Assembly: GCF_002217795.2 (NCBI RefSeq)
Contig: NZ_AP018823.1
Location: 372,001-436,000, forward strand
DNA: 64,000 bases
Reading direction: 5' to 3'
DNA from: Aquitalea magnusonii
Lineage (GTDB): Bacteria; Pseudomonadota; Gammaproteobacteria; Burkholderiales; Chromobacteriaceae
Shown: piece by piece, positions 1-64,000 of the stretch
Layout of the letters: each line of letters opens with the position of its first letter
How positions within the stretch are numbered: position 1 is the stretch's first letter
Made by a program: the position numbers and the translations under genes
The notes under the pieces: model-generated
The model's database searches: none
Told to the model about the DNA's origin: nothing
The model's input: only the letters and a program-made list of their open reading frames with translations

Positions 1-345
<345 letters not shown>

Positions 346-876
346 AACGATTTCCTTGTGCAGCTTGGGAAGCCGGATTTCTGATGGCTTGTTGTAGTGT
401 TTTATTGCCGGTTTTTTTCGGCAGGCGGCGATAGTAGCGGCTAAAAAGGTTTTTGTGGAACTTTTTTTGCCGGGTTTTTCCGTTAATGCAAAGTATAAGT
501 ATTTTTTAATATTCCATGTTTGATATTGGGCAAGTATTTCAATGGAAAGGGAATTTTTCTGCATTCCCAAGCCATGGGCAGGCGCTTGTGCCGGGTGGCC
601 CCGGCGCAAGATAGGCTCCCTTTCTGTGTCTGCAGGCTTGTTTGCTGCCCTGCCTGCTGGACAAGACTGCAGGCTAGCGCTTGGCGCGCCGCTCATGTGC
701 TGGCCGATGGAACGGTAAGAGCGTTGGCGGTGGGACTATCTGTTTAGCCTGCGTGGCGGCATGGATACAGTGTCTGAGCTGTCTGGATGGATGATTGACA
801 ATCTGCTTGCGAGGAAAAATGGCAACAGGTAATCTGGCCGCGCCATCCGGCATTGTTTCTACTGAGGTGTTTGCAC
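346..876. other. Intergenic region between peptide transporter and tna leader
   Basis: About 530 bases without a convincing gene. It must hold the promoters of the divergent transporter and of the tnaC-tnaA operon. Short open frames here lack ribosome sites and family features. No clear catabolite-activator palindrome was found by eye, although tna operons in enterobacteria are under CRP. Confidence 0.5.
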
Positions 877-984
877 ATGAACACGTTGGCATGCTTGACC
901 CGGACGGCTGCCAACCATGGTAGCCTGCCCAAAAACTGGTTTACCCTCGACATCGTACTGGCTTACGACTTCCCCCGTCGCTGA
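877..984 (+). CDS. tnaC: TnaC-type leader peptide of the tryptophanase operon
   Basis: A 35-codon frame with a good ribosome site (TGAGGTG, 863-869) ends 155 bases before tnaA. Its C-terminal half reads [17 protein letters not shown]. In E. coli TnaC the residues that matter for ribosome stalling are Trp12, Asp16 and Pro24. Here Trp21, Asp25 and Pro33 keep the same spacing (+4 and +12), with Phe after Trp and a hydrophobic residue at +7. The two residues after the proline resemble the Proteus form, which ends Pro-Lys-Lys. By homology, free tryptophan would block release at the stop codon, hide the Rho loading site in the 985-1139 spacer and allow tnaA transcription. This gene is too short for routine gene callers. 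Confidence 0.85.
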
Positions 985-1139
985 TCTCCCCACGTAGCCG
1001 ATTCGTACCGGCTGCGTTCTGCTGCATTCATTTTTTCCAATTGAATCATCTGTTCTGGCTTGGTTGCGCCGGTATTCCGCATGGCGGAGCCGTATTGGTG
1101 CGCCGGTTTCGTGGCCAGGACACAAAGGGAGTATTACGC

Positions 1140-2531
1140 ATGGCACGACGCATTCCTGAACCTTTCCGCATCAAGATGGTGGAACCCATCAAGCAAACCA
1201 CACCGGAATACCGCCGCCAGGCGCTGGCGGAAGCCGGCTGGAACCCCTTCCTGCTGCGCGGCGAGGATGTGTATATCGATTTGCTGACCGACAGTGGCAC
1301 GGGTGCCATGTCGGATCGTCAATGGGCTGGCCTGATGATGGGTGACGAAGCCTATGCTGGCAGCCGCAACTACTTTCACCTGGCCGATACGGTAAAACAG
1401 CTATTCGCCTACGAACACACCATCCCCACGCACCAGGGACGGGGTGCCGAGCAGATCCTGTTTCCGGAACTGGTGAAACGCTGTCGTGGTGATCAGCCGG
1501 TGTTCATTTCCAACTATCACTTTGATACCACCAAGGCACACGTCGAGATCGCCGGTGCCCGTGCCATCAACGTGCTGACCCCCAGGGCGCTGGATACCGA
1601 AGCGGCCTATGACTGGAAGGGAGACTTTGACCTGGCCAGGCTGGAGGAGGTGATTGCCAGTGAGGGCGCACATAATGTGGCCGGCCTGATCATTACCGTC
1701 ACCTGCAATAGCGCGGGGGGCCAGCCGGTGTCCATGCCCAATATGCGTGCCGCCAGCGCACTGGCACGCCAGCATGGGATTCCGGTGATTATCGATGCCG
1801 CCCGTTTTGCCGAGAATGCCTGGTTTATTCGGCAGCGAGACCCGGACTATGCCACGCACAGCATTGAAGCCATCGTGATGGAGATGTTCAGCCATGGTGA
1901 CATGCTGACCATGTCGGCCAAGAAGGATGGGCTGGTGAATATCGGTGGCCTGTGCTGCTTCAAGGATGATGTCGACCTCTTCCGCGCCGTGCAGGTGCGC
2001 TGTGTGCCGATGGAAGGTTTTGTCACTTATGGCGGTCTGGCCGGGCGTGATATGGAGGCGCTGGCTATTGGGCTGAAGGAAGGGCTGGATCCGGCTTATC
2101 TGACCTACCGCATCAGCCAGGTAGAGTATCTGGGCGAACGTTTGCGGGCAGGTGGTGTGCCCATCCAGTATCCAACCGGTGGTCATGCGGTGTTTGTCGA
2201 TGCCAAGCGCCTGTTGCCGCATATCCCTGCCGAGCAGTTTCCTGCTCACGCCCTGGCTTGCGAGTTGTATCTGGAGGGTGGGGTGCGTGGTGTGGAAATC
2301 GGCTCCTTGCTGCTGGGGCGCAATCCGCAGACTGGGGAGCAGGAGCCCTCGCCGCTGGAGTTGCTGCGCCTGACCATTCCGCGCCGGGTCTACACCAATG
2401 ACCATATGGACTACATTGCAGACTGCCTGATCGATGTGAAGCAGCGCGCAGCCAGCATTGGTGGTCTGGGCTTTGACTATGAACCGCCCATCCTGCGTCA
2501 TTTCACTGCACGACTGAAACCACTGCGCTGA
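1140..2531 (+). CDS. tnaA: Tryptophanase (tryptophan indole-lyase)
   Basis: A PLP enzyme that splits L-tryptophan into indole, pyruvate and ammonia in the cytoplasm. The 463-residue product is near the usual 470. It carries the family phrases [21 protein letters not shown], the PLP-lysine region [13 protein letters not shown] and the C-terminal LRHFTARL. Tryptophanase is preferred over the close relative tyrosine phenol-lyase. The residue before the TT of the HFDTT motif is Asp (Thr in phenol-lyase), and the loop reads GVEIGS where phenol-lyase has an arginine (MERG). The start at 1140 has an AAAGGGAG ribosome site; a longer frame from 1041 has none. The upstream TnaC-like peptide supports the assignment and implies tryptophan induction. 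Confidence 0.9.
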
Positions 2532-2547
2532 AGCTGGCCTGTCCGGC

Positions 2548-2580
2548 AAAAAAATGGCTGCCCAAGGCAGCCATTTTTTT
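2548..2580. terminator. Bidirectional intrinsic terminator
   Basis: A perfect 9-bp stem (ATGGCTGCC / GGCAGCCAT) is flanked by an A-run on the left and a T-run on the right. It can therefore stop both tnaA and the convergent cco accessory operon. Confidence 0.9.
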
Positions 2581-2594
2581 GTCACCCAGCAGGG

Positions 2595-3002
2595 TTACTT
2601 GATCAGTTCAACTTGCAGCTGCGGCTGCTTGACGCTGAAGGCATTGATGCGGCCTGTGTTTTGCAGGCGCAATTCACCATCAACATAAACCTGAGCTTGC
2701 AGGCTGTAGCTGCCACCCGGCTGGATGGCATGCTTGTCGTAGCACAGCGAGAAGTTCAGCGGAAATGCTGCCGGCTTTTCCAGCGTCTGCTCCGCCAGCA
2801 GGCGGGCCGGTGCATCGGCCTGGGTATTGTCATCTAGCAAGCGAACGCGCACCAGTGTGGTGGTCAGTGGCAAGGAAGCCGCCTGTTTGAGCACTACCTG
2901 GCCATTGAGATATTGCGGCTGGTACTGCTGGCTGGCACAGCCAGCCAGGGTGGCGAGCATGCTGGCCGCCAGCATGCTGCGGCGTAGCAGCGGGGCGCTC
3001 AC
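2595..3002 (-). CDS. YbaY-family lipoprotein
   Basis: A small lipoprotein of 135 residues. The start is taken as the GTG at 3002, which overlaps the stop of ccoH as GTGA and suggests translational coupling; the frame extends further upstream but only inside ccoH. A signal peptide ends in a LAGC lipobox, giving a lipidated Cys and an Ala-Ser that favours outer-membrane sorting. The mature part resembles the YbaY/YscW-like beta-sandwich domain (conserved VRVRLLD and FPLNFSLCYD blocks). It sits last in the oxidase accessory operon. Its role is unknown, and no link with oxidase assembly is established. Confidence 0.75.
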   Translation of the reverse strand: MSAPLLRRSMLAASMLATLAGCASQQYQPQYLNGQVVLKQAASLPLTTTLVRVRLLDDNTQADAPARLLAEQTLEKPAAFPLNFSLCYDKHAIQPGGSYSLQAQVYVDGELRLQNTGRINAFSVKQPQLQVELIK

Positions 3003-3526
3003 TCCACCGCCTCCAGCTTGGGTTGCCCCAGCATCACCACCGGGCCTTGCTCCGGCTTCCATTCAGCCTGCACGCGCCACTGGTTGCCCTTGTCTTCCAG
3101 TTGCACGTACCAGTGGTTGGCCTTGACCAGCTCCTTATTGAAGCTGCCGCTGTACTGGTTGGCCGCCAGCTTGTGCAAGTCCGTGCTGACGTCGTAGTCG
3201 TCTTGGGCGGGATGGATCAGCTTCAGGGTCAGCGTATCCGGCAAGGCCTGCTTGCTGGTGGTGTTGACGGTGACACTGCGGCCATCGCTGCTGAGCATGA
3301 CCTGCGCAGTAATGCCCAATGCAGCCGCCGCCGTATCGCGGCGCAGCTCCATATTGATGGCCTTGCCTTTGTTGTAGTAATCGTCAGTGACCAAGCCGTC
3401 ATCCGTCCTGATGGCGGTGGTGATAAAAAATGACCCGACAATCACTGCGGCCAGCGGAAAGCTGATCAGAAACCATACCCAGGGTTCTTTATACCAGGGG
3501 CGGGAAACGTGGTGGCTCAGTTGCAT
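2999..3526 (-). CDS. ccoH: FixH/CcoH family cbb3 oxidase assembly protein
   Basis: A 175-residue protein with one N-terminal membrane helix (about residues 12-35, WFLISFPLAAVIVGSFFIT) and a periplasmic domain. The GLVTDDYYNKGKAINMEL block is typical of the FixH family. The family is needed for assembly or stability of cbb3 cytochrome oxidase. It lies four bases downstream of ccoG on the same strand. The copper ATPase ccoI and the small ccoS, often found here, are absent; the lipoprotein gene and the terminator follow instead. Confidence 0.88.
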   Translation of the reverse strand: MQLSHHVSRPWYKEPWVWFLISFPLAAVIVGSFFITTAIRTDDGLVTDDYYNKGKAINMELRRDTAAAALGITAQVMLSSDGRSVTVNTTSKQALPDTLTLKLIHPAQDDYDVSTDLHKLAANQYSGSFNKELVKANHWYVQLEDKGNQWRVQAEWKPEQGPVVMLGQPKLEAVE

Positions 3527-3529
3527 GAT

Positions 3530-4975
3530 TTACTCTCCGATGAAGCTGGATTTTTCTTCCACATGCAGAACCGGAGTACTTACCGTTTCTACCTTGAAGT
3601 GGATCTCGTGACTGCCCTTGGTGGCAACCTGCGGATCAGCCTGCAGGCGCACGCCAAAGCTTTCGGTTTCCGTCGCCTTGACCTTGATGTGCTTGCTGTC
3701 GCTGACCAGTTTCAGGTCAGGCAGGCCGTCTGCCGAGATTTTAAACTCTTGATCACGTTCTGTGGTGTTGATGATCTTGATGGTGTAGGCATTTTCCAGC
3801 AAGCCTTCATCTGTCTCCTTCACCAGTGATGCACGATCACGCAATATGTCCACCTTGAAGGGCTTGCGCATGGCCAGCGAACCCAGCGCCGCGCCCAGTA
3901 CGATCAGCAGCACAACGGTATACATGATGACGCGTGGCCGGCGCAGGTGCTTGACGATATCCTTCTCCGGATACTTGCCTTCCAGTGCGTTTTCCGTGGT
4001 GTAGCGGATGAGGCCACGCGGGTAGCCTACCTTGTCCATCACCTCATCGCAGGCATCGATGCAGGCGGCACAGCCGATACATTCGTATTGCAGGCCGTTG
4101 CGGATATCAATCCCTACCGGGCAAACCTGTACACAGATACCGCAGTTGACACAGGAGCCCAGGCCCTGTTGCTTGAAATCCACCCCTTTCTTGCGTGCGC
4201 CGCGCGGTTCGCCGCGAGCTTCGTCGTAAGAAATGATCAGGGTGTCGGCATCAAACATCACGCTCTGGAAGCGGGCATAAGGACACATATACTTGCACAC
4301 TTGCTCGCGCATGAAGCCTGCCAGCAGGTAGGTAAAACCGGCGTAGAAGAAGATCCAGAAGCTTTCCCAAGGACCGTAATCAAAAGTGGGCATGGCCTTG
4401 ACCAGATCGCGGATGGGGGTGAAGTACCCAACCAGCGAGAAGCCGGTCCACAGGCAGAACAGGATCATCAGGCTGTGCGTGGTCAGCTTCAGCCTGGCCT
4501 TGCGCAGACTCATCGGCTCCTTGTCCAGCTTCATGCGCTTGTTGCGGTCCCCCTCTACCAACTGTTCTATCCACAGCATGATTTCGGTGTAGACGGTTTG
4601 CGGACAGGAATAGCCACACCATAGTCGCCCGGCAATGGTGGTCCAGACAAACAAGCCGAAGGCACAGCTCATCAGCAGGGCGGCAAGATAGACAAAGTCT
4701 TGCGGCCAGATGGTCAGCCCGAAGATGAAGAACTTGCGGTTGACCATGTCAAAGAACACAGCCTGCCGTCCATTCCAGGTCAGCCATGGTAAGCCGAGGA
4801 AAACCAGTTGGGTGCCCAGCACGAAAAGAATACGCCAGTTGTTGAAGATCCCTTTCACGCTACGCGGGTAGATCTTTTTCTGGGCCTCGTACAAGGACAC
4901 GGTTTCCTGACCGGACTTGGGGGAGGGGGGGGTGTGTTCAACTTTAACCGGTATATCTTTTAACGAATCAGACAT
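3530..4975 (-). CDS. ccoG: Cytochrome c oxidase accessory protein CcoG (FixG), ferredoxin-like
   Basis: A 481-residue membrane iron-sulfur protein needed for cbb3 oxidase biogenesis; family members have been linked to Cu(II) reduction. The N-terminal half has several membrane helices with the CGYSCPQTVYTE and CKYMCPYARFQS motifs. A soluble loop then holds two 4Fe-4S clusters (CVNCGICVQVCP and CIGCAACIDACD). A last helix and a periplasmic Ig-like domain follow. The start at 4975 (MSDSLKD) has an AGGAAA ribosome site; the nine-codon longer frame has none. It follows ccoP after a 145-base gap containing a hairpin. Confidence 0.95.
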   Translation of the reverse strand: MSDSLKDIPVKVEHTPPSPKSGQETVSLYEAQKKIYPRSVKGIFNNWRILFVLGTQLVFLGLPWLTWNGRQAVFFDMVNRKFFIFGLTIWPQDFVYLAALLMSCAFGLFVWTTIAGRLWCGYSCPQTVYTEIMLWIEQLVEGDRNKRMKLDKEPMSLRKARLKLTTHSLMILFCLWTGFSLVGYFTPIRDLVKAMPTFDYGPWESFWIFFYAGFTYLLAGFMREQVCKYMCPYARFQSVMFDADTLIISYDEARGEPRGARKKGVDFKQQGLGSCVNCGICVQVCPVGIDIRNGLQYECIGCAACIDACDEVMDKVGYPRGLIRYTTENALEGKYPEKDIVKHLRRPRVIMYTVVLLIVLGAALGSLAMRKPFKVDILRDRASLVKETDEGLLENAYTIKIINTTERDQEFKISADGLPDLKLVSDSKHIKVKATETESFGVRLQADPQVATKGSHEIHFKVETVSTPVLHVEEKSSFIGE

Positions 4976-5081
4976 GGTGTTTTCCTGAAGAGGATTTCGC
5001 AAAGTTCACTGTAAGGATGAACTTTGCGCAAGCATCTTCCGATGTTTCATTATATAGATAGATATAATATTTGTCATAAAG

Positions 5082-5109
5082 CATACTGCCCGCTTGCGCG
5101 GGCAGTATG
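5082..5109 (-). terminator. Hairpin after ccoP
   Basis: A 12-bp inverted repeat (CATACTGCCCGC / GCGGGCAGTATG) lies in the gap between ccoP and ccoG. On the minus strand it is followed by a T-rich TTTATGAC stretch, not a clean T-run. It may attenuate transcription into ccoGH or protect the ccoNOQP message. Confidence 0.6.
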
Positions 5110-5120
5110 TTGGCTAAGGC

Positions 5121-6035
5121 TTACTGCGCCTTGGCGTTGTTGGACAACCCCCATACATAGGCAGACAGCAGGTGAACCTTGGCATCGCCCAGGAAGTCCT
5201 TCCAGGCCGGCATCTGGTTGTTGCGACCATTGGTGATGGTCTCGATGATGGTCTTCTCAGTACCACCGTACAGCCAGATGTTGTCAGTCAGGTTCGGTGC
5301 GCCCAGTTGCTGGTTACCCTTGCCATCCGGGCCGTGGCAGGCTGCGCAGATGGTGGTGAAGGTTTCCTTGCCACGGGTGGCGCGTTCGGCATCATGTTTC
5401 TTGCCGGACAGCGACATCACGTAGTTGGCAACATCCTTGACCTTCTCTTCACCCAGCGCAGAACCCCAGGCCGGCATTTGACCGTGACGACCATTCTGGA
5501 TGGTGGCTTCGATGGTTTTCGGATCACCGCCCCATAGCCAGTCGTTGTCGGTCAGGTTGGGGAAACCCTTGGCACCACGTGCATCAGAGCCATGGCACTG
5601 TACGCAGTAGGTCTGGAACAGGCGTTTGCCCATTTCCTGCGCCTTGGGATCAGCCGCAACTGCCTTCAGGTCCTGCTTCAGGTAGTTGTCATACAGCGGC
5701 TGGTACTTGGCTTCTGCCTGGGCGCGTTCTTCCTTGTACTGACCTACGGAAGTCCAGCCACGAATACCTTGCCATTTGCCAAGGCCGGGGTAGAGAACCA
5801 GGTAGCAGGCACCGAAGATCAGTGTGATGTAGAACATCAGCATCCACCAGCGCGGCAGCGGGTGGTTGTACTCTTCGAGGTCGCCATCCCATACATGGCC
5901 CATGGTTTCAACCTGCTCACCCTTCTTGACCGTGGTCTTGGATTGGGTGAACAACAGCAGGGTCAGGCCAACAAAACCTGCAACCACGATGGCCGTGATC
6001 CAGATGCCCCAGAAATCGCTTACGAAATCACTCAT
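5121..6035 (-). CDS. ccoP: cbb3 oxidase dihaem subunit CcoP
   Basis: The dihaem cytochrome c subunit III of cbb3 oxidase, 304 residues. Two N-terminal membrane segments (about 10-30 and 62-84) anchor it. Two c-type haem sites follow, CVQCH at 144-148 and CAACH at 230-234, each with a downstream Met ligand region (QMPAW). It passes electrons from soluble cytochromes to CcoO/CcoN. The start overlaps the ccoQ stop by four bases (ATGA), as expected for the ccoNOQP operon. Confidence 0.96.
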   Translation of the reverse strand: MSDFVSDFWGIWITAIVVAGFVGLTLLLFTQSKTTVKKGEQVETMGHVWDGDLEEYNHPLPRWWMLMFYITLIFGACYLVLYPGLGKWQGIRGWTSVGQYKEERAQAEAKYQPLYDNYLKQDLKAVAADPKAQEMGKRLFQTYCVQCHGSDARGAKGFPNLTDNDWLWGGDPKTIEATIQNGRHGQMPAWGSALGEEKVKDVANYVMSLSGKKHDAERATRGKETFTTICAACHGPDGKGNQQLGAPNLTDNIWLYGGTEKTIIETITNGRNNQMPAWKDFLGDAKVHLLSAYVWGLSNNAKAQ

Positions 6036-6226
6036 TGTTTTGCTCCGTTAGAAGCCGAATCATGGTTATCGGCCTCCTGCACCTTGTCGTCGTCGAGAAA
6101 GGGCACATTGGCCGCTTCATCGTACCGGTTCTTCGAGCGTCTGCTGTAGGCAATGAACAACACCAGAATGAAGAAGGTGAAGCACATTACGGTGAAGGCG
6201 GAACGCCCAATCGTTACCCAGTCCAT
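6032..6226 (-). CDS. ccoQ: cbb3 oxidase small subunit CcoQ
   Basis: A 64-residue protein with one membrane helix (about residues 12-28, VMCFTFFILVLFIAYS) followed by a charged tail. This is the normal form and position of CcoQ between ccoO and ccoP. Family members help stabilise the oxidase. It is coupled to ccoP by a four-base overlap. Confidence 0.9.
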   Translation of the reverse strand: MDWVTIGRSAFTVMCFTFFILVLFIAYSRRSKNRYDEAANVPFLDDDKVQEADNHDSASNGAKQ

Positions 6227-6229
6227 GAC

Positions 6230-6844
6230 TTAGCGAACGTTCTTCAGTGCGAGACCCAAGCCCTGCAGATATGCAATCAGGGCATCCATTTCCGACTTGC
6301 CTTCGACTTGAGCCTTGGCTTCAGCGATATCCTTGTCGGTATACGGAACACCTACAGCGCGCAGGGCTTCCATTTTCTTCGGCATGATTTCGGCATCGGC
6401 CAGGTTTTTCGACAGCCACGGGAAGGCCGGCATGTTGGATTCCGGTACCACGTCACGCGGATTGGTCAGGTGAACACGGTGCCATTCGTCGGAATAGCGA
6501 CCACCTACACGGGCCAGATCCGGACCGGTACGCTTGGAGCCCCACTGGAAGGGATGGTCGTATACCGACTCACCCGCAACGGAGTAGTGACCATAGCGCT
6601 CGGTTTCGGCGCGGAAGGGACGGATCATCTGGGAGTGGCAGTTGTAGCAGCCTTCACGGATGTAGATATCGCGACCTGCCAGTTGCAGCGCGGTGTACGG
6701 CTTGACGCCGGCAACGGGCTGGGTCGTGGACTTCTGGAATGCCAGCGGCAGGATTTCCACCAGGCCGGCAAAGCTGATCACGATCAGGGTGAACACGATG
6801 AGGTAACCAACGTGCTCTTCAATCAGTTTCTGGATCTTTTCCAT
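6230..6844 (-). CDS. ccoO: cbb3 oxidase monohaem subunit CcoO
   Basis: The monohaem cytochrome c subunit II, 204 residues. It has one N-terminal helix (about 13-35) and the haem-binding CYNCH at 66-70, inside the family block [15 protein letters not shown]. The axial Met region lies in [11 protein letters not shown]. It sits 20 bases after ccoN and three bases before ccoQ. Confidence 0.97.
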
Positions 6845-6864
6845 GTTCTTCTACCTTTATCCGC

Positions 6865-8292
6865 TTAAGCGTGAGCCGATGCGTTGACGGCCGGAATCTT
6901 GGCGTCAACAGCCTTGCCACTGGCAACGGTGCGGAAGGTGTTGTAAGCCATCAGCAGCATACCGGTCAGGTACAGCGTACCACCCAGGAAACGCACGAAG
7001 TGGTAGGGGTAGGTTGCTTTCACTGCTTCCACAAAGGCATAAGTCAGGGTGCCGTCGGCATTCAGGGCACGCCACATCAGACCCTGGGTCACACCGGAGA
7101 TCCACAGTGCGGCGATGTAGAGAACCACACCGACGGTAGCCAGCCAGAAGTGAGCCTCGATCAGCTTGGTGCTGTGCATGGATTCACGACCGAACAGGCG
7201 CGGCAGCAGGTAGTACATGGAACCGATGGTGATGAAGCCAACCCAGCCCAGAGCGCCGGAGTGTACGTGACCGATGGTCCAGTCAGTGTAGTGCGACAGG
7301 GCATTCACGGACTTGATGGACATCATCGGGCCTTCGAAGGTGGACATACCGTAGAAGGACAGGGAAACCACCAGGAACTTCAGTACCGGGTCGGTACGCA
7401 GTTTGTGCCATGCGCCGGACAGGGTCATGATGCCGTTGATCATGCCACCCCAGCTCGGAGCCAGCAGTACCAGGGAGAACACCATACCCAGCGACTGGGT
7501 CCAGTCAGGCAGGGCAGTGTAGTGCAGGTGGTGAGGACCAGCCCACATATAGGTGAAGATCAGCGCCCAGAAGTGAACCACGGACAGGCGATAGGAGTAA
7601 ACCGGACGGCCAGCTTGCTTCGGCACGAAGTAGTACATCATGCCCAGGAAGGCGGCGGTCAGGAAGAAGCCTACGGCATTGTGGCCATACCACCATTGCA
7701 CCATGGCATCCACGGCACCGGCGTACACGGAGTAGGACTTGGTCAGGGAAACCGGTACAAAGGCGCTGTTGACGATGTGCAGCAGGGCAACTGCCAGGAT
7801 GAACGCACCGTAGAACCAGTTGGCTACATAGATGTGTTTAACCTTGCGAATGGCGATGGTGCCGAAGAATACGATGGCATACACCACCCAGGTCACGGCG
7901 ATCATCAGCTTGATCGGCCATTCCAGTTCGGCATACTCCTTGCCGAAGGTGTAACCCAGCGGCAGGGTGATGGCAGCAAGGACAATGATCAGCTGCCAGG
8001 CCCAGAAGGTAAAGGCGGCCAGTTTGTCCGAGATCAGTCGTACGTTACAGGTGCGCTGCACGACGTAGTAGGAAGTTGCAAACAGGCCGCAACCGCCAAA
8101 GGCGAAAATTACGGCGTTGGTGTGCAGCGGGCGCAAGCGGCCAAAGTGGAACCAGGGCCCAAAATTGAGCTCCGGCCACACCAATTGGGCCGCAATGATG
8201 ACGCCCACCAGCATGCCTACAATGCCCCATACTACGGTCATGATGGCAAACTGGCGCACCACCTTATAGTTATAAGTGGATTGCGTTTCCAT
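6865..8292 (-). CDS. ccoN: cbb3-type cytochrome oxidase catalytic subunit CcoN
   Basis: The catalytic haem-copper subunit I of the high-affinity cbb3 terminal oxidase, 475 residues with about 12 membrane helices. Haem and CuB ligands are visible: the histidine in [29 protein letters not shown], and [23 protein letters not shown] supplies the last haem ligands. It reduces oxygen at low tension and pumps protons. It is first in the operon with a leader of about 330 bases and an FNR-type promoter, so induction at low oxygen is expected. Confidence 0.97.
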
Positions 8293-8746
8293 TTAGGGTT
8301 TTCTCCAAGGTTGCTAACTTAGAACGTGACAAACCATGGCGACTTGATTTCCTGCCCACTGCCCCAAACTGTAGGTGGCAGGAAAGCCGCAGGGGAAGCT
8401 GACTTTTCAGACTAGCAAAGTGTTTGACCCGTGCTGACAACAATCTGCCAAAACCCCTGACAAAGCGCTGCTTGGCACACACTTTTTCCCCATTTATTCA
8501 GCAAGGCATTCTAAAGCAAATACCCATGACGGGCCAGTTGATTAGTATGCCTGCGGGATTTTTACGTCCACCATTTTCTTGATTTCAAGCGAGCAGGCAA
8601 CAGGCGCTTAGCCTGATGCCGCTTACTGGGGATTATATTGTCATGCCTGTCCAAGCCCTTGACTTAGGTCAAATCGTCATCGGCAGCCCCCGTGCTGTGG
8701 ACCCGGTGCTAGAATCTGCTGTTTTCGCCCTTTTTGCAGGCATATC
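8293..8746. other. Divergent control region, ccoN leader
   Basis: This 454-base gap carries the long untranslated ccoN leader and the start region of the M61 peptidase gene. On the plus strand an extended -10 (TGCTAGAAT, about 8707-8715) stands 32 bases before the peptidase start. No gene was seen. The FNR-type box and -10 for ccoN are listed separately. Confidence 0.55.
8632..8672 (-). promoter_or_regulatory. FNR/ANR-type box and -10 of the ccoNOQP promoter
   Basis: The palindrome TTGACTTAGGTCAA (8659-8672) fits the anaerobox pattern TTGAY-N4-RTCAA. On the minus strand a perfect TATAAT (8637-8632) follows. A start near 8625 would put the palindrome centre at about -41, the position used at class II FNR-activated promoters. 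The mapping to ccoN is inferred from orientation and spacing. Confidence 0.7.
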
Positions 8747-10537
8747 ATGACCGCGCCCGTCCTCTATTCCATTCGTCCGTGCTCTCCGGCTAGCCATTGT
8801 TTTGAAATTACGCTCAAGGTAACCAAGCCAGCCCGGAAAGGCCAAGTCTTTACCTTGCCGGCCTGGATTCCCGGCAGCTACCTGATTCGGGAGTTCTCCC
8901 GCCACATCATCAGCATTCAGGCCAGTTGTGCTGGCAAGGAAGTGCAGATCTGCAAACTGGACAAGCACACCTGGCAGGCAGAGCCGGTGAGTGGCAGCCT
9001 GACCCTGGTGTATCAGGTTTATGCATATGATTTGTCGGTGCGTGGGGCTTATCTGGATGAAACGCGTGGTTTCTTTAATGCCAGCAGCGTGTTTCTGGCC
9101 GTGGATGGCTACGAGTCGGCACCTTGTGATGTGCAGATACTGGCACCCAAGGGCAAGCATTTTGCCGAGTGGAAGGTTGCCACGGCACTGCCAGCGCGGG
9201 ATGTGAAGAAGAGTGGCTTTGGTCATTACCGTGCCGAGAGTTACGACGAATTGCTGGACCACCCGGTTGAGCTGGGAGACTTCCAGTCGCTCAGTTTCAA
9301 AGCCTGCGGCGTGCCGCATCAGTTTGTGGTGTCTGGCCGTTTCCGTGGCGACCTCAAGCGCCTGGTGCGCGATACCAAGAAAATCTGCGAATACCAAATC
9401 AAACTGTTTGGCACCCCTGCGCCATTCGAGCGCTATGTGTTCATGCTCTATGTGGGCAAGGACATTTACGGTGGGCTGGAGCATCGTGCCTCAACTGCGC
9501 TGGTGGCCAACCGTGACGATTTGCCAGCGCAAGGCGAGTCGGCCATCAGCGATGGTTATCTGAAGCTGCTTGGTTTGATCAGCCATGAGTATTTCCATAG
9601 CTGGAACGTCAAGCGCATCAAGCCGGCGGCCTTCAGTCCTTATGATCTGTCACAAGAGGCGTATACCCGGTTGCTGTGGGCGTTTGAGGGCATCACTTCC
9701 TATTACGACGACTTGACCCTGCTGCGCTGTGGCCTGATAGACCAACAGCGTTATCTGGGCTTGCTGGCACAAACCATCAGTGGCGTGCAGCGCGGTGCCG
9801 GTCGTCTCAAGCAGACGCTGGAAGAGTCCAGCTTTGATGCCTGGACCAAATACTACCGCCAGGATGAAAACAGTCCCAACAGCATTGTCAGCTATTACAC
9901 CAAGGGAGCGCTGGCCGCACTGGCGCTGGATCTGACCCTGCGTCAAGCCAGTGCTGGCAAAACGTCGCTGGATGATGTCATGCGTGCCTTGTGGCAAAAG
10001 TGGCTGGCGGATGGCCAGGGTCTGGCTGAAGATGAATGGGAGCGCATTGCCCAGCAAGTGAGCGGGCTGTCACTGCAGGACTTCTTTGACCATGCCCTGC
10101 GCTCTACCGCAGACTTGCCCTTGCCAGCCCTGTTGGCCACGCAGGGGGTAGACATGTGCTGGGACTACGCGGATCATGCCGGCGATGCTGGTGGCATTGG
10201 TCAGCCTGCTGCCGGTCGTAAGCCGCGTGCCAGCCTGGGCGTGAAAACGGCTGCAGATCCGCTAGGCCTGCGCTTGGTCAATGTACTGGATGGCAGCGCT
10301 GCCCAGCAGGCAGGTTTGGCCGGTGGTGATGTACTGCTGGCGCTGGATGGCCTGAAGGCTGGCGATCTGGACAAGATGTTGGCGCGTTATCGCGTGGGAG
10401 AGCAGATTACCCTGCATTTGTTCCGGCGTGATGAACTGCTGGTGCGTGAGGTGGTCTTGCAGGCACAGCCTGCAGCAACCTGCCGTCTGCATGTGCAGTC
10501 CGGCGGCGGTGACTGGCTGGCGGCCACCCAAGCGTGA
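8747..10537 (+). CDS. M61-family metallo-aminopeptidase with PDZ domain
   Basis: A 596-residue zinc peptidase of the glycyl aminopeptidase (M61) family. The N-terminal beta domain has the WIPGSYLIREFSRHI block. The catalytic HEYFH motif is at 280-284, followed by WNVKRIKP and the downstream glutamate in LLWAFEGITSYYDD. A C-terminal PDZ domain occupies about 470-560 (PLGLRLVNVLDGSAAQQAG). Family members remove N-terminal glycine or alanine. No signal peptide is evident, so a cytoplasmic location is likely. It is 116 bases upstream of pepN on the same strand. Confidence 0.92.
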   Translation: MTAPVLYSIRPCSPASHCFEITLKVTKPARKGQVFTLPAWIPGSYLIREFSRHIISIQASCAGKEVQICKLDKHTWQAEPVSGSLTLVYQVYAYDLSVRGAYLDETRGFFNASSVFLAVDGYESAPCDVQILAPKGKHFAEWKVATALPARDVKKSGFGHYRAESYDELLDHPVELGDFQSLSFKACGVPHQFVVSGRFRGDLKRLVRDTKKICEYQIKLFGTPAPFERYVFMLYVGKDIYGGLEHRASTALVANRDDLPAQGESAISDGYLKLLGLISHEYFHSWNVKRIKPAAFSPYDLSQEAYTRLLWAFEGITSYYDDLTLLRCGLIDQQRYLGLLAQTISGVQRGAGRLKQTLEESSFDAWTKYYRQDENSPNSIVSYYTKGALAALALDLTLRQASAGKTSLDDVMRALWQKWLADGQGLAEDEWERIAQQVSGLSLQDFFDHALRSTADLPLPALLATQGVDMCWDYADHAGDAGGIGQPAAGRKPRASLGVKTAADPLGLRLVNVLDGSAAQQAGLAGGDVLLALDGLKAGDLDKMLARYRVGEQITLHLFRRDELLVREVVLQAQPAATCRLHVQSGGGDWLAATQA

Positions 10538-10653
10538 TCTGCAGGTAGCAGCAACAAGATGTGTATCGATAGCGAACCGGGGCGGTGATCCCGCACGGTT
10601 CATCACCAAGACCGGCACTAACCGGCAATGACCTGAAAATTAGAGAGACGAAA

Positions 10654-13278
10654 ATGGCGCAGCAGCCTCAAGTGAACTATCTGAAAGACTATACCGTTCC
10701 TGCTTATCTGGTAGATCGGGTGGATTTGAAGTTCGAAATCGAGGAGGCGCAGACGCGTGTGCACTCCCGTCTGGTCATCAAGCGTAATGAAAAGTCTGCT
10801 GCGCCTGGCAATTTGTGGCTGGACGGTTCGGCCACCCTGTTAAGCCTCACCCTGGACGGGGAGCGTCTTGCTCCTGGCAGCTATCAGCTGAATGAAGATG
10901 GCCTGCTGATTCCCGGAGTGCCGGACAGTTTCATCCTGGAAGTGGAAACCGGGCTGGATCCGCTGGCCAATACCAGCCTGATGGGCTTGTATGCTTCCAA
11001 TGGCAATCTGTTCACCCAATGCGAGCCGGAGGGTTTTCGCAAGATTACCTTTTACATGGACCGGCCAGATGTGATGGCCAAGTTCACCACCACCATTGTG
11101 GCCGACAAGCAGAAATACCCGGTGCTGCTGTCCAATGGCAACAAGGTGGGTGAAGGCGTGCTGGACAAGAAGCGCCACTGGGTAAAATGGGTGGACCCTT
11201 ACCGCAAACCTGCCTACCTGTTTGCCCTGGTGGCCGGCAAGCTGGTGGCGGCGCGCGACAAGTTCCTTACCCAGCGCGGACGCGAAGTGACGCTGGAAAT
11301 CTGGACCGAGCCTGCCGACCAGGACAAAGTGGCTTTTGCCATGGGGGCGGTCAAGCGCGCGATGAAGTGGGACGAGCAGCGCTTTGGCCTGGAGTACGAT
11401 CTGGATATCTACATGATCGTGGCGGTCAGCGATTTCAATATGGGGGCCATGGAAAACAAGGGCCTCAACATTTTCAACACCTCGGCCGTGCTGGCGCGCA
11501 AGGATACCCGCACCGACGCAGAATTCCAGCGGGTGGAAGCCATCATTGCCCACGAATACTTCCATAACTGGACGGGTAACCGAGTGACCTGCCGCGACTG
11601 GTTCCAACTGTCGCTCAAGGAAGGGCTCACCGTATTCCGCGACCAGGAATTCAGCTCTGATCTGGGTAGCCGGGCTGTCAAACGCATCGACGATGTCAAA
11701 AGCTTGCGTGCCATGCAGTTCCCGGAAGATGCCGGCCCGACGGCGCATCCGATTCGTCCGGACTCCTACATCGAGATGAACAATTTCTACACCATGACGG
11801 TGTATGAAAAGGGTGCAGAAGTGGTGCGCATGTATCACACCCTGCTGGGTGAAGAAGGCTTCCGCAAGGGCATGGACCTGTACTTCAAGCGCCATGATGG
11901 CCAGGCGGTAACCTGCGACGACTTCCGTGCCGCCATGGCCGACGCCAACGGGGTGGATCTGGAACAGTTTGCCTTGTGGTACAGCCAGGCGGGTACCCCG
12001 TTGCTGCAGGTGAGCAGCCAGTACGATGCTGCCGCGCAACGCTACGCCCTGACGGTCAAGCAGTCCTGCCGTGCGATTGCCGGCCTGCCCGCCCCGCAAG
12101 CGCTGCACATTCCGCTGGCGCTTGGCCTGGTCGGCGCGGATGGCCGCGATCTGCCCCTCCAACTGGAGGGTGAGGATCTGGCGCTGACCGGTACGCGTGT
12201 GCTGGACATCAAGCAGGACGAACAGACCTTTGTTTTTCTCAATGTGACTGAAGAACCAGTACCTTCGTTGCTGCGTGGCTTCTCCGCCCCGGTGAAGCTG
12301 GAGTACGACTGGCGCGACGATCAGCTTGCCTTCCTGATGGCGAACGACAGCGACAGCTTCTGCCGCTGGGAAGCCGGTCAAACGCTCGCCGAGCGCCTGT
12401 TCCGTCAGTTGATTGATGCTGTTGCTGCCGGCAAGCCGCTGCTATTGCCGGAAACCTTTATTGCCGCCTTCCGTGCCGTGTTGAAAGACCATGCGGCCGA
12501 TCCTGCGCTGCGCGCCCTGATGCTGGGCTTGCCGTCCGAAGCGGAAATCCTGGAGATGGTCGATGTGGCTGATCCGGCCATCATTCATCAAGTACGCGAC
12601 TTTGTGCTCGATCAACTGGCCGAATCACTGCGCGGTGAATGGCATGAGGCCTACCATCTTCACCAGACCCGCGAGTACAAGCCGGAAGATGCCGGCAAGC
12701 GCGACCTGAAAAACCGCACCCTGCAAATGTTGACCCGCCTGAGCGTGGCCTGGCCGGCAGAGGCCGCGCGCAAGCAGGCGCTGGAGGCCGACAATATGTC
12801 GGACCAGATGGGCGCCATGCTTGCCCTGCGCGATCATGACGGTGAAGAGCGGGACGAATGCTATACCGCGTTTGCCGCCCGCTGGCAGCGCGATGCTCTG
12901 GTCATGGACAAGTTCTTCATGTTGCTGGCCTCCAGCCAGTTGGCAGGCACGCTCGACCATGTCCGCGCCGCGATGGAGCATCCCGCATTCAGCCTGAAGA
13001 ACCCGAACAAGGCGCGTGCGCTGATTGGCACTTTTGGCAACAATATGGCCCACTTCCATGCTGTCGATGGCAGTGGTTACCGCTTTCTGGCCGATCAGGT
13101 ACTGGCGCTGGATGTCATCAATCCGCAAGTGGCCAGCCGCCTTGTGCGCGCCTTCAATCGCTGGAAAAAGCTGGAGCCGGTGCGGCAGGGTCTGATGAAG
13201 GCCGAGCTGGAACGCATGCTGAACAGCAAGCTGTCCAAGGATGTTTACGAGATTGTCTACAAGAACCTCAACGCCTGA
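10654..13278 (+). CDS. pepN: Aminopeptidase N (M1 family)
   Basis: A broad-specificity zinc aminopeptidase of 874 residues, matching the 870 of E. coli PepN. The exopeptidase motif [12 protein letters not shown] is at about 264 and the zinc site [11 protein letters not shown] at about 300. The [13 protein letters not shown] block with the third zinc ligand region follows (here [10 protein letters not shown]). The start at 10654 (MAQQPQ) is preferred over the frame start at 10585 because family homology begins there and an AGAGAGACG site lies just upstream. It degrades cytoplasmic peptides. A strong terminator follows. Confidence 0.97.
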
Positions 13279-13300
13279 GCCGGCTTGTGGACGAGATAAG

Positions 13301-13329
13301 ACGGGTTGCTGCGGCAGCCCGTTTTTTTT
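13301..13329 (+). terminator. Intrinsic terminator after pepN
   Basis: A GC-rich stem (ACGGGTTGC / GCAGCCCGT) is followed by a run of eight T. Confidence 0.9.
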
Positions 13330-13414
13330 GCGCCATTCCAAGCAAGGAGATTGACCTGCTCTTGGCTTGTCGGAATCATACATTCGTTTGAATTGTTCCG
13401 GCGGAGCCAGCAGC

Positions 13415-14338
13415 ATGACAGCAACACAGCAGCGGGATTGGCAATTGTCCCTGGATGATGGCGAAGTCCTGCACATTCGGCGTATCTGGCAGGATGCAGC
13501 AGGCGCACCGGTGTTGCTGATCCACGGCGTAATGGCCAATGGCCGCATCTTTTACACCGACAGCGGCAAGGGGTTGGCGCATTATCTGGCCGCTGCCGGC
13601 TTCGACGTTTTTGTGGCTGATCTGCGTGGTCGCGGCCAGAGTACCCCGAAAATCAGCGCCGCCAGCCAGCATGGTCAGACGGAAATCATCTGCCGCGATC
13701 TGCCCGCGCTGCATGGCGCGATCCGCCGCCTGAAAGGGGAGGTGGCCGTACACTGGATGGCGCACTCCTGGGGCGGGGTACACATGAGCAGCTGCCTGCT
13801 GCGTCATCCCCGGCTGGCTTCACAAGTGGCATCTCTGGTTTATTTCGGCAGCAAGCGCAGCATAGCGGTGCGTAACTGGCGCAAATTTCTGGAAGTCGAT
13901 CTGGTATGGAATGTGCTGGCGCGCTGGCTGATCAGGATGTTTGGCTATCTGCCGGCCAGGCGCATCGGGCTGGGAGCCGATGATGAAACGGAAAAAAGTC
14001 ATCGACAGAGCAAGTGCTGGGCTCAGCGCCGCCCCTGGGTGGATAGTGATGATGGCTTTGATTATGGTGCCGCGGCGCGCCATGTCTCCCTGCCACCCAC
14101 GCTATATTTTGCGGCCCGGAACGACCCGTGCCGCGGGCATGCCGATGATGTGCGACGCTTTCGTGATGAAAGCGGTCCTCATCTTTCGCGTCTGCGTCTG
14201 CTGGGGCGTGCGGCCGGGCATTGGCATGATTACGACCATGTTTCGCTACTGACACACCCGGATGCCCCGGCCGATCACTTTCCACTGCTGTTGGAGTGGC
14301 TGGCCGGTCGATACGACAAGGTGATCGAGAATTACTGA
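13415..14338 (+). CDS. Alpha/beta-hydrolase fold protein
   Basis: A 307-residue protein of the alpha/beta hydrolase fold. The oxyanion region PVLLIHGVMANG, the strand-turn DLRGRGQS and a nucleophile elbow AHSWGG (serine nucleophile, G-x-S-x-G with Ala in the first place) are all visible. A C-terminal His (GHWHDYDHVS) can complete the triad. The start at 13415 has a GGAG site; the upstream extension to 13367 lies close to the pepN terminator. The natural substrate is unknown. A lysophospholipase or esterase-like activity is only a guess from the fold. Confidence 0.75.
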   Translation: MTATQQRDWQLSLDDGEVLHIRRIWQDAAGAPVLLIHGVMANGRIFYTDSGKGLAHYLAAAGFDVFVADLRGRGQSTPKISAASQHGQTEIICRDLPALHGAIRRLKGEVAVHWMAHSWGGVHMSSCLLRHPRLASQVASLVYFGSKRSIAVRNWRKFLEVDLVWNVLARWLIRMFGYLPARRIGLGADDETEKSHRQSKCWAQRRPWVDSDDGFDYGAAARHVSLPPTLYFAARNDPCRGHADDVRRFRDESGPHLSRLRLLGRAAGHWHDYDHVSLLTHPDAPADHFPLLLEWLAGRYDKVIENY

Positions 14339-14402
14339 CCAAGGTCATTCCCGCGCAAATGGCGCTGTGGTAGAACTGCGGCCTCTAGTGGAGAACGCAT
14401 CA

Positions 14403-15050
14403 ATGAATCAACAAACCGACATCCTACCCGCCAGCCTGGATAAGATCATCGAGCAACTGGCCGAGCATGGCTGGGTAGTGGATAACACGCTGTTCAGCGC
14501 CCAAGCCATCCGCCAGTTGCAGCAGTGCTGTCTGGCACAATGGCAGGAAGGGCGTTTCCACGAAGCTGCAGTCGGGCGGGCCGAACAGCAGGGGCGCCGC
14601 AGCGAAATCCGTTCCGACTCGGTACTCTGGCTGGAACCGGCCGATGCCCACCCCGCTGTTGCACATTATTTTTCCACTCTGGATCAGGTGCGGCAGGCGG
14701 TGAACCAAGCCTTTTACCTGGGGCTGGAGGATCTGGAATCCCATTTTGCCGTTTATCCGCCCGGTAGCTTTTATAAAAAGCATCTGGACCGTTTCCGCGA
14801 CGACGATGCCCGTACCCTGACTGCAGTGCTGTATCTGAATGAAGACTGGCCCGACGCGGCAGGTGGCCAGATGCGGCTGTATCTGGATGCCGACTGTACG
14901 CAATCGCTGGATGTCGTCCCTCGCGCCGGGACCCTGGTGTTGTTCCTGTCCGACCGCTTCTGGCATGAAGTGCTGCCGGCGACGCAGCAGCGCTTGTCGG
15001 TTACCGGCTGGTTCCGCCGGCGTCAGCCCGGTTTAGCTTGGTCATCGTAG
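14403..15050 (+). CDS. 2OG-Fe(II) oxygenase (prolyl-4-hydroxylase-like)
   Basis: A 215-residue member of the 2-oxoglutarate/iron dioxygenase superfamily, resembling the SM-20/PHD-type prolyl hydroxylase group. The iron triad is visible as KKHLDRF (HxD) and FWHEVLP. The 2-oxoglutarate-binding arginine is in QQRLSVTGWFRRR. The YPPGSFYKKHLD phrase is typical. The start at 14403 has a GGAGA site upstream. Bacterial members hydroxylate proteins such as EF-Tu, but the target here is not known. It lies 60 bases before aroC. Confidence 0.85.
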   Translation: MNQQTDILPASLDKIIEQLAEHGWVVDNTLFSAQAIRQLQQCCLAQWQEGRFHEAAVGRAEQQGRRSEIRSDSVLWLEPADAHPAVAHYFSTLDQVRQAVNQAFYLGLEDLESHFAVYPPGSFYKKHLDRFRDDDARTLTAVLYLNEDWPDAAGGQMRLYLDADCTQSLDVVPRAGTLVLFLSDRFWHEVLPATQQRLSVTGWFRRRQPGLAWSS

Positions 15051-15110
15051 TCCGGTTATGCCGTGCTAGAATCAGGCCAAACCAGATGAAATGACAAGGG
15101 ACGAATCAAG

Positions 15111-16211
15111 ATGTCAGGCAACACCACGGGACTGCTGTTTACTGTTACTTCCTTCGGCGAAAGCCACGGACCGGCCATTGGCTGCGTGGTGGATGGCTGC
15201 CCGCCCGGGCTGGCCATCTCTGCAGAGGAAATCCAGCAGGAACTGGATCGTCGCAAGCCTGGCACCAGCCGGCATGTCACCCAGCGCCGCGAGCCTGATG
15301 CCGTGGAAATCCTGTCCGGCGTCTACGAAGGCAGGACCACCGGCACACCGATTGCCTTGCTGATTCGCAACACCGACCAGCGCTCCAAGGACTATGGCAA
15401 TATCGCCGAGACCTTCCGCCCCGGTCATGCCGATTACACTTACTGGCATAAGTACGGCGTACGCGATCCGCGTGGCGGAGGCCGCTCCAGCGCCCGCGAG
15501 ACCGCGGTGCGGGTGGCCGCCGGTGCGATTGCCAAGAAGTGGCTGCAACAGCGTTACGGGGTAGTGATTCGCGGACACATGACCCAGATTGGCGAAGTAG
15601 CCATTCCGTTCAAGAGCTGGGATGTAGTCAATACCAATCCCTTCTTCGCCGCTGATGACAGCGTGGTGCCGCAGTTGGAGGACTACATGGACTCCATCCG
15701 CAAGAGCCTGGATTCCGTTGGCGCGCGTTTGCGAGTGGTGGCAGAAAACGTGCCGGTTGGCTGGGGCGAGCCGGTGTTTGACCGTCTTGATGCCGACATT
15801 GCCCATGCCATGATGAGTATCAATGCGGTCAAGGGAGTGGAAATCGGCGCCGGTTTTGCTTGTGTTACCCAGCGAGGTAGTGAGCATGGCGATGAACTGA
15901 CGCCAGAAGGCTTTGCCAGCAATCATGCTGGAGGCATCCTGGGTGGGATCTCCACCGGGCAGGATATCGAAGTGTCAATGGCAATCAAGCCCACCTCATC
16001 CATTGCCCAGCCACGGCGCTCCATCGACAAACAGGGCAATCCGATTGTGATGGAAACCCATGGCCGTCATGATCCCTGCGTGGGCATCCGCGCCACCCCC
16101 ATCGCAGAAGCGATGCTGGCGCTGGTATTGATGGATCATGCGCTGCGCCATCGCGCCCAGTGTGGAGATGTGGCGGTGGAAACCCCGCAAATCCCAGGTC
16201 GAATCAGCTAG
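15111..16211 (+). CDS. aroC: Chorismate synthase
   Basis: The last enzyme of the shikimate pathway, which converts EPSP to chorismate with reduced FMN. The 366-residue product has the standard start [18 protein letters not shown], plus [28 protein letters not shown] and the C-terminal [20 protein letters not shown] motif. The upstream sequence has an extended -10 (TGCTAGAAT, about 15062-15071), so it may have its own promoter. Confidence 0.98.
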
Positions 16212-16258
16212 ACTGAAACGAGACTGTATGACAGCCGGGCATCAAGAGAGAGCACACC

Positions 16259-17683
16259 ATGTTTAAAAACCTGATTGGCGGTTTGGCCGGTCGCCTGAAA
16301 AAAAACGAAGAAAGCCAGGCTGACGAAATCGCCGCTGTTGAAAAAGAACTGGAAGCCTCGCCGGTCAAACACAGCGCCGAGCCAGAGCCGATTGACCAGT
16401 TGCCGCCCACGCTTGGCTTCGTGGCTCACCAGCCGGTGATGGACCGCCAGCATCGCGTGGTGGCCTACGAATTCTTCGTCAAATCTGGAGCCACGGTAAA
16501 AGGTGGCAAGCAGCAGGACTTTGACCGCCTGATGCTGACCACGCTGCAGAACATGGAAGTGTTCCGCCTGCTGGCCTACCGACGCGCACTGGTGCATATC
16601 TCCATCAGTTCGCTCTCCGAGCCCCTGCTGCTGCAGATGCCGGCCAAAAGCGTGATATTCGTGCTGGAGCCCGACCTGGCGCAGCCCGTAACCGTGGAAA
16701 TCATGCCGATACTGGATGATTTGCGCAGCAAGGGCCTGCGTTTTGCGCTGGAACCGGCGGCTTTTGATGCCCAGGTTCTGGTGGAGCGCCTGCAGCCCGA
16801 ACTGTTCAACCGCATGGATTTCATGCTGCTGGACTTTGCCGCCCCCTCCACCCGCGTATTGGCTCCCATTCTGGACCAATTGCCACGCCGTTACCCCAAT
16901 GCGCGCTGGATGGCGCGCAATGTAGGTACGGCCGAGGATCTGGACATCTGCCTGCGTGCGCCAGGCAGCAACCGCTTTGCCTTGTTCCACGGCCCCTTCA
17001 TTGCCACCGTGCGCAGCCTGGAAAGCGGCAAGGTGGATAGCAACCAGACCAGGGTGCTGCAGATCATGCGCATGCTGCGGGCCAATGCCGAACCGCGTGA
17101 ACTGGAGGCCCAGTTCAAGCTGGATTCGGTGCTGCTGTTCAAGCTGCTGCGCTTCATCAATTCACCGGTCAATGGGCTGGCGCGCAAGGTGCAGACCATT
17201 GAGGAAACCTTGCTGCTGCTTGGACGGGAAACCCTGTTCAAATGGTTGTCCATGCTGTTGTTCACCGCCAAGAAGGAAGACGGAACCGCCTTGGCCTTGC
17301 TGGAAAAGTCGCTCATCCGCGCCCGCTTCCTGGAGCGTCTGGGGGCCTATCGTGGCAACAAGCTGGAGGCCGAGCACTTGTTCCTGACCGGGATGTTCTC
17401 TTTGCTGGATGTGCTGCTCAACCAGCCATTCCCCGATGTGCTGGATCCGCTGGAATTACCCCCGACCGTGCGTGATGCGGTGGTCGAGAACAAGGGCATG
17501 TTCAGCCCCTATCTGGCCCTGGCGCTTGCCTGCGAACAAGGCGATGACCAGCGTATCAATGCCCTGTGCAAGGTACTGGACTTTGAGGTGGAGCATACCT
17601 GCCGGTATTACATCGATTCGGTGGTATGGGCGCAGGAAGTTTTGCGTGAAAGCGATGTACACAACGACGTAGAAGCAGTCTAG
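16259..17683 (+). CDS. EAL-HDOD signalling protein (YuxH-like), EAL degenerate
   Basis: A 474-residue protein. Residues about 60-260 look like an EAL-type fold in which the key catalytic phrases are lost: VVAYEFFVKSG stands at the front, and there is no Glu-Ala-Leu or metal-binding DDFG-like motif. Residues about 270-470 form an HDOD domain (LLFKLLRFINSPVNGLARKV, ETLLLLGRETLFKWLS). Proteins of this layout are not active c-di-GMP phosphodiesterases and act in signalling through protein contacts. The N-terminus is charged. A terminator follows. The partner is unknown. Confidence 0.85.
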   Translation: MFKNLIGGLAGRLKKNEESQADEIAAVEKELEASPVKHSAEPEPIDQLPPTLGFVAHQPVMDRQHRVVAYEFFVKSGATVKGGKQQDFDRLMLTTLQNMEVFRLLAYRRALVHISISSLSEPLLLQMPAKSVIFVLEPDLAQPVTVEIMPILDDLRSKGLRFALEPAAFDAQVLVERLQPELFNRMDFMLLDFAAPSTRVLAPILDQLPRRYPNARWMARNVGTAEDLDICLRAPGSNRFALFHGPFIATVRSLESGKVDSNQTRVLQIMRMLRANAEPRELEAQFKLDSVLLFKLLRFINSPVNGLARKVQTIEETLLLLGRETLFKWLSMLLFTAKKEDGTALALLEKSLIRARFLERLGAYRGNKLEAEHLFLTGMFSLLDVLLNQPFPDVLDPLELPPTVRDAVVENKGMFSPYLALALACEQGDDQRINALCKVLDFEVEHTCRYYIDSVVWAQEVLRESDVHNDVEAV

Positions 17684-17705
17684 ATCTTGCCATCGGTAGT
17701 TGAAG

Positions 17706-17730
17706 GCCAGCACGGGGTGCTGGCTTTTTT
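17706..17730 (+). terminator. Intrinsic terminator after the EAL-HDOD gene
   Basis: Stem GCCAGCAC / GTGCTGGC with a GGG loop and a six-T tail. Confidence 0.92.
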
Positions 17731-17801
17731 CATGATCGCGTAAAATCTTGTAATGACACTATAGTAGCGATGAGTTAGGCGGTGTCAAACGGATGACAGC
17801 G

Positions 17802-17832
17802 TGTTGACCAGGACAGTTGTCGCCTGTCAACA
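17802..17832. promoter_or_regulatory. Inverted repeat upstream of the ACP-ketosynthase pair
   Basis: TGTTGAC and GTCAACA face each other across 17 bases, about 125 bases before the ACP start. This could be an operator. No regulator is identified. Confidence 0.4.
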
Positions 17833-17957
17833 ACTGGCATAAAAGTAGACAACAAACACCATAAATTTTCATGAAGGGGCGGCATACAATGGCTCCACAT
17901 GAAAAATATAACCCCATGCGCAATCTTGATGCCGGACTGTGCGGGTAAGGCAATGTG

Positions 17958-18194
17958 ATGAACACTATCGAGCAGATCCAGCAGTTGATTGTAGAAAAAT
18001 TCGGTGTGAAGGCCGACGAGATTCAGGCAGAACGTGCCCTGAGCGAATATGGCCTTGATTCTCTTGGTCAAATCGAACTCTTGTTTGCCATCGAAGAGCA
18101 CTTTGCGGTTTCCATTCCTGAAGAAGAAGCCCATGTGGCCAATCTGCAGGAACTGGCCGATCTGGTAGATCGCTATATGGCGGTCAAGCAATGA
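17958..18194 (+). CDS. Acyl carrier protein
   Basis: A 78-residue carrier protein with the phosphopantetheine serine in GLDSLGQIELL. It is not the housekeeping AcpP by context, because it stands with a ketosynthase outside the fab cluster. A GTG-ATG pair gives two possible starts; the ATG at 17958 is eight bases after TAAGG. Its stop overlaps the ketosynthase start (ATGA), so the two are made together. Confidence 0.88.
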   Translation: MNTIEQIQQLIVEKFGVKADEIQAERALSEYGLDSLGQIELLFAIEEHFAVSIPEEEAHVANLQELADLVDRYMAVKQ

Positions 18195-19420
18195 AGACCT
18201 TAGTTGCCATCACCGGCATTGGTCTTATTTCACCGCTTGGCAATCAGCTGGATGAGGTATTTGCCAAGCTGATGGATGGTGTGTCTGGTATCCGGCGGCT
18301 GGCATGTGATCAAACCGGCTGCAAGCCTGCCGTAGTGGGTGCGGTGGATTTTGATCCGGCCAACTGGTTTACCCGCTTGCAGCTGTCAGGTGTGGATCGT
18401 GTCAGCCAGATGGCGGTGGCCGCTGCCACCCAGGCGCTGGATGATGCCGCACTGGCCTTGCCGGAAGACAAGGAGCAGGTCGGAGTCTATGTGGGGTGTG
18501 CCATGGGTGGCAGTACCGCGCTGGACAAAGGCTTTCAGAATTTCTACCAGACCGGTACCCGCGTTTCTCCTCTGTCGGTGATTGCCAGCATGGCCAATGC
18601 CCCGGCCGGGCATATCAGCATGCGCTTTGGCATTACCGGCCCATCGGTGAATTACTCGGTGGCGTGTGCCTCCTCTGCCATTGCACTGGGTGAAGCGATG
18701 CGGGCGATTCGCAACGGCGAAATCCGCCAGGCGATTGCTGGCGGTGCTGAGGCCATGTTGCTGCCAGGCATCATCAACGCCTGGCAATCCATGCAGGTAC
18801 TGGCCAGTCCGGAAGGTGATCATCCGGAGCAGGCTTGCCGTCCCTACGACAAGACCCGTAGCGGCCTGGTGCTGGCGGAAGGGGCTGCTTTCCTGATTCT
18901 GGAACGGCTGGACGATGCGATGGCGCGTGGTGCCCGCATTTACGCCACGCTGGATGGCTATGCGTGCCGCAGTGATGCCGCGCATATCACCAAGCCTGAC
19001 GTTGCCGGCCAGGTGCGCACCATGCGTGCTGCCATGGCAGATGCCGGCCTGACACCGCAGCAGATTGCCTATTGCAATAGCCACGGCACCGCCACCCAGG
19101 TGGGTGATGTGGTGGAGTGCGAGGCGCTGCAGCAAATCTGGGGAGAGGGGACGCCTGGCTTGCAGGTGAGTGCCACCAAGTCCATGCATGGTCATCTGCT
19201 GGGGGCGACGGGTGGGTTGGAGGCCGCCATCACGGCGCTGGCATTGCATCACCACCAACTGCCTCCTACGGCAAACTGCCAGCAGCCGGATGAAAACTGC
19301 CGGGTACAGCATGTATTTGGCAAGGGTGTGGCTGCGCCGCAGTTGCAGGCGGCCATCAGTAATTCTTTTGCCTTTGGTGGCAGCAATGCCAGCCTCGTAT
19401 TGCAGGCCTGGCCGCGCTAA
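18191..19420 (+). CDS. Beta-ketoacyl-ACP synthase (KAS II type)
   Basis: A 409-residue condensing enzyme of the FabF type. The Cys-His-His triad is complete: VACASSAIA (nucleophile Cys), NSHGTATQVGD and KSMHGHLLGATGG. The C-terminal SNSFAFGGSNASLV block is present. It would extend an acyl chain carried on the adjacent ACP. The pair stands alone between two terminators without ketoreductase or dehydratase genes. It may therefore modify fatty acids made elsewhere or belong to a split secondary pathway; that is inference. Confidence 0.9.
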   Translation: MKTLVAITGIGLISPLGNQLDEVFAKLMDGVSGIRRLACDQTGCKPAVVGAVDFDPANWFTRLQLSGVDRVSQMAVAAATQALDDAALALPEDKEQVGVYVGCAMGGSTALDKGFQNFYQTGTRVSPLSVIASMANAPAGHISMRFGITGPSVNYSVACASSAIALGEAMRAIRNGEIRQAIAGGAEAMLLPGIINAWQSMQVLASPEGDHPEQACRPYDKTRSGLVLAEGAAFLILERLDDAMARGARIYATLDGYACRSDAAHITKPDVAGQVRTMRAAMADAGLTPQQIAYCNSHGTATQVGDVVECEALQQIWGEGTPGLQVSATKSMHGHLLGATGGLEAAITALALHHHQLPPTANCQQPDENCRVQHVFGKGVAAPQLQAAISNSFAFGGSNASLVLQAWPR

Positions 19421-19436
19421 ACACCACCGCAGGATC

Positions 19437-19460
19437 AAGCCCGCTTTGGCGGGCTTTTTT
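19437..19460 (+). terminator. Intrinsic terminator after the ketosynthase gene
   Basis: Stem AAGCCCGC / GCGGGCTT with a six-T tail. The opposing alkB gene ends 13 bases downstream. Confidence 0.92.
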
Positions 19461-19472
19461 GTGGCTGATCAT

Positions 19473-20123
19473 TCACGCTCGTCGGAAAGTCAGGCTGATG
19501 CGCCGCCGGCCCAGCAAGGGATGATTGCCTTCTGCCAGCGGCATGATGCCGTGAAAGCACAGCCTGGCCGGGCCACCGAACACCAGAATGTCGCCATGCA
19601 GCAAGGGGATGTGCTGGCAGGGATTGTTGCGTTGCAGGCCGCCCAGCATGAAGCGGGCCGGCAGGCCGAGCGACAGGGTGACGATGGGATGGGAGAAGTC
19701 GCGCTCGTCCCGGTCCTGGTGCAATGACATTTTGCTGCCTGGTACATAGTTGTTGATCAGGCAGGCATTGCTGTCGAAATCATTGAAGCCAGCCTCCGCC
19801 GCCCACTGTCTGGCCAGGGCGGCAAGTTGTGTCGGCATGGCCGGCCATGGCAGACCATTGGCCGGATCGGTAGCGCAGTAGTGGTAGCCGCCGTAAGCGC
19901 TTACCCAGCCCAGCGTGCCGCAGTTGCTCATCGATACGGACATCGTCCTGCCGCCTGGCGTCTGCATCTGGCGTAATGGTGCTTGTTGCAAGATGGTTTG
20001 CACTTGCTGCCAGATCAGGCTGGCGCTTGCTTGGGCATGCCCGGGCAGGTGGATGACGCCGTCGCGGATCTGCTGCGCAGGGCGCTGCCAGCTGTCTGGA
20101 AAAAGATCATCCTGCATGTGCAT
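19473..20123 (-). CDS. alkB: AlkB DNA/RNA demethylase
   Basis: A 2-oxoglutarate/iron dioxygenase that removes 1-methyladenine and 3-methylcytosine lesions. The 216-residue product has the iron ligands in SLHQDRDE (HxD) and CFHGI, and the arginine block GRRRISLTFR at the C-terminus. NYVPGSKM is the family phrase before the iron site. It lies nine bases after ada, as in the E. coli adaptive-response operon. Confidence 0.95.
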   Translation of the reverse strand: MHMQDDLFPDSWQRPAQQIRDGVIHLPGHAQASASLIWQQVQTILQQAPLRQMQTPGGRTMSVSMSNCGTLGWVSAYGGYHYCATDPANGLPWPAMPTQLAALARQWAAEAGFNDFDSNACLINNYVPGSKMSLHQDRDERDFSHPIVTLSLGLPARFMLGGLQRNNPCQHIPLLHGDILVFGGPARLCFHGIMPLAEGNHPLLGRRRISLTFRRA

Positions 20124-20132
20124 GTATCCTTG

Positions 20133-21206
20133 TCATTCATTGTCCTCCTCACGTTCCAGCAGCGCCTGCTTGCGTGCCAGGCCCCAGCGATAGCCAGACA
20201 GTTCTCCATTCTGGCGAATCACCCGATGGCAAGGCACGGCTACCGCCAGGGTGTTGGCGGCACAGGCTCGGGCAACGGCCCTGGCGGCACTGGGTTGGCC
20301 TATTTTTGCTGCCAGTTCGGCATAGCTCATGGTCTGGCCTGGCGGAATGTCGCGCAGTGCTTGCCATACACGTTGCTGAAAAGCGGTGCCGCGAATGTCC
20401 AGCGGGAGATCCAGCCCCTGACGCGGGTTGTCTATCATCGCGATGACGGCGGCCATCTTTTGCTCAAATACCTGTTCATCTCCCTGTAAATCGGCATGGG
20501 GAAACTGGTCCTGCAATTGTTGCAGCAGTGCCCCCGGATCATCGCCAAGGAAAATGGCGCAGATGCCAAGCTGGCTCTGGGCAAGCAGGATGGCACCCAG
20601 GCTGCACTGTGCAATGGCGAAGTGAATGGTGGTCTGGCTTCCTCCCGCACGGTAATGGCCTGGCGTCATGCCCAGCCGATGACGTGATTCCGCATAAAAG
20701 CGGCTGCTGGATTGATAGCCGGCATCATAAATGGCATCGGTGATGCTGGGGGCAGTTGTCAGCTGTTGTTGCAGTTTCTGGTGGCGAATTGCCATGGCAT
20801 AGGCATGTGGAGTCAGGCCGGTGATGTTCTTGAACAGGCGATGGAAGTGGTAGCGGCTGATGCCTGCCTCTGCCGCCAACGCCTGCAGGCTGGGTGGGAC
20901 ATCCGTGCTGGCAATGTGCTGACAGGCCTGTGCAATCAATGCGGCCTGCCGTTGCCCGAGGGAAGGCTGATCTGGGGTGCAGCGCAAGCAGGGGCGAAAG
21001 CCGGCGGCGCGGGCGGCTTGGCCATCAGCAAAGAACAGCACGTTTTCCGGTTTGGGTAGCCGCGACGGACAGCTTGCCCGGCAGTAAATCCCGGTGGTGC
21101 GGACGGCATAGACAAAGCGTCCATCTGCCGCCGGACTGCGTTGCAATACTTGCTGCCAGCGCGGGTCTTGTTCTGTGCAGGGGCGGTTTGGGTGAGCGGG
21201 TGTCAT
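20133..21206 (-). CDS. ada: Ada bifunctional methyltransferase and activator
   Basis: A 357-residue Ada protein. The N-terminal zinc domain carries the methylphosphotriester-acceptor cysteine in GIYCRASCPSR and the paired Cys in FRPCLRC. An AraC-type helix-turn-helix domain follows (about 95-185, AGISRYHFHRLFKNITGLTP). The C-terminal O6-methylguanine methyltransferase domain has the active site AVPCHRV. Once methylated it should activate its own operon, ada-alkB. No Ada box was identified with confidence upstream. Confidence 0.96.
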   Translation of the reverse strand: MTPAHPNRPCTEQDPRWQQVLQRSPAADGRFVYAVRTTGIYCRASCPSRLPKPENVLFFADGQAARAAGFRPCLRCTPDQPSLGQRQAALIAQACQHIASTDVPPSLQALAAEAGISRYHFHRLFKNITGLTPHAYAMAIRHQKLQQQLTTAPSITDAIYDAGYQSSSRFYAESRHRLGMTPGHYRAGGSQTTIHFAIAQCSLGAILLAQSQLGICAIFLGDDPGALLQQLQDQFPHADLQGDEQVFEQKMAAVIAMIDNPRQGLDLPLDIRGTAFQQRVWQALRDIPPGQTMSYAELAAKIGQPSAARAVARACAANTLAVAVPCHRVIRQNGELSGYRWGLARKQALLEREEDNE

Positions 21207-21314
21207 GATGAGCGGCTTTCCTGTGAGGGTGATTTACTGTGCCAGCAAACACCAGTGCAGACACCCTGTGGATTGCGCTTGAATTCTAGCAGCGGATGGC
21301 AGCGCGCCGTGCAG

Positions 21315-21339
21315 AAAAAAGGCCTGCATGATGCAGGCC
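21315..21339 (-). terminator. Intrinsic terminator of the porin gene
   Basis: On the minus strand GGCCTGCATCATGCAGGCC is followed by TTTTTT. Confidence 0.9.
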
Positions 21340-21375
21340 CGAAAGGATTGACTGACTTGAGGGAAAGCTGGGAAA

Positions 21376-22395
21376 TCAGAAGCTCTTGGACAGGCCGATC
21401 AGTTCGCCATTGCGCGCGCTGCCACCCGCTTGCGGCTTGTCATGCGACAGCTCGATGTAGGCCATGGTGCGCTTGCTCAGGTTGTAATGCAGCAGCAGGT
21501 TGACGTATTTCTCCGTGCCTTGTACCAGCGCCGGGGAGTTGTCTTTGCGCACCCCGGTTTGCAGGCCCAACTGGGTATTGCCGATGGTGTAGTAGGCATA
21601 GAGCGAGGTAGCGTTCACCACGCTGTCATCAGCCAGCTTGTTACGTTGGTATTCCACCGCCAGTTCCAGCGCATCAATCGGCTTGTAGTTGGCAGTCAGG
21701 TGTAGCTGGCGGTTACTACCCAGTTGGCTGGTGTTGTTGGCATTGCTATTGGTGGTGTTGCTGGAAGCACCATAGTTGGCGGAAACCGTCCAGTTGCCGC
21801 CACTGAAACCTGCCAGTACCGAATAGCGATTGGTGCCGCTATTGCTGGTGGTCTTGTTTTCATCGGTGGAGAACTGCACGCCACCATAGAAGCCACCCAG
21901 ATTGCCCGGCAGGTCGTAGCGCACCATATTGTTGCCGGTAACGCCACCGTACCAGCCCAGGTGGTTGTCCGGGCCGGCCCAGACGCTGTAATCGAATTTG
22001 CCGTCTTCCACGTTGCCGGTGCCCTTGCCGGCGCGAATCATACCAAAGCTGCCTTTCAGGCCGACGAAGCTGTCATCGCTGGCAAAGATATTCGCCTGCT
22101 TGCCCATTTCGTCATAGCCGCTGCCGGTAGGGGAAAAGCGGTTGTTCACCTGGAAGATGGCGCTCAGGCCGTTACCCAGGTTTTCTTCGCCATTGAAGTT
22201 GATCTGGCCGCGGCCTGCCACATTGGTGGTGGATGCCGCTGCGGGATTGGTGGTGTAGCCCCAGGAGCTGTTGGCTGCGGCGCTGTATTGCAGTACGCCG
22301 GCACGGACGAAACCGGAAATGGTCACGCCATCATCCGCATGGGCGTAGCCGGCGCAGGCAGCCATCACGGCCAGGGCAATGTATTTGTTTTGCAT
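21376..22395 (-). CDS. Gram-negative outer-membrane porin
   Basis: A 339-residue trimeric-porin type protein. A signal peptide ends at about residue 20 (AGYAHA). The mature chain begins DDGVTISGFVRAGV, runs as alternating beta strands and ends in the C-terminal phenylalanine (GLSKSF) recognised by the BAM machinery. The features NFNGEENLGNGLSAIFQV and RAGKGTGNVEDGK match the Neisseriales/Burkholderiales porin family, including the constriction-loop region. A GGAGAAG ribosome site is present. Specificity cannot be told. Confidence 0.92.
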   Translation of the reverse strand: MQNKYIALAVMAACAGYAHADDGVTISGFVRAGVLQYSAAANSSWGYTTNPAAASTTNVAGRGQINFNGEENLGNGLSAIFQVNNRFSPTGSGYDEMGKQANIFASDDSFVGLKGSFGMIRAGKGTGNVEDGKFDYSVWAGPDNHLGWYGGVTGNNMVRYDLPGNLGGFYGGVQFSTDENKTTSNSGTNRYSVLAGFSGGNWTVSANYGASSNTTNSNANNTSQLGSNRQLHLTANYKPIDALELAVEYQRNKLADDSVVNATSLYAYYTIGNTQLGLQTGVRKDNSPALVQGTEKYVNLLLHYNLSKRTMAYIELSHDKPQAGGSARNGELIGLSKSF

Positions 22396-22518
22396 CTTGT
22401 CTTCTCCAAATTGTCTCGTTTGTTGTTTTGCTACTTTTATTTTGCTTGGTGCTTGCTGGTGATTCCCGACTTGACCACCGCAAAAGCAGGGACATTGTTA
22501 ATTTCTGTGTCATTGGCG

Positions 22519-22584
22519 GTCAAACGCATTTTATGTAGTGCATTTGCTACATACTTACACCTATGTATGTAGTAATTTAACTAC
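22519..22584. promoter_or_regulatory. Two tandem palindromic operator-like sites upstream of the porin
   Basis: GTAGTGCATTTGCTAC (22535-22550) and GTAGTAATTTAACTAC (22569-22584) share GTAGT-N7-CTAC and lie 34 bases apart centre to centre. They sit directly upstream of a possible minus-strand -35 TTGACC (22524-22519) with a weak -10 TAACAA after 17 bases. An extra palindrome CTACATAC / GTATGTAG bridges them. This looks like the binding region of a dimeric regulator of the porin; its identity is unknown. Confidence 0.55.
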
Positions 22585-23204
22585 ACAATTTGCTGGTGGA
22601 ATATGGCGTCTGCTTGGTATTCGTTACTAGTAAATTTCATGAATTCCTTGCAGCCAGCACGATTCCATTTTTGTTGGCAGTGCGCAACACTGTGGCATTT
22701 TCTGCTCTTATTGAAGGTATTCTTGAATTTATGCTGCAAGCGCACATTGTGAAATAAAAATAATCCATCACTGTTTTTGATGAAAAAAGCGCTTGGATAT
22801 GGCGATTTTGTTTAAAGAAAGACAGGTTTCGCCGCCAGGCTGCGGTGTTTTCCCCTGGTTTTGCCCCGATTTGTCGCCTCATTTGCGGGAATCGGTGCAG
22901 CGCGGCCTGTGTCATGCGTCCTGCTGGTGCGTGGCATGAATGCATAGGTCTGCGCTGTCGCCACCAAAAAATGCGCAATAAAATTGCGTGTGGAGCGGAA
23001 TGCCGTGCGGGTTGGGATAAAGCGGCCGCTGGCGGCGCGGCTTTGCCAAGTGGCGGCTGCGTGCCGGGTGCGCAGCCAACTGCCGGCTGCCTGGAACTGG
23101 GGAGGTGGAATATAGATGAAAATCCCCTGTGCGCAGGCGGGATCGGGCTGGAGATAAACCCGGCAAGCTGGCCTGCCCTGAATACTTGCCGTATTCTCTT
23201 GCCT
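22585..23204. other. Gene-free stretch between the porin promoter and the riboswitch
   Basis: About 620 bases with no convincing gene. A minus-strand frame at 22637-22978 and a plus-strand frame at 22845-23294 have no ribosome site or recognisable domain, and the latter runs into the riboswitch. The cbi promoter must lie in the right part of this stretch. Confidence 0.5.
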
Positions 23205-23388
23205 GCGATGGTGCCGGTATCACCGGTGAAAAGGGAATGCAGTGAAAGGCTGCAACTGCCCCCGCAACTGTATTCGGCGAGGCTTTATTCATGATGTCAC
23301 TGGTTGACTTGTCTGCATCCACCAACAAGTCGGTGAACCGGGAAGACGAATGAGGCTGCTTGAACCGTAAGTCAGGAGACCTGCCATC
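23205..23388 (+). ncRNA. Cobalamin (B12) riboswitch
   Basis: The conserved B12-box core is plain: AAGGGAATGC...GTGAAAGGC, then CTGCCCCCGCAACTGT (23256-23271) and the closing GTCAGGAGACCTGCC (23371-23385). The segment begins near GCCTGCGATGGTGCCGGT. Ahead of cbiM a small hairpin CAAGCC-GGGG-GGCTTG (23413-23428) and the weak ribosome site suggest translational control. Adenosylcobalamin should switch off cobalt uptake. Confidence 0.95.
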
Positions 23389-23466
23389 CATGTTTGTGAT
23401 TGCGCTAGTCATCAAGCCGGGGGGCTTGCTGCAGAGTCCGCATCACCTTCATCGTGGGTAATCATC

Positions 23467-24135
23467 ATGCATATCATGGAAGGCTATTTGCCTGCCAAGC
23501 ATTGTCTTGCTTGGTATTCTGTTTCTGCTCCGTTTTTTGTCGGCGGCGTCTGGCGTATCAGGAAGATTCTTGCCGAGCGCCCTCAGGCCAGAATGAACCT
23601 GGCTGCGGCAGGGGCGTTCGCATTCGTTTTGTCTGCGCTCAAGCTACCCAGTGTCACGGGCTCATGTTCTCATCCAACCGGAACTGGGTTTGGTGCGGTT
23701 GTTTTCGGGCCTGCCGTCATGGCGGTGCTGGGGGCCATTGTGCTGTTGTTTCAGGCGCTGCTGCTGGCGCACGGTGGCCTGACCACGCTTGGGGCCAATC
23801 TGTTTTCCATGGCCATCGTCGGACCCTGGGTCAGCTTTGCCTTGTGGAAATTAGGTCAAAAACTGGGCCTGTCGGTTGCTGTTTCCATGTTTCTGGCGGC
23901 TGCGCTGGGTGATCTGGCCACTTATGTCACGACCTCCGTTCAACTGGCGCTGGCGTATCCGGATCCGGTTGGCGGGTTTGTGGCTTCCGTCATCAAGTTC
24001 GGTGGCATCTTTGCGCTTACGCAGGTCCCGCTGGCGATTGCGGAGGGCATGTTGACTGTTGTGGTGATGGACGCACTGGCGGGTAAGGTTGCGGATATCA
24101 AGAAAGTCAGCATCCTGGCCGGGGAGGGACGCTGA
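23467..24135 (+). CDS. cbiM: Cobalt ECF transporter substrate-specific component CbiM
   Basis: The membrane component that selects Co2+ in the CbiMNQO transporter, 222 residues. The N-terminal MHIMEG, whose His and free amino group bind the metal, is intact, followed by [11 protein letters not shown] and seven hydrophobic segments. It is first after the cobalamin riboswitch. NikM-type nickel carriers are close relatives; the riboswitch and cbiN favour cobalt. Confidence 0.95.
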
Positions 24136-24426
24136 ATGTCCAAACCATCTCGCAGCAAATGGCTGTTGCTTGGCACCGTTGCACTGGTTGTGCTGCCTCT
24201 GGTTATAGGTGGGGGAAAGTTTACCGGTTCGGATGATCAGGCCAGTGAAGCGATTGCCCATGCGCAGCCTGGCTACAAGCCATGGTTTGAGCCGCTTTGG
24301 GAACCACCAAGCGGTGAAGTGGAGAGCCTGCTGTTTGCCTTGCAGGCAGCAATCGGTGCTGGCGTGATCGGCTATGTAATCGGCAAGCGTCAGGGCCTGG
24401 CTGCACGCCATGAAGATAAGCATTGA
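24136..24426 (+). CDS. cbiN: Cobalt ECF transporter small component CbiN
   Basis: A 96-residue protein with two membrane helices, near residues 10-26 and 68-86. The intervening extracytoplasmic loop has the family sequence FTGSDDQA...PWFEPLWEPPSGEVESLLFALQ (shown in part). It starts immediately after the cbiM stop. CbiN interacts with CbiM and is needed for cobalt transport. Confidence 0.94.
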   Translation: MSKPSRSKWLLLGTVALVVLPLVIGGGKFTGSDDQASEAIAHAQPGYKPWFEPLWEPPSGEVESLLFALQAAIGAGVIGYVIGKRQGLAARHEDKH

Positions 24427-25144
24427 CCTGTATGCCCATCTGAGTCCGTGGCGGGAGTGGCCGGTGCGTGAAAAAGCCTTGCTGGCTTTTGGCATGCTGG
24501 CGCTGGCCCTTTCCCTGCCACCCTTTCCGCTTGCGCCGTGCATCATCATCGTCATGACCCTGCTGACCCTGCGTGGTGCCAGGGTGTCGCTGGGCGCATG
24601 GCTGCGGTTTGTGTCGATACCCGCCGGTTTTCTGCTGACCGCCGGACTCTCCATGATGTTTGTCATCTCCAGCCATGGCATCAGTTATGCACCCAGCAGC
24701 CTGCAGCCGGTACTGGGCCTGTTGTTGCGCTCCTTTGCGGCCATCTGTTGCCTGTTGTTTTTTGCGCTCACCACGCCGCTGGGCGATTTGCTGTCAGCCC
24801 TGCGCAAGCTGGGCATGCCTATTGAAATCGTTGAGATCAGCCTGCTGATGTACCGCCTGGTTTTTCTGGTGCTGGAGACAGCCAACGCCATGAATATGGC
24901 GCAGGCGGCACGGCTGGGACAGCATGACCGCAAGCAGCAACTGCGCTCCCTGGGGCTGCTGCTGGCCAATCTGTTTCCCCGTGTGATGAGCAAGGCCTGC
25001 AGGATGGAACATGGCTTGGCGGCGCGCGGCTGGAGTGGTGAGTTTCATGTTTTGCAAGCGGCGCAGCCATCGTCCTTCATTCGTCTGGCGTGGATCAGCC
25101 TGCTGCTGGGGCTGCTCTTGCTGGTGGGAGTTTTCTACGCATGA
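24410..25144 (+). CDS. cbiQ: Cobalt ECF transporter transmembrane component CbiQ
   Basis: The energy-coupling membrane component, 244 residues with about five helices. The C-terminal cytoplasmic segment has the coupling signature (MEHGLAARGWSGEFHVL), where the A-R-G motif contacts the ATPase. It overlaps cbiN by 17 bases and cbiO by four. Confidence 0.93.
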   Translation: MKISIDLYAHLSPWREWPVREKALLAFGMLALALSLPPFPLAPCIIIVMTLLTLRGARVSLGAWLRFVSIPAGFLLTAGLSMMFVISSHGISYAPSSLQPVLGLLLRSFAAICCLLFFALTTPLGDLLSALRKLGMPIEIVEISLLMYRLVFLVLETANAMNMAQAARLGQHDRKQQLRSLGLLLANLFPRVMSKACRMEHGLAARGWSGEFHVLQAAQPSSFIRLAWISLLLGLLLLVGVFYA

Positions 25145-26001
25145 GCACCATTCTCAGGGTGGAACAACTGGGCTTTAGCTTCCCAGGCGATGTTGTGGCC
25201 CTCTGCGACATCAATCTGGACATCCGCCAGGGAAGATGCCTGGCTTTGCTTGGGCCTAACGGCTCGGGCAAAAGCACCTTGCTGCAGCATCTCAATGGCA
25301 GCTTGCGCCCCGGGCAGGGAACGGTTTTCCTGGGCGGGGAGCCAGTTTCTTACCGCCGCGACGGTTTGAACCGTCTGCGCAGTAAAGTGGGCCTGGTGCT
25401 GCAGGATGCCGATGACCAGCTTTTTGCCGCCTCGGTGTTTGAAGACATTTCCTTTGGCCCGCTAAACCAGGGTCTGGACCAGCAAACCGCCAGCAAGCGC
25501 GTGGTTGATGCGATTCAGGCAATGGGTTTGGCAGGGCTGGAACAACGTCCACCGCACCTGCTTTCCGGCGGGCAGAAAAAGCGGGTGGCCATTGCCGGCG
25601 CACTGGCGATGGCTCCCGAGGTATTGCTGCTGGACGAGCCAACGGCGGGGCTGGATCACGAAGGCATCATGCAACTGATCGACCTGCTGGATAAGCTGAT
25701 GCAGCAAGGCATCACCATCGTGTTTTCCACCCATGATGTTGACCTGGCATGCCGCCTGGCCGATGACATTGCCTTGTTTTGTGTCGGCCGCTTGATTGGC
25801 TTTGGCGAACGGGGCCGCATCCTGCAGGACCGCCGCCAACTGGCAGCCGCCAAGCTGCAGCCGTCTTTATTGCTACAACTGGTGGAATTTGCCATCCGCA
25901 GCGGTTTGCTGGCGGCTGATATGCCGCTGCCGCGCAGTGACAAGGAAATCATGGCGCTATTGACCGGCAGCGGCAGCCTGGCCTCCAGCGCCGCTGGCTA
26001 G
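25141..26001 (+). CDS. cbiO: Cobalt ECF transporter ATPase CbiO
   Basis: The ABC ATPase of the cobalt ECF transporter, 286 residues. Walker A GPNGSGKST, Q-loop LVLQDADDQLF, signature LLSGGQKKRVAIAG and Walker B VLLLDEPTAGLD are all present. The ATG at 25141 overlaps the cbiQ stop (ATGA); the longer frame from 25090 lies inside cbiQ. It closes the four-gene operon. Confidence 0.95.
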   Translation: MSTILRVEQLGFSFPGDVVALCDINLDIRQGRCLALLGPNGSGKSTLLQHLNGSLRPGQGTVFLGGEPVSYRRDGLNRLRSKVGLVLQDADDQLFAASVFEDISFGPLNQGLDQQTASKRVVDAIQAMGLAGLEQRPPHLLSGGQKKRVAIAGALAMAPEVLLLDEPTAGLDHEGIMQLIDLLDKLMQQGITIVFSTHDVDLACRLADDIALFCVGRLIGFGERGRILQDRRQLAAAKLQPSLLLQLVEFAIRSGLLAADMPLPRSDKEIMALLTGSGSLASSAAG

Positions 26002-26009
26002 ATCCAGAC

Positions 26010-26070
26010 GCCGGCAGCGGCGTAGCCAAACGCCGCCAGATTCCCGCCATAGGCCAAGCCCGCTGCCGGC
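26010..26070. terminator. Large inverted repeat between convergent cbiO and TonB receptor genes
   Basis: GCCGGCAGCGG (26010-26020) and CCGCTGCCGGC (26060-26070) form an 11-bp stem. The loop holds a smaller hairpin (GGCG...CGCC). No T-run is present, so it may stop RNA polymerase weakly in both directions or protect the 3' ends. Confidence 0.5.
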
Positions 26071-28344
26071 TCAGTAGTCGAATTTCAGCTGTGCATAGCT
26101 GGTGCGCTGTGGCATGGGGTGGTAGGCAAAGCTCTTGTCGTTGTTGAGATTGTCCACGCCCAGCGCCACGGTGAACTGGCGGTCCAGCCGGTAGCTGATG
26201 CGCGTGTCCATGATGAGATAGGCACTGTTGGCACCATATACCCCGCCATTGATCACCGTGTTGCCCACATCCGAACTCTGGAAGCTGCTGTAGCGCGCGG
26301 CCAGCGAGTACGACAGCTTGTCGCTCTGGCGGTAGCTCAGCACTGCCGTGGCACGCCAGCGCGGGATGCCGGGGAAGGGATTGCCCACCGAGGCCGGGTT
26401 ATTGCTGTTGGCGCGGATTTGCGACTTGGCATAAGTGATGTTGCCGCTGAAATCCAGCCCGCGCAGGCCGATGTCGGTTTGCTCGAAGGCCACTTCCAGC
26501 CCGTTGGTCACTACCCGGTCAATGTTCTGGATATTGGTGACATTGGGGGTGACGGTGGTGTTGGTCTGCGACAGCAGGGCATCGCTTACTTGCTCGCGGA
26601 AGGCGGTCAGGCGCAGGGTGCCGCCTTGCAGTTGGCGCGTGGCGGTGACTTCGCCGGTATCGGCCCGCTCGGCTTTCAGATTGGGGTTGTTGTTGACGAT
26701 GGTATTGCTGCTGGGCACTGAACCCTGGAACAGCTCGGCCACGGTCGGGGTGCGGTAGCCGCGGCCATAGGCGGTACGCAGCGACCATTTATCGTTCAGG
26801 TCCAACACCACCGCGGCCTTGGGCGAGAAGAACTGCTGGCTGCGCGCCGGGTCGTGGTAGGTGTTCTGGCCGCTGCTGGTGGCCCCACCAAAGGCAGACC
26901 ACCACTCGTAACGCCCACCGGCAATCAGCTGCACGCCGGGTTGCAGCCGCCAGCTATCCTGGGCAAACAGGGCGTGAATCTGGGTATTGCCGACAAAGGC
27001 GGCGGTCTGGCTGCCCTGCGTGCCGGACTGCCAGTCGCTGGTGGCATAGCTGTGGCTGTTCAGCGCGTAATGGTCGTAGTGATAGCCAAAGCGTAGCTGG
27101 TGTGTGCTGGCCAGGCCGCCGTCAGGACGCCAGTCGCCTTTCAGGTCCACCGTCTGCCAGCCGGTGCCGGCCAGGTCGCTAATGGTGCCGGCACCGGTCA
27201 GCCCGGCAGTGGCGCTGCGCTGCCTGTCCTTGCTGAAATCATAAATGCTGATATTGCCCTGCCAGTCCCAGCTGCCGTCAGTGCTGGTCTTGAAGGACAG
27301 CGCGTTGAGCAGGTGTTCCTGCTGCTTTTTGCTGGGCTGGAAGGCATTGGCCAGATTGTATTTCTGACCGTCAATGCTGACGATGCCGGTGTAAACCGGA
27401 TTACCGGCAGCATCGCGCAGATAGCTGTTGACCGACACCGTGGAATTGTTTTGCCAGTAGCCCAGCGTGTAGTTGAGTTTCAGCGTCGGGGTAAGGTCGT
27501 AGGACAGCTTGAGGTTGGCATTGTCCTGTATCGAATGCTCGGCACCGGTGGCACCGACAATCAGCCGTTTGGCACCGGTGGTGTCCACATCGCTCACCGC
27601 ACCGCTCACCGTGGTGGCCGCGCTGGCACCAGTGTACTTGTTGGGGTTGGCGGCAAAGCTGGCCGGGTGGCCCAGGCTATCCAGATGCCCGGCTTCAATC
27701 ATCCAGGCCAGCCGGTCCGCGCGGCTGCCCAGCATGGCGGCATTCTTGCTGCCGGTGAAATGCTGGCTGGTCTTGTACTGGCTGAAGCTTTCGTCAAACA
27801 GGGTGCTGCTGGCATGGGCTTCGAATTTGTCCGGCATGCGCGTGCTCAGCACGATGACGCTGCCAATGGCGTTGCCCGGATATTCGGCCGAGAACGGGCC
27901 GTAGATGGCATTGACCTGGCTGATTTCTTCGGGGCTGACCAGGTTCCAGCGCGGCGGGTAGGCGTAGCTGTTGCCCAGCAGGTTGGACAGCAGGATGTCG
28001 TCGGCATACAGCAGGGCACGGGCGCTGCTGGTCTGGCCGGAGGTGCGGGTGGCGATGATGCTGTTCTGGTCGCCAATGTAACGGCGGCGCACCTGGACAT
28101 CCGGCAGGTATTTCACCGTGTCTTCGGTGCTGGTGACATTGGTGGTCTGGGCAATCCTGTCGGCACGCATGCTGCTGGTGGTGGCGGGCAGGTTGTCCGG
28201 CAGGCTGCTGTCGGCCTGCGATTGCACGGTGACTTCGGCCAATTGCTTGTCGGTATTGTCGGCATGGGCCAGGCTGATCTGCCCCAGGGCCAGGGTGACG
28301 GCCAGTACCAGCCGGTTACGGGAAAACGCTGCGCAGTGTCTCAT
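26071..28344 (-). CDS. TonB-dependent outer-membrane receptor
   Basis: A 757-residue receptor. A signal peptide of about 28 residues is followed by a TonB-box-like start (LAEVTVQSQ). The plug domain runs over about 50-170 (DTVKYLPDVQVRRRY..., PEEISQVNAIYGPFSAEYPGNAIGSVIVL), then a 22-strand barrel ends in LKFDY. It belongs to the siderophore/vitamin receptor class, but no substrate motif was recognised. It has no B12 riboswitch of its own, so BtuB is not assumed. Its place between cbiMNQO and tonB-exbBD suggests a cobalt or nickel chelate, or a corrinoid; this is inference. Confidence 0.88.
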   Translation of the reverse strand: MRHCAAFSRNRLVLAVTLALGQISLAHADNTDKQLAEVTVQSQADSSLPDNLPATTSSMRADRIAQTTNVTSTEDTVKYLPDVQVRRRYIGDQNSIIATRTSGQTSSARALLYADDILLSNLLGNSYAYPPRWNLVSPEEISQVNAIYGPFSAEYPGNAIGSVIVLSTRMPDKFEAHASSTLFDESFSQYKTSQHFTGSKNAAMLGSRADRLAWMIEAGHLDSLGHPASFAANPNKYTGASAATTVSGAVSDVDTTGAKRLIVGATGAEHSIQDNANLKLSYDLTPTLKLNYTLGYWQNNSTVSVNSYLRDAAGNPVYTGIVSIDGQKYNLANAFQPSKKQQEHLLNALSFKTSTDGSWDWQGNISIYDFSKDRQRSATAGLTGAGTISDLAGTGWQTVDLKGDWRPDGGLASTHQLRFGYHYDHYALNSHSYATSDWQSGTQGSQTAAFVGNTQIHALFAQDSWRLQPGVQLIAGGRYEWWSAFGGATSSGQNTYHDPARSQQFFSPKAAVVLDLNDKWSLRTAYGRGYRTPTVAELFQGSVPSSNTIVNNNPNLKAERADTGEVTATRQLQGGTLRLTAFREQVSDALLSQTNTTVTPNVTNIQNIDRVVTNGLEVAFEQTDIGLRGLDFSGNITYAKSQIRANSNNPASVGNPFPGIPRWRATAVLSYRQSDKLSYSLAARYSSFQSSDVGNTVINGGVYGANSAYLIMDTRISYRLDRQFTVALGVDNLNNDKSFAYHPMPQRTSYAQLKFDY

Positions 28345-28425
28345 CAGGAAGGCTCGCTCTTGTTTTGAAGACGTCAGATTTTGTTAAGCGGCGTGGATGA
28401 TGCCCGGCGCGTATCCCGGCTGGAA

Positions 28426-28477
28426 TGCGACCAATTGCCGCAGTAAGGAACTTTGCCTGCTGCGGCAATTGGTCGCA
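28426..28477. repeat. Perfect 18-bp inverted repeat between TonB receptor and tonB
   Basis: TGCGACCAATTGCCGCAG (28426-28443) and CTGCGGCAATTGGTCGCA (28460-28477) are perfect complements separated by 16 bases. It lies in the divergent promoter region of the receptor (minus) and tonB (plus), 82 bases before each approximate gene start. There is no T-run. It could be a large operator or a leader hairpin. Confidence 0.85.
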
Positions 28478-28558
28478 CGGGGTGGGCGTGGAATCCTGCT
28501 AAGGTGGCACCCGGATAGGCAGGCGCGGTGCTTGCCTGACAGCAGGGGAGAAGAGTGG

Positions 28559-29260
28559 GTGCCTGTGATTGAGCCCGCGGCCAGATGCAAGCCCGAGCGC
28601 ACCGTGATTGTGCTGGTGGTGGTTCTGCTGCATGGCGGCCTTGCCAGTTGGCTGGCCAGCTTGGCGCAGATGCCGCCTGCCCGCACCCTGGCCACCAGCA
28701 TTGCGGTGCAATGGCTACCCGCCCAGCCGGTGCCGCTGCCTGCTGTGGCCAAGTCTGCTGCTGCCATGCCGCAGCAGCCCAGCCACCAGCCCCGCCATCA
28801 AGCTGCGGCAAAGTCCGCCCCAGTGCGGCCTGCGCCCGTGACTCCCCAGCCATCATCCCCGCCGCTTGCCCAGGCCGTGCAGACCATCCGTGCCACGGAT
28901 GCCATGGCCACGCATCAGGCTGCGTCAGTGGCAGCCCCGTCGCCCAGCCCGGTCGAAGCGCATTCGCCGGTCAGTACCGAGCCTGGTTTCAGTGCCGACT
29001 ACCTGCACAATCCGGCACCGGCCTACCCCGCGGCCGCACGGCGCAATGGGGAAGAAGGCAAGGTGTTGCTGCGGGTACACGTATCGGCGCAAGGGCAGGC
29101 TGAAACCGTGGAAATCCACCGCAGCAGCGGATTCATCCGGCTGGACGAGGCCGCCAGGGAGACCGTAGCCAACTGGCGCTTCACCCCGGCGCGGCGTGGC
29201 GCAGTGGCCATTGCCTCCAGTGTGATCGTTCCCATTACTTTTCGCCTTGGCCATGCATGA
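28559..29260 (+). CDS. tonB: TonB energy transducer
   Basis: The periplasm-spanning protein that passes energy from ExbBD to outer-membrane receptors. A GTG start at 28559, eight bases after AGGGGAG, gives 233 residues; the frame continues upstream through a perfect hairpin, which is unlikely to be translated. It has one N-terminal helix (VIVLVVVLLHGGLASWL), a Pro/Ala-rich spacer (about 55-145), and the C-terminal TonB domain with YPAAARRNGEEGKVLLRVHV and NWRFTPARRG. It is first in tonB-exbB-exbD. Confidence 0.92.
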   Translation: MPVIEPAARCKPERTVIVLVVVLLHGGLASWLASLAQMPPARTLATSIAVQWLPAQPVPLPAVAKSAAAMPQQPSHQPRHQAAAKSAPVRPAPVTPQPSSPPLAQAVQTIRATDAMATHQAASVAAPSPSPVEAHSPVSTEPGFSADYLHNPAPAYPAAARRNGEEGKVLLRVHVSAQGQAETVEIHRSSGFIRLDEAARETVANWRFTPARRGAVAIASSVIVPITFRLGHA

Positions 29261-29289
29261 CCAGGGCAGACTCATCGCAAGGACACCTC

Positions 29290-30030
29290 ATGGATAAACA
29301 ACTGGGTCTGGCCCATTTCTGGCAGCAAGGGGATGTGGTATCGCATGCCTTGGCCATCATTCTGTTACTGATGTCGGTTGCCAGTTGGAGCCTGTTGACC
29401 ATCAAGCTGCTGGAACAGTGGCGTGTGCGCCAGGCCCTGCGTCATGCCGTGCCAGCCTTCTGGCAGGCCGGCAGCCAACAGGCCGCCCAACAGGCGTTGC
29501 TGGCACACGATGGCAGCGGCCTGGTGGCCGGGCTGGCCGCCGAGGCCGCGCAGGCGGCGCAGGCCTATGCCGCCAAATCCGGCCTTGGCCTGGGTGGAGA
29601 GCTGGATGCGGGAGCGTATCTGGGACGCATGCTGCAACAGGCTTTGCTGCAAGCGCAGTCGCGGCTGGAGCAGGGCCTCACCGTACTGGCCTCCATTGGT
29701 GCCACCGCGCCCTTCATCGGCCTGTTTGGCACGGTGTGGGGCATTTATCACGCCTTGATCGGCTTGTCCGGCCGCAGCCAGATGACGATAGACCAGGTGG
29801 CCGGCCCGGTGGGCGAGGCGCTGGTCATGACCGCCATCGGCTTGTTCGTCGCCATCCCCGCCGTGCTGGCCTATAACGCCTGCACGCGCAGCAACCGGCT
29901 GATGCTGGCCGGCTTGGAAGGTTTTGCCCATGGCCTGCATGCCTATCTGGTGGCCGGGGTCCGCCAGTACCAGACCACTACACCAGCAGCGGCTGCCCGA
30001 CAAACTGCCGCTGCCGCCCGCGGAGTGTGA
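29290..30030 (+). CDS. exbB: ExbB proton-channel protein
   Basis: A MotA/TolQ/ExbB-type inner-membrane protein of 246 residues that works with ExbD to energise TonB. The start at 29290 has an AAGGA site. Three membrane segments are visible: about 20-38; 135-160 (LASIGATAPFIGLFGTVWGI); and 180-205 (VGEALVMTAIGLFVAIPAV). The GTVWGI and EAL..TAIGL signatures are intact. Confidence 0.94.
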   Translation: MDKQLGLAHFWQQGDVVSHALAIILLLMSVASWSLLTIKLLEQWRVRQALRHAVPAFWQAGSQQAAQQALLAHDGSGLVAGLAAEAAQAAQAYAAKSGLGLGGELDAGAYLGRMLQQALLQAQSRLEQGLTVLASIGATAPFIGLFGTVWGIYHALIGLSGRSQMTIDQVAGPVGEALVMTAIGLFVAIPAVLAYNACTRSNRLMLAGLEGFAHGLHAYLVAGVRQYQTTTPAAAARQTAAAARGV

Positions 30031-30033
30031 ACC

Positions 30034-30450
30034 ATGGCATTCAACGGTTTTTCCACCTCCAGCCAACTGGGACAGCCCATGGCGGAAATCAATACCACCC
30101 CGCTGGTGGATGTGATGCTGGTGTTGCTGGTGGTCTTCCTGATTACCGCACCACTGTTTCAGCAGGCCATCGGCATCGATCTGCCCCGCACGGTGGCGAC
30201 CCAAGCCACCGCGCATCCGCAGGTACTGCAACTGACACTGGCACGCGACGGCAGCCTTCACCTGGACGGCCAGGGCATCAGCCAGCAAGCCCTGGCCCAG
30301 CGGCTGCAGGCAGATCGCGCAGCCAAAGCGGAACTGCAACTGCAAGCCGATCAAGCCACGCCTTATCAAGCCATTGCCGCCGTGATGGCGCTGGCACAGC
30401 AGGCAGGTGTCAACCGCATCACCTTTGTCACCCAGCCACAGACGCACTGA
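30034..30450 (+). CDS. exbD: ExbD biopolymer transport protein
   Basis: A 138-residue ExbD with the family start MAEINTTPLVDVMLVLLVVFLIT, whose Asp in the membrane helix (about residue 25) carries protons. A periplasmic domain follows, ending VNRITFVTQP. It begins three bases after exbB. It is the last backbone gene before the CRISPR region. Confidence 0.95.
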   Translation: MAFNGFSTSSQLGQPMAEINTTPLVDVMLVLLVVFLITAPLFQQAIGIDLPRTVATQATAHPQVLQLTLARDGSLHLDGQGISQQALAQRLQADRAAKAELQLQADQATPYQAIAAVMALAQQAGVNRITFVTQPQTH

Positions 30451-30605
30451 GGCGCCAGCCAGCACATGCGGCTACAGATTACTGCAGCAGCTTGCCGGCA
30501 AGCAGGCCCCACCTGTGCTAGCGCATTGCCTCTGTTTTGCGCGGCACGCCGGTAATCCGTTCTTCGGTGAGTCATCGGTGCATGTCCAGTCTCCGGGCGC
30601 GGTTG

Positions 30606-33094
30606 ATTGGGGGCTGCCTGTCCGGCAGTGAAGGGCCATCCATCCTGTACCTGTGCGGGCGGGGCTTTATGAGCAGCCTGTCCGGCAGTGAACTTCAACC
30701 ATGGATTATTCGACGGCACTCTAATTTTCTGAGCTGCCTGTCCGGCAGTGAACCACTCGCAGCATTCTGGAGTTAGCACAATGATTTTCTGAGCTGCCTA
30801 TCCTGCAGTGAACGTGAGCCCACCCCCGGCCATGGCGCTGATCAATTTCTGAGCTGCCTATCCGGCAGTGAACCAAATAATCGAAGCGGCAATGAAGGCC
30901 TCTCATTTCTGAGCTGCCTATCCGGCAGTGAACTCCGCACCTGCTGGTCAAGTTGTCCAGGACAATTTCTGAGCTGCCTATCCGGCAGTGAACGCGTGGC
31001 CAAACAGGTGGATGGCGCGCGGGATTTTCTGAGCTGCCTATCCGGCAGTGAACGTGGTAAACCCGTCGCGCTTGCAGGGGCTGTTTTTCTGAGCTGCCTA
31101 TCCGGCAGTGAACGCGTGGCCAAACAGGTGGATGGCGCGCGGGATTTTCTGAGCTGCCTATCCGGCAGTGAACCGGCACCCCTCCCGCGCCTCGGCTGCG
31201 GCGATTTTCTGAGCTGCCTATCCGGCAGTGAACTGCCTTCAAACTTGAACGTGGATTTTTTTGCCTTTCTGAGCTGCCTATCCGGCAGTGAACTTTTAAA
31301 AAATGCAGGCAAGGGTTTTCTTTATTTTCTGAGCTGCCTATCCGGCAGTGAACGAGGAGGGGGCCTTCGGCTCCCTTTTTTATTATTTTCTGAGCTGCCT
31401 ATCCGGCAGTGAACTGAGCAAGCAAGCGCTGAGCGGGTACCTCAACTTTCTGAGCTGCCTATCCGGCAGTGAACGATCGGCAGGGCTGCAGTTGAATTCA
31501 CACCATTTTCTGAGCTGCCTATCCGGCAGTGAACGCGGCCAGATAGCAGAATGAATGCCCAGCGAGTTTCTGAGCTGCCTATCCGGCAGTGAACACTGCC
31601 CGTCAACTGCGCGGCCTGGAAGGCTGTTTCTGAGCTGCCTATCCGGCAGTGAACCACTGGGCAATACCGCGATCAACTCCTTGCACTTTCTGAGCTGCCT
31701 ATCCGGCAGTGAACGGCGAAGTCGTGAAGGAATTTGGCATCGACAATTTCTGAGCTGCCTATCCGGCAGTGAACACGCTTGATCCAGCGTTTGATTGCCG
31801 CAGTCATTTCTGAGCTGCCTATCCGGCAGTGAACATCATGCCACTGGCCGCTATTGGGCATGGCAATTTCTGAGCTGCCTATCCGGCAGTGAACCTTTGA
31901 TGCGGCCAGCAATCAACGCGCGATTGTTTCTGAGCTGCCTATCCGGCAGTGAACAATCCGTTTCCTCAAATACTTGGAAATTGAATTTTCTGAGCTGCCT
32001 ATCCGGCAGTGAACCTGATGTGAAATGTCGCAACTGCAATGGAACCTTTCTGAGCTGCCTATCCGGCAGTGAACTTCATTCATCCCATGCGACTACCGCG
32101 AAACCTTTTCTGAGCTGCCTATCCGGCAGTGAACGTTTTGTACTCGTATGCATTGGCCTCGAATATTTTCTGAGCTGCCTATCCGGCAGTGAACTGCGGG
32201 GCTTTGGCGATCATGGCTGCGTATATTTTCTGAGCTGCCTATCCGGCAGTGAACCCGCTGTCAGAGGTGATCGCCGGCTACCAAAATTTCTGAGCTGCCT
32301 ATCCGGCAGTGAACGCATCCAGGCTGTCAGTCTGCCATTGGTGCAGTTTCTGAGCTGCCTATCCGGCAGTGAACCATTTAGAAGGGTCATCGATGCCAGG
32401 GGAAGATTTCTGAGCTGCCTATCCGGCAGTGAACACCATTACTGATCATAGTGAATGACTTTGCAATTTCTGAGCTGCCTATCCGGCAGTGAACCAAACT
32501 CTTGAGTAGCCGCCACTTGAGCAACTTTTCTGAGCTGCCTATCCGGCAGTGAACCAGGGCATGGAGATCATCGCGGCGGCTCAAATTTTCTGAGCTGCCT
32601 ATCCGGCAGTGAACGGTATGCCGAATAGCTTTGTGGCACCCAGCAATTTCTGAGCTGCCTATCCGGCAGTGAACGCCCTGCTTCCCTGCTTCAGCCTTCG
32701 CCTGTTTTTCTGAGCTGCCTATCCGGCAGTGAACGTTTTGTATCGCGTCCTTGAGACTTGTAATCATTTCTGAGCTGCCTATCCGGCAGTGAACAACACC
32801 GATGCACGTCTTGCAAGAGTTGGGAGTTTCTGAGCTGCCTATCCGGCAGTGAACTTTGCCTCGATGTTCATGGACTACCGCAACCATTTCTGAGCTGCCT
32901 ATCCGGCAGTGAACAACGGGCCATCTGGCTGTTCAGGTGCGACTGCTTTCTGAGCTGCCTATCCGGCAGTGAACATGTCCATTGCCCAGTTACTCGTTCC
33001 CAACAATTTCTGAGCTGCCTATCCGGCAGTGAACGAACGCCCCATGATGTAAATCTACGATTTGCATTTCTGAGCTGCCTATCCGGCAGTGAAC
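30606..33094 (-). CRISPR. Type I-F CRISPR array, about 42 repeats
   Basis: The repeat is 28 bases. Read on the minus strand it starts GTTCACTGCCGGATAGGCAG and ends CTCAGAAA, the subtype I-F form, with a GCC-type hairpin for Csy4. Spacers are 32 bases, except the one at 31354-31386 with 33. Repeats start every 60 bases, at 30606 to 31326 and then 31387 to 33067: 13 plus 29. Those at 30606 and 30666 are clearly degenerate, and those at 30726 and 30786 have one change each. So the left end is the old trailer and 33094 the leader end, matching transcription on the minus strand with the cas genes. One spacer occurs twice (30994-31025 and 31114-31145). Confidence 0.98.
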
Positions 33095-33254
33095 TAGACC
33101 ACTTTACGCTGGTTTGCTTGGCCAGTCTGGCTGTGGGCCATTCTGGCTTCGCAAACCTTTCTTTGCTGCTGTGTTGTAACTGATTGATTTTTAAAGATCG
33201 CGGAGCCGCGTGAAAAAAAGGGTTGCCGCCGTTCTCCGGCAGCAAGCCCTCGTG
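33095..33254 (-). promoter_or_regulatory. CRISPR leader with IHF-type site
   Basis: The 160-base gap between csy4 and the first repeat. On the minus strand AATCAATCAGTTA (33189-33177) fits the IHF consensus WATCAANNNNTTR, 83 bases from the first repeat. IHF-assisted adaptation is known for I-F and I-E leaders. A small GC hairpin CGCGGAGCCGCG (33199-33210) followed by T-rich sequence on the minus strand may end the cas message. Confidence 0.65.
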
Positions 33255-33839
33255 TCACCAACTGGGCAGGGTGGCGCTGCTGCTCAGGCCGTAGCTGTTG
33301 AACTCACCGCTCACCGCTTGTGTGACTACATGCTGGTCGATAAACAGCAAGAAGCGTTGGCCGGTGCTGCTGCTGTCCAGGGTGATGTAGGGCAGTGGCA
33401 GGCGTCGTGCCTTGCTGTCAGGGATAAGGCGGTATGCTTCGGCGCTATCCATGTTTTTGCGGCGCATCAGTCGGGCGCGTTCGCGTGCCGGGTTGCTTTT
33501 GGCTTGCCGCCGCTGTACGCGAATGACTTGGGTGGTGGCGGGTACCGGGCGGATGTTGCCAATCAGCGCGTAATCGGCAAAGCCGCTGGCCCACTGGCTG
33601 GCCATCAGGCTGTCCAGTGCGGCGGCGCTGCCATGCAGGCGCAGGGTTGCGCCCAGGCTGGGCGGGGCTGGGTCTTTGTCTTGCTGCTGGCCGGTGCTAT
33701 AGCCGGGAAAGCTGACGCCAATGTCGCGGCGTTGCTGCTTGCTCAGCACGCGGTGCAGCTTGGCGTACAGGGCTGCCAGCAAAACCGTGGCGTTGAAGTC
33801 GGCATCCGGCAGCAGGCGGATATCCAGGTAGTGGTCCAT
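33255..33839 (-). CDS. cas6f: CRISPR RNA endoribonuclease Cas6f (Csy4)
   Basis: A 194-residue Csy4 that cuts the repeat hairpin and stays on the crRNA 3' end. The catalytic histidine of Pseudomonas Csy4, His29, is His29 here too (KLHRVL). The arginine-rich helix RVQRRQAKSNPARERARLMR contacts the hairpin, and the C-terminal FNSYGLS block is typical. Its start overlaps the csy3 stop by one base (TGATG). It is the last gene before the array leader. Confidence 0.97.
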   Translation of the reverse strand: MDHYLDIRLLPDADFNATVLLAALYAKLHRVLSKQQRRDIGVSFPGYSTGQQQDKDPAPPSLGATLRLHGSAAALDSLMASQWASGFADYALIGNIRPVPATTQVIRVQRRQAKSNPARERARLMRRKNMDSAEAYRLIPDSKARRLPLPYITLDSSSTGQRFLLFIDQHVVTQAVSGEFNSYGLSSSATLPSW

Positions 33840-34861
33840 CAGCCGGCCTCGCCAAATACGCCGCCACGAATCAGGGTGGCGATGACAAAGTGCTGTTGCT
33901 CGGTGTCCGGTTTACTGTCTTTCAGCACCCAGTTGTCCAGCAGGGTGTAGAAGTCCTGCTTTTGTTTGGGCTGGCGGTAGGCTTTGCCCTGGGTGGTGAC
34001 GGAGCCGTAGGGTTCGATGGCGATGGGGCCGTTGTCGGCGGCTTCCGGATACCAGGTGTCGATGGTGCGCAGGGCGTTGCCGATTTTCTGCGAGTGGATG
34101 GCGGCAATGCGGGCATTACCTTGTTGCACCAGGTAGAGGGTTTTGCTTTTGTCGCCACGGCCCCGGTCCAGAATCAGTTCCTGGCTGGGAAATACTTCCT
34201 GGCCGTTGCCGCTGCGCACGTAGGCGTCGATGTGCAGCAGCACGTGCTGGCTGCCGGCCAGCCCTTCGGCAATCAATGCGCCCAGGCTGTCGATTTGTTC
34301 ATTGCGCTCCAGGCTGCGCAGGCTGAGGGCAAGGGCGTCGAAGTGCCAGCTTTGTACGGCGGTGCCGTCTTGCCATTGGGCAATGTGAATCTCTACTTGC
34401 TCGGCGCCCACGCGGTTGCGCCACAGGAAGCGGCCATTGGCCAGGTTGGTGGCATAGCGGCGTGCCAGTTCGCCAAAGCCGTGTTCCTGACGGTAGCCGT
34501 CTATGGTTTGCAGCAGTTTGCTGCGGTAGTCGGCCTTGTTGCAGGCCGAAGGTTCGCCTACGCCGCCCAGTACGCGCAGGGTGAAGCTGACTTTCAGGGT
34601 GTCGGCATCATGGGGCAGGGTGGCCACGTCCACGGTTTGCAGATTGGGGTTTTCAATCATGGCATCCAGTTTGAGCGGGTCCTGATCCTTGGTTTTCAGG
34701 CGGTTGGAGATGGTGCCGCGCACCGATTTTTCCCGCACTTCCACGTGTGGCCAGCGCTGGCTTGCTGTGCGTTCTTCCCATTGGCCGGCGTAAAACAGCG
34801 CATCGGATGGGTCCAGTTTGCGTTCGAATGCGAGGACGGAGGCGTTTTCCAGTTTGCTCAT
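33839..34861 (-). CDS. cas7f: Type I-F Cascade backbone protein Cas7f (Csy3)
   Basis: A 340-residue Csy3, present in six copies in the I-F surveillance complex in characterised systems. The start at 34861 ([20 protein letters not shown]) is the family start and overlaps the csy2 stop as ATGA; a longer frame to 35059 lies inside csy2. The family blocks [17 protein letters not shown] and [18 protein letters not shown] are present. Confidence 0.97.
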
Positions 34862-35847
34862 GCGAGTTCTCCCAAAATGGCTGGTTCGGCGGCGCGGGTA
34901 AGGTGGTAGTCGTTGTGGCAGCGGTATACCCCGCTGCTGGCGTCGTGGCTGGGGTACCACAGCAGTTGTCGGTAGTCGGTGAGGCGGTGCGGGCTGAGCC
35001 ATTCGCCCAGCGAATACAGGCTTTCGACAAAGCGCACCGGCGTGGTTTCGTCGCGGCAATGGGCCACGCTGCCGGGCGGGTATAGCGGCGTAAGCGCGCC
35101 ATAGCCCACCGGCAGCGGCACAATCCAGCCTTGGCCTTGCTGGCGTGAGTGCTGCCAGCTTACCTGGCCTTGTTCATCGGCTACCGGGTAGTGGTTCAGG
35201 CGGCACTGGTCCAGCCATGCGTCCAGCCGGCTACCGTCGGCAGCCTCGCCCGGCTGGGCTGGTGCTGGTAGCAGATCGTCGCGGGCCAGCAGCGCATAGC
35301 CGGGCATCAGCCAGCGGCGCAGTTGGCGGAATTGGCCTTGTTGCTCTTCTGTCGATTCTGGCAGGTGTTTCAGCCTGGGCTGCAAGCGGCTGCGGCCGGG
35401 CAGTATGCTGCCGCCCGCCACGCGCAGGGTGTGCAGTGTTTGCTGGATACGGGTGGCAAGTTGATCCAGCTCTGCCTGGCTGGCACCGGACAGTGTATTT
35501 CCCAGTGCCAGGCCAAATACCAGGGATAGCTCCAGGTGAATGTGGCCTTCTTCCACAATGGCGGCGGTGCTGCCGTCCTTGTTCAGCGGGTTGCGGCTGA
35601 GGTTGAAGCGCTGCACGTAGTCGCCATTGGTTTGCGCCTGGTAGTGGTGGTTGATGATGCCCACACCAACCATGTCCAGGTCCAGTTCCGGCCCCAGCTT
35701 GCGCCGCAGCGCAGTCATCAGGCCGGTAAAGGCAGTGGGGCCGGGGTGGCCCCAACTGTGCGGGCCGCTGATGGCATTGGCGTTTTGTATGCGCAGGTGG
35801 GGAATGTGCAGCAGGGCGTTAATGTCGGGCAGGCGGTGTGGCGTCAT
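34858..35847 (-). CDS. cas5f: Type I-F Cascade protein Cas5f (Csy2)
   Basis: A 329-residue Csy2, which caps the 5' handle of the crRNA together with Csy1. The start at 35847 is [27 protein letters not shown] (shown in part), with the downstream [16 protein letters not shown] and GGSILPGR blocks. It overlaps the csy1 stop by four bases (ATGA). The longer frame to 36078 is inside csy1. Confidence 0.95.
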
Positions 35848-37181
35848 GCCGGTACTCCTTGTTGCAGGCGGTCCAGCTGGCTTTGCCAGCCAGCGTCCTG
35901 GGCCAGTTCGCGCCGCCAGTAGTCGAATTCCGCCTCGGCCAGCTGCAGGCCTTTGCCTTCCAGGTGGCGGTTCAGCCAATAGGCAAAGTCTGTTGCCAGT
36001 TGTTGTGGCCAGTCCTGGCATTCGAATTGCTGCTTGAAGTCGGCGTCCTGTTCGGCGCGGTAGGGGTCCAGCCAGCATTGTTGCGCGAGGGGTAGCAGGC
36101 AGTCGGGGTGGTCAGTCCAGCCTGGTGACAGGCTGTTGCTGTAGGCAGCGCCAAATTGCAGCAGTTCGTCAAACAGCTCGGCCAGATAGCGCTCACGCCG
36201 CTGCCGGATATGGATGTTGTTGTGCTCTGGTTTGAGGTGGCTGAGGAAGTCACCAAATTCGCGCAGCAAGGTGCGCACTGGCTGGCGTTTGCCAAAGCGG
36301 CGGAAGGTGTTGTCCAGTTGGTAAAGCGGGCGGATTTCCGTGCTGTCCCAATGTGGCGGGAGGCTGGCCAGCAGGTAATTGCTGCCACGGCGTTCGCTGT
36401 TGAGTTGCGAGATATTCTGCGGTTTGGTGCCGCCTTTTTTCTCTTCCGCCAGTTGCGGGTAGTCGTGGTAGCCGTGCGGATGGTTGTTGCCGTCGCGCTT
36501 CGCCTGGCGTGCGGCCTTGGCGGCGTCGCCAAAGCGGTGTTCCTGAATGCGGCCATACAGCCAATGGCTGAGCGCGCTGGAGTTGAGGATGGACAGCAGG
36601 TGGTAATGGCTGTCGTCATTGGCGTCGGCAGGAAAGTCGTCTGGCGATACCGGCCAGTAGATTTGTTTGGCCAGCACATGGGAGGCAGGGCCGCCTGCCG
36701 GCTCGGTAATGCTGCAAAAGGCGGCACGCCACTGACTGGCGACTGTGTTGTCGTGATGCAGGGCCTGCAACAGATCGGCATCGTCTGCTTGCAGCATCTG
36801 CAACAGGGTTTGGCCTTGGTATTCCAGTTTGAGGAATTTGTAGACATCCAGCGCGGCGGCATTACCCACCACGTCACTGGCAAAGTCACTCAGGCAGTGG
36901 GTGCCGATTTCCAGCCTGGAGGGCAGGCTGTCGGGGGGAGCAAACAGGCTGCTGCCGCGGGCATCCGGGTGCGTGGATTTTTGCGGGTGTGTTACCAGTT
37001 GCAACTGGCTTACGCGCCGGGCGGCATCGGCCAGCCAGTTGTGCGGCTGATACTGTGCGTTCAGTTCGCTGCGTTTGGGGTCGTCGGGGGAGAGTTTGTC
37101 CAGCTTGTCGTTAAGGCGGCTGCCGATAAATGCAGCAATCAATTGCTGCAAGGCCTGACTGCGCGGGGGTGCTTGCTCCAT
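35844..37181 (-). CDS. cas8f: Type I-F Cascade large subunit Cas8f (Csy1)
   Basis: A 445-residue Csy1, the large subunit that reads the PAM in the I-F complex. The start at 37181 (MEQAPPRSQALQQLIAAFI) is chosen by family length; the frame runs on to 37370 without support. Conserved regions include HNWLADAARRVSQLQLVTHP, GTKPQNISQLNSERRGSNYLL and FGDFLSHLKPEHNN. A 172-base gap separates it from cas2-3, so csy1-4 may have their own promoter. Confidence 0.95.
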   Translation of the reverse strand: MEQAPPRSQALQQLIAAFIGSRLNDKLDKLSPDDPKRSELNAQYQPHNWLADAARRVSQLQLVTHPQKSTHPDARGSSLFAPPDSLPSRLEIGTHCLSDFASDVVGNAAALDVYKFLKLEYQGQTLLQMLQADDADLLQALHHDNTVASQWRAAFCSITEPAGGPASHVLAKQIYWPVSPDDFPADANDDSHYHLLSILNSSALSHWLYGRIQEHRFGDAAKAARQAKRDGNNHPHGYHDYPQLAEEKKGGTKPQNISQLNSERRGSNYLLASLPPHWDSTEIRPLYQLDNTFRRFGKRQPVRTLLREFGDFLSHLKPEHNNIHIRQRRERYLAELFDELLQFGAAYSNSLSPGWTDHPDCLLPLAQQCWLDPYRAEQDADFKQQFECQDWPQQLATDFAYWLNRHLEGKGLQLAEAEFDYWRRELAQDAGWQSQLDRLQQGVPA

Positions 37182-37353
37182 AGCCTCCACCTGTTGGTTA
37201 TGAGGGATAAGCCTGTATTGCTGCCAATGTCTTTGGCATTTGCAGGTGAAATTAACATCCGATTGGCATGTTCTCAAGCAAGATGCATCTGTATGAAGGC
37301 AGGAATTGATGTGGATTAAAGCGACGATCAGCCGGCTGTTTATCTGAATGTGC

Positions 37354-40300
37354 CTAGCGTTTGCGCCCAAACCCCAGTGCCGGATGAAACAGCCAGCCTT
37401 TATCGCTGTCCTTGTCGGCGCGCAAACGCAGCCTGCCGTAGCGCCGGGCGCAATCTTCCAGTGGCATGTCCAGTGTGCTGGCCAGTTGTTCCAGCTCGGT
37501 CAGATAGTCGCTGCTGCCCCAGGGGCGGATGCCCTTGCCGCACAGCAGGGTGTGATCGGCAATGAGGTGCAGCAGGTGATTGCTTTGCAGCCAGCTGATC
37601 GGGTCGCGCTGCTTGCCTTGTTCCAGGCGCAACAGGCTGAGGCCGCTGGCGCTGTCTTCATCCGGTAGCAATGCCAGTTCCCATTCGTCGCCATGGCTCA
37701 GGCGGAAGGGCTGCTTGCGTTGCAGGGCGGCGTGCAGCATGGCATGCGGCCATTGCCAGCAGGTGGCGGCGCATAGCCTTGGTTCGCCAGTGCTGTTGCG
37801 GCGCAGCCCCGGTGTGTGGGTCTGGTTGAGGTCGACTTGCAGGCGGTGGTGTTCCAGGTCTGTCAGGCTGTGGGTGGGGCGCTGTTCTGCCTCGGGGCGG
37901 GCCAGCAGGCGCGGGCGGGAGTCCGGGTGCTGGTATTCTTCGGCGCGCAGCAAGATGCTCAGGTCCGTTTCATCCAGGGGGAAATCCTTGTTTTCGAAGC
38001 CGGGGCGGCAATAGGCCGGTTTCTTTCCCTGCCAGGCGGCCAGGTTGTATTGCAATATCAGCAGATTGCCTTCGCTCCATGGCTGTGGCCAGTGGCGGCG
38101 CACCCGGCCTGCCAGTTGGATGAGCGAGCGCATGGAGGAGGGTTCGGCAATCGCCCAGTTGTAGCAGTGGTCGCGGCCCACTTCGCTGACTGGGGACGAC
38201 AGCACAATGAATACGTGGTCGGCAGCGCTGCTGCCATCCAGCCGGTGGCGGATGTCCGGCAGCGTGAACAGTGCTTGCGGGTTGTGCCGGGTGAGGGCGG
38301 CGTCCAGCTGCCGTTCTATGGCAGAGCGCAGCAGCAATGGGTATTGCGCGTGGTAAACACACAGATGAAGCTGCACGCCATCCGGTGCGTCTTGCGCGTA
38401 CAGTGCCTGGGCCAGCGGATAAATAGTGCTGATATTAGCCAGGCGGATCAGCCCGATGCTGACCCGTTTGCCGCTGACAGGGTCGGTGTCGTGGTTGTGT
38501 GTATGTAGCTGTATGGATTGCTGGCGTAGCAGGCTGGCCAGTGGTTCAAACATCTCGCTGTGTTGACGCGGAATGCCTGCAAGTGACATTAGTACTGCAT
38601 TGCGGCGTACCGCCTGGCCTGCCAGCCAGTGGGCACGGTTGGCGGCAAACTGCTGATGGCTGGCGGCAAAACTGGTGCTATCCGGGCAGTCTGCCGCATG
38701 GCAGTTTTGCTCATCCACCCACAGGCAGCAAATGTTGAGCGCCTGGCCCGGCATGCCACGGTGACGTTGAAATTGATGGCGTCCGGCCTGATAGGCATCA
38801 AACAGGCATTGCACCAGTGCCGGGGGCAGGGTGGCGGAAGACAGCAGCACCCGGCTGCCCAGCAGTCCGGCCCAGTAAACCAGCCGGGTGAGGGCGGGCA
38901 GGTCTTCCACCGAAAAGTCATCCGGTTCGTCCAGCACCAGATCGGAACTCATCAGCCGCAGCATGGGGGCGATTTGTCGCCCGCCGCGCGTGGCTTCGGT
39001 GGCCGGGGTGAGGTGGTCGATGGTGCACACCAGTACCGGGGCGGCCAGCAGGGCGTTGAATTGCGGATCGTGACTGAGCTGTTGCAACAAGGGGTGATCG
39101 GGCTGGCCATCAAACAGCACCGGATTTTCTTCGTCCAGCAGTGGCTGGCTTGATGCCGAGCCACTGGCTTCCGCTTCCTGCGCTTGCAGTTCAAACAATT
39201 CCCGGCTGGCGCTGCCGCCAACGCGGATAGCCAGTTGCTCTGTGCTCAGTTGCAGCCGTTCGCGAAAGGCCTGGCCGGTTTGCAGGGTGAGGGTGCGCAG
39301 GCCAAGGGCAAAGGCACAGCGCATGCCGGTATCCGGATTAGCCAGTGCATGCATGATGCGGGCATTGCCCAGGGTTTTGCCGCCGCCGGTGGAGGCCAGG
39401 TTGACGATGAAAGCCCCTTGGCTGGCGGCGCGCTGGCGCAGGCTGCTGGCCATGTCATGGGCCTTGTTCTGCCAGCTAAAGCGTGGGTCGGTGCTGCGCT
39501 TTAGCAAAGCCCGGCAGCGACCCAGTGCTGGCAGGGCGCGGGCGACATCAGGCAAGGCCGCAGCGGCATGCAAGGCATGGCGGGCAACGCCGGTCAGGTG
39601 CTCCGGCAGGGTCTGGTTGAAGCGGCGGCACGTCCCCGCTGGCAAGGCAGGGTCGCGGCGCAGGGTGTTGGCAAAGGCAATCTTTTTTTCCTGTGCGCTC
39701 TGCCAGCTTTGCTTGACGGTTTGGCTGGAAAAATGGTGGTCGGCCAGCATCAGGGTGAGGCGTGCCAGATGCAGCGGGTACACCTCGTCCAGCCAGATGG
39801 TGCCGCTTGGTCTGGCGGCAAGTTGCCCGGCCAGTTTGGCCACCCGTGTACACCATGTGCTGTCGTTGCAGGGCAGGCCGTAGGGAAAGTACCAATACGG
39901 TGTGGCGTCGGTTTTGCTGACCGGGTCGCAAGGCTGATTCCAGTTGTGATCGAGTGCCTGCAGGCCGGTGCCAAGTTGATTGGCGGTGATGGGCTCAGTA
40001 TTAGTCAGTGGCAGGCGGTGGTGGCTGAGCACCAGCCAGGCGATGGCGGCGGCCAGCGGTGGCAATGCCCCCGGCTGAAACGGCTGCTTGTCTGCTGCGC
40101 CCGGATCCATGCCATCGCGTAAACCGGCTTGTTGCAAGCAGCTTTCCCAGACAGCGGTTGTCATCTGTGAGGGGTTTTGCAGGCGTGTCAGCCAGCCAGC
40201 GTCGTCGTCGCTGCCGACAAAGCCCTGTAGCAGGCGCAAGGACACCCATTCATGCCGGTAGAGATTGGCGGGTTGAGGCTTGTCACTGCGCAGCCGCTGT

Positions 40301-40698
40301 TGAAATGCCTGACAGGCTTTGCCCAGGTCGTGAAATAGCGCGGCCAGCCCGGCCATCAGCCGGATATCCTCGCCGCTCAACCAATCATTTTCGTCTTGTG
40401 CCCTGAGCACATTACGCTGCGTGGTATTGGTGGGGGTGGCACCTTGCGCATTGAAGCGACGGGCATCGCCGACAATCCACAGCAGTTCTGCGTGGTCCCG
40501 GCCGCGCAGCCAATGGCAGGCCACGGCAGTATTCTTGCGCGCGGTTTTGCGTAGCAGGCGGTGCAAGGTTTCCAGCCCGGCCTGGGTGATGGGGGTTTGC
40601 CAGCTGCGGTCGCCCTTGCGTTCGGCAAACTGGTCCAGAATACGGCGTGTTTCAGTCAGCGCGCGTTTGTCGCATTGGGAAATAAGCAGGATATTCAT
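37354..40698 (-). CDS. cas3: Cas2-Cas3 fusion nuclease-helicase (type I-F)
   Basis: The I-F fusion of Cas2 and Cas3, 1114 residues. The N-terminal about 90 residues (MNILLISQCDKRALTETRRI) are the Cas2-like domain used in adaptation. An HD nuclease domain follows (LFHDLGKACQAFQQRL, metal HD at 123-124). The helicase has Walker A STGGGKT (about 436-442), the DEPDD box (about 590), and motif VI near QLAGRVRRH. It degrades targets recruited by Csy complexes and helps Cas1 acquire spacers. It overlaps cas1 by four bases. Confidence 0.97.
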   Translation of the reverse strand: MNILLISQCDKRALTETRRILDQFAERKGDRSWQTPITQAGLETLHRLLRKTARKNTAVACHWLRGRDHAELLWIVGDARRFNAQGATPTNTTQRNVLRAQDENDWLSGEDIRLMAGLAALFHDLGKACQAFQQRLRSDKPQPANLYRHEWVSLRLLQGFVGSDDDAGWLTRLQNPSQMTTAVWESCLQQAGLRDGMDPGAADKQPFQPGALPPLAAAIAWLVLSHHRLPLTNTEPITANQLGTGLQALDHNWNQPCDPVSKTDATPYWYFPYGLPCNDSTWCTRVAKLAGQLAARPSGTIWLDEVYPLHLARLTLMLADHHFSSQTVKQSWQSAQEKKIAFANTLRRDPALPAGTCRRFNQTLPEHLTGVARHALHAAAALPDVARALPALGRCRALLKRSTDPRFSWQNKAHDMASSLRQRAASQGAFIVNLASTGGGKTLGNARIMHALANPDTGMRCAFALGLRTLTLQTGQAFRERLQLSTEQLAIRVGGSASRELFELQAQEAEASGSASSQPLLDEENPVLFDGQPDHPLLQQLSHDPQFNALLAAPVLVCTIDHLTPATEATRGGRQIAPMLRLMSSDLVLDEPDDFSVEDLPALTRLVYWAGLLGSRVLLSSATLPPALVQCLFDAYQAGRHQFQRHRGMPGQALNICCLWVDEQNCHAADCPDSTSFAASHQQFAANRAHWLAGQAVRRNAVLMSLAGIPRQHSEMFEPLASLLRQQSIQLHTHNHDTDPVSGKRVSIGLIRLANISTIYPLAQALYAQDAPDGVQLHLCVYHAQYPLLLRSAIERQLDAALTRHNPQALFTLPDIRHRLDGSSAADHVFIVLSSPVSEVGRDHCYNWAIAEPSSMRSLIQLAGRVRRHWPQPWSEGNLLILQYNLAAWQGKKPAYCRPGFENKDFPLDETDLSILLRAEEYQHPDSRPRLLARPEAEQRPTHSLTDLEHHRLQVDLNQTHTPGLRRNSTGEPRLCAATCWQWPHAMLHAALQRKQPFRLSHGDEWELALLPDEDSASGLSLLRLEQGKQRDPISWLQSNHLLHLIADHTLLCGKGIRPWGSSDYLTELEQLASTLDMPLEDCARRYGRLRLRADKDSDKGWLFHPALGFGRKR

Positions 40699-41672
40699 GC
40701 GCTGGCCCGGCCTTGTGTTGTGGCAATGGTTTTCAGTTGATCAATCATGAAATCCAGTGCCTCGCTGCGCAGTAGCTGTTCGATACAGCATTGGCGAAAG
40801 CTTTGTTCGTCGTCGCCACGCATGGCGCTGACAAAGGCTTGCGGCAGGATGATGGCGTCCTTGACCAGGTCGGCCGCGTCAAACACCAGGCCACCTCGAC
40901 GCGTTTTGCCATGCAGGATGGCCAGTCCATGCGGCAAGCCCAGCACCCAGGTGGCGGTGGCGCCCAGGCCATAGGCGAGGTAATTGCCATGGTCCAGAAA
41001 GCGGTTGGCCGGGTCGCTGCCGTTGCCGCGCTTGGCGCGGGTGAATTCGCCGTAGTGGCTGGCTTGGGCTGCCAGGCGAAACAGCAGTTTGGAAAGGCGG
41101 GCTTCCTCGGTCAGCAGGCCGGTGTGGTCCACGGCCTGGGTGATGGCATGCGCCGAGGCCTGCAGTGCTTCGCTCAGGCGGGTTTCATCAATGCTAAAGC
41201 CCGCTTCACGTAACTGGCGGTTATCCGACCATTGCCCGCAGATGCGTTCCAGCCTGGCCAGTTGCAACTGCTTGGCCGCGGCCAGCCGTTTGGACTCGTC
41301 AAACCAGAAGCCAACCCAGTATTGCAAATATTCGGTTGGCCGGTATTCGGATTGGGGAGATTGCCAGGCGATATCCAGTTCGCGCTCGCCCGCAGTAAAC
41401 AGTGGCGTGCCGCCACCACCACAAAAGCCAACCATCACCCCTGCCTTGGCCAGCTCGCGCATGGCGGCCTGGGTGATGGACGTGCCGGTTCCCAGTAGCA
41501 GGGTGGTGGTGTTGGCAATGGGGATGTTCCAGTACAGTGACTGCTTGCCCTGATCCGTTACATATTCAACCCGGCCACCGTTGACCAGCACGTGGCAGTG
41601 CTCCAGGTAATACAGATGCGCCCGCTTGGAATGCAGAATGGTTTTGAGATCGGCAGGGGAAAAGTCATCCAT
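40695..41672 (-). CDS. cas1: CRISPR integrase Cas1 (type I-F)
   Basis: A 325-residue Cas1, the spacer integrase. It has the I-F N-terminus DLKTILHSKRAHLYYLEHC and the metal site region with conserved Glu and His (LLTEEARLSKLLFRLAAQAS; LPHGLAILHGKTRRGGLVFD). A GGAG site precedes the ATG at 41672. It is first of the cas genes; upstream on the minus strand CATAAT (about 41717-41712) is a possible -10. Confidence 0.96.
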   Translation of the reverse strand: MDDFSPADLKTILHSKRAHLYYLEHCHVLVNGGRVEYVTDQGKQSLYWNIPIANTTTLLLGTGTSITQAAMRELAKAGVMVGFCGGGGTPLFTAGERELDIAWQSPQSEYRPTEYLQYWVGFWFDESKRLAAAKQLQLARLERICGQWSDNRQLREAGFSIDETRLSEALQASAHAITQAVDHTGLLTEEARLSKLLFRLAAQASHYGEFTRAKRGNGSDPANRFLDHGNYLAYGLGATATWVLGLPHGLAILHGKTRRGGLVFDAADLVKDAIILPQAFVSAMRGDDEQSFRQCCIEQLLRSEALDFMIDQLKTIATTQGRASA

Positions 41673-41799
41673 GGATACTCCAATGGCGTTTAACAGAACA
41701 TTGGCACTAGATTATGCCGATTTCATTGATTGGTCATGGGGTGGCGTAGATTCTGCGGCAGGAGCAAGGGCTAGCCTTGTAAGCATTAGCGAATAGCTT

Positions 41800-42040
41800 C
41801 ACGACAACAGCGGGTGGGCTCGGCATCGCCGCTCTGGTAATCCTGCATTGCGGCCAGCGTGTACTAACCACTTTCGCGGCCTGCTTCCTCCCCAGCCAGG
41901 CTGACCGACCCGGCATGCAGGCAGATGATGTGGAGGCTTCAGGCGAGAGTGCGTTGATACGGGTGATGGTGGCAAGCTGCTTACGCGCGTAACGCTCCGC
42001 CTGACGCTGTTGCTTGGGGGAAGGTTGGATGGGGCTAGTG
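41800..42040 (-). pseudogene. Remnant of a tyrosine-recombinase gene
   Basis: On the minus strand this piece translates as RQAERYARKQLATITRI and, after a frameshift, CLHAGSVSLAGEEAGRESG. An in-frame TAG and YTLAAMQDYQSGDA then follow. These match the N-terminal region of the intact island integrase at 52209-53960 (RQAERYARTQLAAITHI, CLHAESASLAGDEARRENG, YTLDEIEEYQTG). At least one frameshift and one stop are present, and the catalytic half is gone. It lies between cas1 and the island end, so it marks an older element of the same type in this place. Confidence 0.88.
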
Positions 42041-42190
42041 GCTGTTGAAATGTAGCTGATTGATTTTCAGAAGAAAATTTCGTGAAAATCAGTGTGTTGT
42101 AATGCGCCGTGGACGGCTTTATTAGCAGATTTGTAGAAGTATTAGAAGGCAGTTAGGGAGAAAAAACGGCGTTCTGGAAAAGGGAAAAAC
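42041..42190. other. Short spacer between integrase remnant and tRNA terminator
   Basis: No gene seen. Together with 41673-41799 and 42331-42606 it makes up the rest of the 930-base gap between cas1 and rdrA. A palindromic TTGATTTTCAGAAGAAAATTTCGTGAAAATCA-like segment near 42058-42090 (shown only in part: GATTTTCAG / GTGAAAATC) is the one visible structure. Confidence 0.4.
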
Positions 42191-42218
42191 AAAAAAGCCC
42201 TTGATTGCTCAAGGGCTT
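42191..42218 (-). terminator. Displaced tRNA-Ser terminator
   Basis: On the minus strand AAGCCCTTGA-GCAA-TCAAGGGCTT is followed by TTTTTTG. It stands just past the 25-bp repeat that copies the tRNA 3' end. It is best read as the original terminator of the tRNA-Ser gene, now about 11.9 kb away because the island inserted between. Confidence 0.85.
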
Positions 42219-42226
42219 AGCTGTTT

Positions 42227-42251
42227 GGTCTGGCGGAGAGGGAGGGATTCG
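42227..42251. repeat. Island attachment site, distal (tRNA 3'-end copy)
   Basis: Twenty-five bases identical to 54106-54130, in the same orientation. The sequence begins GGTCTGGCGGAGAGG and ends GGATTCG, that is, the acceptor stem and part of the T arm of the tRNA-Ser gene plus three flanking bases. The homology stops at once on the island side (GGATTTC here, AACCCTC in the tRNA). Confidence 0.92.
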
Positions 42252-42296
42252 GGATTTCACCGCATAACCCCCTGTTTTCCTGGCACTTTTCAGTAC

Positions 42297-42330
42297 TTCT
42301 ACACACGTAGATGAGAGCCTTTGTGTAGGA
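42297..42330. promoter_or_regulatory. Arm-type recombinase sites, left end
   Basis: TTCTACACA (42297-42305) and TGTGTAGGA (42322-42330) face each other. The same two nonamers, as TGTGTAGGA (54025-54033) and TGTGTAGAA (54038-54046), occur at the other end of the island. This is the arrangement expected of arm-binding sites for the tyrosine recombinase. Confidence 0.65.
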
Positions 42331-42606
42331 CTGATTATGTAATTGTAGCTGATGTATTCACGTCAGGTAAGGCTACTTGGACAACTTGGAGTCTAAGCTA
42401 GGGTAGAGCAGTGAGTAATGGTCGACATGTTGATGCCCTTGGAGGCACTGGGCATTTATGTGAAGAGCGACAGCTTCCTCATGTAACGCCGTTTGCACGT
42501 AATCCGATCAATAGCACTTCATATGTCTTCATTGCATTTCTAGCTTTTATGCAATTGAAGTAAAATGTTGTCATCTTTCATATTTTAGAGATGCATAAGG
42601 TTCTAT

Positions 42607-45303
42607 ATGTCTACGCCAACGGCTCGTTATATCCCTCTCGATGCCCCTGAGTCTGCAAACCTCACTGATGTAAAGACCTTGCTTCCCTTGGCGGTGTACC
42701 AAGACTTGGCGCGTCTGATCAATGAGGCCTTACAAAGAACAAGTGCTCTTAATTTCACAAGCAAAGTCAATGAAGTGCGAAGTCATAATGCGGTGTCCAT
42801 TGATGGTGAGCGTGGCACCGGCAAGACCTCGGTACTGGTCAATTTGAAAAGATATCTCGAAAATGAACATAAGGAAGCGCTAAAGCAGATCCATATTCTA
42901 GAGCCAGTAGACCCTACCCTACTTGAAGACCACGAATCGTTATTCTTGCATGTAATCGTGGCTGCAGTGCTGTCAGATGAGAGGGTGAAGCAGTCACAGA
43001 GTTTCAATCCAGATGCTGGAAAACGGCTGAATCAAGCATTGGAAAAACTTGCACACGCTTTGGAGTCGGTAGAGCGGCAAAAGGAAGAGCGCGGCATGGA
43101 CAAGCTGCGGGCGCTGTTCGGCAATAAGCATCTGGCAGATTGCGTGCAAGACTTTTTCAAGGCTGCACTAGTTTTGCTAGAAAAAAAGCTGCTTGTGTTG
43201 CCGATTGATGATGTTGATACCTCACTCAACCGTGCTTTCGAGAATTTGGAAATTGTTCGTCGTTATCTGACAACACCTTATGTGTTGCCCATTGTCAGTG
43301 GCGATCGCGAGCTATACCGTGAGGTTACCTGGCGTGACTTTCACGGCCGATTGACCAAGGATTCCAATTATCGGACGCACGAGGCATACGAAATAGCACT
43401 TGATCTGGCCAATGAATACCAGCGCAAGGTATTGCCACCACCACGTCGGCTGAACATGCCGCCAGTGCATGAATACCTACAGGATCAAAACATCACGCTG
43501 GGTAAGGTAGACAATGGCATCATCTCGTTACCTAACTTCCATGCTTGGCTCAGTATTTTTCTTGCCGGGCCGGTCAATGGCCGAGAGGGTAGTGATTTAG
43601 CAGTTCCCATTCCTTCTGTGCGTGCGTTGACCCAGCTAGTCAATCGTTGTTCTGCTCTTATTCCTGAGCTACCGCTTTCCGTGCGAAAGGCTGAAAGTCC
43701 TTTACAAGTTCGCCGAGTTTGGCAGATGCCCAAGCTTAGACCGGAGGTAATCGAGGCATTTCATCTGAGGCACCAAGAGCTGGGTAAAGAGATGAAACGT
43801 GAATATGGGCCAGCCTATAGAGTTTTGGCTAATGAGCTGGCTGGTCAGCAAGTACCCGTAAGTAGTGTACTGGGTAAAGACGAGATTAAACGCTGGGAAA
43901 AGACATTAATTGACTACTTTCGTTACGAGCCACAGGCTGGAGCGGTTTATCTAGTGCTACAGGCATATCAGCACTGGCAGAGTTTGGCTGGGAGCAATGA
44001 GCGTCAAGCCAGTATTTTCGATACTCCACTTTTCCAGCCATTACGGCACGATGCAGCAAACTTAGCTCAGTTCGACAAGGAAGCGGACCTTGCTGATTGG
44101 AAAGATCGTTTGAAAGGAAAGTTGCCTGAGAGTTGGCTCTCAAGGCTGGATGCAAGAAAAACCTTGCTACCCTATCCTGTCGCGGAGGTGGGGGTAAATT
44201 CCTCAATGAAATGGAAGTATTGGGAGGACTGCACTCGTATTCAGGCATCTGAAAGTGTACAGCATAAAGCTACTTTTCTTATTTCATTACTAAGTCATAA
44301 TAATTACTACACAGAGGCCAAACAAAGCATGATGTTGAATGTGGGCCGCATCTTCGAGCTACTAATTGCCAGTCTTGTTGGTCCGTTGCATTTTCCAACC
44401 CTGCAAGGTATTGTTCAGGAAGCACCATTTTATTCAACCAGTGCATTGGCACCAACCAAGACACTTGAACTAGAGAATAAGCCAAGTAAAGTATTGGTTA
44501 TTGGCGAAGGTGACGATGATGTCGAAAATAGGCCTGATTATGTTTTTGATATGCTGAATACACAGCTAGTAGAGTTTCAACGAGAAATATCAAAATGGCG
44601 CGAAGTTCACGAACTTGATAATGTACGCTTCTCTCCATGGCTCATCTATAAAGTGTTTAATAAGGTTTACAGCCAAGTGGCGAGTTCGAAGTCATTATCT
44701 ACAGGTATGACTAATATTGGTACTGCATTGGAAATGGTTGGCATGGTGTTCTATGCAACCTGGTCAGCATTTGGTAGTTTTGAAAAAGGTGGTCTGTTTG
44801 GTTTGCCGGATGTGGTGGCTACTGTTAATTTGAATTCGCCACGAAATTTTGAACAAAATGACCATTTTCGTGTGAATATCTTGCCGTTTTCACTAACTAC
44901 TAGCCAGATTGAGCAAGAGCATCAGGCGTACCAAGATAAAAAGGCATTTGGTGAAAGTTCGCGTACTGCCAGCTACTACCTTGCAAATCATCCTCTGCGA
45001 ATCTGGTTGGATGAAATTCCTGTAGCACAACTAGTTAATAAAAAAGGTGTAGCTAGTGCCTCTGTGACAGTGAAAGATAGTATAAAAAAGGATAGAAAAA
45101 CCGCGAAACAATGGTTATGTGAACAATTTGGTATTGCGGCTACCGTTACATTGACTCAGAAGCGTTTGGTGGAAGAGTTAGGTGCGATTGCCGTGGAACA
45201 GCGTGATCAACTTATCAAAGCCATGGCCAACCTCTATCCTAAAGCTAATCAATTGGATTTACTAAAGAAAGCGTACAACACCTTGGCTAATATACAAAGC
45301 TGA
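42607..45303 (+). CDS. rdrA: RADAR defence ATPase RdrA
   Basis: An 898-residue P-loop ATPase, recognised as RdrA by its form, its size and its adenosine-deaminase partner. Walker A GERGTGKTS lies at 67-75 and a Walker B LLVLPIDDVDTS at about 195-206. An arginine-bearing segment follows (YVLPIVSGDRELYREVTWRDF). The rest has no motif I recognise. In RADAR, RdrA forms heptameric rings that load RNA or nucleotide substrate onto RdrB after phage infection. An AAGG site precedes the ATG. The stop and the rdrB start share one base (TGATG). Composition is well below backbone GC, in keeping with transfer. Confidence 0.9.
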   Translation: MSTPTARYIPLDAPESANLTDVKTLLPLAVYQDLARLINEALQRTSALNFTSKVNEVRSHNAVSIDGERGTGKTSVLVNLKRYLENEHKEALKQIHILEPVDPTLLEDHESLFLHVIVAAVLSDERVKQSQSFNPDAGKRLNQALEKLAHALESVERQKEERGMDKLRALFGNKHLADCVQDFFKAALVLLEKKLLVLPIDDVDTSLNRAFENLEIVRRYLTTPYVLPIVSGDRELYREVTWRDFHGRLTKDSNYRTHEAYEIALDLANEYQRKVLPPPRRLNMPPVHEYLQDQNITLGKVDNGIISLPNFHAWLSIFLAGPVNGREGSDLAVPIPSVRALTQLVNRCSALIPELPLSVRKAESPLQVRRVWQMPKLRPEVIEAFHLRHQELGKEMKREYGPAYRVLANELAGQQVPVSSVLGKDEIKRWEKTLIDYFRYEPQAGAVYLVLQAYQHWQSLAGSNERQASIFDTPLFQPLRHDAANLAQFDKEADLADWKDRLKGKLPESWLSRLDARKTLLPYPVAEVGVNSSMKWKYWEDCTRIQASESVQHKATFLISLLSHNNYYTEAKQSMMLNVGRIFELLIASLVGPLHFPTLQGIVQEAPFYSTSALAPTKTLELENKPSKVLVIGEGDDDVENRPDYVFDMLNTQLVEFQREISKWREVHELDNVRFSPWLIYKVFNKVYSQVASSKSLSTGMTNIGTALEMVGMVFYATWSAFGSFEKGGLFGLPDVVATVNLNSPRNFEQNDHFRVNILPFSLTTSQIEQEHQAYQDKKAFGESSRTASYYLANHPLRIWLDEIPVAQLVNKKGVASASVTVKDSIKKDRKTAKQWLCEQFGIAATVTLTQKRLVEELGAIAVEQRDQLIKAMANLYPKANQLDLLKKAYNTLANIQS

Positions 45304-48002
45304 TGCTAAACCGTACTCTTACTGAACATGCTAGTGGATGCTTTTATGGCAGTGAACAGCTGGCAGTACGCTTGTGGGGTACATTGCTCCAGCCTCAACT
45401 GAGAATTGATCAGGGCAGATTGCAATTCTTGCAGGATGACTGTTATCAACAGTTGGTGAATGTTGTCGATACCCGCTACCCGCGCCGCTATCGCTTGAAC
45501 GACATTCGCAGATTAATGGACCGACTGTGTGATGCTCGTTTGTTTCTCTCTCCCGACTTGCCATGGCTAGATGTTTTATTCCATCAGTTGATGCTGCGTA
45601 ACGGCGACTTGGTGTGCTATCGCGACACTGAGGTACAAGCTTATGTCCGACTGGCTGCCGAGCTTGATCCGACCCTCTTGGTTGCTTGGCATTTAAGTGG
45701 TTGGCTACAGGAAAGCCCGCAACCAATGCAAGGGGATATATGCCGTGTGGTGTCTGCTCAAACACCATTCTTTGCACCACCACCCAATCCGGTCTTGTCT
45801 TTTGCTGAAGGCCATGTTCATTTGGGTGGTATTACTAGTGAGAGTGTTGTTTTGAGCGGCTATCTACTCAAAGAAGATAGTCAAGACAAATTAAATAGCA
45901 ACTCAACTGACCAGCTCAAGCAGCTTCTACGTTTACGCAAGCTATTGAAGCTTTTACTGGCTTACGCAAGTGAGAGAGATGTCGGTAGAGACATGTATAA
46001 CCCGAAAGCCTTAGCGGACGGGGATGACATTGTCAAAGTGCTATCTGATCTGATGGACGATCATAATGCCTTACCGGACTGGCACTTATTGGCCGCAAGC
46101 CATGCTTCTGCTCCAGTTGCATCGGCTAATTGGGTGTGTGGACAGTTTGCGCAAGCAATGTCTCGTGGCTGTACCAGCAGCTGGTTGTGGTTACTTCTTT
46201 ATATATGCTGCTTATATCGGCAGTCCGAGACATCACCACAGTATCGTATTGCCATCTTGTGTTGGATTCAAACTCTCAATGATGTACGGCGGCGGATGAT
46301 CATGGATGGTCAGGGGCTCACCCGCTTTGTGGAGCGCTACTTTCAAAATCCGCTGCGGCGAGGAGGAAGTTCCGTACTGCAAGACAATGTGAGACGTCTG
46401 CTCGTGGGTAATCGAGATGTGGCAGAGATCAAGGCTCTTCCTAGTGCTTTCTCGCCTGCCGGCGTGGCCAAGTTGTCTGAGATGATTGTTAAGCAAACCC
46501 AGTCGTTCAGTTTCAGGCCACCATACATCTTTGGTGAGCATGAAATTGATACCGTCAAGATTGAAAAACAGGATTTGCTGGCGATGGAACGCTGGCAGTT
46601 TTGCGGCCATTTTTCTAGGTCGGTAAAAAAAGTTCGTAGGGACGATCCTCGTGCTGACATGCCAGAACTCTGGAAAACAGCAGAGGAGCTGCTGACTAAT
46701 TTGACAAGGCATGCCGGCTGGAGTCGGCCAGAGTTTTTCGGTGGACATATGAATCCGCATTTTCGCTTCCAGCCCGCACGTTGGTTTCGTGGTCTGGATG
46801 TGGCGGGTGATGAAAACGATCTACGTATCGAATGGTTTGCACCCATCTTGCGCTGGTTACGACGGGGGTTTATTGCACGTCCCGATGGCGAGCAGGCTAG
46901 CAGTGGCTTTCATTTCAGTATTCATGCAGGGGAGGACTATGCGCACCCTTTATCTGGTATGCGCCATATTGACGAGACCGTACGTTTTTGTGGAATGCGA
47001 GCTGGCGATCGGCTAGGGCACGCATTGGCATTAGGTATTACCCCCGCACAATGGGTTTCAAGGCAGGGTGAAATGATTGTGCCGCTGGATGAGCATCTGG
47101 ATAACTTGGTCTGGCTTTGGCATTACTCTACTGTGCTCAGTGGTCGTTTACCGTTGGCGCAACAGGTTCAGGCGGTGATTGAAAGGCGTATTGCCCGGCT
47201 TTTCCCCTTGACACGTTGGTACGAGCCGCCAGAGATAGATATGTGTCAGAAAGAACGTTGCTTTGATTATCGGTCTATGCCCAAACCGAAAATGGTATCG
47301 CCATCTGAGCTCTTTGATGCATGGCTCTTACGTCGCAACTGTCATTTTCATTGGAAAAAACTGCATGGAGATCTGCCTAGGAGCGCGAGGGAAAAATGCG
47401 CGTTGCCTGATGCCGCTGTATTGAGTAATCAGGAAGATGTGGCTGCAAGTCTTTATCACAATCGACATCAGCATCTGGTTGCGGGTAGCAAGCTACCGTT
47501 AGTCGTTGTAAGGAGCGGCTGCGAATGGGACTGTCAGGCACTGCTTGGTCTGCCTGTCGAACGAAAGGAAATTATCGATGATATAGATTCCGCCCCAGAG
47601 TTGGACTTCATGCTTGCTCTACAGGATTATTTGCTCGACAAGTATGACCAGATGGGGCTGATTATTGAAACCAATCCGACATCAAATGTCTATATAGCCC
47701 GGTTGGAAAAACATAGCGAACATCCGATATTCCGCTGGAATCCACCAGATGAGTCGGTACTTGCTGTTGGGGCGAGTTACAATCGCTATGGCTTGCGCCG
47801 CGGTCCGGTCAAAGTTTTGGTAAATACTGATGATCCTGGAATTATGCCAACAACTTTGCGAACGGAATTTTCGCTACTACGAGAGGCTGCTACAGATTTG
47901 GGTATAGCCAGGACAGTGGCGGAAGAATGGTTGGAAAGATTAAGGCGCTATGGTATCGAGCAATTTTACCAAAACCATCTGACTGTATTTGATACGAAAT
48001 GA
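45303..48002 (+). CDS. rdrB: RADAR adenosine deaminase RdrB
   Basis: An 899-residue protein with a split adenosine-deaminase active site. The metal HxH is in AEGHVHLGG (His171, His173). The catalytic Glu and metal His are in SIHAGEDYAHP (His541, Glu544). An NPTSN block with HSEHP lies near 800, and the metal Asp is in VNTDDPG (842-846). The large insert between the first two motifs and the total length match RdrB, not housekeeping Add (about 340 residues). RdrB makes inosine from adenosine or ATP/RNA during infection and stops growth. It is coupled to rdrA and to the membrane gene. Confidence 0.92.
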   Translation: MLNRTLTEHASGCFYGSEQLAVRLWGTLLQPQLRIDQGRLQFLQDDCYQQLVNVVDTRYPRRYRLNDIRRLMDRLCDARLFLSPDLPWLDVLFHQLMLRNGDLVCYRDTEVQAYVRLAAELDPTLLVAWHLSGWLQESPQPMQGDICRVVSAQTPFFAPPPNPVLSFAEGHVHLGGITSESVVLSGYLLKEDSQDKLNSNSTDQLKQLLRLRKLLKLLLAYASERDVGRDMYNPKALADGDDIVKVLSDLMDDHNALPDWHLLAASHASAPVASANWVCGQFAQAMSRGCTSSWLWLLLYICCLYRQSETSPQYRIAILCWIQTLNDVRRRMIMDGQGLTRFVERYFQNPLRRGGSSVLQDNVRRLLVGNRDVAEIKALPSAFSPAGVAKLSEMIVKQTQSFSFRPPYIFGEHEIDTVKIEKQDLLAMERWQFCGHFSRSVKKVRRDDPRADMPELWKTAEELLTNLTRHAGWSRPEFFGGHMNPHFRFQPARWFRGLDVAGDENDLRIEWFAPILRWLRRGFIARPDGEQASSGFHFSIHAGEDYAHPLSGMRHIDETVRFCGMRAGDRLGHALALGITPAQWVSRQGEMIVPLDEHLDNLVWLWHYSTVLSGRLPLAQQVQAVIERRIARLFPLTRWYEPPEIDMCQKERCFDYRSMPKPKMVSPSELFDAWLLRRNCHFHWKKLHGDLPRSAREKCALPDAAVLSNQEDVAASLYHNRHQHLVAGSKLPLVVVRSGCEWDCQALLGLPVERKEIIDDIDSAPELDFMLALQDYLLDKYDQMGLIIETNPTSNVYIARLEKHSEHPIFRWNPPDESVLAVGASYNRYGLRRGPVKVLVNTDDPGIMPTTLRTEFSLLREAATDLGIARTVAEEWLERLRRYGIEQFYQNHLTVFDTK

Positions 48003-48742
48003 GAAAGATGAATATGCAGGATAAATTGAATAAAATAAATACAGATAAAAAAAATCTATTTGACGAAGATTCAATTTCCAATATTGATGATTTGACAAAA
48101 TTAATGCATAAGACTGAAAAATCGTTGGAGAAAAAGGCTGGGGAAACTAGGGTGATGCGTTATATATTTCGCAGAATTCCATTGTATGCTAGTGCAGGCT
48201 TAATTTTCTTTGCATTGTGTTTGCTGACTTCATTTTCTAATGAAATTGGAATGGAGTCTGTAAGTGAGTGGATTTTGGATGTGAAGGATTTTATTGTTAC
48301 ACAGTTTTTTAGTTTTTGTGGATTGTTATTTCTTCGCTTTGTTTTGATGATTCTTAATGGTAAAAGCAAATGGTGCGAGGAGTTTTTTTCACTCCTACTT
48401 GGATTGTCGATTTTGATTACATTTAAGTGTTTGCTGGTCTATGAGCATTCTATTATTGCCGGCTTGGTTTTATATGGTACGGTGACGTTGTTGGCCACTG
48501 TGATAGATAGAACTCTGGGCTATACCAGAAGCAATGAAAGATATCTATTGTTCAGCAACCGAGCAAAAAATATGGCCATTATGTATAAATCTTTTAGTAA
48601 GATGGGCGTGACTCTTCGGGAGGAACACATTCGAGAGTGCGGAAAATTTTTTGAAGAGTTACAACTAACCAAGTACAACGACACTGTTGGGGATTCCTTT
48701 TATCTTCTTGGTCAGTTGGAAAAACGGTTGGGAAAAGCATGA
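47999..48742 (+). CDS. RADAR-associated membrane protein
   Basis: A 247-residue protein with a charged coiled N-terminus (about 1-58) and four hydrophobic helices (about 60-79, 102-125, 130-150, 153-172). A cytoplasmic C-terminal part follows (RYLLFSNRAKNMAIMYKSFS). Its start overlaps the rdrB stop (ATGA), so it is the third gene of the operon. Many RADAR loci have an accessory membrane protein with either a SLATT domain or a Csx27-like fold. This one fits that role, but I cannot tell which family. AT-rich, unlike the backbone. Confidence 0.75.
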   Translation: MRKMNMQDKLNKINTDKKNLFDEDSISNIDDLTKLMHKTEKSLEKKAGETRVMRYIFRRIPLYASAGLIFFALCLLTSFSNEIGMESVSEWILDVKDFIVTQFFSFCGLLFLRFVLMILNGKSKWCEEFFSLLLGLSILITFKCLLVYEHSIIAGLVLYGTVTLLATVIDRTLGYTRSNERYLLFSNRAKNMAIMYKSFSKMGVTLREEHIRECGKFFEELQLTKYNDTVGDSFYLLGQLEKRLGKA

Positions 48743-48812
48743 TAATATTGGAACTCTTGAAATTCGATTTAAGAGTTTGATGTAAAAGCACAGATGTATG
48801 CTCTTTCTCGCT

Positions 48813-49975
48813 CTCAGTGGACACTAGCGTAAGATGGTGTATGCCGCCTTAAGTCCATAGTGTCTGCTATGAACTGAGTGGCAAGCACGAATAGTCAAGA
48901 TAGACCGGGCATCGAGCATGATGCCCGGTCTTGAGAGAGAACAATTTCCTAAGAAACATTACCTTATCCCGCTCACTGATCCGCCAAGACCAGTTGTCGT
49001 GCCCCCCGCCGCCAAGCGGAGAACACGGCACATCACTGCAATGGGCCGCCAAGCCCTTCCCCCGTAGGGGTGCACACATTTTTCCACCGCTGGCAGTTTT
49101 CGAGTACCGGTTGCCCGGTTCACGCCTCCCTTGACTGATTAGGTCTCGAGATTTGCTCAAACTCTACTCTCCGCCGCTCCCTCTCTTGTACCGTTCCGAG
49201 TGCCAGCCCGGTCAAATGGCCGTCAGAGATTCCCACGTTAGCTGATTGTGTCGAAACCACGATTTAGGAATACGTCATTTCAGAGTGAAGGCATCGCATA
49301 CGCTTACCCGGTTGCCCGGTTTCTGTCGCGCGATGTTCCATAGCCGCAACTTACCCGCCATCACTCGTCATCAATGAATCACCCCATACAGGGCGTACCC
49401 AAGGTTTCTTACTGCGATAAAGGGGACTCTCACCCCTATTTACATGCTTAAGCTATCCAGCGACCCTTCCATTACGAAGGTGCCATGTACCCAGGACAGA
49501 AGTTGATATCTTCTGCTTATTTTTACCCCGGTACACCTACGCCATTTCTGACGCATCAGCAGCCTACACGCGCAGTCTTTGTCACGCCGTTCATTTCCAA
49601 ACGTCCCAAAGCCCGGATTTTCACCGGTTCACATATCAGCAGGGTTGGTCTGCGTTACCGCAGCTCCCGTTTCCGTGTCGCCCAACCTCGAAGGAGGATC
49701 GGGTCGAACATGGCATGTCTGCCACTAGCGCCCGTTTCAGCCGCACCAGCCAGCGTTACCCGGCATGCAGCTAAGGCGGTGTACGAAAAGTTGGCAGCTT
49801 TTCGCGTGTCTTTCGACATGTGTGTGTTTGCAGGTTGGCGTCCTGCGTTTTGCCTCCTCATCAGCATAAAGGGGCAAAACGCAGAACACCGTGCATGCGA
49901 GCCGACCAGACTCTCACCTGGCTGCCTGCCCTGAAAACACATCGTTCCTGATGGTGTATAGCGAAATGCTCTGAA
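48813..49975 (-). ncRNA. Candidate large structured RNA, about 1.1 kb
   Basis: About 1.2 kb with no credible gene, yet far from random. Read on the minus strand it is rich in RNA-like hairpins with purine loops: CCAG-GTGAGAGT-CTGG, CCGG-TGAAAAT-CCGG and GGGG-TGAGAGT-CCCC (near 49429), and CTGCGTTTTGCC / GGCAAAACGCAG (49842-49882). There are also CGAAAAG / CTTTTCG (49784-49804) and a 12-bp stem AGACCGGGCATC / GATGCCCGGTCT (48902-48931). A further hairpin CTCAGT-GACACTA / TAGTGTC-ACTGAG spans 48813-48878. Loops of GNRA or GTGAGAGT type are seen in large ribozymes. I could not find group II domain V. Ends are approximate. Confidence 0.5.
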
Positions 49976-50061
49976 AATCTTGGAACATCATTACGTGCAA
50001 GTCGCAGCTACCGAATCACATTGCAAGGACGTACTTTTTCTTCGCTATACAGAGCATCACC
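49953..50061. repeat. Crossed inverted repeats between RNA block and unknown gene
   Basis: On the left, GGTG-TATAGCGAA-ATGCTCTG spans 49953-49973. On the right, TTCGCTATA-CAGAGCAT-CACC spans 50041-50061. The 9-base and 8-base modules are each perfectly complementary to their partner, but their order makes the pairings cross, as in a pseudoknot. Between them TACGTGCAA and TTGC-AAGG-ACGTA can also pair. TATACA (50046-50051) may serve as a -10 for the gene at 50082. Confidence 0.7.
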
Positions 50062-50081
50062 AACTGAATGAGAAAACCTGT

Positions 50082-50711
50082 ATGTCTGCTTCAACACCCA
50101 TCGCTCGCAACAAAACCGCAGCACTGGTCCGCATCGTGGACAGTGTTCCGAAAGGCTATCACCGCTACATGTATGGCACGGTTGCCCCGAGCAAAGCAGA
50201 AGCCTTGGCGAGGAAATTTCATGCTTTGTACGGGATTGGCTGCTCGTCAGCTCAGCGACTGACGCGTAAGGGGAAAGGGCTGGCCAATGCCGTGTTGGTC
50301 ATGTACTGGCCTTTGGCTGCAGAAAAAGTGGAGTGGCTACTGCTGGCAACAGATGGGGAAGGCCTCGAGCAGGAAACCTTGCGGGATGTCGGAAATAAGC
50401 CGCACTTCAAATGGCTTGGGTATGAACTGGTACGCCAACCCAGCCGAGGCAGGGCTGTGTGGACATGGCGACGGTCAAAACAGGAAATGGAAGAACTGCA
50501 TGCCCTGATTGCTATGCAGGCGAACCGGAAAAACACAGCCGCGATAACGGAAACGCTGGAGCGCATCGCCAGACAGCCTGGTTTCCATGGCGTACGAGCC
50601 CAGTCATGGGCGCTATGTCAGGCTGCGCTACAGCGTAGATATGATGGCCCGCTGCCGCATCTGTTCTTTGTGCAAAAGATAAGTCATGGGGAGCGGCTTA
50701 TAGTGGGATAG
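50082..50711 (+). CDS. Uncharacterised basic protein beside the structured RNA
   Basis: A 209-residue protein that I do not recognise. The ATG at 50082 (MSASTPIARNKTAALVRIVD) is preferred; a start at 49980 would place 34 codons through the inverted repeats. It is rich in Lys, Arg and aromatic residues (VPKGYHRYMYGTV, KVEWLLLATDGEGLE, RAVWTWRRSKQEM), with a C-terminal helical part. There is no signal peptide, membrane helix or nuclease motif that I can name. It is divergent from the structured RNA block and lies inside the defence island. An RNA-binding or RNA-dependent effector role is only a guess. Confidence 0.7.
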   Translation: MSASTPIARNKTAALVRIVDSVPKGYHRYMYGTVAPSKAEALARKFHALYGIGCSSAQRLTRKGKGLANAVLVMYWPLAAEKVEWLLLATDGEGLEQETLRDVGNKPHFKWLGYELVRQPSRGRAVWTWRRSKQEMEELHALIAMQANRKNTAAITETLERIARQPGFHGVRAQSWALCQAALQRRYDGPLPHLFFVQKISHGERLIVG

Positions 50712-50897
50712 CCTGAAAAGCTGACGTTTTATAGGATGGTCCATATAATCAGAATATAGTACTCATTGACTTGATGGTGGTAGTCATACTGCTATCCGTA
50801 CAAGATTGAATTCCAAGTTGCAGGTTTACTCCCTAGATTTTCATGGAAAACAATGAACATTTTCGTGGTGATTTTTGAATTGCAATTGATCTATATT

Positions 50898-52055
50898 TTA
50901 GCTATTGCACAGTGCGCGAATTTCATTTTCTGTTACGCCTTTTAGAATGTCGCGAGCAATTCTAAGAGTCATAATGTCTTCCTTGTTTAATTTTACTTTC
51001 TTGCCATGTACAATTTTATTACGTAAATCGTATAGGCTTAGAATGTTATGATATACGCGGTCCCTCTCGGTTTTGTTTTTTGCCGAGTAGGCGCATCTGC
51101 TTGCTAGAATTCTCTTGATTGAGGTGGCGTTGTTTTCATTATCTTCTGGGCGTGTGAACAGTGTTTCTAGTGCAATTGACGTTTGAATTATGCCGAAAGA
51201 ATTTAAGTTGCTATTGGCTTCGATTTGCCATTTTATTGAATTATTGATTTGAGTTGCATGAGTTTCATTTATGCTAAAGTATTTTGTTAGCAATAATTCA
51301 TTTTCTTTATTTATTGATGAATTATTTAAGTTTAAATTGTGATGGAAGTGGAATAGGTGTGCTGGTTGAATTAAATTCGCAATAATTCTATTGCAGGTGA
51401 TATTTTGTATTGTATATTCGTCATTTCTTTTTTCGAACATGTATCGCAAATTACTAAAATTTGCTCTTAGAATTCCTAGCATTCTCAGTATGTATATGCA
51501 AGTCCCGATGTAATCCTCTACTTCCGAAAAGTCATAACCTCCTATCGCCCCTGTGTAGATAAATGAAATGTTTGATGTGTCTTCTCCGTTCGTGTCTTTG
51601 CTTGGGTGGAATTCAATATTGTTTGAAATTTTTACTGTATTTTTAAATGCAATATTTTTTGCAGTGCAAATCGGAACGGTGATTTTATATTTATTGGGAT
51701 AGCTGGTAATTCTTGAGTGCAATGCCTTTGCTAGTGAAATAATTTCAATTTCAGATAATTTTCTTTTGTTGCTATCTTCGGTGTTGGTTAGTTCTGACTT
51801 TATATCGTCTGTTATTAAGTGATGAATTTCATCCTCTATAACTCTTCTCTTGTGTTCTGGTAATAAATCGCCGGAAATGAATGTTGATAGTATGGCTACA
51901 TCCTCATTTTTTGGGATTAGGATGTTTTTGTTTTTTCTAAAATAAACATCGCAGTTTGAAAGTGTGCGATTGCATATGAATATTAATTTTTCAGAGCTGT
52001 TTTTGTTCATTTTTAAGCCATCTAAGCGAATATTTGTATGGTAAATGATATTCAT
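50898..52055 (-). CDS. HEPN-domain protein (ApeA-like C-terminus)
   Basis: A 385-residue, very AT-rich gene. The C-terminal third has the shape of a HEPN domain: IQTSIALETLFTRPEDN, then LYDLRNKIVHGKK, where RNKIVH is the R-x4-H RNase motif. The N-terminal 250 residues resemble no family I know. HEPN proteins of this sort (ApeA/RloC/Swt1-like groups) often cut RNA in abortive phage defence. Start is uncertain: ATG 52055 or 52010 (MNKNSSEKLI), neither with a strong ribosome site. It stands alone in the defence island between the integrase and the unknown gene. Confidence 0.75.
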   Translation of the reverse strand: MNIIYHTNIRLDGLKMNKNSSEKLIFICNRTLSNCDVYFRKNKNILIPKNEDVAILSTFISGDLLPEHKRRVIEDEIHHLITDDIKSELTNTEDSNKRKLSEIEIISLAKALHSRITSYPNKYKITVPICTAKNIAFKNTVKISNNIEFHPSKDTNGEDTSNISFIYTGAIGGYDFSEVEDYIGTCIYILRMLGILRANFSNLRYMFEKRNDEYTIQNITCNRIIANLIQPAHLFHFHHNLNLNNSSINKENELLLTKYFSINETHATQINNSIKWQIEANSNLNSFGIIQTSIALETLFTRPEDNENNATSIKRILASRCAYSAKNKTERDRVYHNILSLYDLRNKIVHGKKVKLNKEDIMTLRIARDILKGVTENEIRALCNS

Positions 52056-52208
52056 CAGGAATGTTCATCATATCATTTCCAAGAGAAGAAATAGATGTTA
52101 GTAGGTCAGTCGAATTTCGTTCTTGGCAGACATCTAGCATCCGTTCGTTGTTAGGTCAGGCTAGGGCACTTGATGTATGGGAAAAGCAGTATCTTCACTG
52201 GTTCATCT

Positions 52209-53960
52209 CTACGGCTTGTCCGCCCGAATGAACTCCACCTCCGGGAAGGTGATGCGCGACAGGATTTCCAGCTTCTTGTCGACCGGCAGTTCACCCCGGT
52301 ATTTCTTCACCACTGCTGACGCTTCCTGATTCACCTGCCCGTTCTGAATGGTCTCAATGCTGGTGATATTGCTGGCATGGCCGGTGATGGTTTCCGCGCT
52401 CACCACGCCCAGCACCATCGCCCGGTGCAGGAAGGTGGAGCGGAAAGCATGCATGCCGACAATGCGGGCATTCGGGGTTTCGTCGCGCAGGCCGATTTCC
52501 TGCAGGAATTCGGTGAACCACTTCATTGCCTTGGGCGAGGCACGGCCAGCGGCGGTCGGGAAGGCTTGGAACAGCAAAGTGTCGCCACGTTTCTTGGCTG
52601 CTGCCACATAGTCGAGGAAACCCAGCTCAATCAGTTTGGGATGGATGGGCAGCTTGCGCTTCGAGCCGCCCGTTTTCACTGACTTGTCGATGCGGGCATC
52701 GCCTTCGGATTCGTCGGTAATGTCCATATACCAGGTACCAGTCTGGGCATCCTGCGTGATATCGACTTGTGGATTCAGTTGGCACAGCTCATTGACCCGT
52801 GCGCCGGTGAACAGGCCCAGATGGGGTAGCCAGTATTTATGTGCCATGGCTGGCCGTCGGGCAAAGCGTGCCATTTCCGGGCCTTCAAACAGGCGCTTCA
52901 GCTCAGAGGACTCAAAAGCGCGTTGCCCGCCTTCGGGGTCACGGCGAGAGCCGAGGTATTGCACGCCTTCGGTGGTGAGTGTCATCGGCCAGCCATGGTC
53001 CTGCCACTTACGGCGGCAGTATTTGATAAATGGGGTCATGACTGCAAGGTAGGTGCCGTCGAAGGTCCCTTTGCTCATCTCGCCGCGTTGCTGTTTGGCC
53101 AGTTCCAGTGGGCGCAGTTTTTCCTGACGGCAGATGTCTTTCCAGCGTGGGGGCAGGGTTTGCACCGCTTCGAAGTAGGCCTCAAGGTCGGTTTGCTTGA
53201 GCAGGCCGATGGGCTTGTCACCGATGATATCCACCAGCAGCGGCATCACCGCCGTGACCTTGCGCAGCATCGCCACCTTGTCCAGCTTCTGATAGTAGGC
53301 CAGATAGCTTTGGGTCACCTCCGACAGCATCGGCGTTTCCAGCCGCTGAGCCATGACTGGCGTCGGCACTTCCTTGCCGTCATAGCGACTGAGCAGCTTT
53401 TCGTTGGTGCGGATGGCCATGCGGCCATAGGCCAGTGCCAAGCGGCGCATTTCCGGCTCGGTGGCTTTGAGCTGGTAGCGGTACAGCCGCAGGAATTGTT
53501 CCAGTGGGCCACGCAGTAGCTCGTAGTCACCAATGGCTACTGCACCCTTGAGAATGCGATTGGCCTCGGTGTAGCCGGTCTGGTATTCCTCAATTTCGTC
53601 CAGCGTGTAGTGGCCGTTTTCGCGGCGTGCTTCATCCCCAGCCAGGCTGGCCGACTCTGCATGCAGGCAGATGGCGTCGATGGCTTCGGGGGTGAGTGCG
53701 TCGATGTGAGTGATGGCGGCGAGTTGCGTACGTGCGTAACGCTCCGCCTGCCGCTGTCGTTTTTCCTCCCACTCAGAGGTCAGACGGGCTTCTTCGGCGC
53801 GATGGCGCGCGACAGCAGTGCGGTAGTCTTTGGTGCGTAGCGAAAACGTGATTTCTTTTTTGCCGGGATAGCAAACAAGAATGTCAGTCGGGATGCGACG
53901 ACGAAGATAGTAGGTGCCGGATTGGGGGTGGCGTTGCAGGCCGGTAGGTAACATTGGCAT
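52209..53960 (-). CDS. int: Island tyrosine recombinase (integrase)
   Basis: A 583-residue integrase with the full catalytic set: Arg388 in TGARVNEL, the beta-hairpin lysine in GGSKRKLPIH, His504 and Arg507 in HAFRSTFLH, His528 in TGHAS, and the nucleophile Tyr554 in VKKYRG. The N-terminus (MPMLPTGLQRHPQSGTYYLRRRIP) is the short DNA-contact domain common in large integrases of this class. It lies next to the intact tRNA-Ser and between the two arm-type repeats of that end. It should catalyse insertion and excision of the 11.9-kb island. No excisionase gene was seen. Confidence 0.95.
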   Translation of the reverse strand: MPMLPTGLQRHPQSGTYYLRRRIPTDILVCYPGKKEITFSLRTKDYRTAVARHRAEEARLTSEWEEKRQRQAERYARTQLAAITHIDALTPEAIDAICLHAESASLAGDEARRENGHYTLDEIEEYQTGYTEANRILKGAVAIGDYELLRGPLEQFLRLYRYQLKATEPEMRRLALAYGRMAIRTNEKLLSRYDGKEVPTPVMAQRLETPMLSEVTQSYLAYYQKLDKVAMLRKVTAVMPLLVDIIGDKPIGLLKQTDLEAYFEAVQTLPPRWKDICRQEKLRPLELAKQQRGEMSKGTFDGTYLAVMTPFIKYCRRKWQDHGWPMTLTTEGVQYLGSRRDPEGGQRAFESSELKRLFEGPEMARFARRPAMAHKYWLPHLGLFTGARVNELCQLNPQVDITQDAQTGTWYMDITDESEGDARIDKSVKTGGSKRKLPIHPKLIELGFLDYVAAAKKRGDTLLFQAFPTAAGRASPKAMKWFTEFLQEIGLRDETPNARIVGMHAFRSTFLHRAMVLGVVSAETITGHASNITSIETIQNGQVNQEASAVVKKYRGELPVDKKLEILSRITFPEVEFIRADKP

Positions 53961-54024
53961 GGTTCATGTAGTTCCGATCCAGAGTATAGGGAACCAGGAA
54001 GAAAACTGAACTCATTACCGCCAA

Positions 54025-54046
54025 TGTGTAGGAGTGTTGTGTAGAA
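54025..54046. promoter_or_regulatory. Arm-type recombinase sites, integrase end
   Basis: TGTGTAGGA (54025-54033) and TGTGTAGAA (54038-54046) are direct repeats upstream of int. Both nonamers recur at the other island end (42297-42330). Confidence 0.65.
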
Positions 54047-54105
54047 CTCAGGGGCAAAAAAGCCTTGCAGAACCTGAATTTACTGTAAAAACAACACTTT
54101 AGATG

Positions 54106-54199
<94 letters not shown>

Positions 54200-54214
54200 G
54201 ACTCAGAGATGCGC

Positions 54215-54243
54215 AGTTTATTGGTGGAGGTGCTTCCTGTCAA
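54215..54243 (-). promoter_or_regulatory. Promoter of tRNA-Ser
   Basis: On the minus strand TTGACA (54243-54238), a 17-base spacer, then TAAACT (54220-54215), about 16 bases before the tRNA. Confidence 0.85.
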
Positions 54244-54390
54244 TAGTATCTGCATGAAAGGGCTGTGCCGGTGGCGGGTAGTGGCCCCGGCGGATGCCGC
54301 TCGGACCTCTTGGTGGTGGGCTTGCAGTGGGCTTGCTACACTCAGCGGCTTATCAGGCAGCTGCCGAGAAAGCAGGCTGCAGCACAGGGG

Positions 54391-55548
54391 ATGGCAGTGA
54401 AACTATCAAGCAGAATGGATGGCGTGGCACCGTTTCAGGTGATGGCCATTCTGGAGCGGGCGCGTGCCTTGCAGGCAGAAGGCCGTGATGTGATTCATCT
54501 GGAAGTGGGCGAGCCGGATTTTGCCACGCCAAAGGCCATTGTCGAGGCCGGGCGGCAGGCCTTGGCCGATGGCCACACCTTCTATACCGCGGCCCAGGGG
54601 CTGCCGCAATTGCGTGAGGCGATTGCCGGCTTTTATCAGCAGCGCTATGGCGTGGCGGTGGATGCGCGCCGCATCATCGTGACGCCGGGGGCCTCGGGTG
54701 CTTTGCAGATTGCCTTGTCCTTGCTGGTGAATCAGGATGATCAGGTGTTGATGGCCGACCCCACCTATCCCTGTAACCGGCATTTTGTCAGCCTGTTGGG
54801 GGGTGAGCCGGTTTGCCTGCCGGTGGGGCCAGAGACTCGCTATCAGTTGCTGGCCGATGGTGTGGATGCTGCCTGGTCCGAGCGAACGGTGGCAGCCATG
54901 GTGGCCAGCCCCGCCAACCCGACCGGCACGCTGTTGAGTGCCGCGGAGCTGGCGGCGCTGAGTGCCAGTTGCAAGCGCCATGGCGGCAGCCTGATTGTGG
55001 ACGAAATCTATCATGGCCTGACTTATGGCTGTGATGCGGCCACTGCGCTGGCGGTGGACCCGGATGTATTTGTGATCAACAGCTTCTCCAAGTATTTCCA
55101 GATGACGGGCTGGCGGCTGGGTTGGCTGGTGGTGCCGGATGATTATGTCGAACCGGCATTGCGCCTGGCGCAGAACCTGTTTCTGTGCCCGCCGGCCATG
55201 GCGCAATATGCGGCTTTGGCGGCTTTCCAGCCGCCGGTGATTGCCGAGCTGGAACAGCGCCGCGCCGAGTTTGGCCGCCGCCGCGACTATCTGCTGCAGG
55301 CCTTGCCGCAACTGGGCTGGAAGCTGCCGGTACAGCCGGAAGGGGCGTTTTATCTGTATGCCGATGTCAGCGCGGTAACGGACGACAGTTTTGCTTATTG
55401 TGCGCGTCTGCTGGAGGAGGTGAATGTTGCGATCACCCCCGGTGCGGATTTTGGCCAGTTCTGTGCGGCACAACATGTCCGGGTGGCCTACACCACGGAT
55501 AGCGAACGTTTGGCCGAAGCGGTACGGCGCATTGGCGGGATGGTGTAG
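54391..55548 (+). CDS. PLP-dependent aminotransferase (class I/II)
   Basis: A 385-residue fold-type I aminotransferase. It has VGEPDFATPKAI, the PLP-contact region ASPANPTGT, VDEIYHGLTYG, and the PLP lysine in NSFSKYFQMTGWRLGW. The C-terminal substrate arginine region is HVRVAYTTD. It is of the aspartate/aromatic/alanine type, but the substrate cannot be named. The start at 54391 (MAVKLSSRMDG) follows CAGGGG closely; the extension to 54265 has no homology. Confidence 0.9.
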   Translation: MAVKLSSRMDGVAPFQVMAILERARALQAEGRDVIHLEVGEPDFATPKAIVEAGRQALADGHTFYTAAQGLPQLREAIAGFYQQRYGVAVDARRIIVTPGASGALQIALSLLVNQDDQVLMADPTYPCNRHFVSLLGGEPVCLPVGPETRYQLLADGVDAAWSERTVAAMVASPANPTGTLLSAAELAALSASCKRHGGSLIVDEIYHGLTYGCDAATALAVDPDVFVINSFSKYFQMTGWRLGWLVVPDDYVEPALRLAQNLFLCPPAMAQYAALAAFQPPVIAELEQRRAEFGRRRDYLLQALPQLGWKLPVQPEGAFYLYADVSAVTDDSFAYCARLLEEVNVAITPGADFGQFCAAQHVRVAYTTDSERLAEAVRRIGGMV

Positions 55549-55641
55549 TTGGTTGGCGGGAATCAATCAGGCGGCTGGAAGGATGCCTGCCGGTGTTGAC
55601 CAAGCAGGCGCGCGCCGGGTATCTGGTTTTGTTGCAGCCCC

Positions 55642-56316
55642 TTATTTGGCGGGGTGTGACAGCGTTTTGAGCAGTTGAAGCGCTTGGTGCAGATCATCGC
55701 AGACAGCCAGTGCATCACTGGTCTGGTGTGCCTCCGGTTTCTCCATATCGGGAACCAGGATCACCCGCATGCCGGCTGCGAGGCCGGCCTGCATGCCGGT
55801 GAGCGAGTCTTCCAGCACAATACAGTTTGCCGGCTGGATGTTGAGCCGTGCGGCGGCTGCCAGATAGACGTCCGGTGCCGGCTTGGTATTGGCCACTTCG
55901 TCGCCGGCAACCGTGTGCTGGAAATACGGTCCCAGCCCGCTGCGCCGCAGCTTGAGATCACACATCTGGCGTTGGGTAGAGGTAGCCACGGCGTGGGGAA
56001 GGGCGCGGCTTTCCACCCAATCGAGCACCTCGATGATGCCAGGCTTGAGCTTGAGTTCCCCATGGGTCAGCAGTTCTCGGTAATGGCGGCGGCAGTGCTG
56101 GCTGAGGGTTTCTGCCAGGGTGCGGTCCTGAAAATGCGCGGCCACATAGTCCAGGCTCTTGGTGACCGACAGGCCTACCATGCCCAGGATCACCGCTTCG
56201 GGAATCTCCACACCCACCTCGGCGGCGGCGCGCAGCCAGGATTGACCGCTGATGCTCTCGGTGTCGATCATCAGTCCATCCATATCAAACAGAATGGCTT
56301 GCATGCTTGGTTTCAT
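55642..56316 (-). CDS. HAD-family phosphatase/phosphoglucomutase-like
   Basis: A 224-residue HAD hydrolase. Motif I FDMDGLMIDTES carries the nucleophile Asp, motif II is ATSTQRQ, the motif III lysine lies in NTKPAPDVYL, and motif IV is VLEDSLTGMQAG. An alpha-helical cap sits between motifs I and II (subclass I). This layout fits sugar-phosphate phosphatases or beta-phosphoglucomutase-like enzymes such as YniC. The precise substrate is unknown. It is convergent with the aminotransferase gene. Confidence 0.88.
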   Translation of the reverse strand: MKPSMQAILFDMDGLMIDTESISGQSWLRAAAEVGVEIPEAVILGMVGLSVTKSLDYVAAHFQDRTLAETLSQHCRRHYRELLTHGELKLKPGIIEVLDWVESRALPHAVATSTQRQMCDLKLRRSGLGPYFQHTVAGDEVANTKPAPDVYLAAAARLNIQPANCIVLEDSLTGMQAGLAAGMRVILVPDMEKPEAHQTSDALAVCDDLHQALQLLKTLSHPAK

Positions 56317-56420
56317 TGCTTTGCTTTCCTCCAGGGTGTCAGCCTAATGCGGCAGGCGGCTGCCTGCAAGGGTAATGACTCTGGTATAGTGGCCTGATCA
56401 CCAAGCAATCAGGAGTCCTT

Positions 56421-57071
56421 GTGCAGTCTGTGCTGGTAGCGAATCCCAAGGGCGGGAGTGGCAAGTCCACTCTAGCCACCAATCTGGCCGGTTACTTTGC
56501 CAGTTCCGGTCGCAACGTCATGCTGGGCGACGTGGATCGCCAGCAATCGTCACTACGCTGGCTGCAGCAGCGTTCTACCAGCCTGCCGCGCATTCAGGGC
56601 TGGGAAGTGGCTGCCGGGGAGGCTGCCAAGCCGCCCAAGGGAACCGAGGTGGTGATTCTGGATAGCGGTGCTGGCCTGCATGGCAAGAAGATGGCGACGC
56701 TGGTGTCTCGGGTGGAACGCATTATCATCCCCATTCAGCCATCTCCTTTTGATATGTGGGCCAGTGGTGAGTTTTTTGAGCAGTTGCTGGCGGAAAAGGC
56801 TGTGCGCAAAAACAAGGTGTTCATGGCCGTGGTGGGGATGCGGGTTGATCCGCGTACCCGTTCGGCCCGAGAGCTGGAACGTTTTCTGGCCGATCATGAT
56901 GTGCCGGTGCTCAGTTGGCTGCGAGACACCCAGTTATACGTGCAGGCCGCGGCATCGGGCATGACGCTGTTTGATCTGCCCGCATCGCGCACCCAGAAGG
57001 ATAGGGATGCCTGGCAGCCCATCCTGCGCTGGCTGGGTGAACCGGATGAGGCGTGCTGGTTTGATAAATAA
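56421..57071 (+). CDS. ParA-family ATPase
   Basis: A 216-residue deviant Walker ATPase. The GTG start follows AGGAG. The P-loop NPKGGSGKST carries the signature lysine, the switch region is GDVDRQQSS, and VVILDSGAGL is the Walker B part. It is the short form without an N-terminal DNA-binding domain and with no parB beside it. It is therefore more likely an orphan ParA that positions a cytoplasmic cargo than a plasmid or chromosome partition protein. Confidence 0.85.
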   Translation: MQSVLVANPKGGSGKSTLATNLAGYFASSGRNVMLGDVDRQQSSLRWLQQRSTSLPRIQGWEVAAGEAAKPPKGTEVVILDSGAGLHGKKMATLVSRVERIIIPIQPSPFDMWASGEFFEQLLAEKAVRKNKVFMAVVGMRVDPRTRSARELERFLADHDVPVLSWLRDTQLYVQAAASGMTLFDLPASRTQKDRDAWQPILRWLGEPDEACWFDK

Positions 57072-57072
57072 A

Positions 57073-57124
57073 TCTTCACATGAAGAAATAAATGCTTGAC
57101 GTGAAGATAGTGTGAGCGTAGATT
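57073..57124 (+). promoter_or_regulatory. guaC promoter with repeated TGAAGA half-sites
   Basis: TTGACG (57096-57101), 17 bases, TAGATT (57119-57124). TCTTCA-CA-TGAAGA (57073-57086) is a near-perfect operator-like palindrome. A second TGAAGA (57102-57107) lies 21 bases on, two helical turns, inside the spacer. A repressor may cover the promoter. Confidence 0.65.
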
Positions 57125-57175
57125 CGTCCGGTAATTGCGTGCGAGCCAAACGACGGCGGCGCAGGAGAATCCGTA

Positions 57176-57205
57176 AGCGGGAGCCCATGTGGCTCCCGCT
57201 TTTTA
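57176..57205 (+). terminator. Terminator in the guaC leader
   Basis: AGCGGGAGCC / GGCTCCCGCT with a five-base loop and TTTTT, ending about 48 bases before guaC and about 75 bases after the predicted start site. It could be an attenuator or could release a short RNA. Confidence 0.8.
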
Positions 57206-57253
57206 TTGGGGCCCCTGCATTTTTATCATCTACCGCCTGAAGGGAATACTTGC

Positions 57254-58204
57254 ATGATGACTACCGAACTGAACTATGGCGACGTGTATCTCGTCCCCAG
57301 AAAAACCATTGTCGACAGCCGCAAGGAATGCGATACCTCGGTGCAATTCGGGCCCCGCCGTTTCGACATGCCCATCTATCCGTCCAATATGAAGTCGGTG
57401 GTGGATGAAGAAACCTGTGCCGCATTTGCCCGCCTGGGCTGGTTCTACACCATGCACCGCTTCAATGTGGATGCTTGCCGCTTTACCGCCGCCATGCAGG
57501 AAGAGGGCCTGTTCGCCTCCATCAGTGTCGGCGTTAACGAAGATACCCTGCAGCAATTGGCCGAGCTGAAGGCTGCCGGTCTGACGCCAGAGTACATTAC
57601 CCTGGACGTGGCCAATGCCTGGTGCGTCAAGGCCGAGCGCATGATCAAGCACATCAAGGATGCCTTTCCTGGCAGTTTTCTGATTGGCGGCAATATTGCC
57701 ACGGCAGAGGCCGCGCGCGACCTGGAAAGCTGGGGCTGCGATGCCATCAAGGCTGGCATTGCTGGTGGCCGGGTGTGCATTACCAAGAACAAGACCGGTT
57801 TTCATCGCCCGATGGTTTCCACCGTGCGTGACTGTGCAACAGCCGTCAGCGTGCCGGTCATTGCCGATGGTGGCATCGTGGAGCACGGTGACATGGCCAA
57901 GGCCTTGGCTTGCGGTGCCAGCATGATCATGGCGGGTTCCTTGTTTGCCGGGTATGACGAGTCGGCGGGCGAGATTGTTGAAATCAACGGCAAGCATTAC
58001 AAGGAATACTTTGGCAGTGCCTCGCAGTTCAACAAGGGCGCCTATGTCAATGTGGAAGGCAAGAAGATCCTGGTGGAATACAAGGGCAGCATCGGCAAGC
58101 TGCTGCGCGAACTGAAGGAAGATCTGCAGTCCTCGGTGAGCTATGCCGGTGGCCGCGATCTATCTGCGCTGAAAACCGTGGAGATGATCCAGGTATACCG
58201 CTAA
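57254..58204 (+). CDS. guaC: GMP reductase (IMP dehydrogenase/GMP reductase family)
   Basis: A 316-residue TIM-barrel enzyme that turns GMP into IMP with NADPH. It has LNYGDVYLVPRKT, SNMKSVVDEETCA, and the loop GGRVCITKNKTG with the catalytic cysteine. DGGIVEHGDMAKALACGA is the phosphate site. There are no CBS domains, which separates it from IMP dehydrogenase. Two ATG codons in a row follow AAGGGA. The leader carries a promoter and a terminator, so purine-linked attenuation is possible. Confidence 0.9.
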   Translation: MMTTELNYGDVYLVPRKTIVDSRKECDTSVQFGPRRFDMPIYPSNMKSVVDEETCAAFARLGWFYTMHRFNVDACRFTAAMQEEGLFASISVGVNEDTLQQLAELKAAGLTPEYITLDVANAWCVKAERMIKHIKDAFPGSFLIGGNIATAEAARDLESWGCDAIKAGIAGGRVCITKNKTGFHRPMVSTVRDCATAVSVPVIADGGIVEHGDMAKALACGASMIMAGSLFAGYDESAGEIVEINGKHYKEYFGSASQFNKGAYVNVEGKKILVEYKGSIGKLLRELKEDLQSSVSYAGGRDLSALKTVEMIQVYR

Positions 58205-58610
58205 GGCTGTTGGTATCTGGCGCAGCCTGATTACGCCGGTGTGGTGTGGGCGTGGCGGCGCATGCAAGCGCTGAGGCTTGGCAGGGAATATGTCGGTCAT
58301 GTTTCCTGTTTGCTCAATGAGCTGCAGGTATGTCGCGCAAGGGCCTTGCGTCATCCGGCGCAGGGCTGGGTGCCTGATATACATGACATTGCTTTGGCCA
58401 CCTCCGCAGGCGTACGCCTGCTCACCACCGCAAACGGCATGGCTAGCTTGTCATAAGGCAGGTGCTTGAGTCCGCGGCGCTGGCAAGCCGCCGCGATGCA
58501 GGCCAGGCGATGTTGGCCGCGTCCCAGCCAGAGCAGAACCGTCAACAGCCAACAGTTAAGGTACTGCTTGTGCTTGCATGCTGTGGCCGGCTGTTTGGCT
58601 GCGCCGGATT
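58205..58610. other. Gap between guaC and barstar
   Basis: About 400 bases. A plus-strand frame at 58241-58456 (containing VPDIHDIALATSAGVRLLT) and a minus-strand frame at 58351-58545 overlap each other. Neither has a ribosome site or recognisable domain. The stretch may be the remains of a gene, but this cannot be shown. Confidence 0.4.
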
Positions 58611-58889
58611 TTAATGATGAATGTCCAGCGTGACGTCGCCACGCTCTTCGGCCACGGATTGCAGGATTTCCAGCAAGGTGGCGTACAGGTCGGCACCCAG
58701 CATGTGACGCGATTGCTCAGTATTGCGCCACACAATCTCATACGGGCCACGCACATCGCTGCTGAGCGTGTCGTACAGTGCATCCAGATTGCGGCCAAAG
58801 TGGGCGGGCAGGTGCAACTGGTAAGTGATTTCGTCGTAAAACTGTTCGAGCGAAGTGATGTGTTGCAACTGGCAAACGGTTACTGGCAT
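58611..58889 (-). CDS. Barstar-family ribonuclease inhibitor
   Basis: A 92-residue barstar homologue. The inhibitory helix-loop LHLPAHFGRNLDALYDTLSS corresponds to the barstar segment that plugs the barnase active site, with the Asp and Trp/Tyr neighbourhood kept. Its start lies inside the end of the RNase gene (10-base overlap), so the inhibitor is made along with the enzyme in the cytoplasm. Confidence 0.92.
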   Translation of the reverse strand: MPVTVCQLQHITSLEQFYDEITYQLHLPAHFGRNLDALYDTLSSDVRGPYEIVWRNTEQSRHMLGADLYATLLEILQSVAEERGDVTLDIHH

Positions 58890-59332
58890 GCAGGCACCTC
58901 GATAAAACGCTGGTAATGGTCGACAGAGACAAAGCGCTGACCTGTGCGGGAGAATACCAGCCGGTAGGCACCGCGCTTCCCTCCTTTATAGTTCAAGTCT
59001 GCCTCCTGCCATTGCCCCTTGGGCAGTTGCTGCTCGTAATTGCCGAAGCGGTCGCCACCTATCGATTTGCCTTGCAGGCCCGGAACGCTCCATAGCTTGC
59101 GACCGGGCTGCCAGCCGGCCGCCTGCGCCTGGCGCTTGCTGATGAATTTGTCAGGCAACTGGCCGCTATGGGTCAGCGATTGCAGCACCCCGCCCAGTTC
59201 TGCAGTGTCCAGTTTATTGCCAGTCTGCTGATTGATGCTGGCGGCGACTGTGCTGCACAGCGGCAGGGCCTGGGCGGCAGGAACAAGCAGGGTGGCCAGC
59301 AGCACCCCTTGGATAATGCAGCGTAGCGACAT
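58880..59332 (-). CDS. Secreted barnase-like ribonuclease
   Basis: A 150-residue guanyl-specific type RNase with a signal peptide (cleavage near AQALP, residue 23). The catalytic residues of barnase are recognisable: Glu in WQEADLNY (Glu73), Arg in AYRLVFS (Arg83/87 region) and His in SVDHYQRF (His102). LPDKFISKRQAQAAGW and GGDRFGNYEQQLP are family blocks. It is exported, with barstar protecting the cell. It lies three bases after murI. Confidence 0.93.
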   Translation of the reverse strand: MSLRCIIQGVLLATLLVPAAQALPLCSTVAASINQQTGNKLDTAELGGVLQSLTHSGQLPDKFISKRQAQAAGWQPGRKLWSVPGLQGKSIGGDRFGNYEQQLPKGQWQEADLNYKGGKRGAYRLVFSRTGQRFVSVDHYQRFIEVPACQ

Positions 59333-59335
59333 GAT

Positions 59336-60115
59336 TTACTCCAGCATCAGGGATTCGACAGCATACCTGTCACCGATCAGCAATGGCAGCATGCTGGCCA
59401 TGGGCAGGGTGTCCGCTGCGGTGGTGATGAAGCGGTAGCTGGCATCAGCCTGACAGTCACTGCCATGCTGCTGCAGTTGCGACACCACGCGCCGGGCAAT
59501 GGCCTCGGCCGGGTCGTACAGCGCAATCTGCTCGCCGGTCAGTTCGCGGATCACCGGTGCCAAAAATGGATAGTGGGTGCAGCCCAGGGCGATATGGTCG
59601 ATGTTTTGCGTCAACAGCGGTAGCACCACATCGGCAACAAGCTGACGGGTGAGCGTGCTATCCAGTTCGCCCGCCTCTACCTGCTCAACCCAGCCATGAC
59701 CGGGGCGGCGCAGGACTTCCACTCCGTTGGCATGGGTGTCCAGCAGGGTCTGAACCCGTTCGCTGGCCAGGGTGGCCTGGGTGGCCAGTACCGCGATGCG
59801 ACCGGTACGGCTGGCGGCGGCGGCCGGCTTGATGGCGGGCTCCACCCCCACGATGGGAATGGGCAGTTCACGCCGCAAGGCACTGATGGCGGCGGTGGTG
59901 GCGGTATTGCAGGCCACCACCAGAATGGTGGCACCCTGGCTCATCAGGTAATGGCCGATGGCCAGACTGCGGTCGATGATCTGCTGCCGACTGCGTGGAC
60001 CGTAGGGGCAGTAGGCCTGGTCGGCCAGATAGGTAATCGGCCAGTCGGGTAGGGCGGCGCGCACCGCGCGCCAGATGGACAGCCCGCCCAGGCCGGAGTC
60101 GTGCATAGCGATCAT
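59336..60115 (-). CDS. murI: Glutamate racemase
   Basis: A 259-residue racemase supplying D-glutamate for peptidoglycan. The two catalytic cysteines are in VVACNTATTAA and LGCTHYPFLAP. The N-terminal HDSGLGGLS has His in place of the more usual Phe. It lies 10 bases after apbC and directly before the RNase gene, so the four genes probably form one transcript. Confidence 0.96.
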   Translation of the reverse strand: MIAMHDSGLGGLSIWRAVRAALPDWPITYLADQAYCPYGPRSRQQIIDRSLAIGHYLMSQGATILVVACNTATTAAISALRRELPIPIVGVEPAIKPAAAASRTGRIAVLATQATLASERVQTLLDTHANGVEVLRRPGHGWVEQVEAGELDSTLTRQLVADVVLPLLTQNIDHIALGCTHYPFLAPVIRELTGEQIALYDPAEAIARRVVSQLQQHGSDCQADASYRFITTAADTLPMASMLPLLIGDRYAVESLMLE

Positions 60116-60125
60116 ACGGCAGCAA

Positions 60126-61280
60126 TCAGTTGTTCTGGATGACGATCTTGGGGAACTTGCCGGAGAAGTCCTGGGCTTTTTCGCCCACCTTCACCGCCAG
60201 CTTGCGGGCAATGTCCTTGTACAAGGCAGCCACGCCGCCATCCGGATCGGCGGCGACGGTGGGTTTGCCCTGGTCTACCGCCAGGCGGATCCCCATGTCC
60301 AGCGGCAGCGAGCCCAACACCTCCACGCCAAAGTCGGCCGCCATGCGCGCTGCACCGCCTTCGCCGAAGATGTGTTCGGCATGACCGCAGTTGCTGCAAA
60401 TATGGATGGCCATGTTTTCCACCATGCCCAGAATGGGTACGCCCACTTTCTGGAACATGGTGACACCCTTGCGGGCATCCAGCAGGGCAATGTCTTGCGG
60501 CGTGGTGACAATCAAGGCCCCCGTCACCGGCACTTTTTGCGACAGGGTGAGCTGGATGTCACCGGTACCCGGCGGCATGTCGATGACCAGATAATCCAGA
60601 TTGTCCCAGCGGGTGTCATTCAGCAGTTGTTGCAGTGCCTGGCTCACCATGGGGCCGCGCCACACCATGGCCTGATCGGCATCTACCAGATAGCCGATGG
60701 ACATGGTCTGGATGCCGTAATTGATGATGGGTTGCAGGCTTTTGCCATCAGGTGTTTCCGGACGCTGGCCTTGCAGGCCCAGCATCAGCGGTTGCGAGGG
60801 GCCATAGATGTCAGCATCCAGAATGCCAACGCGTGCGCCTTCGGCTTGCAAGGCCAGGGCAAGGTTGACGGCGGTGGTGGATTTGCCCACACCGCCCTTG
60901 CCGGATGCCACCGCAATCACGTTTTTCACGCCAGGCAACAGGGGAACGCCGCGCTGGGCGGCGTGGCTGGTGATCTGGCTGCGTACCGTCACCTGCAGGG
61001 TACGGCCTGCTGCAATGGCTTGCAGCGCGCTTTCAAACTGGCTGCGAATCAGCGCAAACTGGCTGGCTGCCGGGTAGGCGAGTACCACCTCCAGCGCCAG
61101 TTGATCCGCGCTGATCTGGATCTTCTTCACTGCCTTGGCGGCAGCATAGGTTTTACCGGTATTGCTGTCGGTCAGGCCGGCAACGGCCTCCAGCACTTGG
61201 GCGTCGGTCAGGGTCATGGTATCGGCTGCGCTATCTGCGTCCGGCTTGTTGCCGAACAGCTTGGTCAGTTTGGAGAGCAT
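60126..61280 (-). CDS. apbC: Iron-sulfur carrier ATPase ApbC/Mrp
   Basis: A 384-residue Mrp/NBP35-type P-loop protein that delivers Fe-S clusters. An N-terminal DUF59/MIP18-like domain spans about 25-110. The P-loop is ASGKGGVGKST, the switch ILDADIYGPSQP and the Walker B YLVIDMPPGTGD. The cluster-binding CxxC is in HICSNCGH. Start 61280 (MLSKLTKLFG) or 61217 (MTLTDAQVLE) are both possible; neither has a good ribosome site. The family length favours the shorter by a little. Confidence 0.93.
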   Translation of the reverse strand: MLSKLTKLFGNKPDADSAADTMTLTDAQVLEAVAGLTDSNTGKTYAAAKAVKKIQISADQLALEVVLAYPAASQFALIRSQFESALQAIAAGRTLQVTVRSQITSHAAQRGVPLLPGVKNVIAVASGKGGVGKSTTAVNLALALQAEGARVGILDADIYGPSQPLMLGLQGQRPETPDGKSLQPIINYGIQTMSIGYLVDADQAMVWRGPMVSQALQQLLNDTRWDNLDYLVIDMPPGTGDIQLTLSQKVPVTGALIVTTPQDIALLDARKGVTMFQKVGVPILGMVENMAIHICSNCGHAEHIFGEGGAARMAADFGVEVLGSLPLDMGIRLAVDQGKPTVAADPDGGVAALYKDIARKLAVKVGEKAQDFSGKFPKIVIQNN

Positions 61281-61582
61281 GGGGGCGATGGAAGTGGGTG
61301 AATACCCGACAATTTTACTATGTTTTTGGGACAGCTGTGTTGTCCCTCCCGGAAGAGGGCATGTTACTCCCGCCTGCTGGCGCTGGCTATGGGCTTGGCC
61401 CTGGGCAAGTTGTTGCTGCAATAATCGCTTCATCTTGAAATAATTTGCCGCAAGCACTTGATCTATGTAGAATTTACGGCTTTTTTCGCGCTGGCGCGGC
61501 TGTTCTCAAAAGCTGCCGCAAGCCCGGGCTCGGTCCTGTCAGGCCGTGGCTGCGTTCTTTGTTGTCAAGAAAGGTTGTTGTC

Positions 61583-62842
61583 TTGCAGTCCAAACATGTT
61601 TCCCTCAGTGCGGCCAATTTGCTGTTTCCGCTGGCACTGGTCCTGTTCGAGTTCGCTGTTTACATTGCCAACGACATGGTGCAGCCCGCCATGTTGCAAG
61701 TCACCCGTGAGTTCATGGTGGGCAGTAGCTGGGTTCCCACCTCCATGACGGCCTTTCTGGTTGGCGGTGCCTTGCTGCCCTGGCTGACCGGCCCCTTGTC
61801 CGACCGCATCGGCCGTCGCCCGGTACTGTTGTTCGGCGTCGGCTTTTTCATGCTGTCCTGCCTGGCCACTTATCTGGTCCATTCCATCGAAGGCTTCATT
61901 GCCCTGCGTGTGGTGCAGGGCATGGGGCTGTGCTTTATCAATGCGGTGGGCTATGCCGCCGTGCAAGAGGCGTTTGAGGAAACCGCGGCAGTCAAGGTGA
62001 CTGCATTGATGGCCAATGTGGCGTTGATTGCGCCGCTGGTGGGGCCGCTGGCCGGTGCCGCGCTGGTGGAAATCGCCCCCTGGCGTAGTTGCTTCCTGCT
62101 GATTGCGCTCATGGCCGGCCTGGCCCTGCTGGGGCTGGTGTGGAAAATGCCGGAAACCGTGGTGCCGGGGCAAAACCGCCAGCCCTTGGCGCAGATGGGG
62201 GCGGATTACCTGCGCTTGCTCAAACAGTCGCGCTTTGTGCTGTCTGCGCTGTGCATTCCGCTGCTGGCACTGCCGCTGATGGGCTGGATTGCCCTCTCGC
62301 CGGTCTTGCTGGTGCAGGACCTGGGCATGAGCACCCTGCAATACGGCCTGATGCAACTGCCGGTGTTTGGTGGTTTGATCGGCGGCAATTTTGCGCTGGT
62401 GTTGCTGGCGGAACGCTGGCCGCTGGGGCGTTCGGTCTTTGTCGGCATGGGGCCGATTGTTGGCGGCCTGCTCTTGATGCTCTGCGGGGTGCTGTTTACC
62501 GCCGAACCGGTGTGGCTGATGGTGGCCGGCATGAGCCTGATGAGTTTTGGCGAAGGACTGAGCTTTGGCGTGCTGTACCGCTTTGCCCTGATGTCCTCGC
62601 CAGTGGCCAAGGGCACGGTATCGGCCGCCATGAGCATGCTATCGATGGCGGGTTATGCGCTGGGCATCGAGCTGTTCCGTCTAGCCTACATGGCTGGCGG
62701 CATTGCCGGCTTTGCTGCTTGCTCGGTACTGACTGCCGTGTTGTTCGTGCTGCTGGCGCGCCGTACCGTGCCGCAGGCCATGGCCGAGCGCGCCGCACCG
62801 GCTGATTACCTGCCGCTGGAGTTGCAGGGCCAGAACAGCTGA
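61583..62842 (+). CDS. MFS drug exporter, MdfA-like
   Basis: A 419-residue transporter with 12 helices. The start is taken as TTG at 61583 (MQSKHVSLSAANLLFPLAL), eight bases after AAGAAAGG; the frame upstream to 61445 lacks homology. ANDMVQPAMLQVTREF in helix 1 with its acidic residue, and PLSDRIGRRPVLL (motif A), match the MdfA/Cmr group of multidrug-proton antiporters. It is divergent from apbC. Substrates are unknown. Confidence 0.88.
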   Translation: MQSKHVSLSAANLLFPLALVLFEFAVYIANDMVQPAMLQVTREFMVGSSWVPTSMTAFLVGGALLPWLTGPLSDRIGRRPVLLFGVGFFMLSCLATYLVHSIEGFIALRVVQGMGLCFINAVGYAAVQEAFEETAAVKVTALMANVALIAPLVGPLAGAALVEIAPWRSCFLLIALMAGLALLGLVWKMPETVVPGQNRQPLAQMGADYLRLLKQSRFVLSALCIPLLALPLMGWIALSPVLLVQDLGMSTLQYGLMQLPVFGGLIGGNFALVLLAERWPLGRSVFVGMGPIVGGLLLMLCGVLFTAEPVWLMVAGMSLMSFGEGLSFGVLYRFALMSSPVAKGTVSAAMSMLSMAGYALGIELFRLAYMAGGIAGFAACSVLTAVLFVLLARRTVPQAMAERAAPADYLPLELQGQNS

Positions 62843-62987
62843 ACCACGATTTTCTCTCTCCAGGCACCCGGTGTGATGGCTTTTGTCGTCCATCCACCGG
62901 GTTTTTGCCGAACAGTGCCGTGACCGGTAAGGCGATACGGCTCTATAATCGACGGCTTGAGATCGCTTACCATCAGGAACACCCACA

Positions 62988-64000
62988 ATGAGCAAACGCA
63001 AGATTCTGGTAACCAGTGCACTGCCTTACGCCAACGCGGGGCTGCATCTGGGCCACATGCTGGAACAGATCCAGACCGACGTCTGGGTGCGTTTCCAGAA
63101 AATGCGCGGGCACGAATGCTATTACGTGTGCGCGGACGACACCCACGGCGCCCCCATCATGCTGGCCGCCGAAAAGCAGGGCATCACCCCGACCCAGCTG
63201 GTGGATGCAGTACGCGAACTGCACCTGGCCGATTCGCAGGGCTTCCTGATTGGCCACGACAACTACTACAGCACCAACAGTCCGGAAAACAAGGCATTTG
63301 CCGAGCAGGTGTACAAGGCCCTGCGGGCGGATGACAAGATTTCCAGCCGCACCATCGAGCAATTGTTCGATCCGGAAAAACAGATGTTCCTGCCGGACCG
63401 CTTCGTCAAGGGCGAATGCCCCAAGTGCGCCGCCAAGGACCAGTATGGTGACAACTGTGAAGTGTGCGGTGCTACTTACAACCCGACCGAACTGAAAAAC
63501 CCGTACTCGGCGGTGTCCGGTGCCAAGCCGGTACTGAAAACCTCCGAGCACTACTTCTTCCGCCTGGGCGAGTGTGCCGACTTCCTCAAGGGCTGGACCA
63601 GCGGCAGTAGCACCCGTGCCGATGGCGAGAGCCAGCCGCACCTGCAGCCCGAGTCGCTCAACAAGATGAACGAGTGGATCGAAGGCGGCCTGCAGGACTG
63701 GGACATCAGCCGTGATGCACCGTATTTCGGTTTTGAGATTCCGGATGCGCCGGGCAAGTACTTCTATGTGTGGCTGGATGCGCCGATTGGTTACATGGCC
63801 AGCTTCAAGCACCTGTGCGACAGCAAGGGCATCGATTTTGACGCCTGGTTCAAACCGGATTCGGACGCCGAGATGTATCACTTCATCGGCAAGGACATCC
63901 TGTACTTCCACGCACTGTTCTGGCCGGCCATGCTGCATTACTCCGGCTTGCGCGCGCCCACCGGCGTGTTTGCCCACGGCTTCCTCACCGTGGACGGGCA
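62988..64000 (+). CDS. metG: Methionyl-tRNA synthetase, N-terminal part
   Basis: A partial gene, about 337 codons, cut by the right edge. It has the class I start [20 protein letters not shown] (HLGH-type HIGH motif), the zinc-binding knuckle ([17 protein letters not shown]), YFFRLGEC and [11 protein letters not shown], and [16 protein letters not shown]. The KMSKS loop lies beyond the window. AGGAAC precedes the ATG. Confidence 0.98.

Follow-up and report, generated by a model that had tools for sequence, protein, structure and literature searches.

Circularly permuted (CP) group II ribozymes, formerly known as T-large RNA, are RNAs of about 900 nt with a permuted domain order, which are known from Thermus, Firmicutes, and Proteobacteria, where both plasmids and chromosomes carry them (Roth et al., 2021; PMC8637638). 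Back-splicing in vitro was reported for five members of this class (Roth et al., PMC8637638). An ORF named AcpG is frequent beside these RNAs; the available text of that paper gives the roles of both as unknown and already proposes mobile elements that exploit the ribozyme, or defence (PMC8637638).

The RNA and the 209-aa ORF described here, located in a 64,000-nt stretch of the Aquitalea magnusonii genome (the window), are almost certainly a CP group II ribozyme with its AcpG protein. A sequence-only reading of this locus had suggested a possible undescribed RNA–protein module; going by the available text of the naming paper, this pair is already published (PMC8637638). The ribozyme class is known but unexplained, and what is new here is the predicted relation of AcpG to reverse transcriptases (RTs) and a proposed role.

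General features of the locus

42227-42251, no strand: left 25-bp repeat of the element (repeat comparison)
42607-48742, plus: RADAR genes rdrA, rdrB, and rdrD, cargo (NCBIfam/PADLOC)
48902-49989, minus: CP group II RNA; 5' end placed at or beyond 49989 from the long-range pairing
48902-48931, minus: terminator-like hairpin at the RNA 3' end (putative terminator)
48972-49059, minus: conserved 3' part with three CUUGGC-type loops (covariance model R2)
49332-49339, minus: GGAACAUC, 3' side of the covarying long-range pairing
49677-49699, minus: AU boundary, variable linker, and GUUGGGCGAC boundary
49701-49733, minus: probable domain VI with a candidate bulged A at 49704 (sequence reading)
49739-49772, minus: domain V with AGC triad, five further pairs, UG bulge, and upper helix
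49982-49989, minus: GAUGUUCC, 5' side of the covarying long-range pairing
50082-50711, plus: acpG, 209 aa
52209-53960, minus: DUF6538 integrase-type protein of the element (Pfam)
54106-54130, no strand: right 25-bp repeat of the element, overlapping the end of tRNA-Ser
54110-54199: tRNA-Ser

The window copy of the module sits in a RADAR-bearing integrative element. Between the 25-bp repeats lie the module, the DUF6538 integrase-type gene, the RADAR genes, and one unplaced ORF. RADAR had been recognized as island cargo from the letters of the sequence, and RdrA and RdrB indeed exceed their NCBIfam cut-offs, while RdrD stays under its own. The label 'HEPN protein', given earlier to the 385-aa ORF between module and integrase (50898-52055), found no confirmation: Pfam, NCBIfam, and PADLOC gave no match for this ORF. 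Close to the left repeat, on its outer side, a stretch at 41810-42015 is 80–81% identical to 53556-53762, a part of the element's integrase gene, and perhaps stems from another element at this tRNA-Ser site. Adjoining the element are 39 CRISPR-DR4 matches and genes for type I-F Cas3 and Cas1 (30726-33094 and 37354-41672). A cobalamin riboswitch is located at 23192-23402 of the window.

Strand and fold of the RNA

Folding of the minus strand (48900-49890) gave −411.6 kcal/mol and a z-score of −6.78, with 0 of 20 shuffles as good; the corresponding values for the plus strand (48896-49890) were a z-score of −2.02 and 1 of 20 shuffles. The minus-strand consensus of 13 homologous blocks comprises 329 pairs, 194 of which change on both sides, so that the covariation check proposed by the sequence-only reading turned out strongly positive. 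The proportions of G-U versus A-C cells were 11.3% versus 2.3% in this consensus and 3.9% versus 6.0% in the plus-strand fold. Since fold energy and the G-U/A-C bias both favor the minus strand, the RNA is assigned to it, and an RNA on the plus strand is rejected. The structured RNA of ~1.1 kb therefore runs leftwards from about 49989 to the hairpin at 48902-48931, divergently from the 209-aa ORF.

The 12-bp hairpin reported earlier at 48902-48931 is present and perfect. The second one is perfect only in its 12-bp inner stem; its full arms (49837-49861 and 49866-49890) are 25 nt long and 80% complementary. Repeated stem-loop elements are also present, as minus-strand hairpins with a GTGAGAGT loop at 49906-49921 and 49422-49436. 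The description of the block as having no credible gene agrees with the fact that the sole scanned ORF of at least 100 aa inside it (49485-49934) matches no Pfam family.

Identity of the RNA

Domain V, which had been reported as not found, is present at 49772-49739, near the RNA 5' end, as the CP class requires. Among 46 RNAs, all eight lower pairs of this domain are formed in 33 and at least seven in 38. The other eight RNAs include three with AGU and a compensating partner, two with CGC, the IS-split RNA of L084, and two weak cases (L075 and L076). Triad variants were seen among L088, L120, L121, L093, and L054: Paraburkholderia plasmids have AGU, and two genomes have CGC. In 13 MAFFT-aligned sequences, 143 of 143 domain V cells are paired and three pairs change on both sides, a number reached by 2 of 500 shuffles. 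In the domain VI region, GGGCG / CG-A-CCC is readable and the A is invariant in the 13 sequences; the consensus fold prefers another pairing.

AU and GUUGGGCGAC-like segments flank a variable linker in most of the 46 rows, and the 3' domain is conserved. This is the arrangement of the CP class, in which AY and GUGYG-like boundaries surround a variable linker and a large domain follows, the second boundary here being only GUGYG-like. Of 42 RNAs, 29 contain a long-range eight-base complement, whereas shuffles would lead one to expect 9.1; any such complement within two search areas was counted. The pairing joins GAUGUUCC with GGAACAUC in the lineage of the window and GAGAUUCC with GGAAUCUC in others; that is, its sequence covaries. 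Another trait of the class, the lack of an ORF inside the RNA with acpG often nearby, is seen here as well. The sequence GGAACATC is found within the RNA (49332-49339, minus strand) and a second time ahead of acpG, there on the opposite strand (49982-49989, plus strand). Besides its part in the long-range pairing, this sequence pair could provide a shared AcpG site for autoregulation.

Rfam searches (the window at the gathering score; 48700-50900 up to E = 10) revealed no related family. A match to a known group II intron, named beforehand as evidence against a new module, was likewise absent from 48700-50900 up to the same limit. A canonical group II intron with an RT was rejected: domain V lies near the 5' end rather than in a D5-D6 arrangement at the 3' end, and the protein has no DD. 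A retron or DRT was also rejected, retron Eco8 and DRT9 being fold neighbors only; the lack of DD in the 209-aa protein bears out the earlier statement that this is not a retron.

AcpG protein

The 209-aa protein had been described as basic and unplaced. It is basic (31 K + R versus 17 D + E), and no match to Pfam, NCBIfam, or PADLOC models was obtained at the limits used. An AcpG profile (A2) matches ORFs of T. aquaticus pTA14 (5.8e-22) and of pPNAP05 (8.7e-38). Judged from comparison with these two ORFs, used in place of TTHC007 itself, the protein is a member of the AcpG (TTHC007) family.

Of the checks proposed for this protein, the fold comparison gave a result: the predicted fold resembles the palm–thumb part of group II RTs, and the likeness to group II maturases (e.g., PDB 8t2s and 6ar1) extends over 167 of the 209 residues. 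Alignment of AcpG with 11 group II RT sequences in hhalign was not significant. Relaxase profiles were matched neither by the window protein (Pfam and NCBIfam) nor by its E. coli homolog (Pfam). Based on the structure models, we propose that AcpG may be related to the protein encoded by group II introns, reduced to palm plus thumb and without catalytic activity.

Distribution of the module

AcpG was identified in 20 of 150 related genomes and in 8 of 369 genomes drawn from the class, the A. magnusonii genome being included in both sets. The protein database contained 706 AcpG matches among 7997 scored candidates; the 120 matches listed are called 'hypothetical' or 'uncharacterised' wherever they are named. 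In 50,697 phage records, AcpG had no match at E = 0.001, and comparison of the whole block as DNA with plasmids gave three records with 47-nt matches only.

A covariance model of window positions 49655-49776 (R1) was run over 55 loci, and later over more. R1 and an AcpG frame occur together in 45 loci, 44 of which show divergent orientation and one (pMtBL) the same strand; the AcpG frame of L124 was placed by position, not by sequence. Most loci entered the set through the protein, so this company is partly a matter of choice. Within that limit, RNA and protein usually occur side by side, a point that the sequence-only reading had proposed to check, and its picture of a structured RNA adjoining a dedicated protein without an intact RT was borne out. 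The Acinetobacter locus L066, which was fetched by the RNA, contains an ORF that matches the AcpG profile (8.5e-16). The RNA occurs alone at L068, L069, and L070, and no R1 match at E = 0.01 was found in 12 AcpG loci scanned, with L005 and L006 (contigs ending inside AcpG) left out of the scan. At the Achromobacter locus L011, an R1 match is absent and the AcpG relative is 60% identical. Across 398 genomes of the phylum, R1 matched 10 at E = 0.001: two strong (the A. magnusonii genome and G802) and eight weak, which were not counted.

The A. magnusonii genome contains a second copy of the module with 89% identity over 1.9 kb (RNA block, 95.6%; protein, 80%). Together with the copy of one congener, these two share their sequence from about 48809 up to the ORF end; the flanks of the three differ. 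A transposon with fixed ends was rejected, as the three copies show no common terminal repeats and homology ends about the AcpG stop codon. The second copy lies in a 3.1-kb segment bounded by a 78-bp direct repeat (90% identity; L039 4655-4732 and 7791-7868); an empty site for this segment was not found among 10 genus genomes searched. A stray 3' piece of the RNA (R2, 93.9 bits; L040 2724-2812), located near 934,7xx in the same genome without an R1 or AcpG match, is apparently a remnant. Thiothrix plasmid pTunz1 (L122) has two equal-score R1 matches (3693-3820 and 19084-19211), one AcpG match, and two replication genes; it is perhaps a fused plasmid.

A search with four integrases detected relatives near 7 of 22 chromosomal loci with wide flanks (the window, L041, L045, L048, L049, L053, and L054), as well as in L006 and L078. 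Among 119 neighbor ORFs of the chromosomal loci examined at 1e-6, PF00589 was present in five and DUF6538 in two.

Plasmid carriers

Searches with the window and E. coli AcpG proteins yielded 27 and 28 plasmid records, respectively. Twenty module plasmid records were read in whole or in part (L061-L067, L084-L091, and L120-L124, with L124 taken by position). Type IV secretion system (T4SS) genes were found in six: E. coli pSCU-171-2, Pandoraea pPO70-4, P. terrae pPT70 and pPT65, P. aromaticivorans pBN5, and Gluconacetobacter pGDIPal5I. B. glumae p28s4p has TraH and TraG. No T4SS was seen in the other 13 records, five of which (L066, L085, L087, L089, and L122) are partial stretches. Genes of the rep and par type recur in the company of the module, joined by a coupling-protein gene where a T4SS is present. 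The latter gene adjoins the module on one side in all six T4SS plasmids, not counting an IS256 in the Pandoraea RNA; the transposase gene of this IS256 interrupts the RNA at L084 12452-14024. The coupling-protein genes are annotated as TraM-recognition, DUF87, TraC, or hypothetical, and four of their products matched NCBIfam TraD models (8e-7 to 4e-21), under the curated cut-offs.

The relaxase families searched for were absent from these plasmids: PF03432 from 14 whole module records; TrwC from the same number and from six further records (one of these, L123, with a truncated AcpG and no R1); and MobA_MobL and TraI_2 from 19 whole records each. PF13814, used as a test for MOBC, matched none of 23 records; this result is uninformative because PF13814 also missed a plasmid that PLSDB types as MOBC. 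All 27 plasmid records obtained with the window AcpG are typed as non-mobilizable. Mobility typing is insensitive to new relaxases, and these 27 assignments were therefore not counted as proof.

Relaxases in related plasmids

The VirB4 protein of the Pandoraea plasmid matched 2749 of 72,556 plasmid records, typed as conjugative (2382), mobilizable (116), or non-mobilizable (251). The best four of the 2749 are four module plasmids (itself, 76.3, 76.0, and 74.6%). One further record falls in the 60–80% band, and Xanthomonas plasmids at 55–56% come next. The one Xanthomonas record that was read (H67; VirB4 55.5%, typed as MOBF) encodes TrwC (2.3e-84), and R1 found nothing below E = 0.15 in the 31 of its 44 kb searched.

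For the E. coli coupling protein, 1307 plasmid records gave a match. Two with relatives of 44–48% identity were read: pKPC2_CF65 (typed as MOBC) and pHJ90-cfr (typed as non-mobilizable). Both have a match to the NCBIfam MobC model (6.4e-15 and 3e-9; below the cut-off), divergent from the coupling-protein gene across 0.9–1.0 kb. The typing of pHJ90-cfr despite its MobC-like protein shows the same insensitivity as above. At E = 0.01, the MobC-like proteins matched nothing in the E. coli module plasmid, where the coupling protein, VirB11, and two further genes of these sister plasmids are matched. Neither R1 nor the AcpG profile gave a match in the stretches of pKPC2_CF65 and pHJ90-cfr. In two T4SS lineages, therefore, the module occupies the place of the relaxase of the related plasmids read.

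RNA-only small plasmids

A search for the E. coli module in 5426 complete genomes of this species gave 22 records, from 21 genomes. Fifteen of them are plasmids of 27–35 kb with at least 80% of the module covered; the other seven are of about 3 kb and contain a part of the RNA, about 720 nt (split at the record start in one). The three 3-kb records that were read each combine RepL with a full R1 match and lack AcpG. Strain FHI_NMBU_11 holds both plasmid kinds (chance of at least one such strain, 0.019). This one case fits a view of the RNA-only plasmids as carriers of a cis-acting part served by a helper.

Possible function

Group II introns are capable of reverse splicing into DNA and are helped by maturases. 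The comparison of relatives suggests that the pair of RNA and AcpG may aid the movement of DNA between bacteria in elements without the usual transfer enzyme. We assign a probability of about one half to the reading that an AcpG–ribozyme particle does the relaxase's job in conjugative mobilization. Its computed basis comprises the class features and strand of the RNA, its company with AcpG, and the RT likeness of the AcpG models, together with the place beside coupling proteins, the absence of the relaxase families searched, and the presence of relaxases in related plasmids. AcpG would fold or hold the ribozyme, as maturases do. The particle would recognize a transfer origin on its own element, make a DNA strand available, and hand this strand to the T4SS via the neighboring coupling protein; binding of the RNA by AcpG, nicking, and transfer are all putative steps. 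For integrative elements like that of the window and for small plasmids, the role of the pair would be in mobilization through the T4SS of a helper, and many carriers, having no T4SS of their own, would need such helpers. More tentatively, the ribozyme, held by a maturase-derived AcpG, might itself be the relaxase and, through reverse splicing, cleave the strand to be transferred at an origin recognized by base pairing. If so, bacterial conjugation would in these cases be started by an RNA enzyme.

The surroundings of the chromosomal copies invite a different reading, namely a defence particle in which ribozyme and AcpG cleave or invade incoming nucleic acid. RADAR adjoins the window copy, BREX-type and TerB genes adjoin the second copy, and type I restriction, Mrr, HamA, and other defence families occur among the 119 neighbors of the 22 chromosomal loci (counted without a control set); defence is also named as a possibility by Roth et al. 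(PMC8637638). The neighboring defence genes, however, vary by locus, AcpG has no PADLOC match, and annotated defence genes are missing both from small plasmids made up of hardly more than rep, par, and the module and from the RNA-only 3-kb plasmids. A defence role is thus possible, with no specific support; we consider it unlikely and weaker than the conjugative reading.

Small carriers such as the 4.1-kb pMtBL, about half of which is the module, along with an origin and parAB (PMC6848147), rather bring to mind a device for maintenance or control of plasmids and islands, acting on copy number, stability, exclusion, or neighbor regulation. In five of the six T4SS plasmids, the coupling-protein gene follows downstream of the RNA in the same orientation, so that the RNA could act on its expression. 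This explanation seems still less probable than defence: the OriR of pMtBL (1918-2759; PMC10033558) lies outside the R1 match (3123-3272), deletion of nearly all of the ribozyme left pTT8 replication unaffected (PMC8637638), and the module is also present in chromosomal elements. The preservation of domain V, the long-range pairing, and AcpG across very distant hosts speaks against a ribozyme that is selfish or left over and travels with mobile elements to no benefit of theirs. The A. magnusonii genome, with two copies and an RNA remnant, and one Thiothrix plasmid, with two RNA copies, would suit such a passenger; terminal repeats or fixed ends were not seen, and the available text of the naming paper gives no route of self-movement for the class (PMC8637638). 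We regard this as the least probable of the explanations.

In that same text, CP group II ribozymes have no known role and AcpG no known relatives (PMC8637638). A conjugation role for the class was not found in the open-access papers searched. The conjugative reading ties ribozyme and AcpG to DNA processing and makes the open question testable. The relaxase step has so far been known, to our knowledge, from protein relaxases. If the reading is true, a ribozyme does this step, and some plasmids typed as non-mobilizable could be mobile.

Comparison with known systems

In common with CP group II ribozymes, the RNA has domain V before a presumed domain I, an AGC triad, and a U-starting bulge five pairs away. 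Also shared are a size of about 1 kb without an internal ORF, predicted long-range pairings, an occurrence on plasmids and chromosomes, and an often divergent acpG. Polaromonas pPNAP05 appears both in Roth et al. (PMC8637638) and among the AcpG matches obtained here. In all 13 sequences compared here, the triad A is paired with U, whereas it seemingly has no canonical pair in the available text of that paper (PMC8637638). The window copy, assigned to the class from sequence, differs further in being carried by a RADAR-bearing integrative element.

The protein agrees with the TTHC007 family of AcpG in position, size, and association with a CP group II RNA. No homology to any protein class was seen in the available text of the AcpG paper (PMC8637638), whereas the models obtained here point to the group II RT palm–thumb. 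With the group II intron-encoded protein, or maturase, AcpG shares a predicted fold and the partnership with a group II RNA, but it is far shorter, has no YxDD, is encoded outside the RNA, and has no significant sequence similarity. As in the mobilization of SGI1 (PMC9299015), an RNA would be needed to mobilize an integrative element; according to the available text, however, SGI1 uses a self-encoded small RNA with MpsA and MpsB, not a group II ribozyme. With the MOBF (TrwC) and MOBC (MobC) relaxases, the module shares its genomic place beside the coupling protein in related plasmids; no sequence relation to them was seen, and an RNA with a small protein is found in their place.
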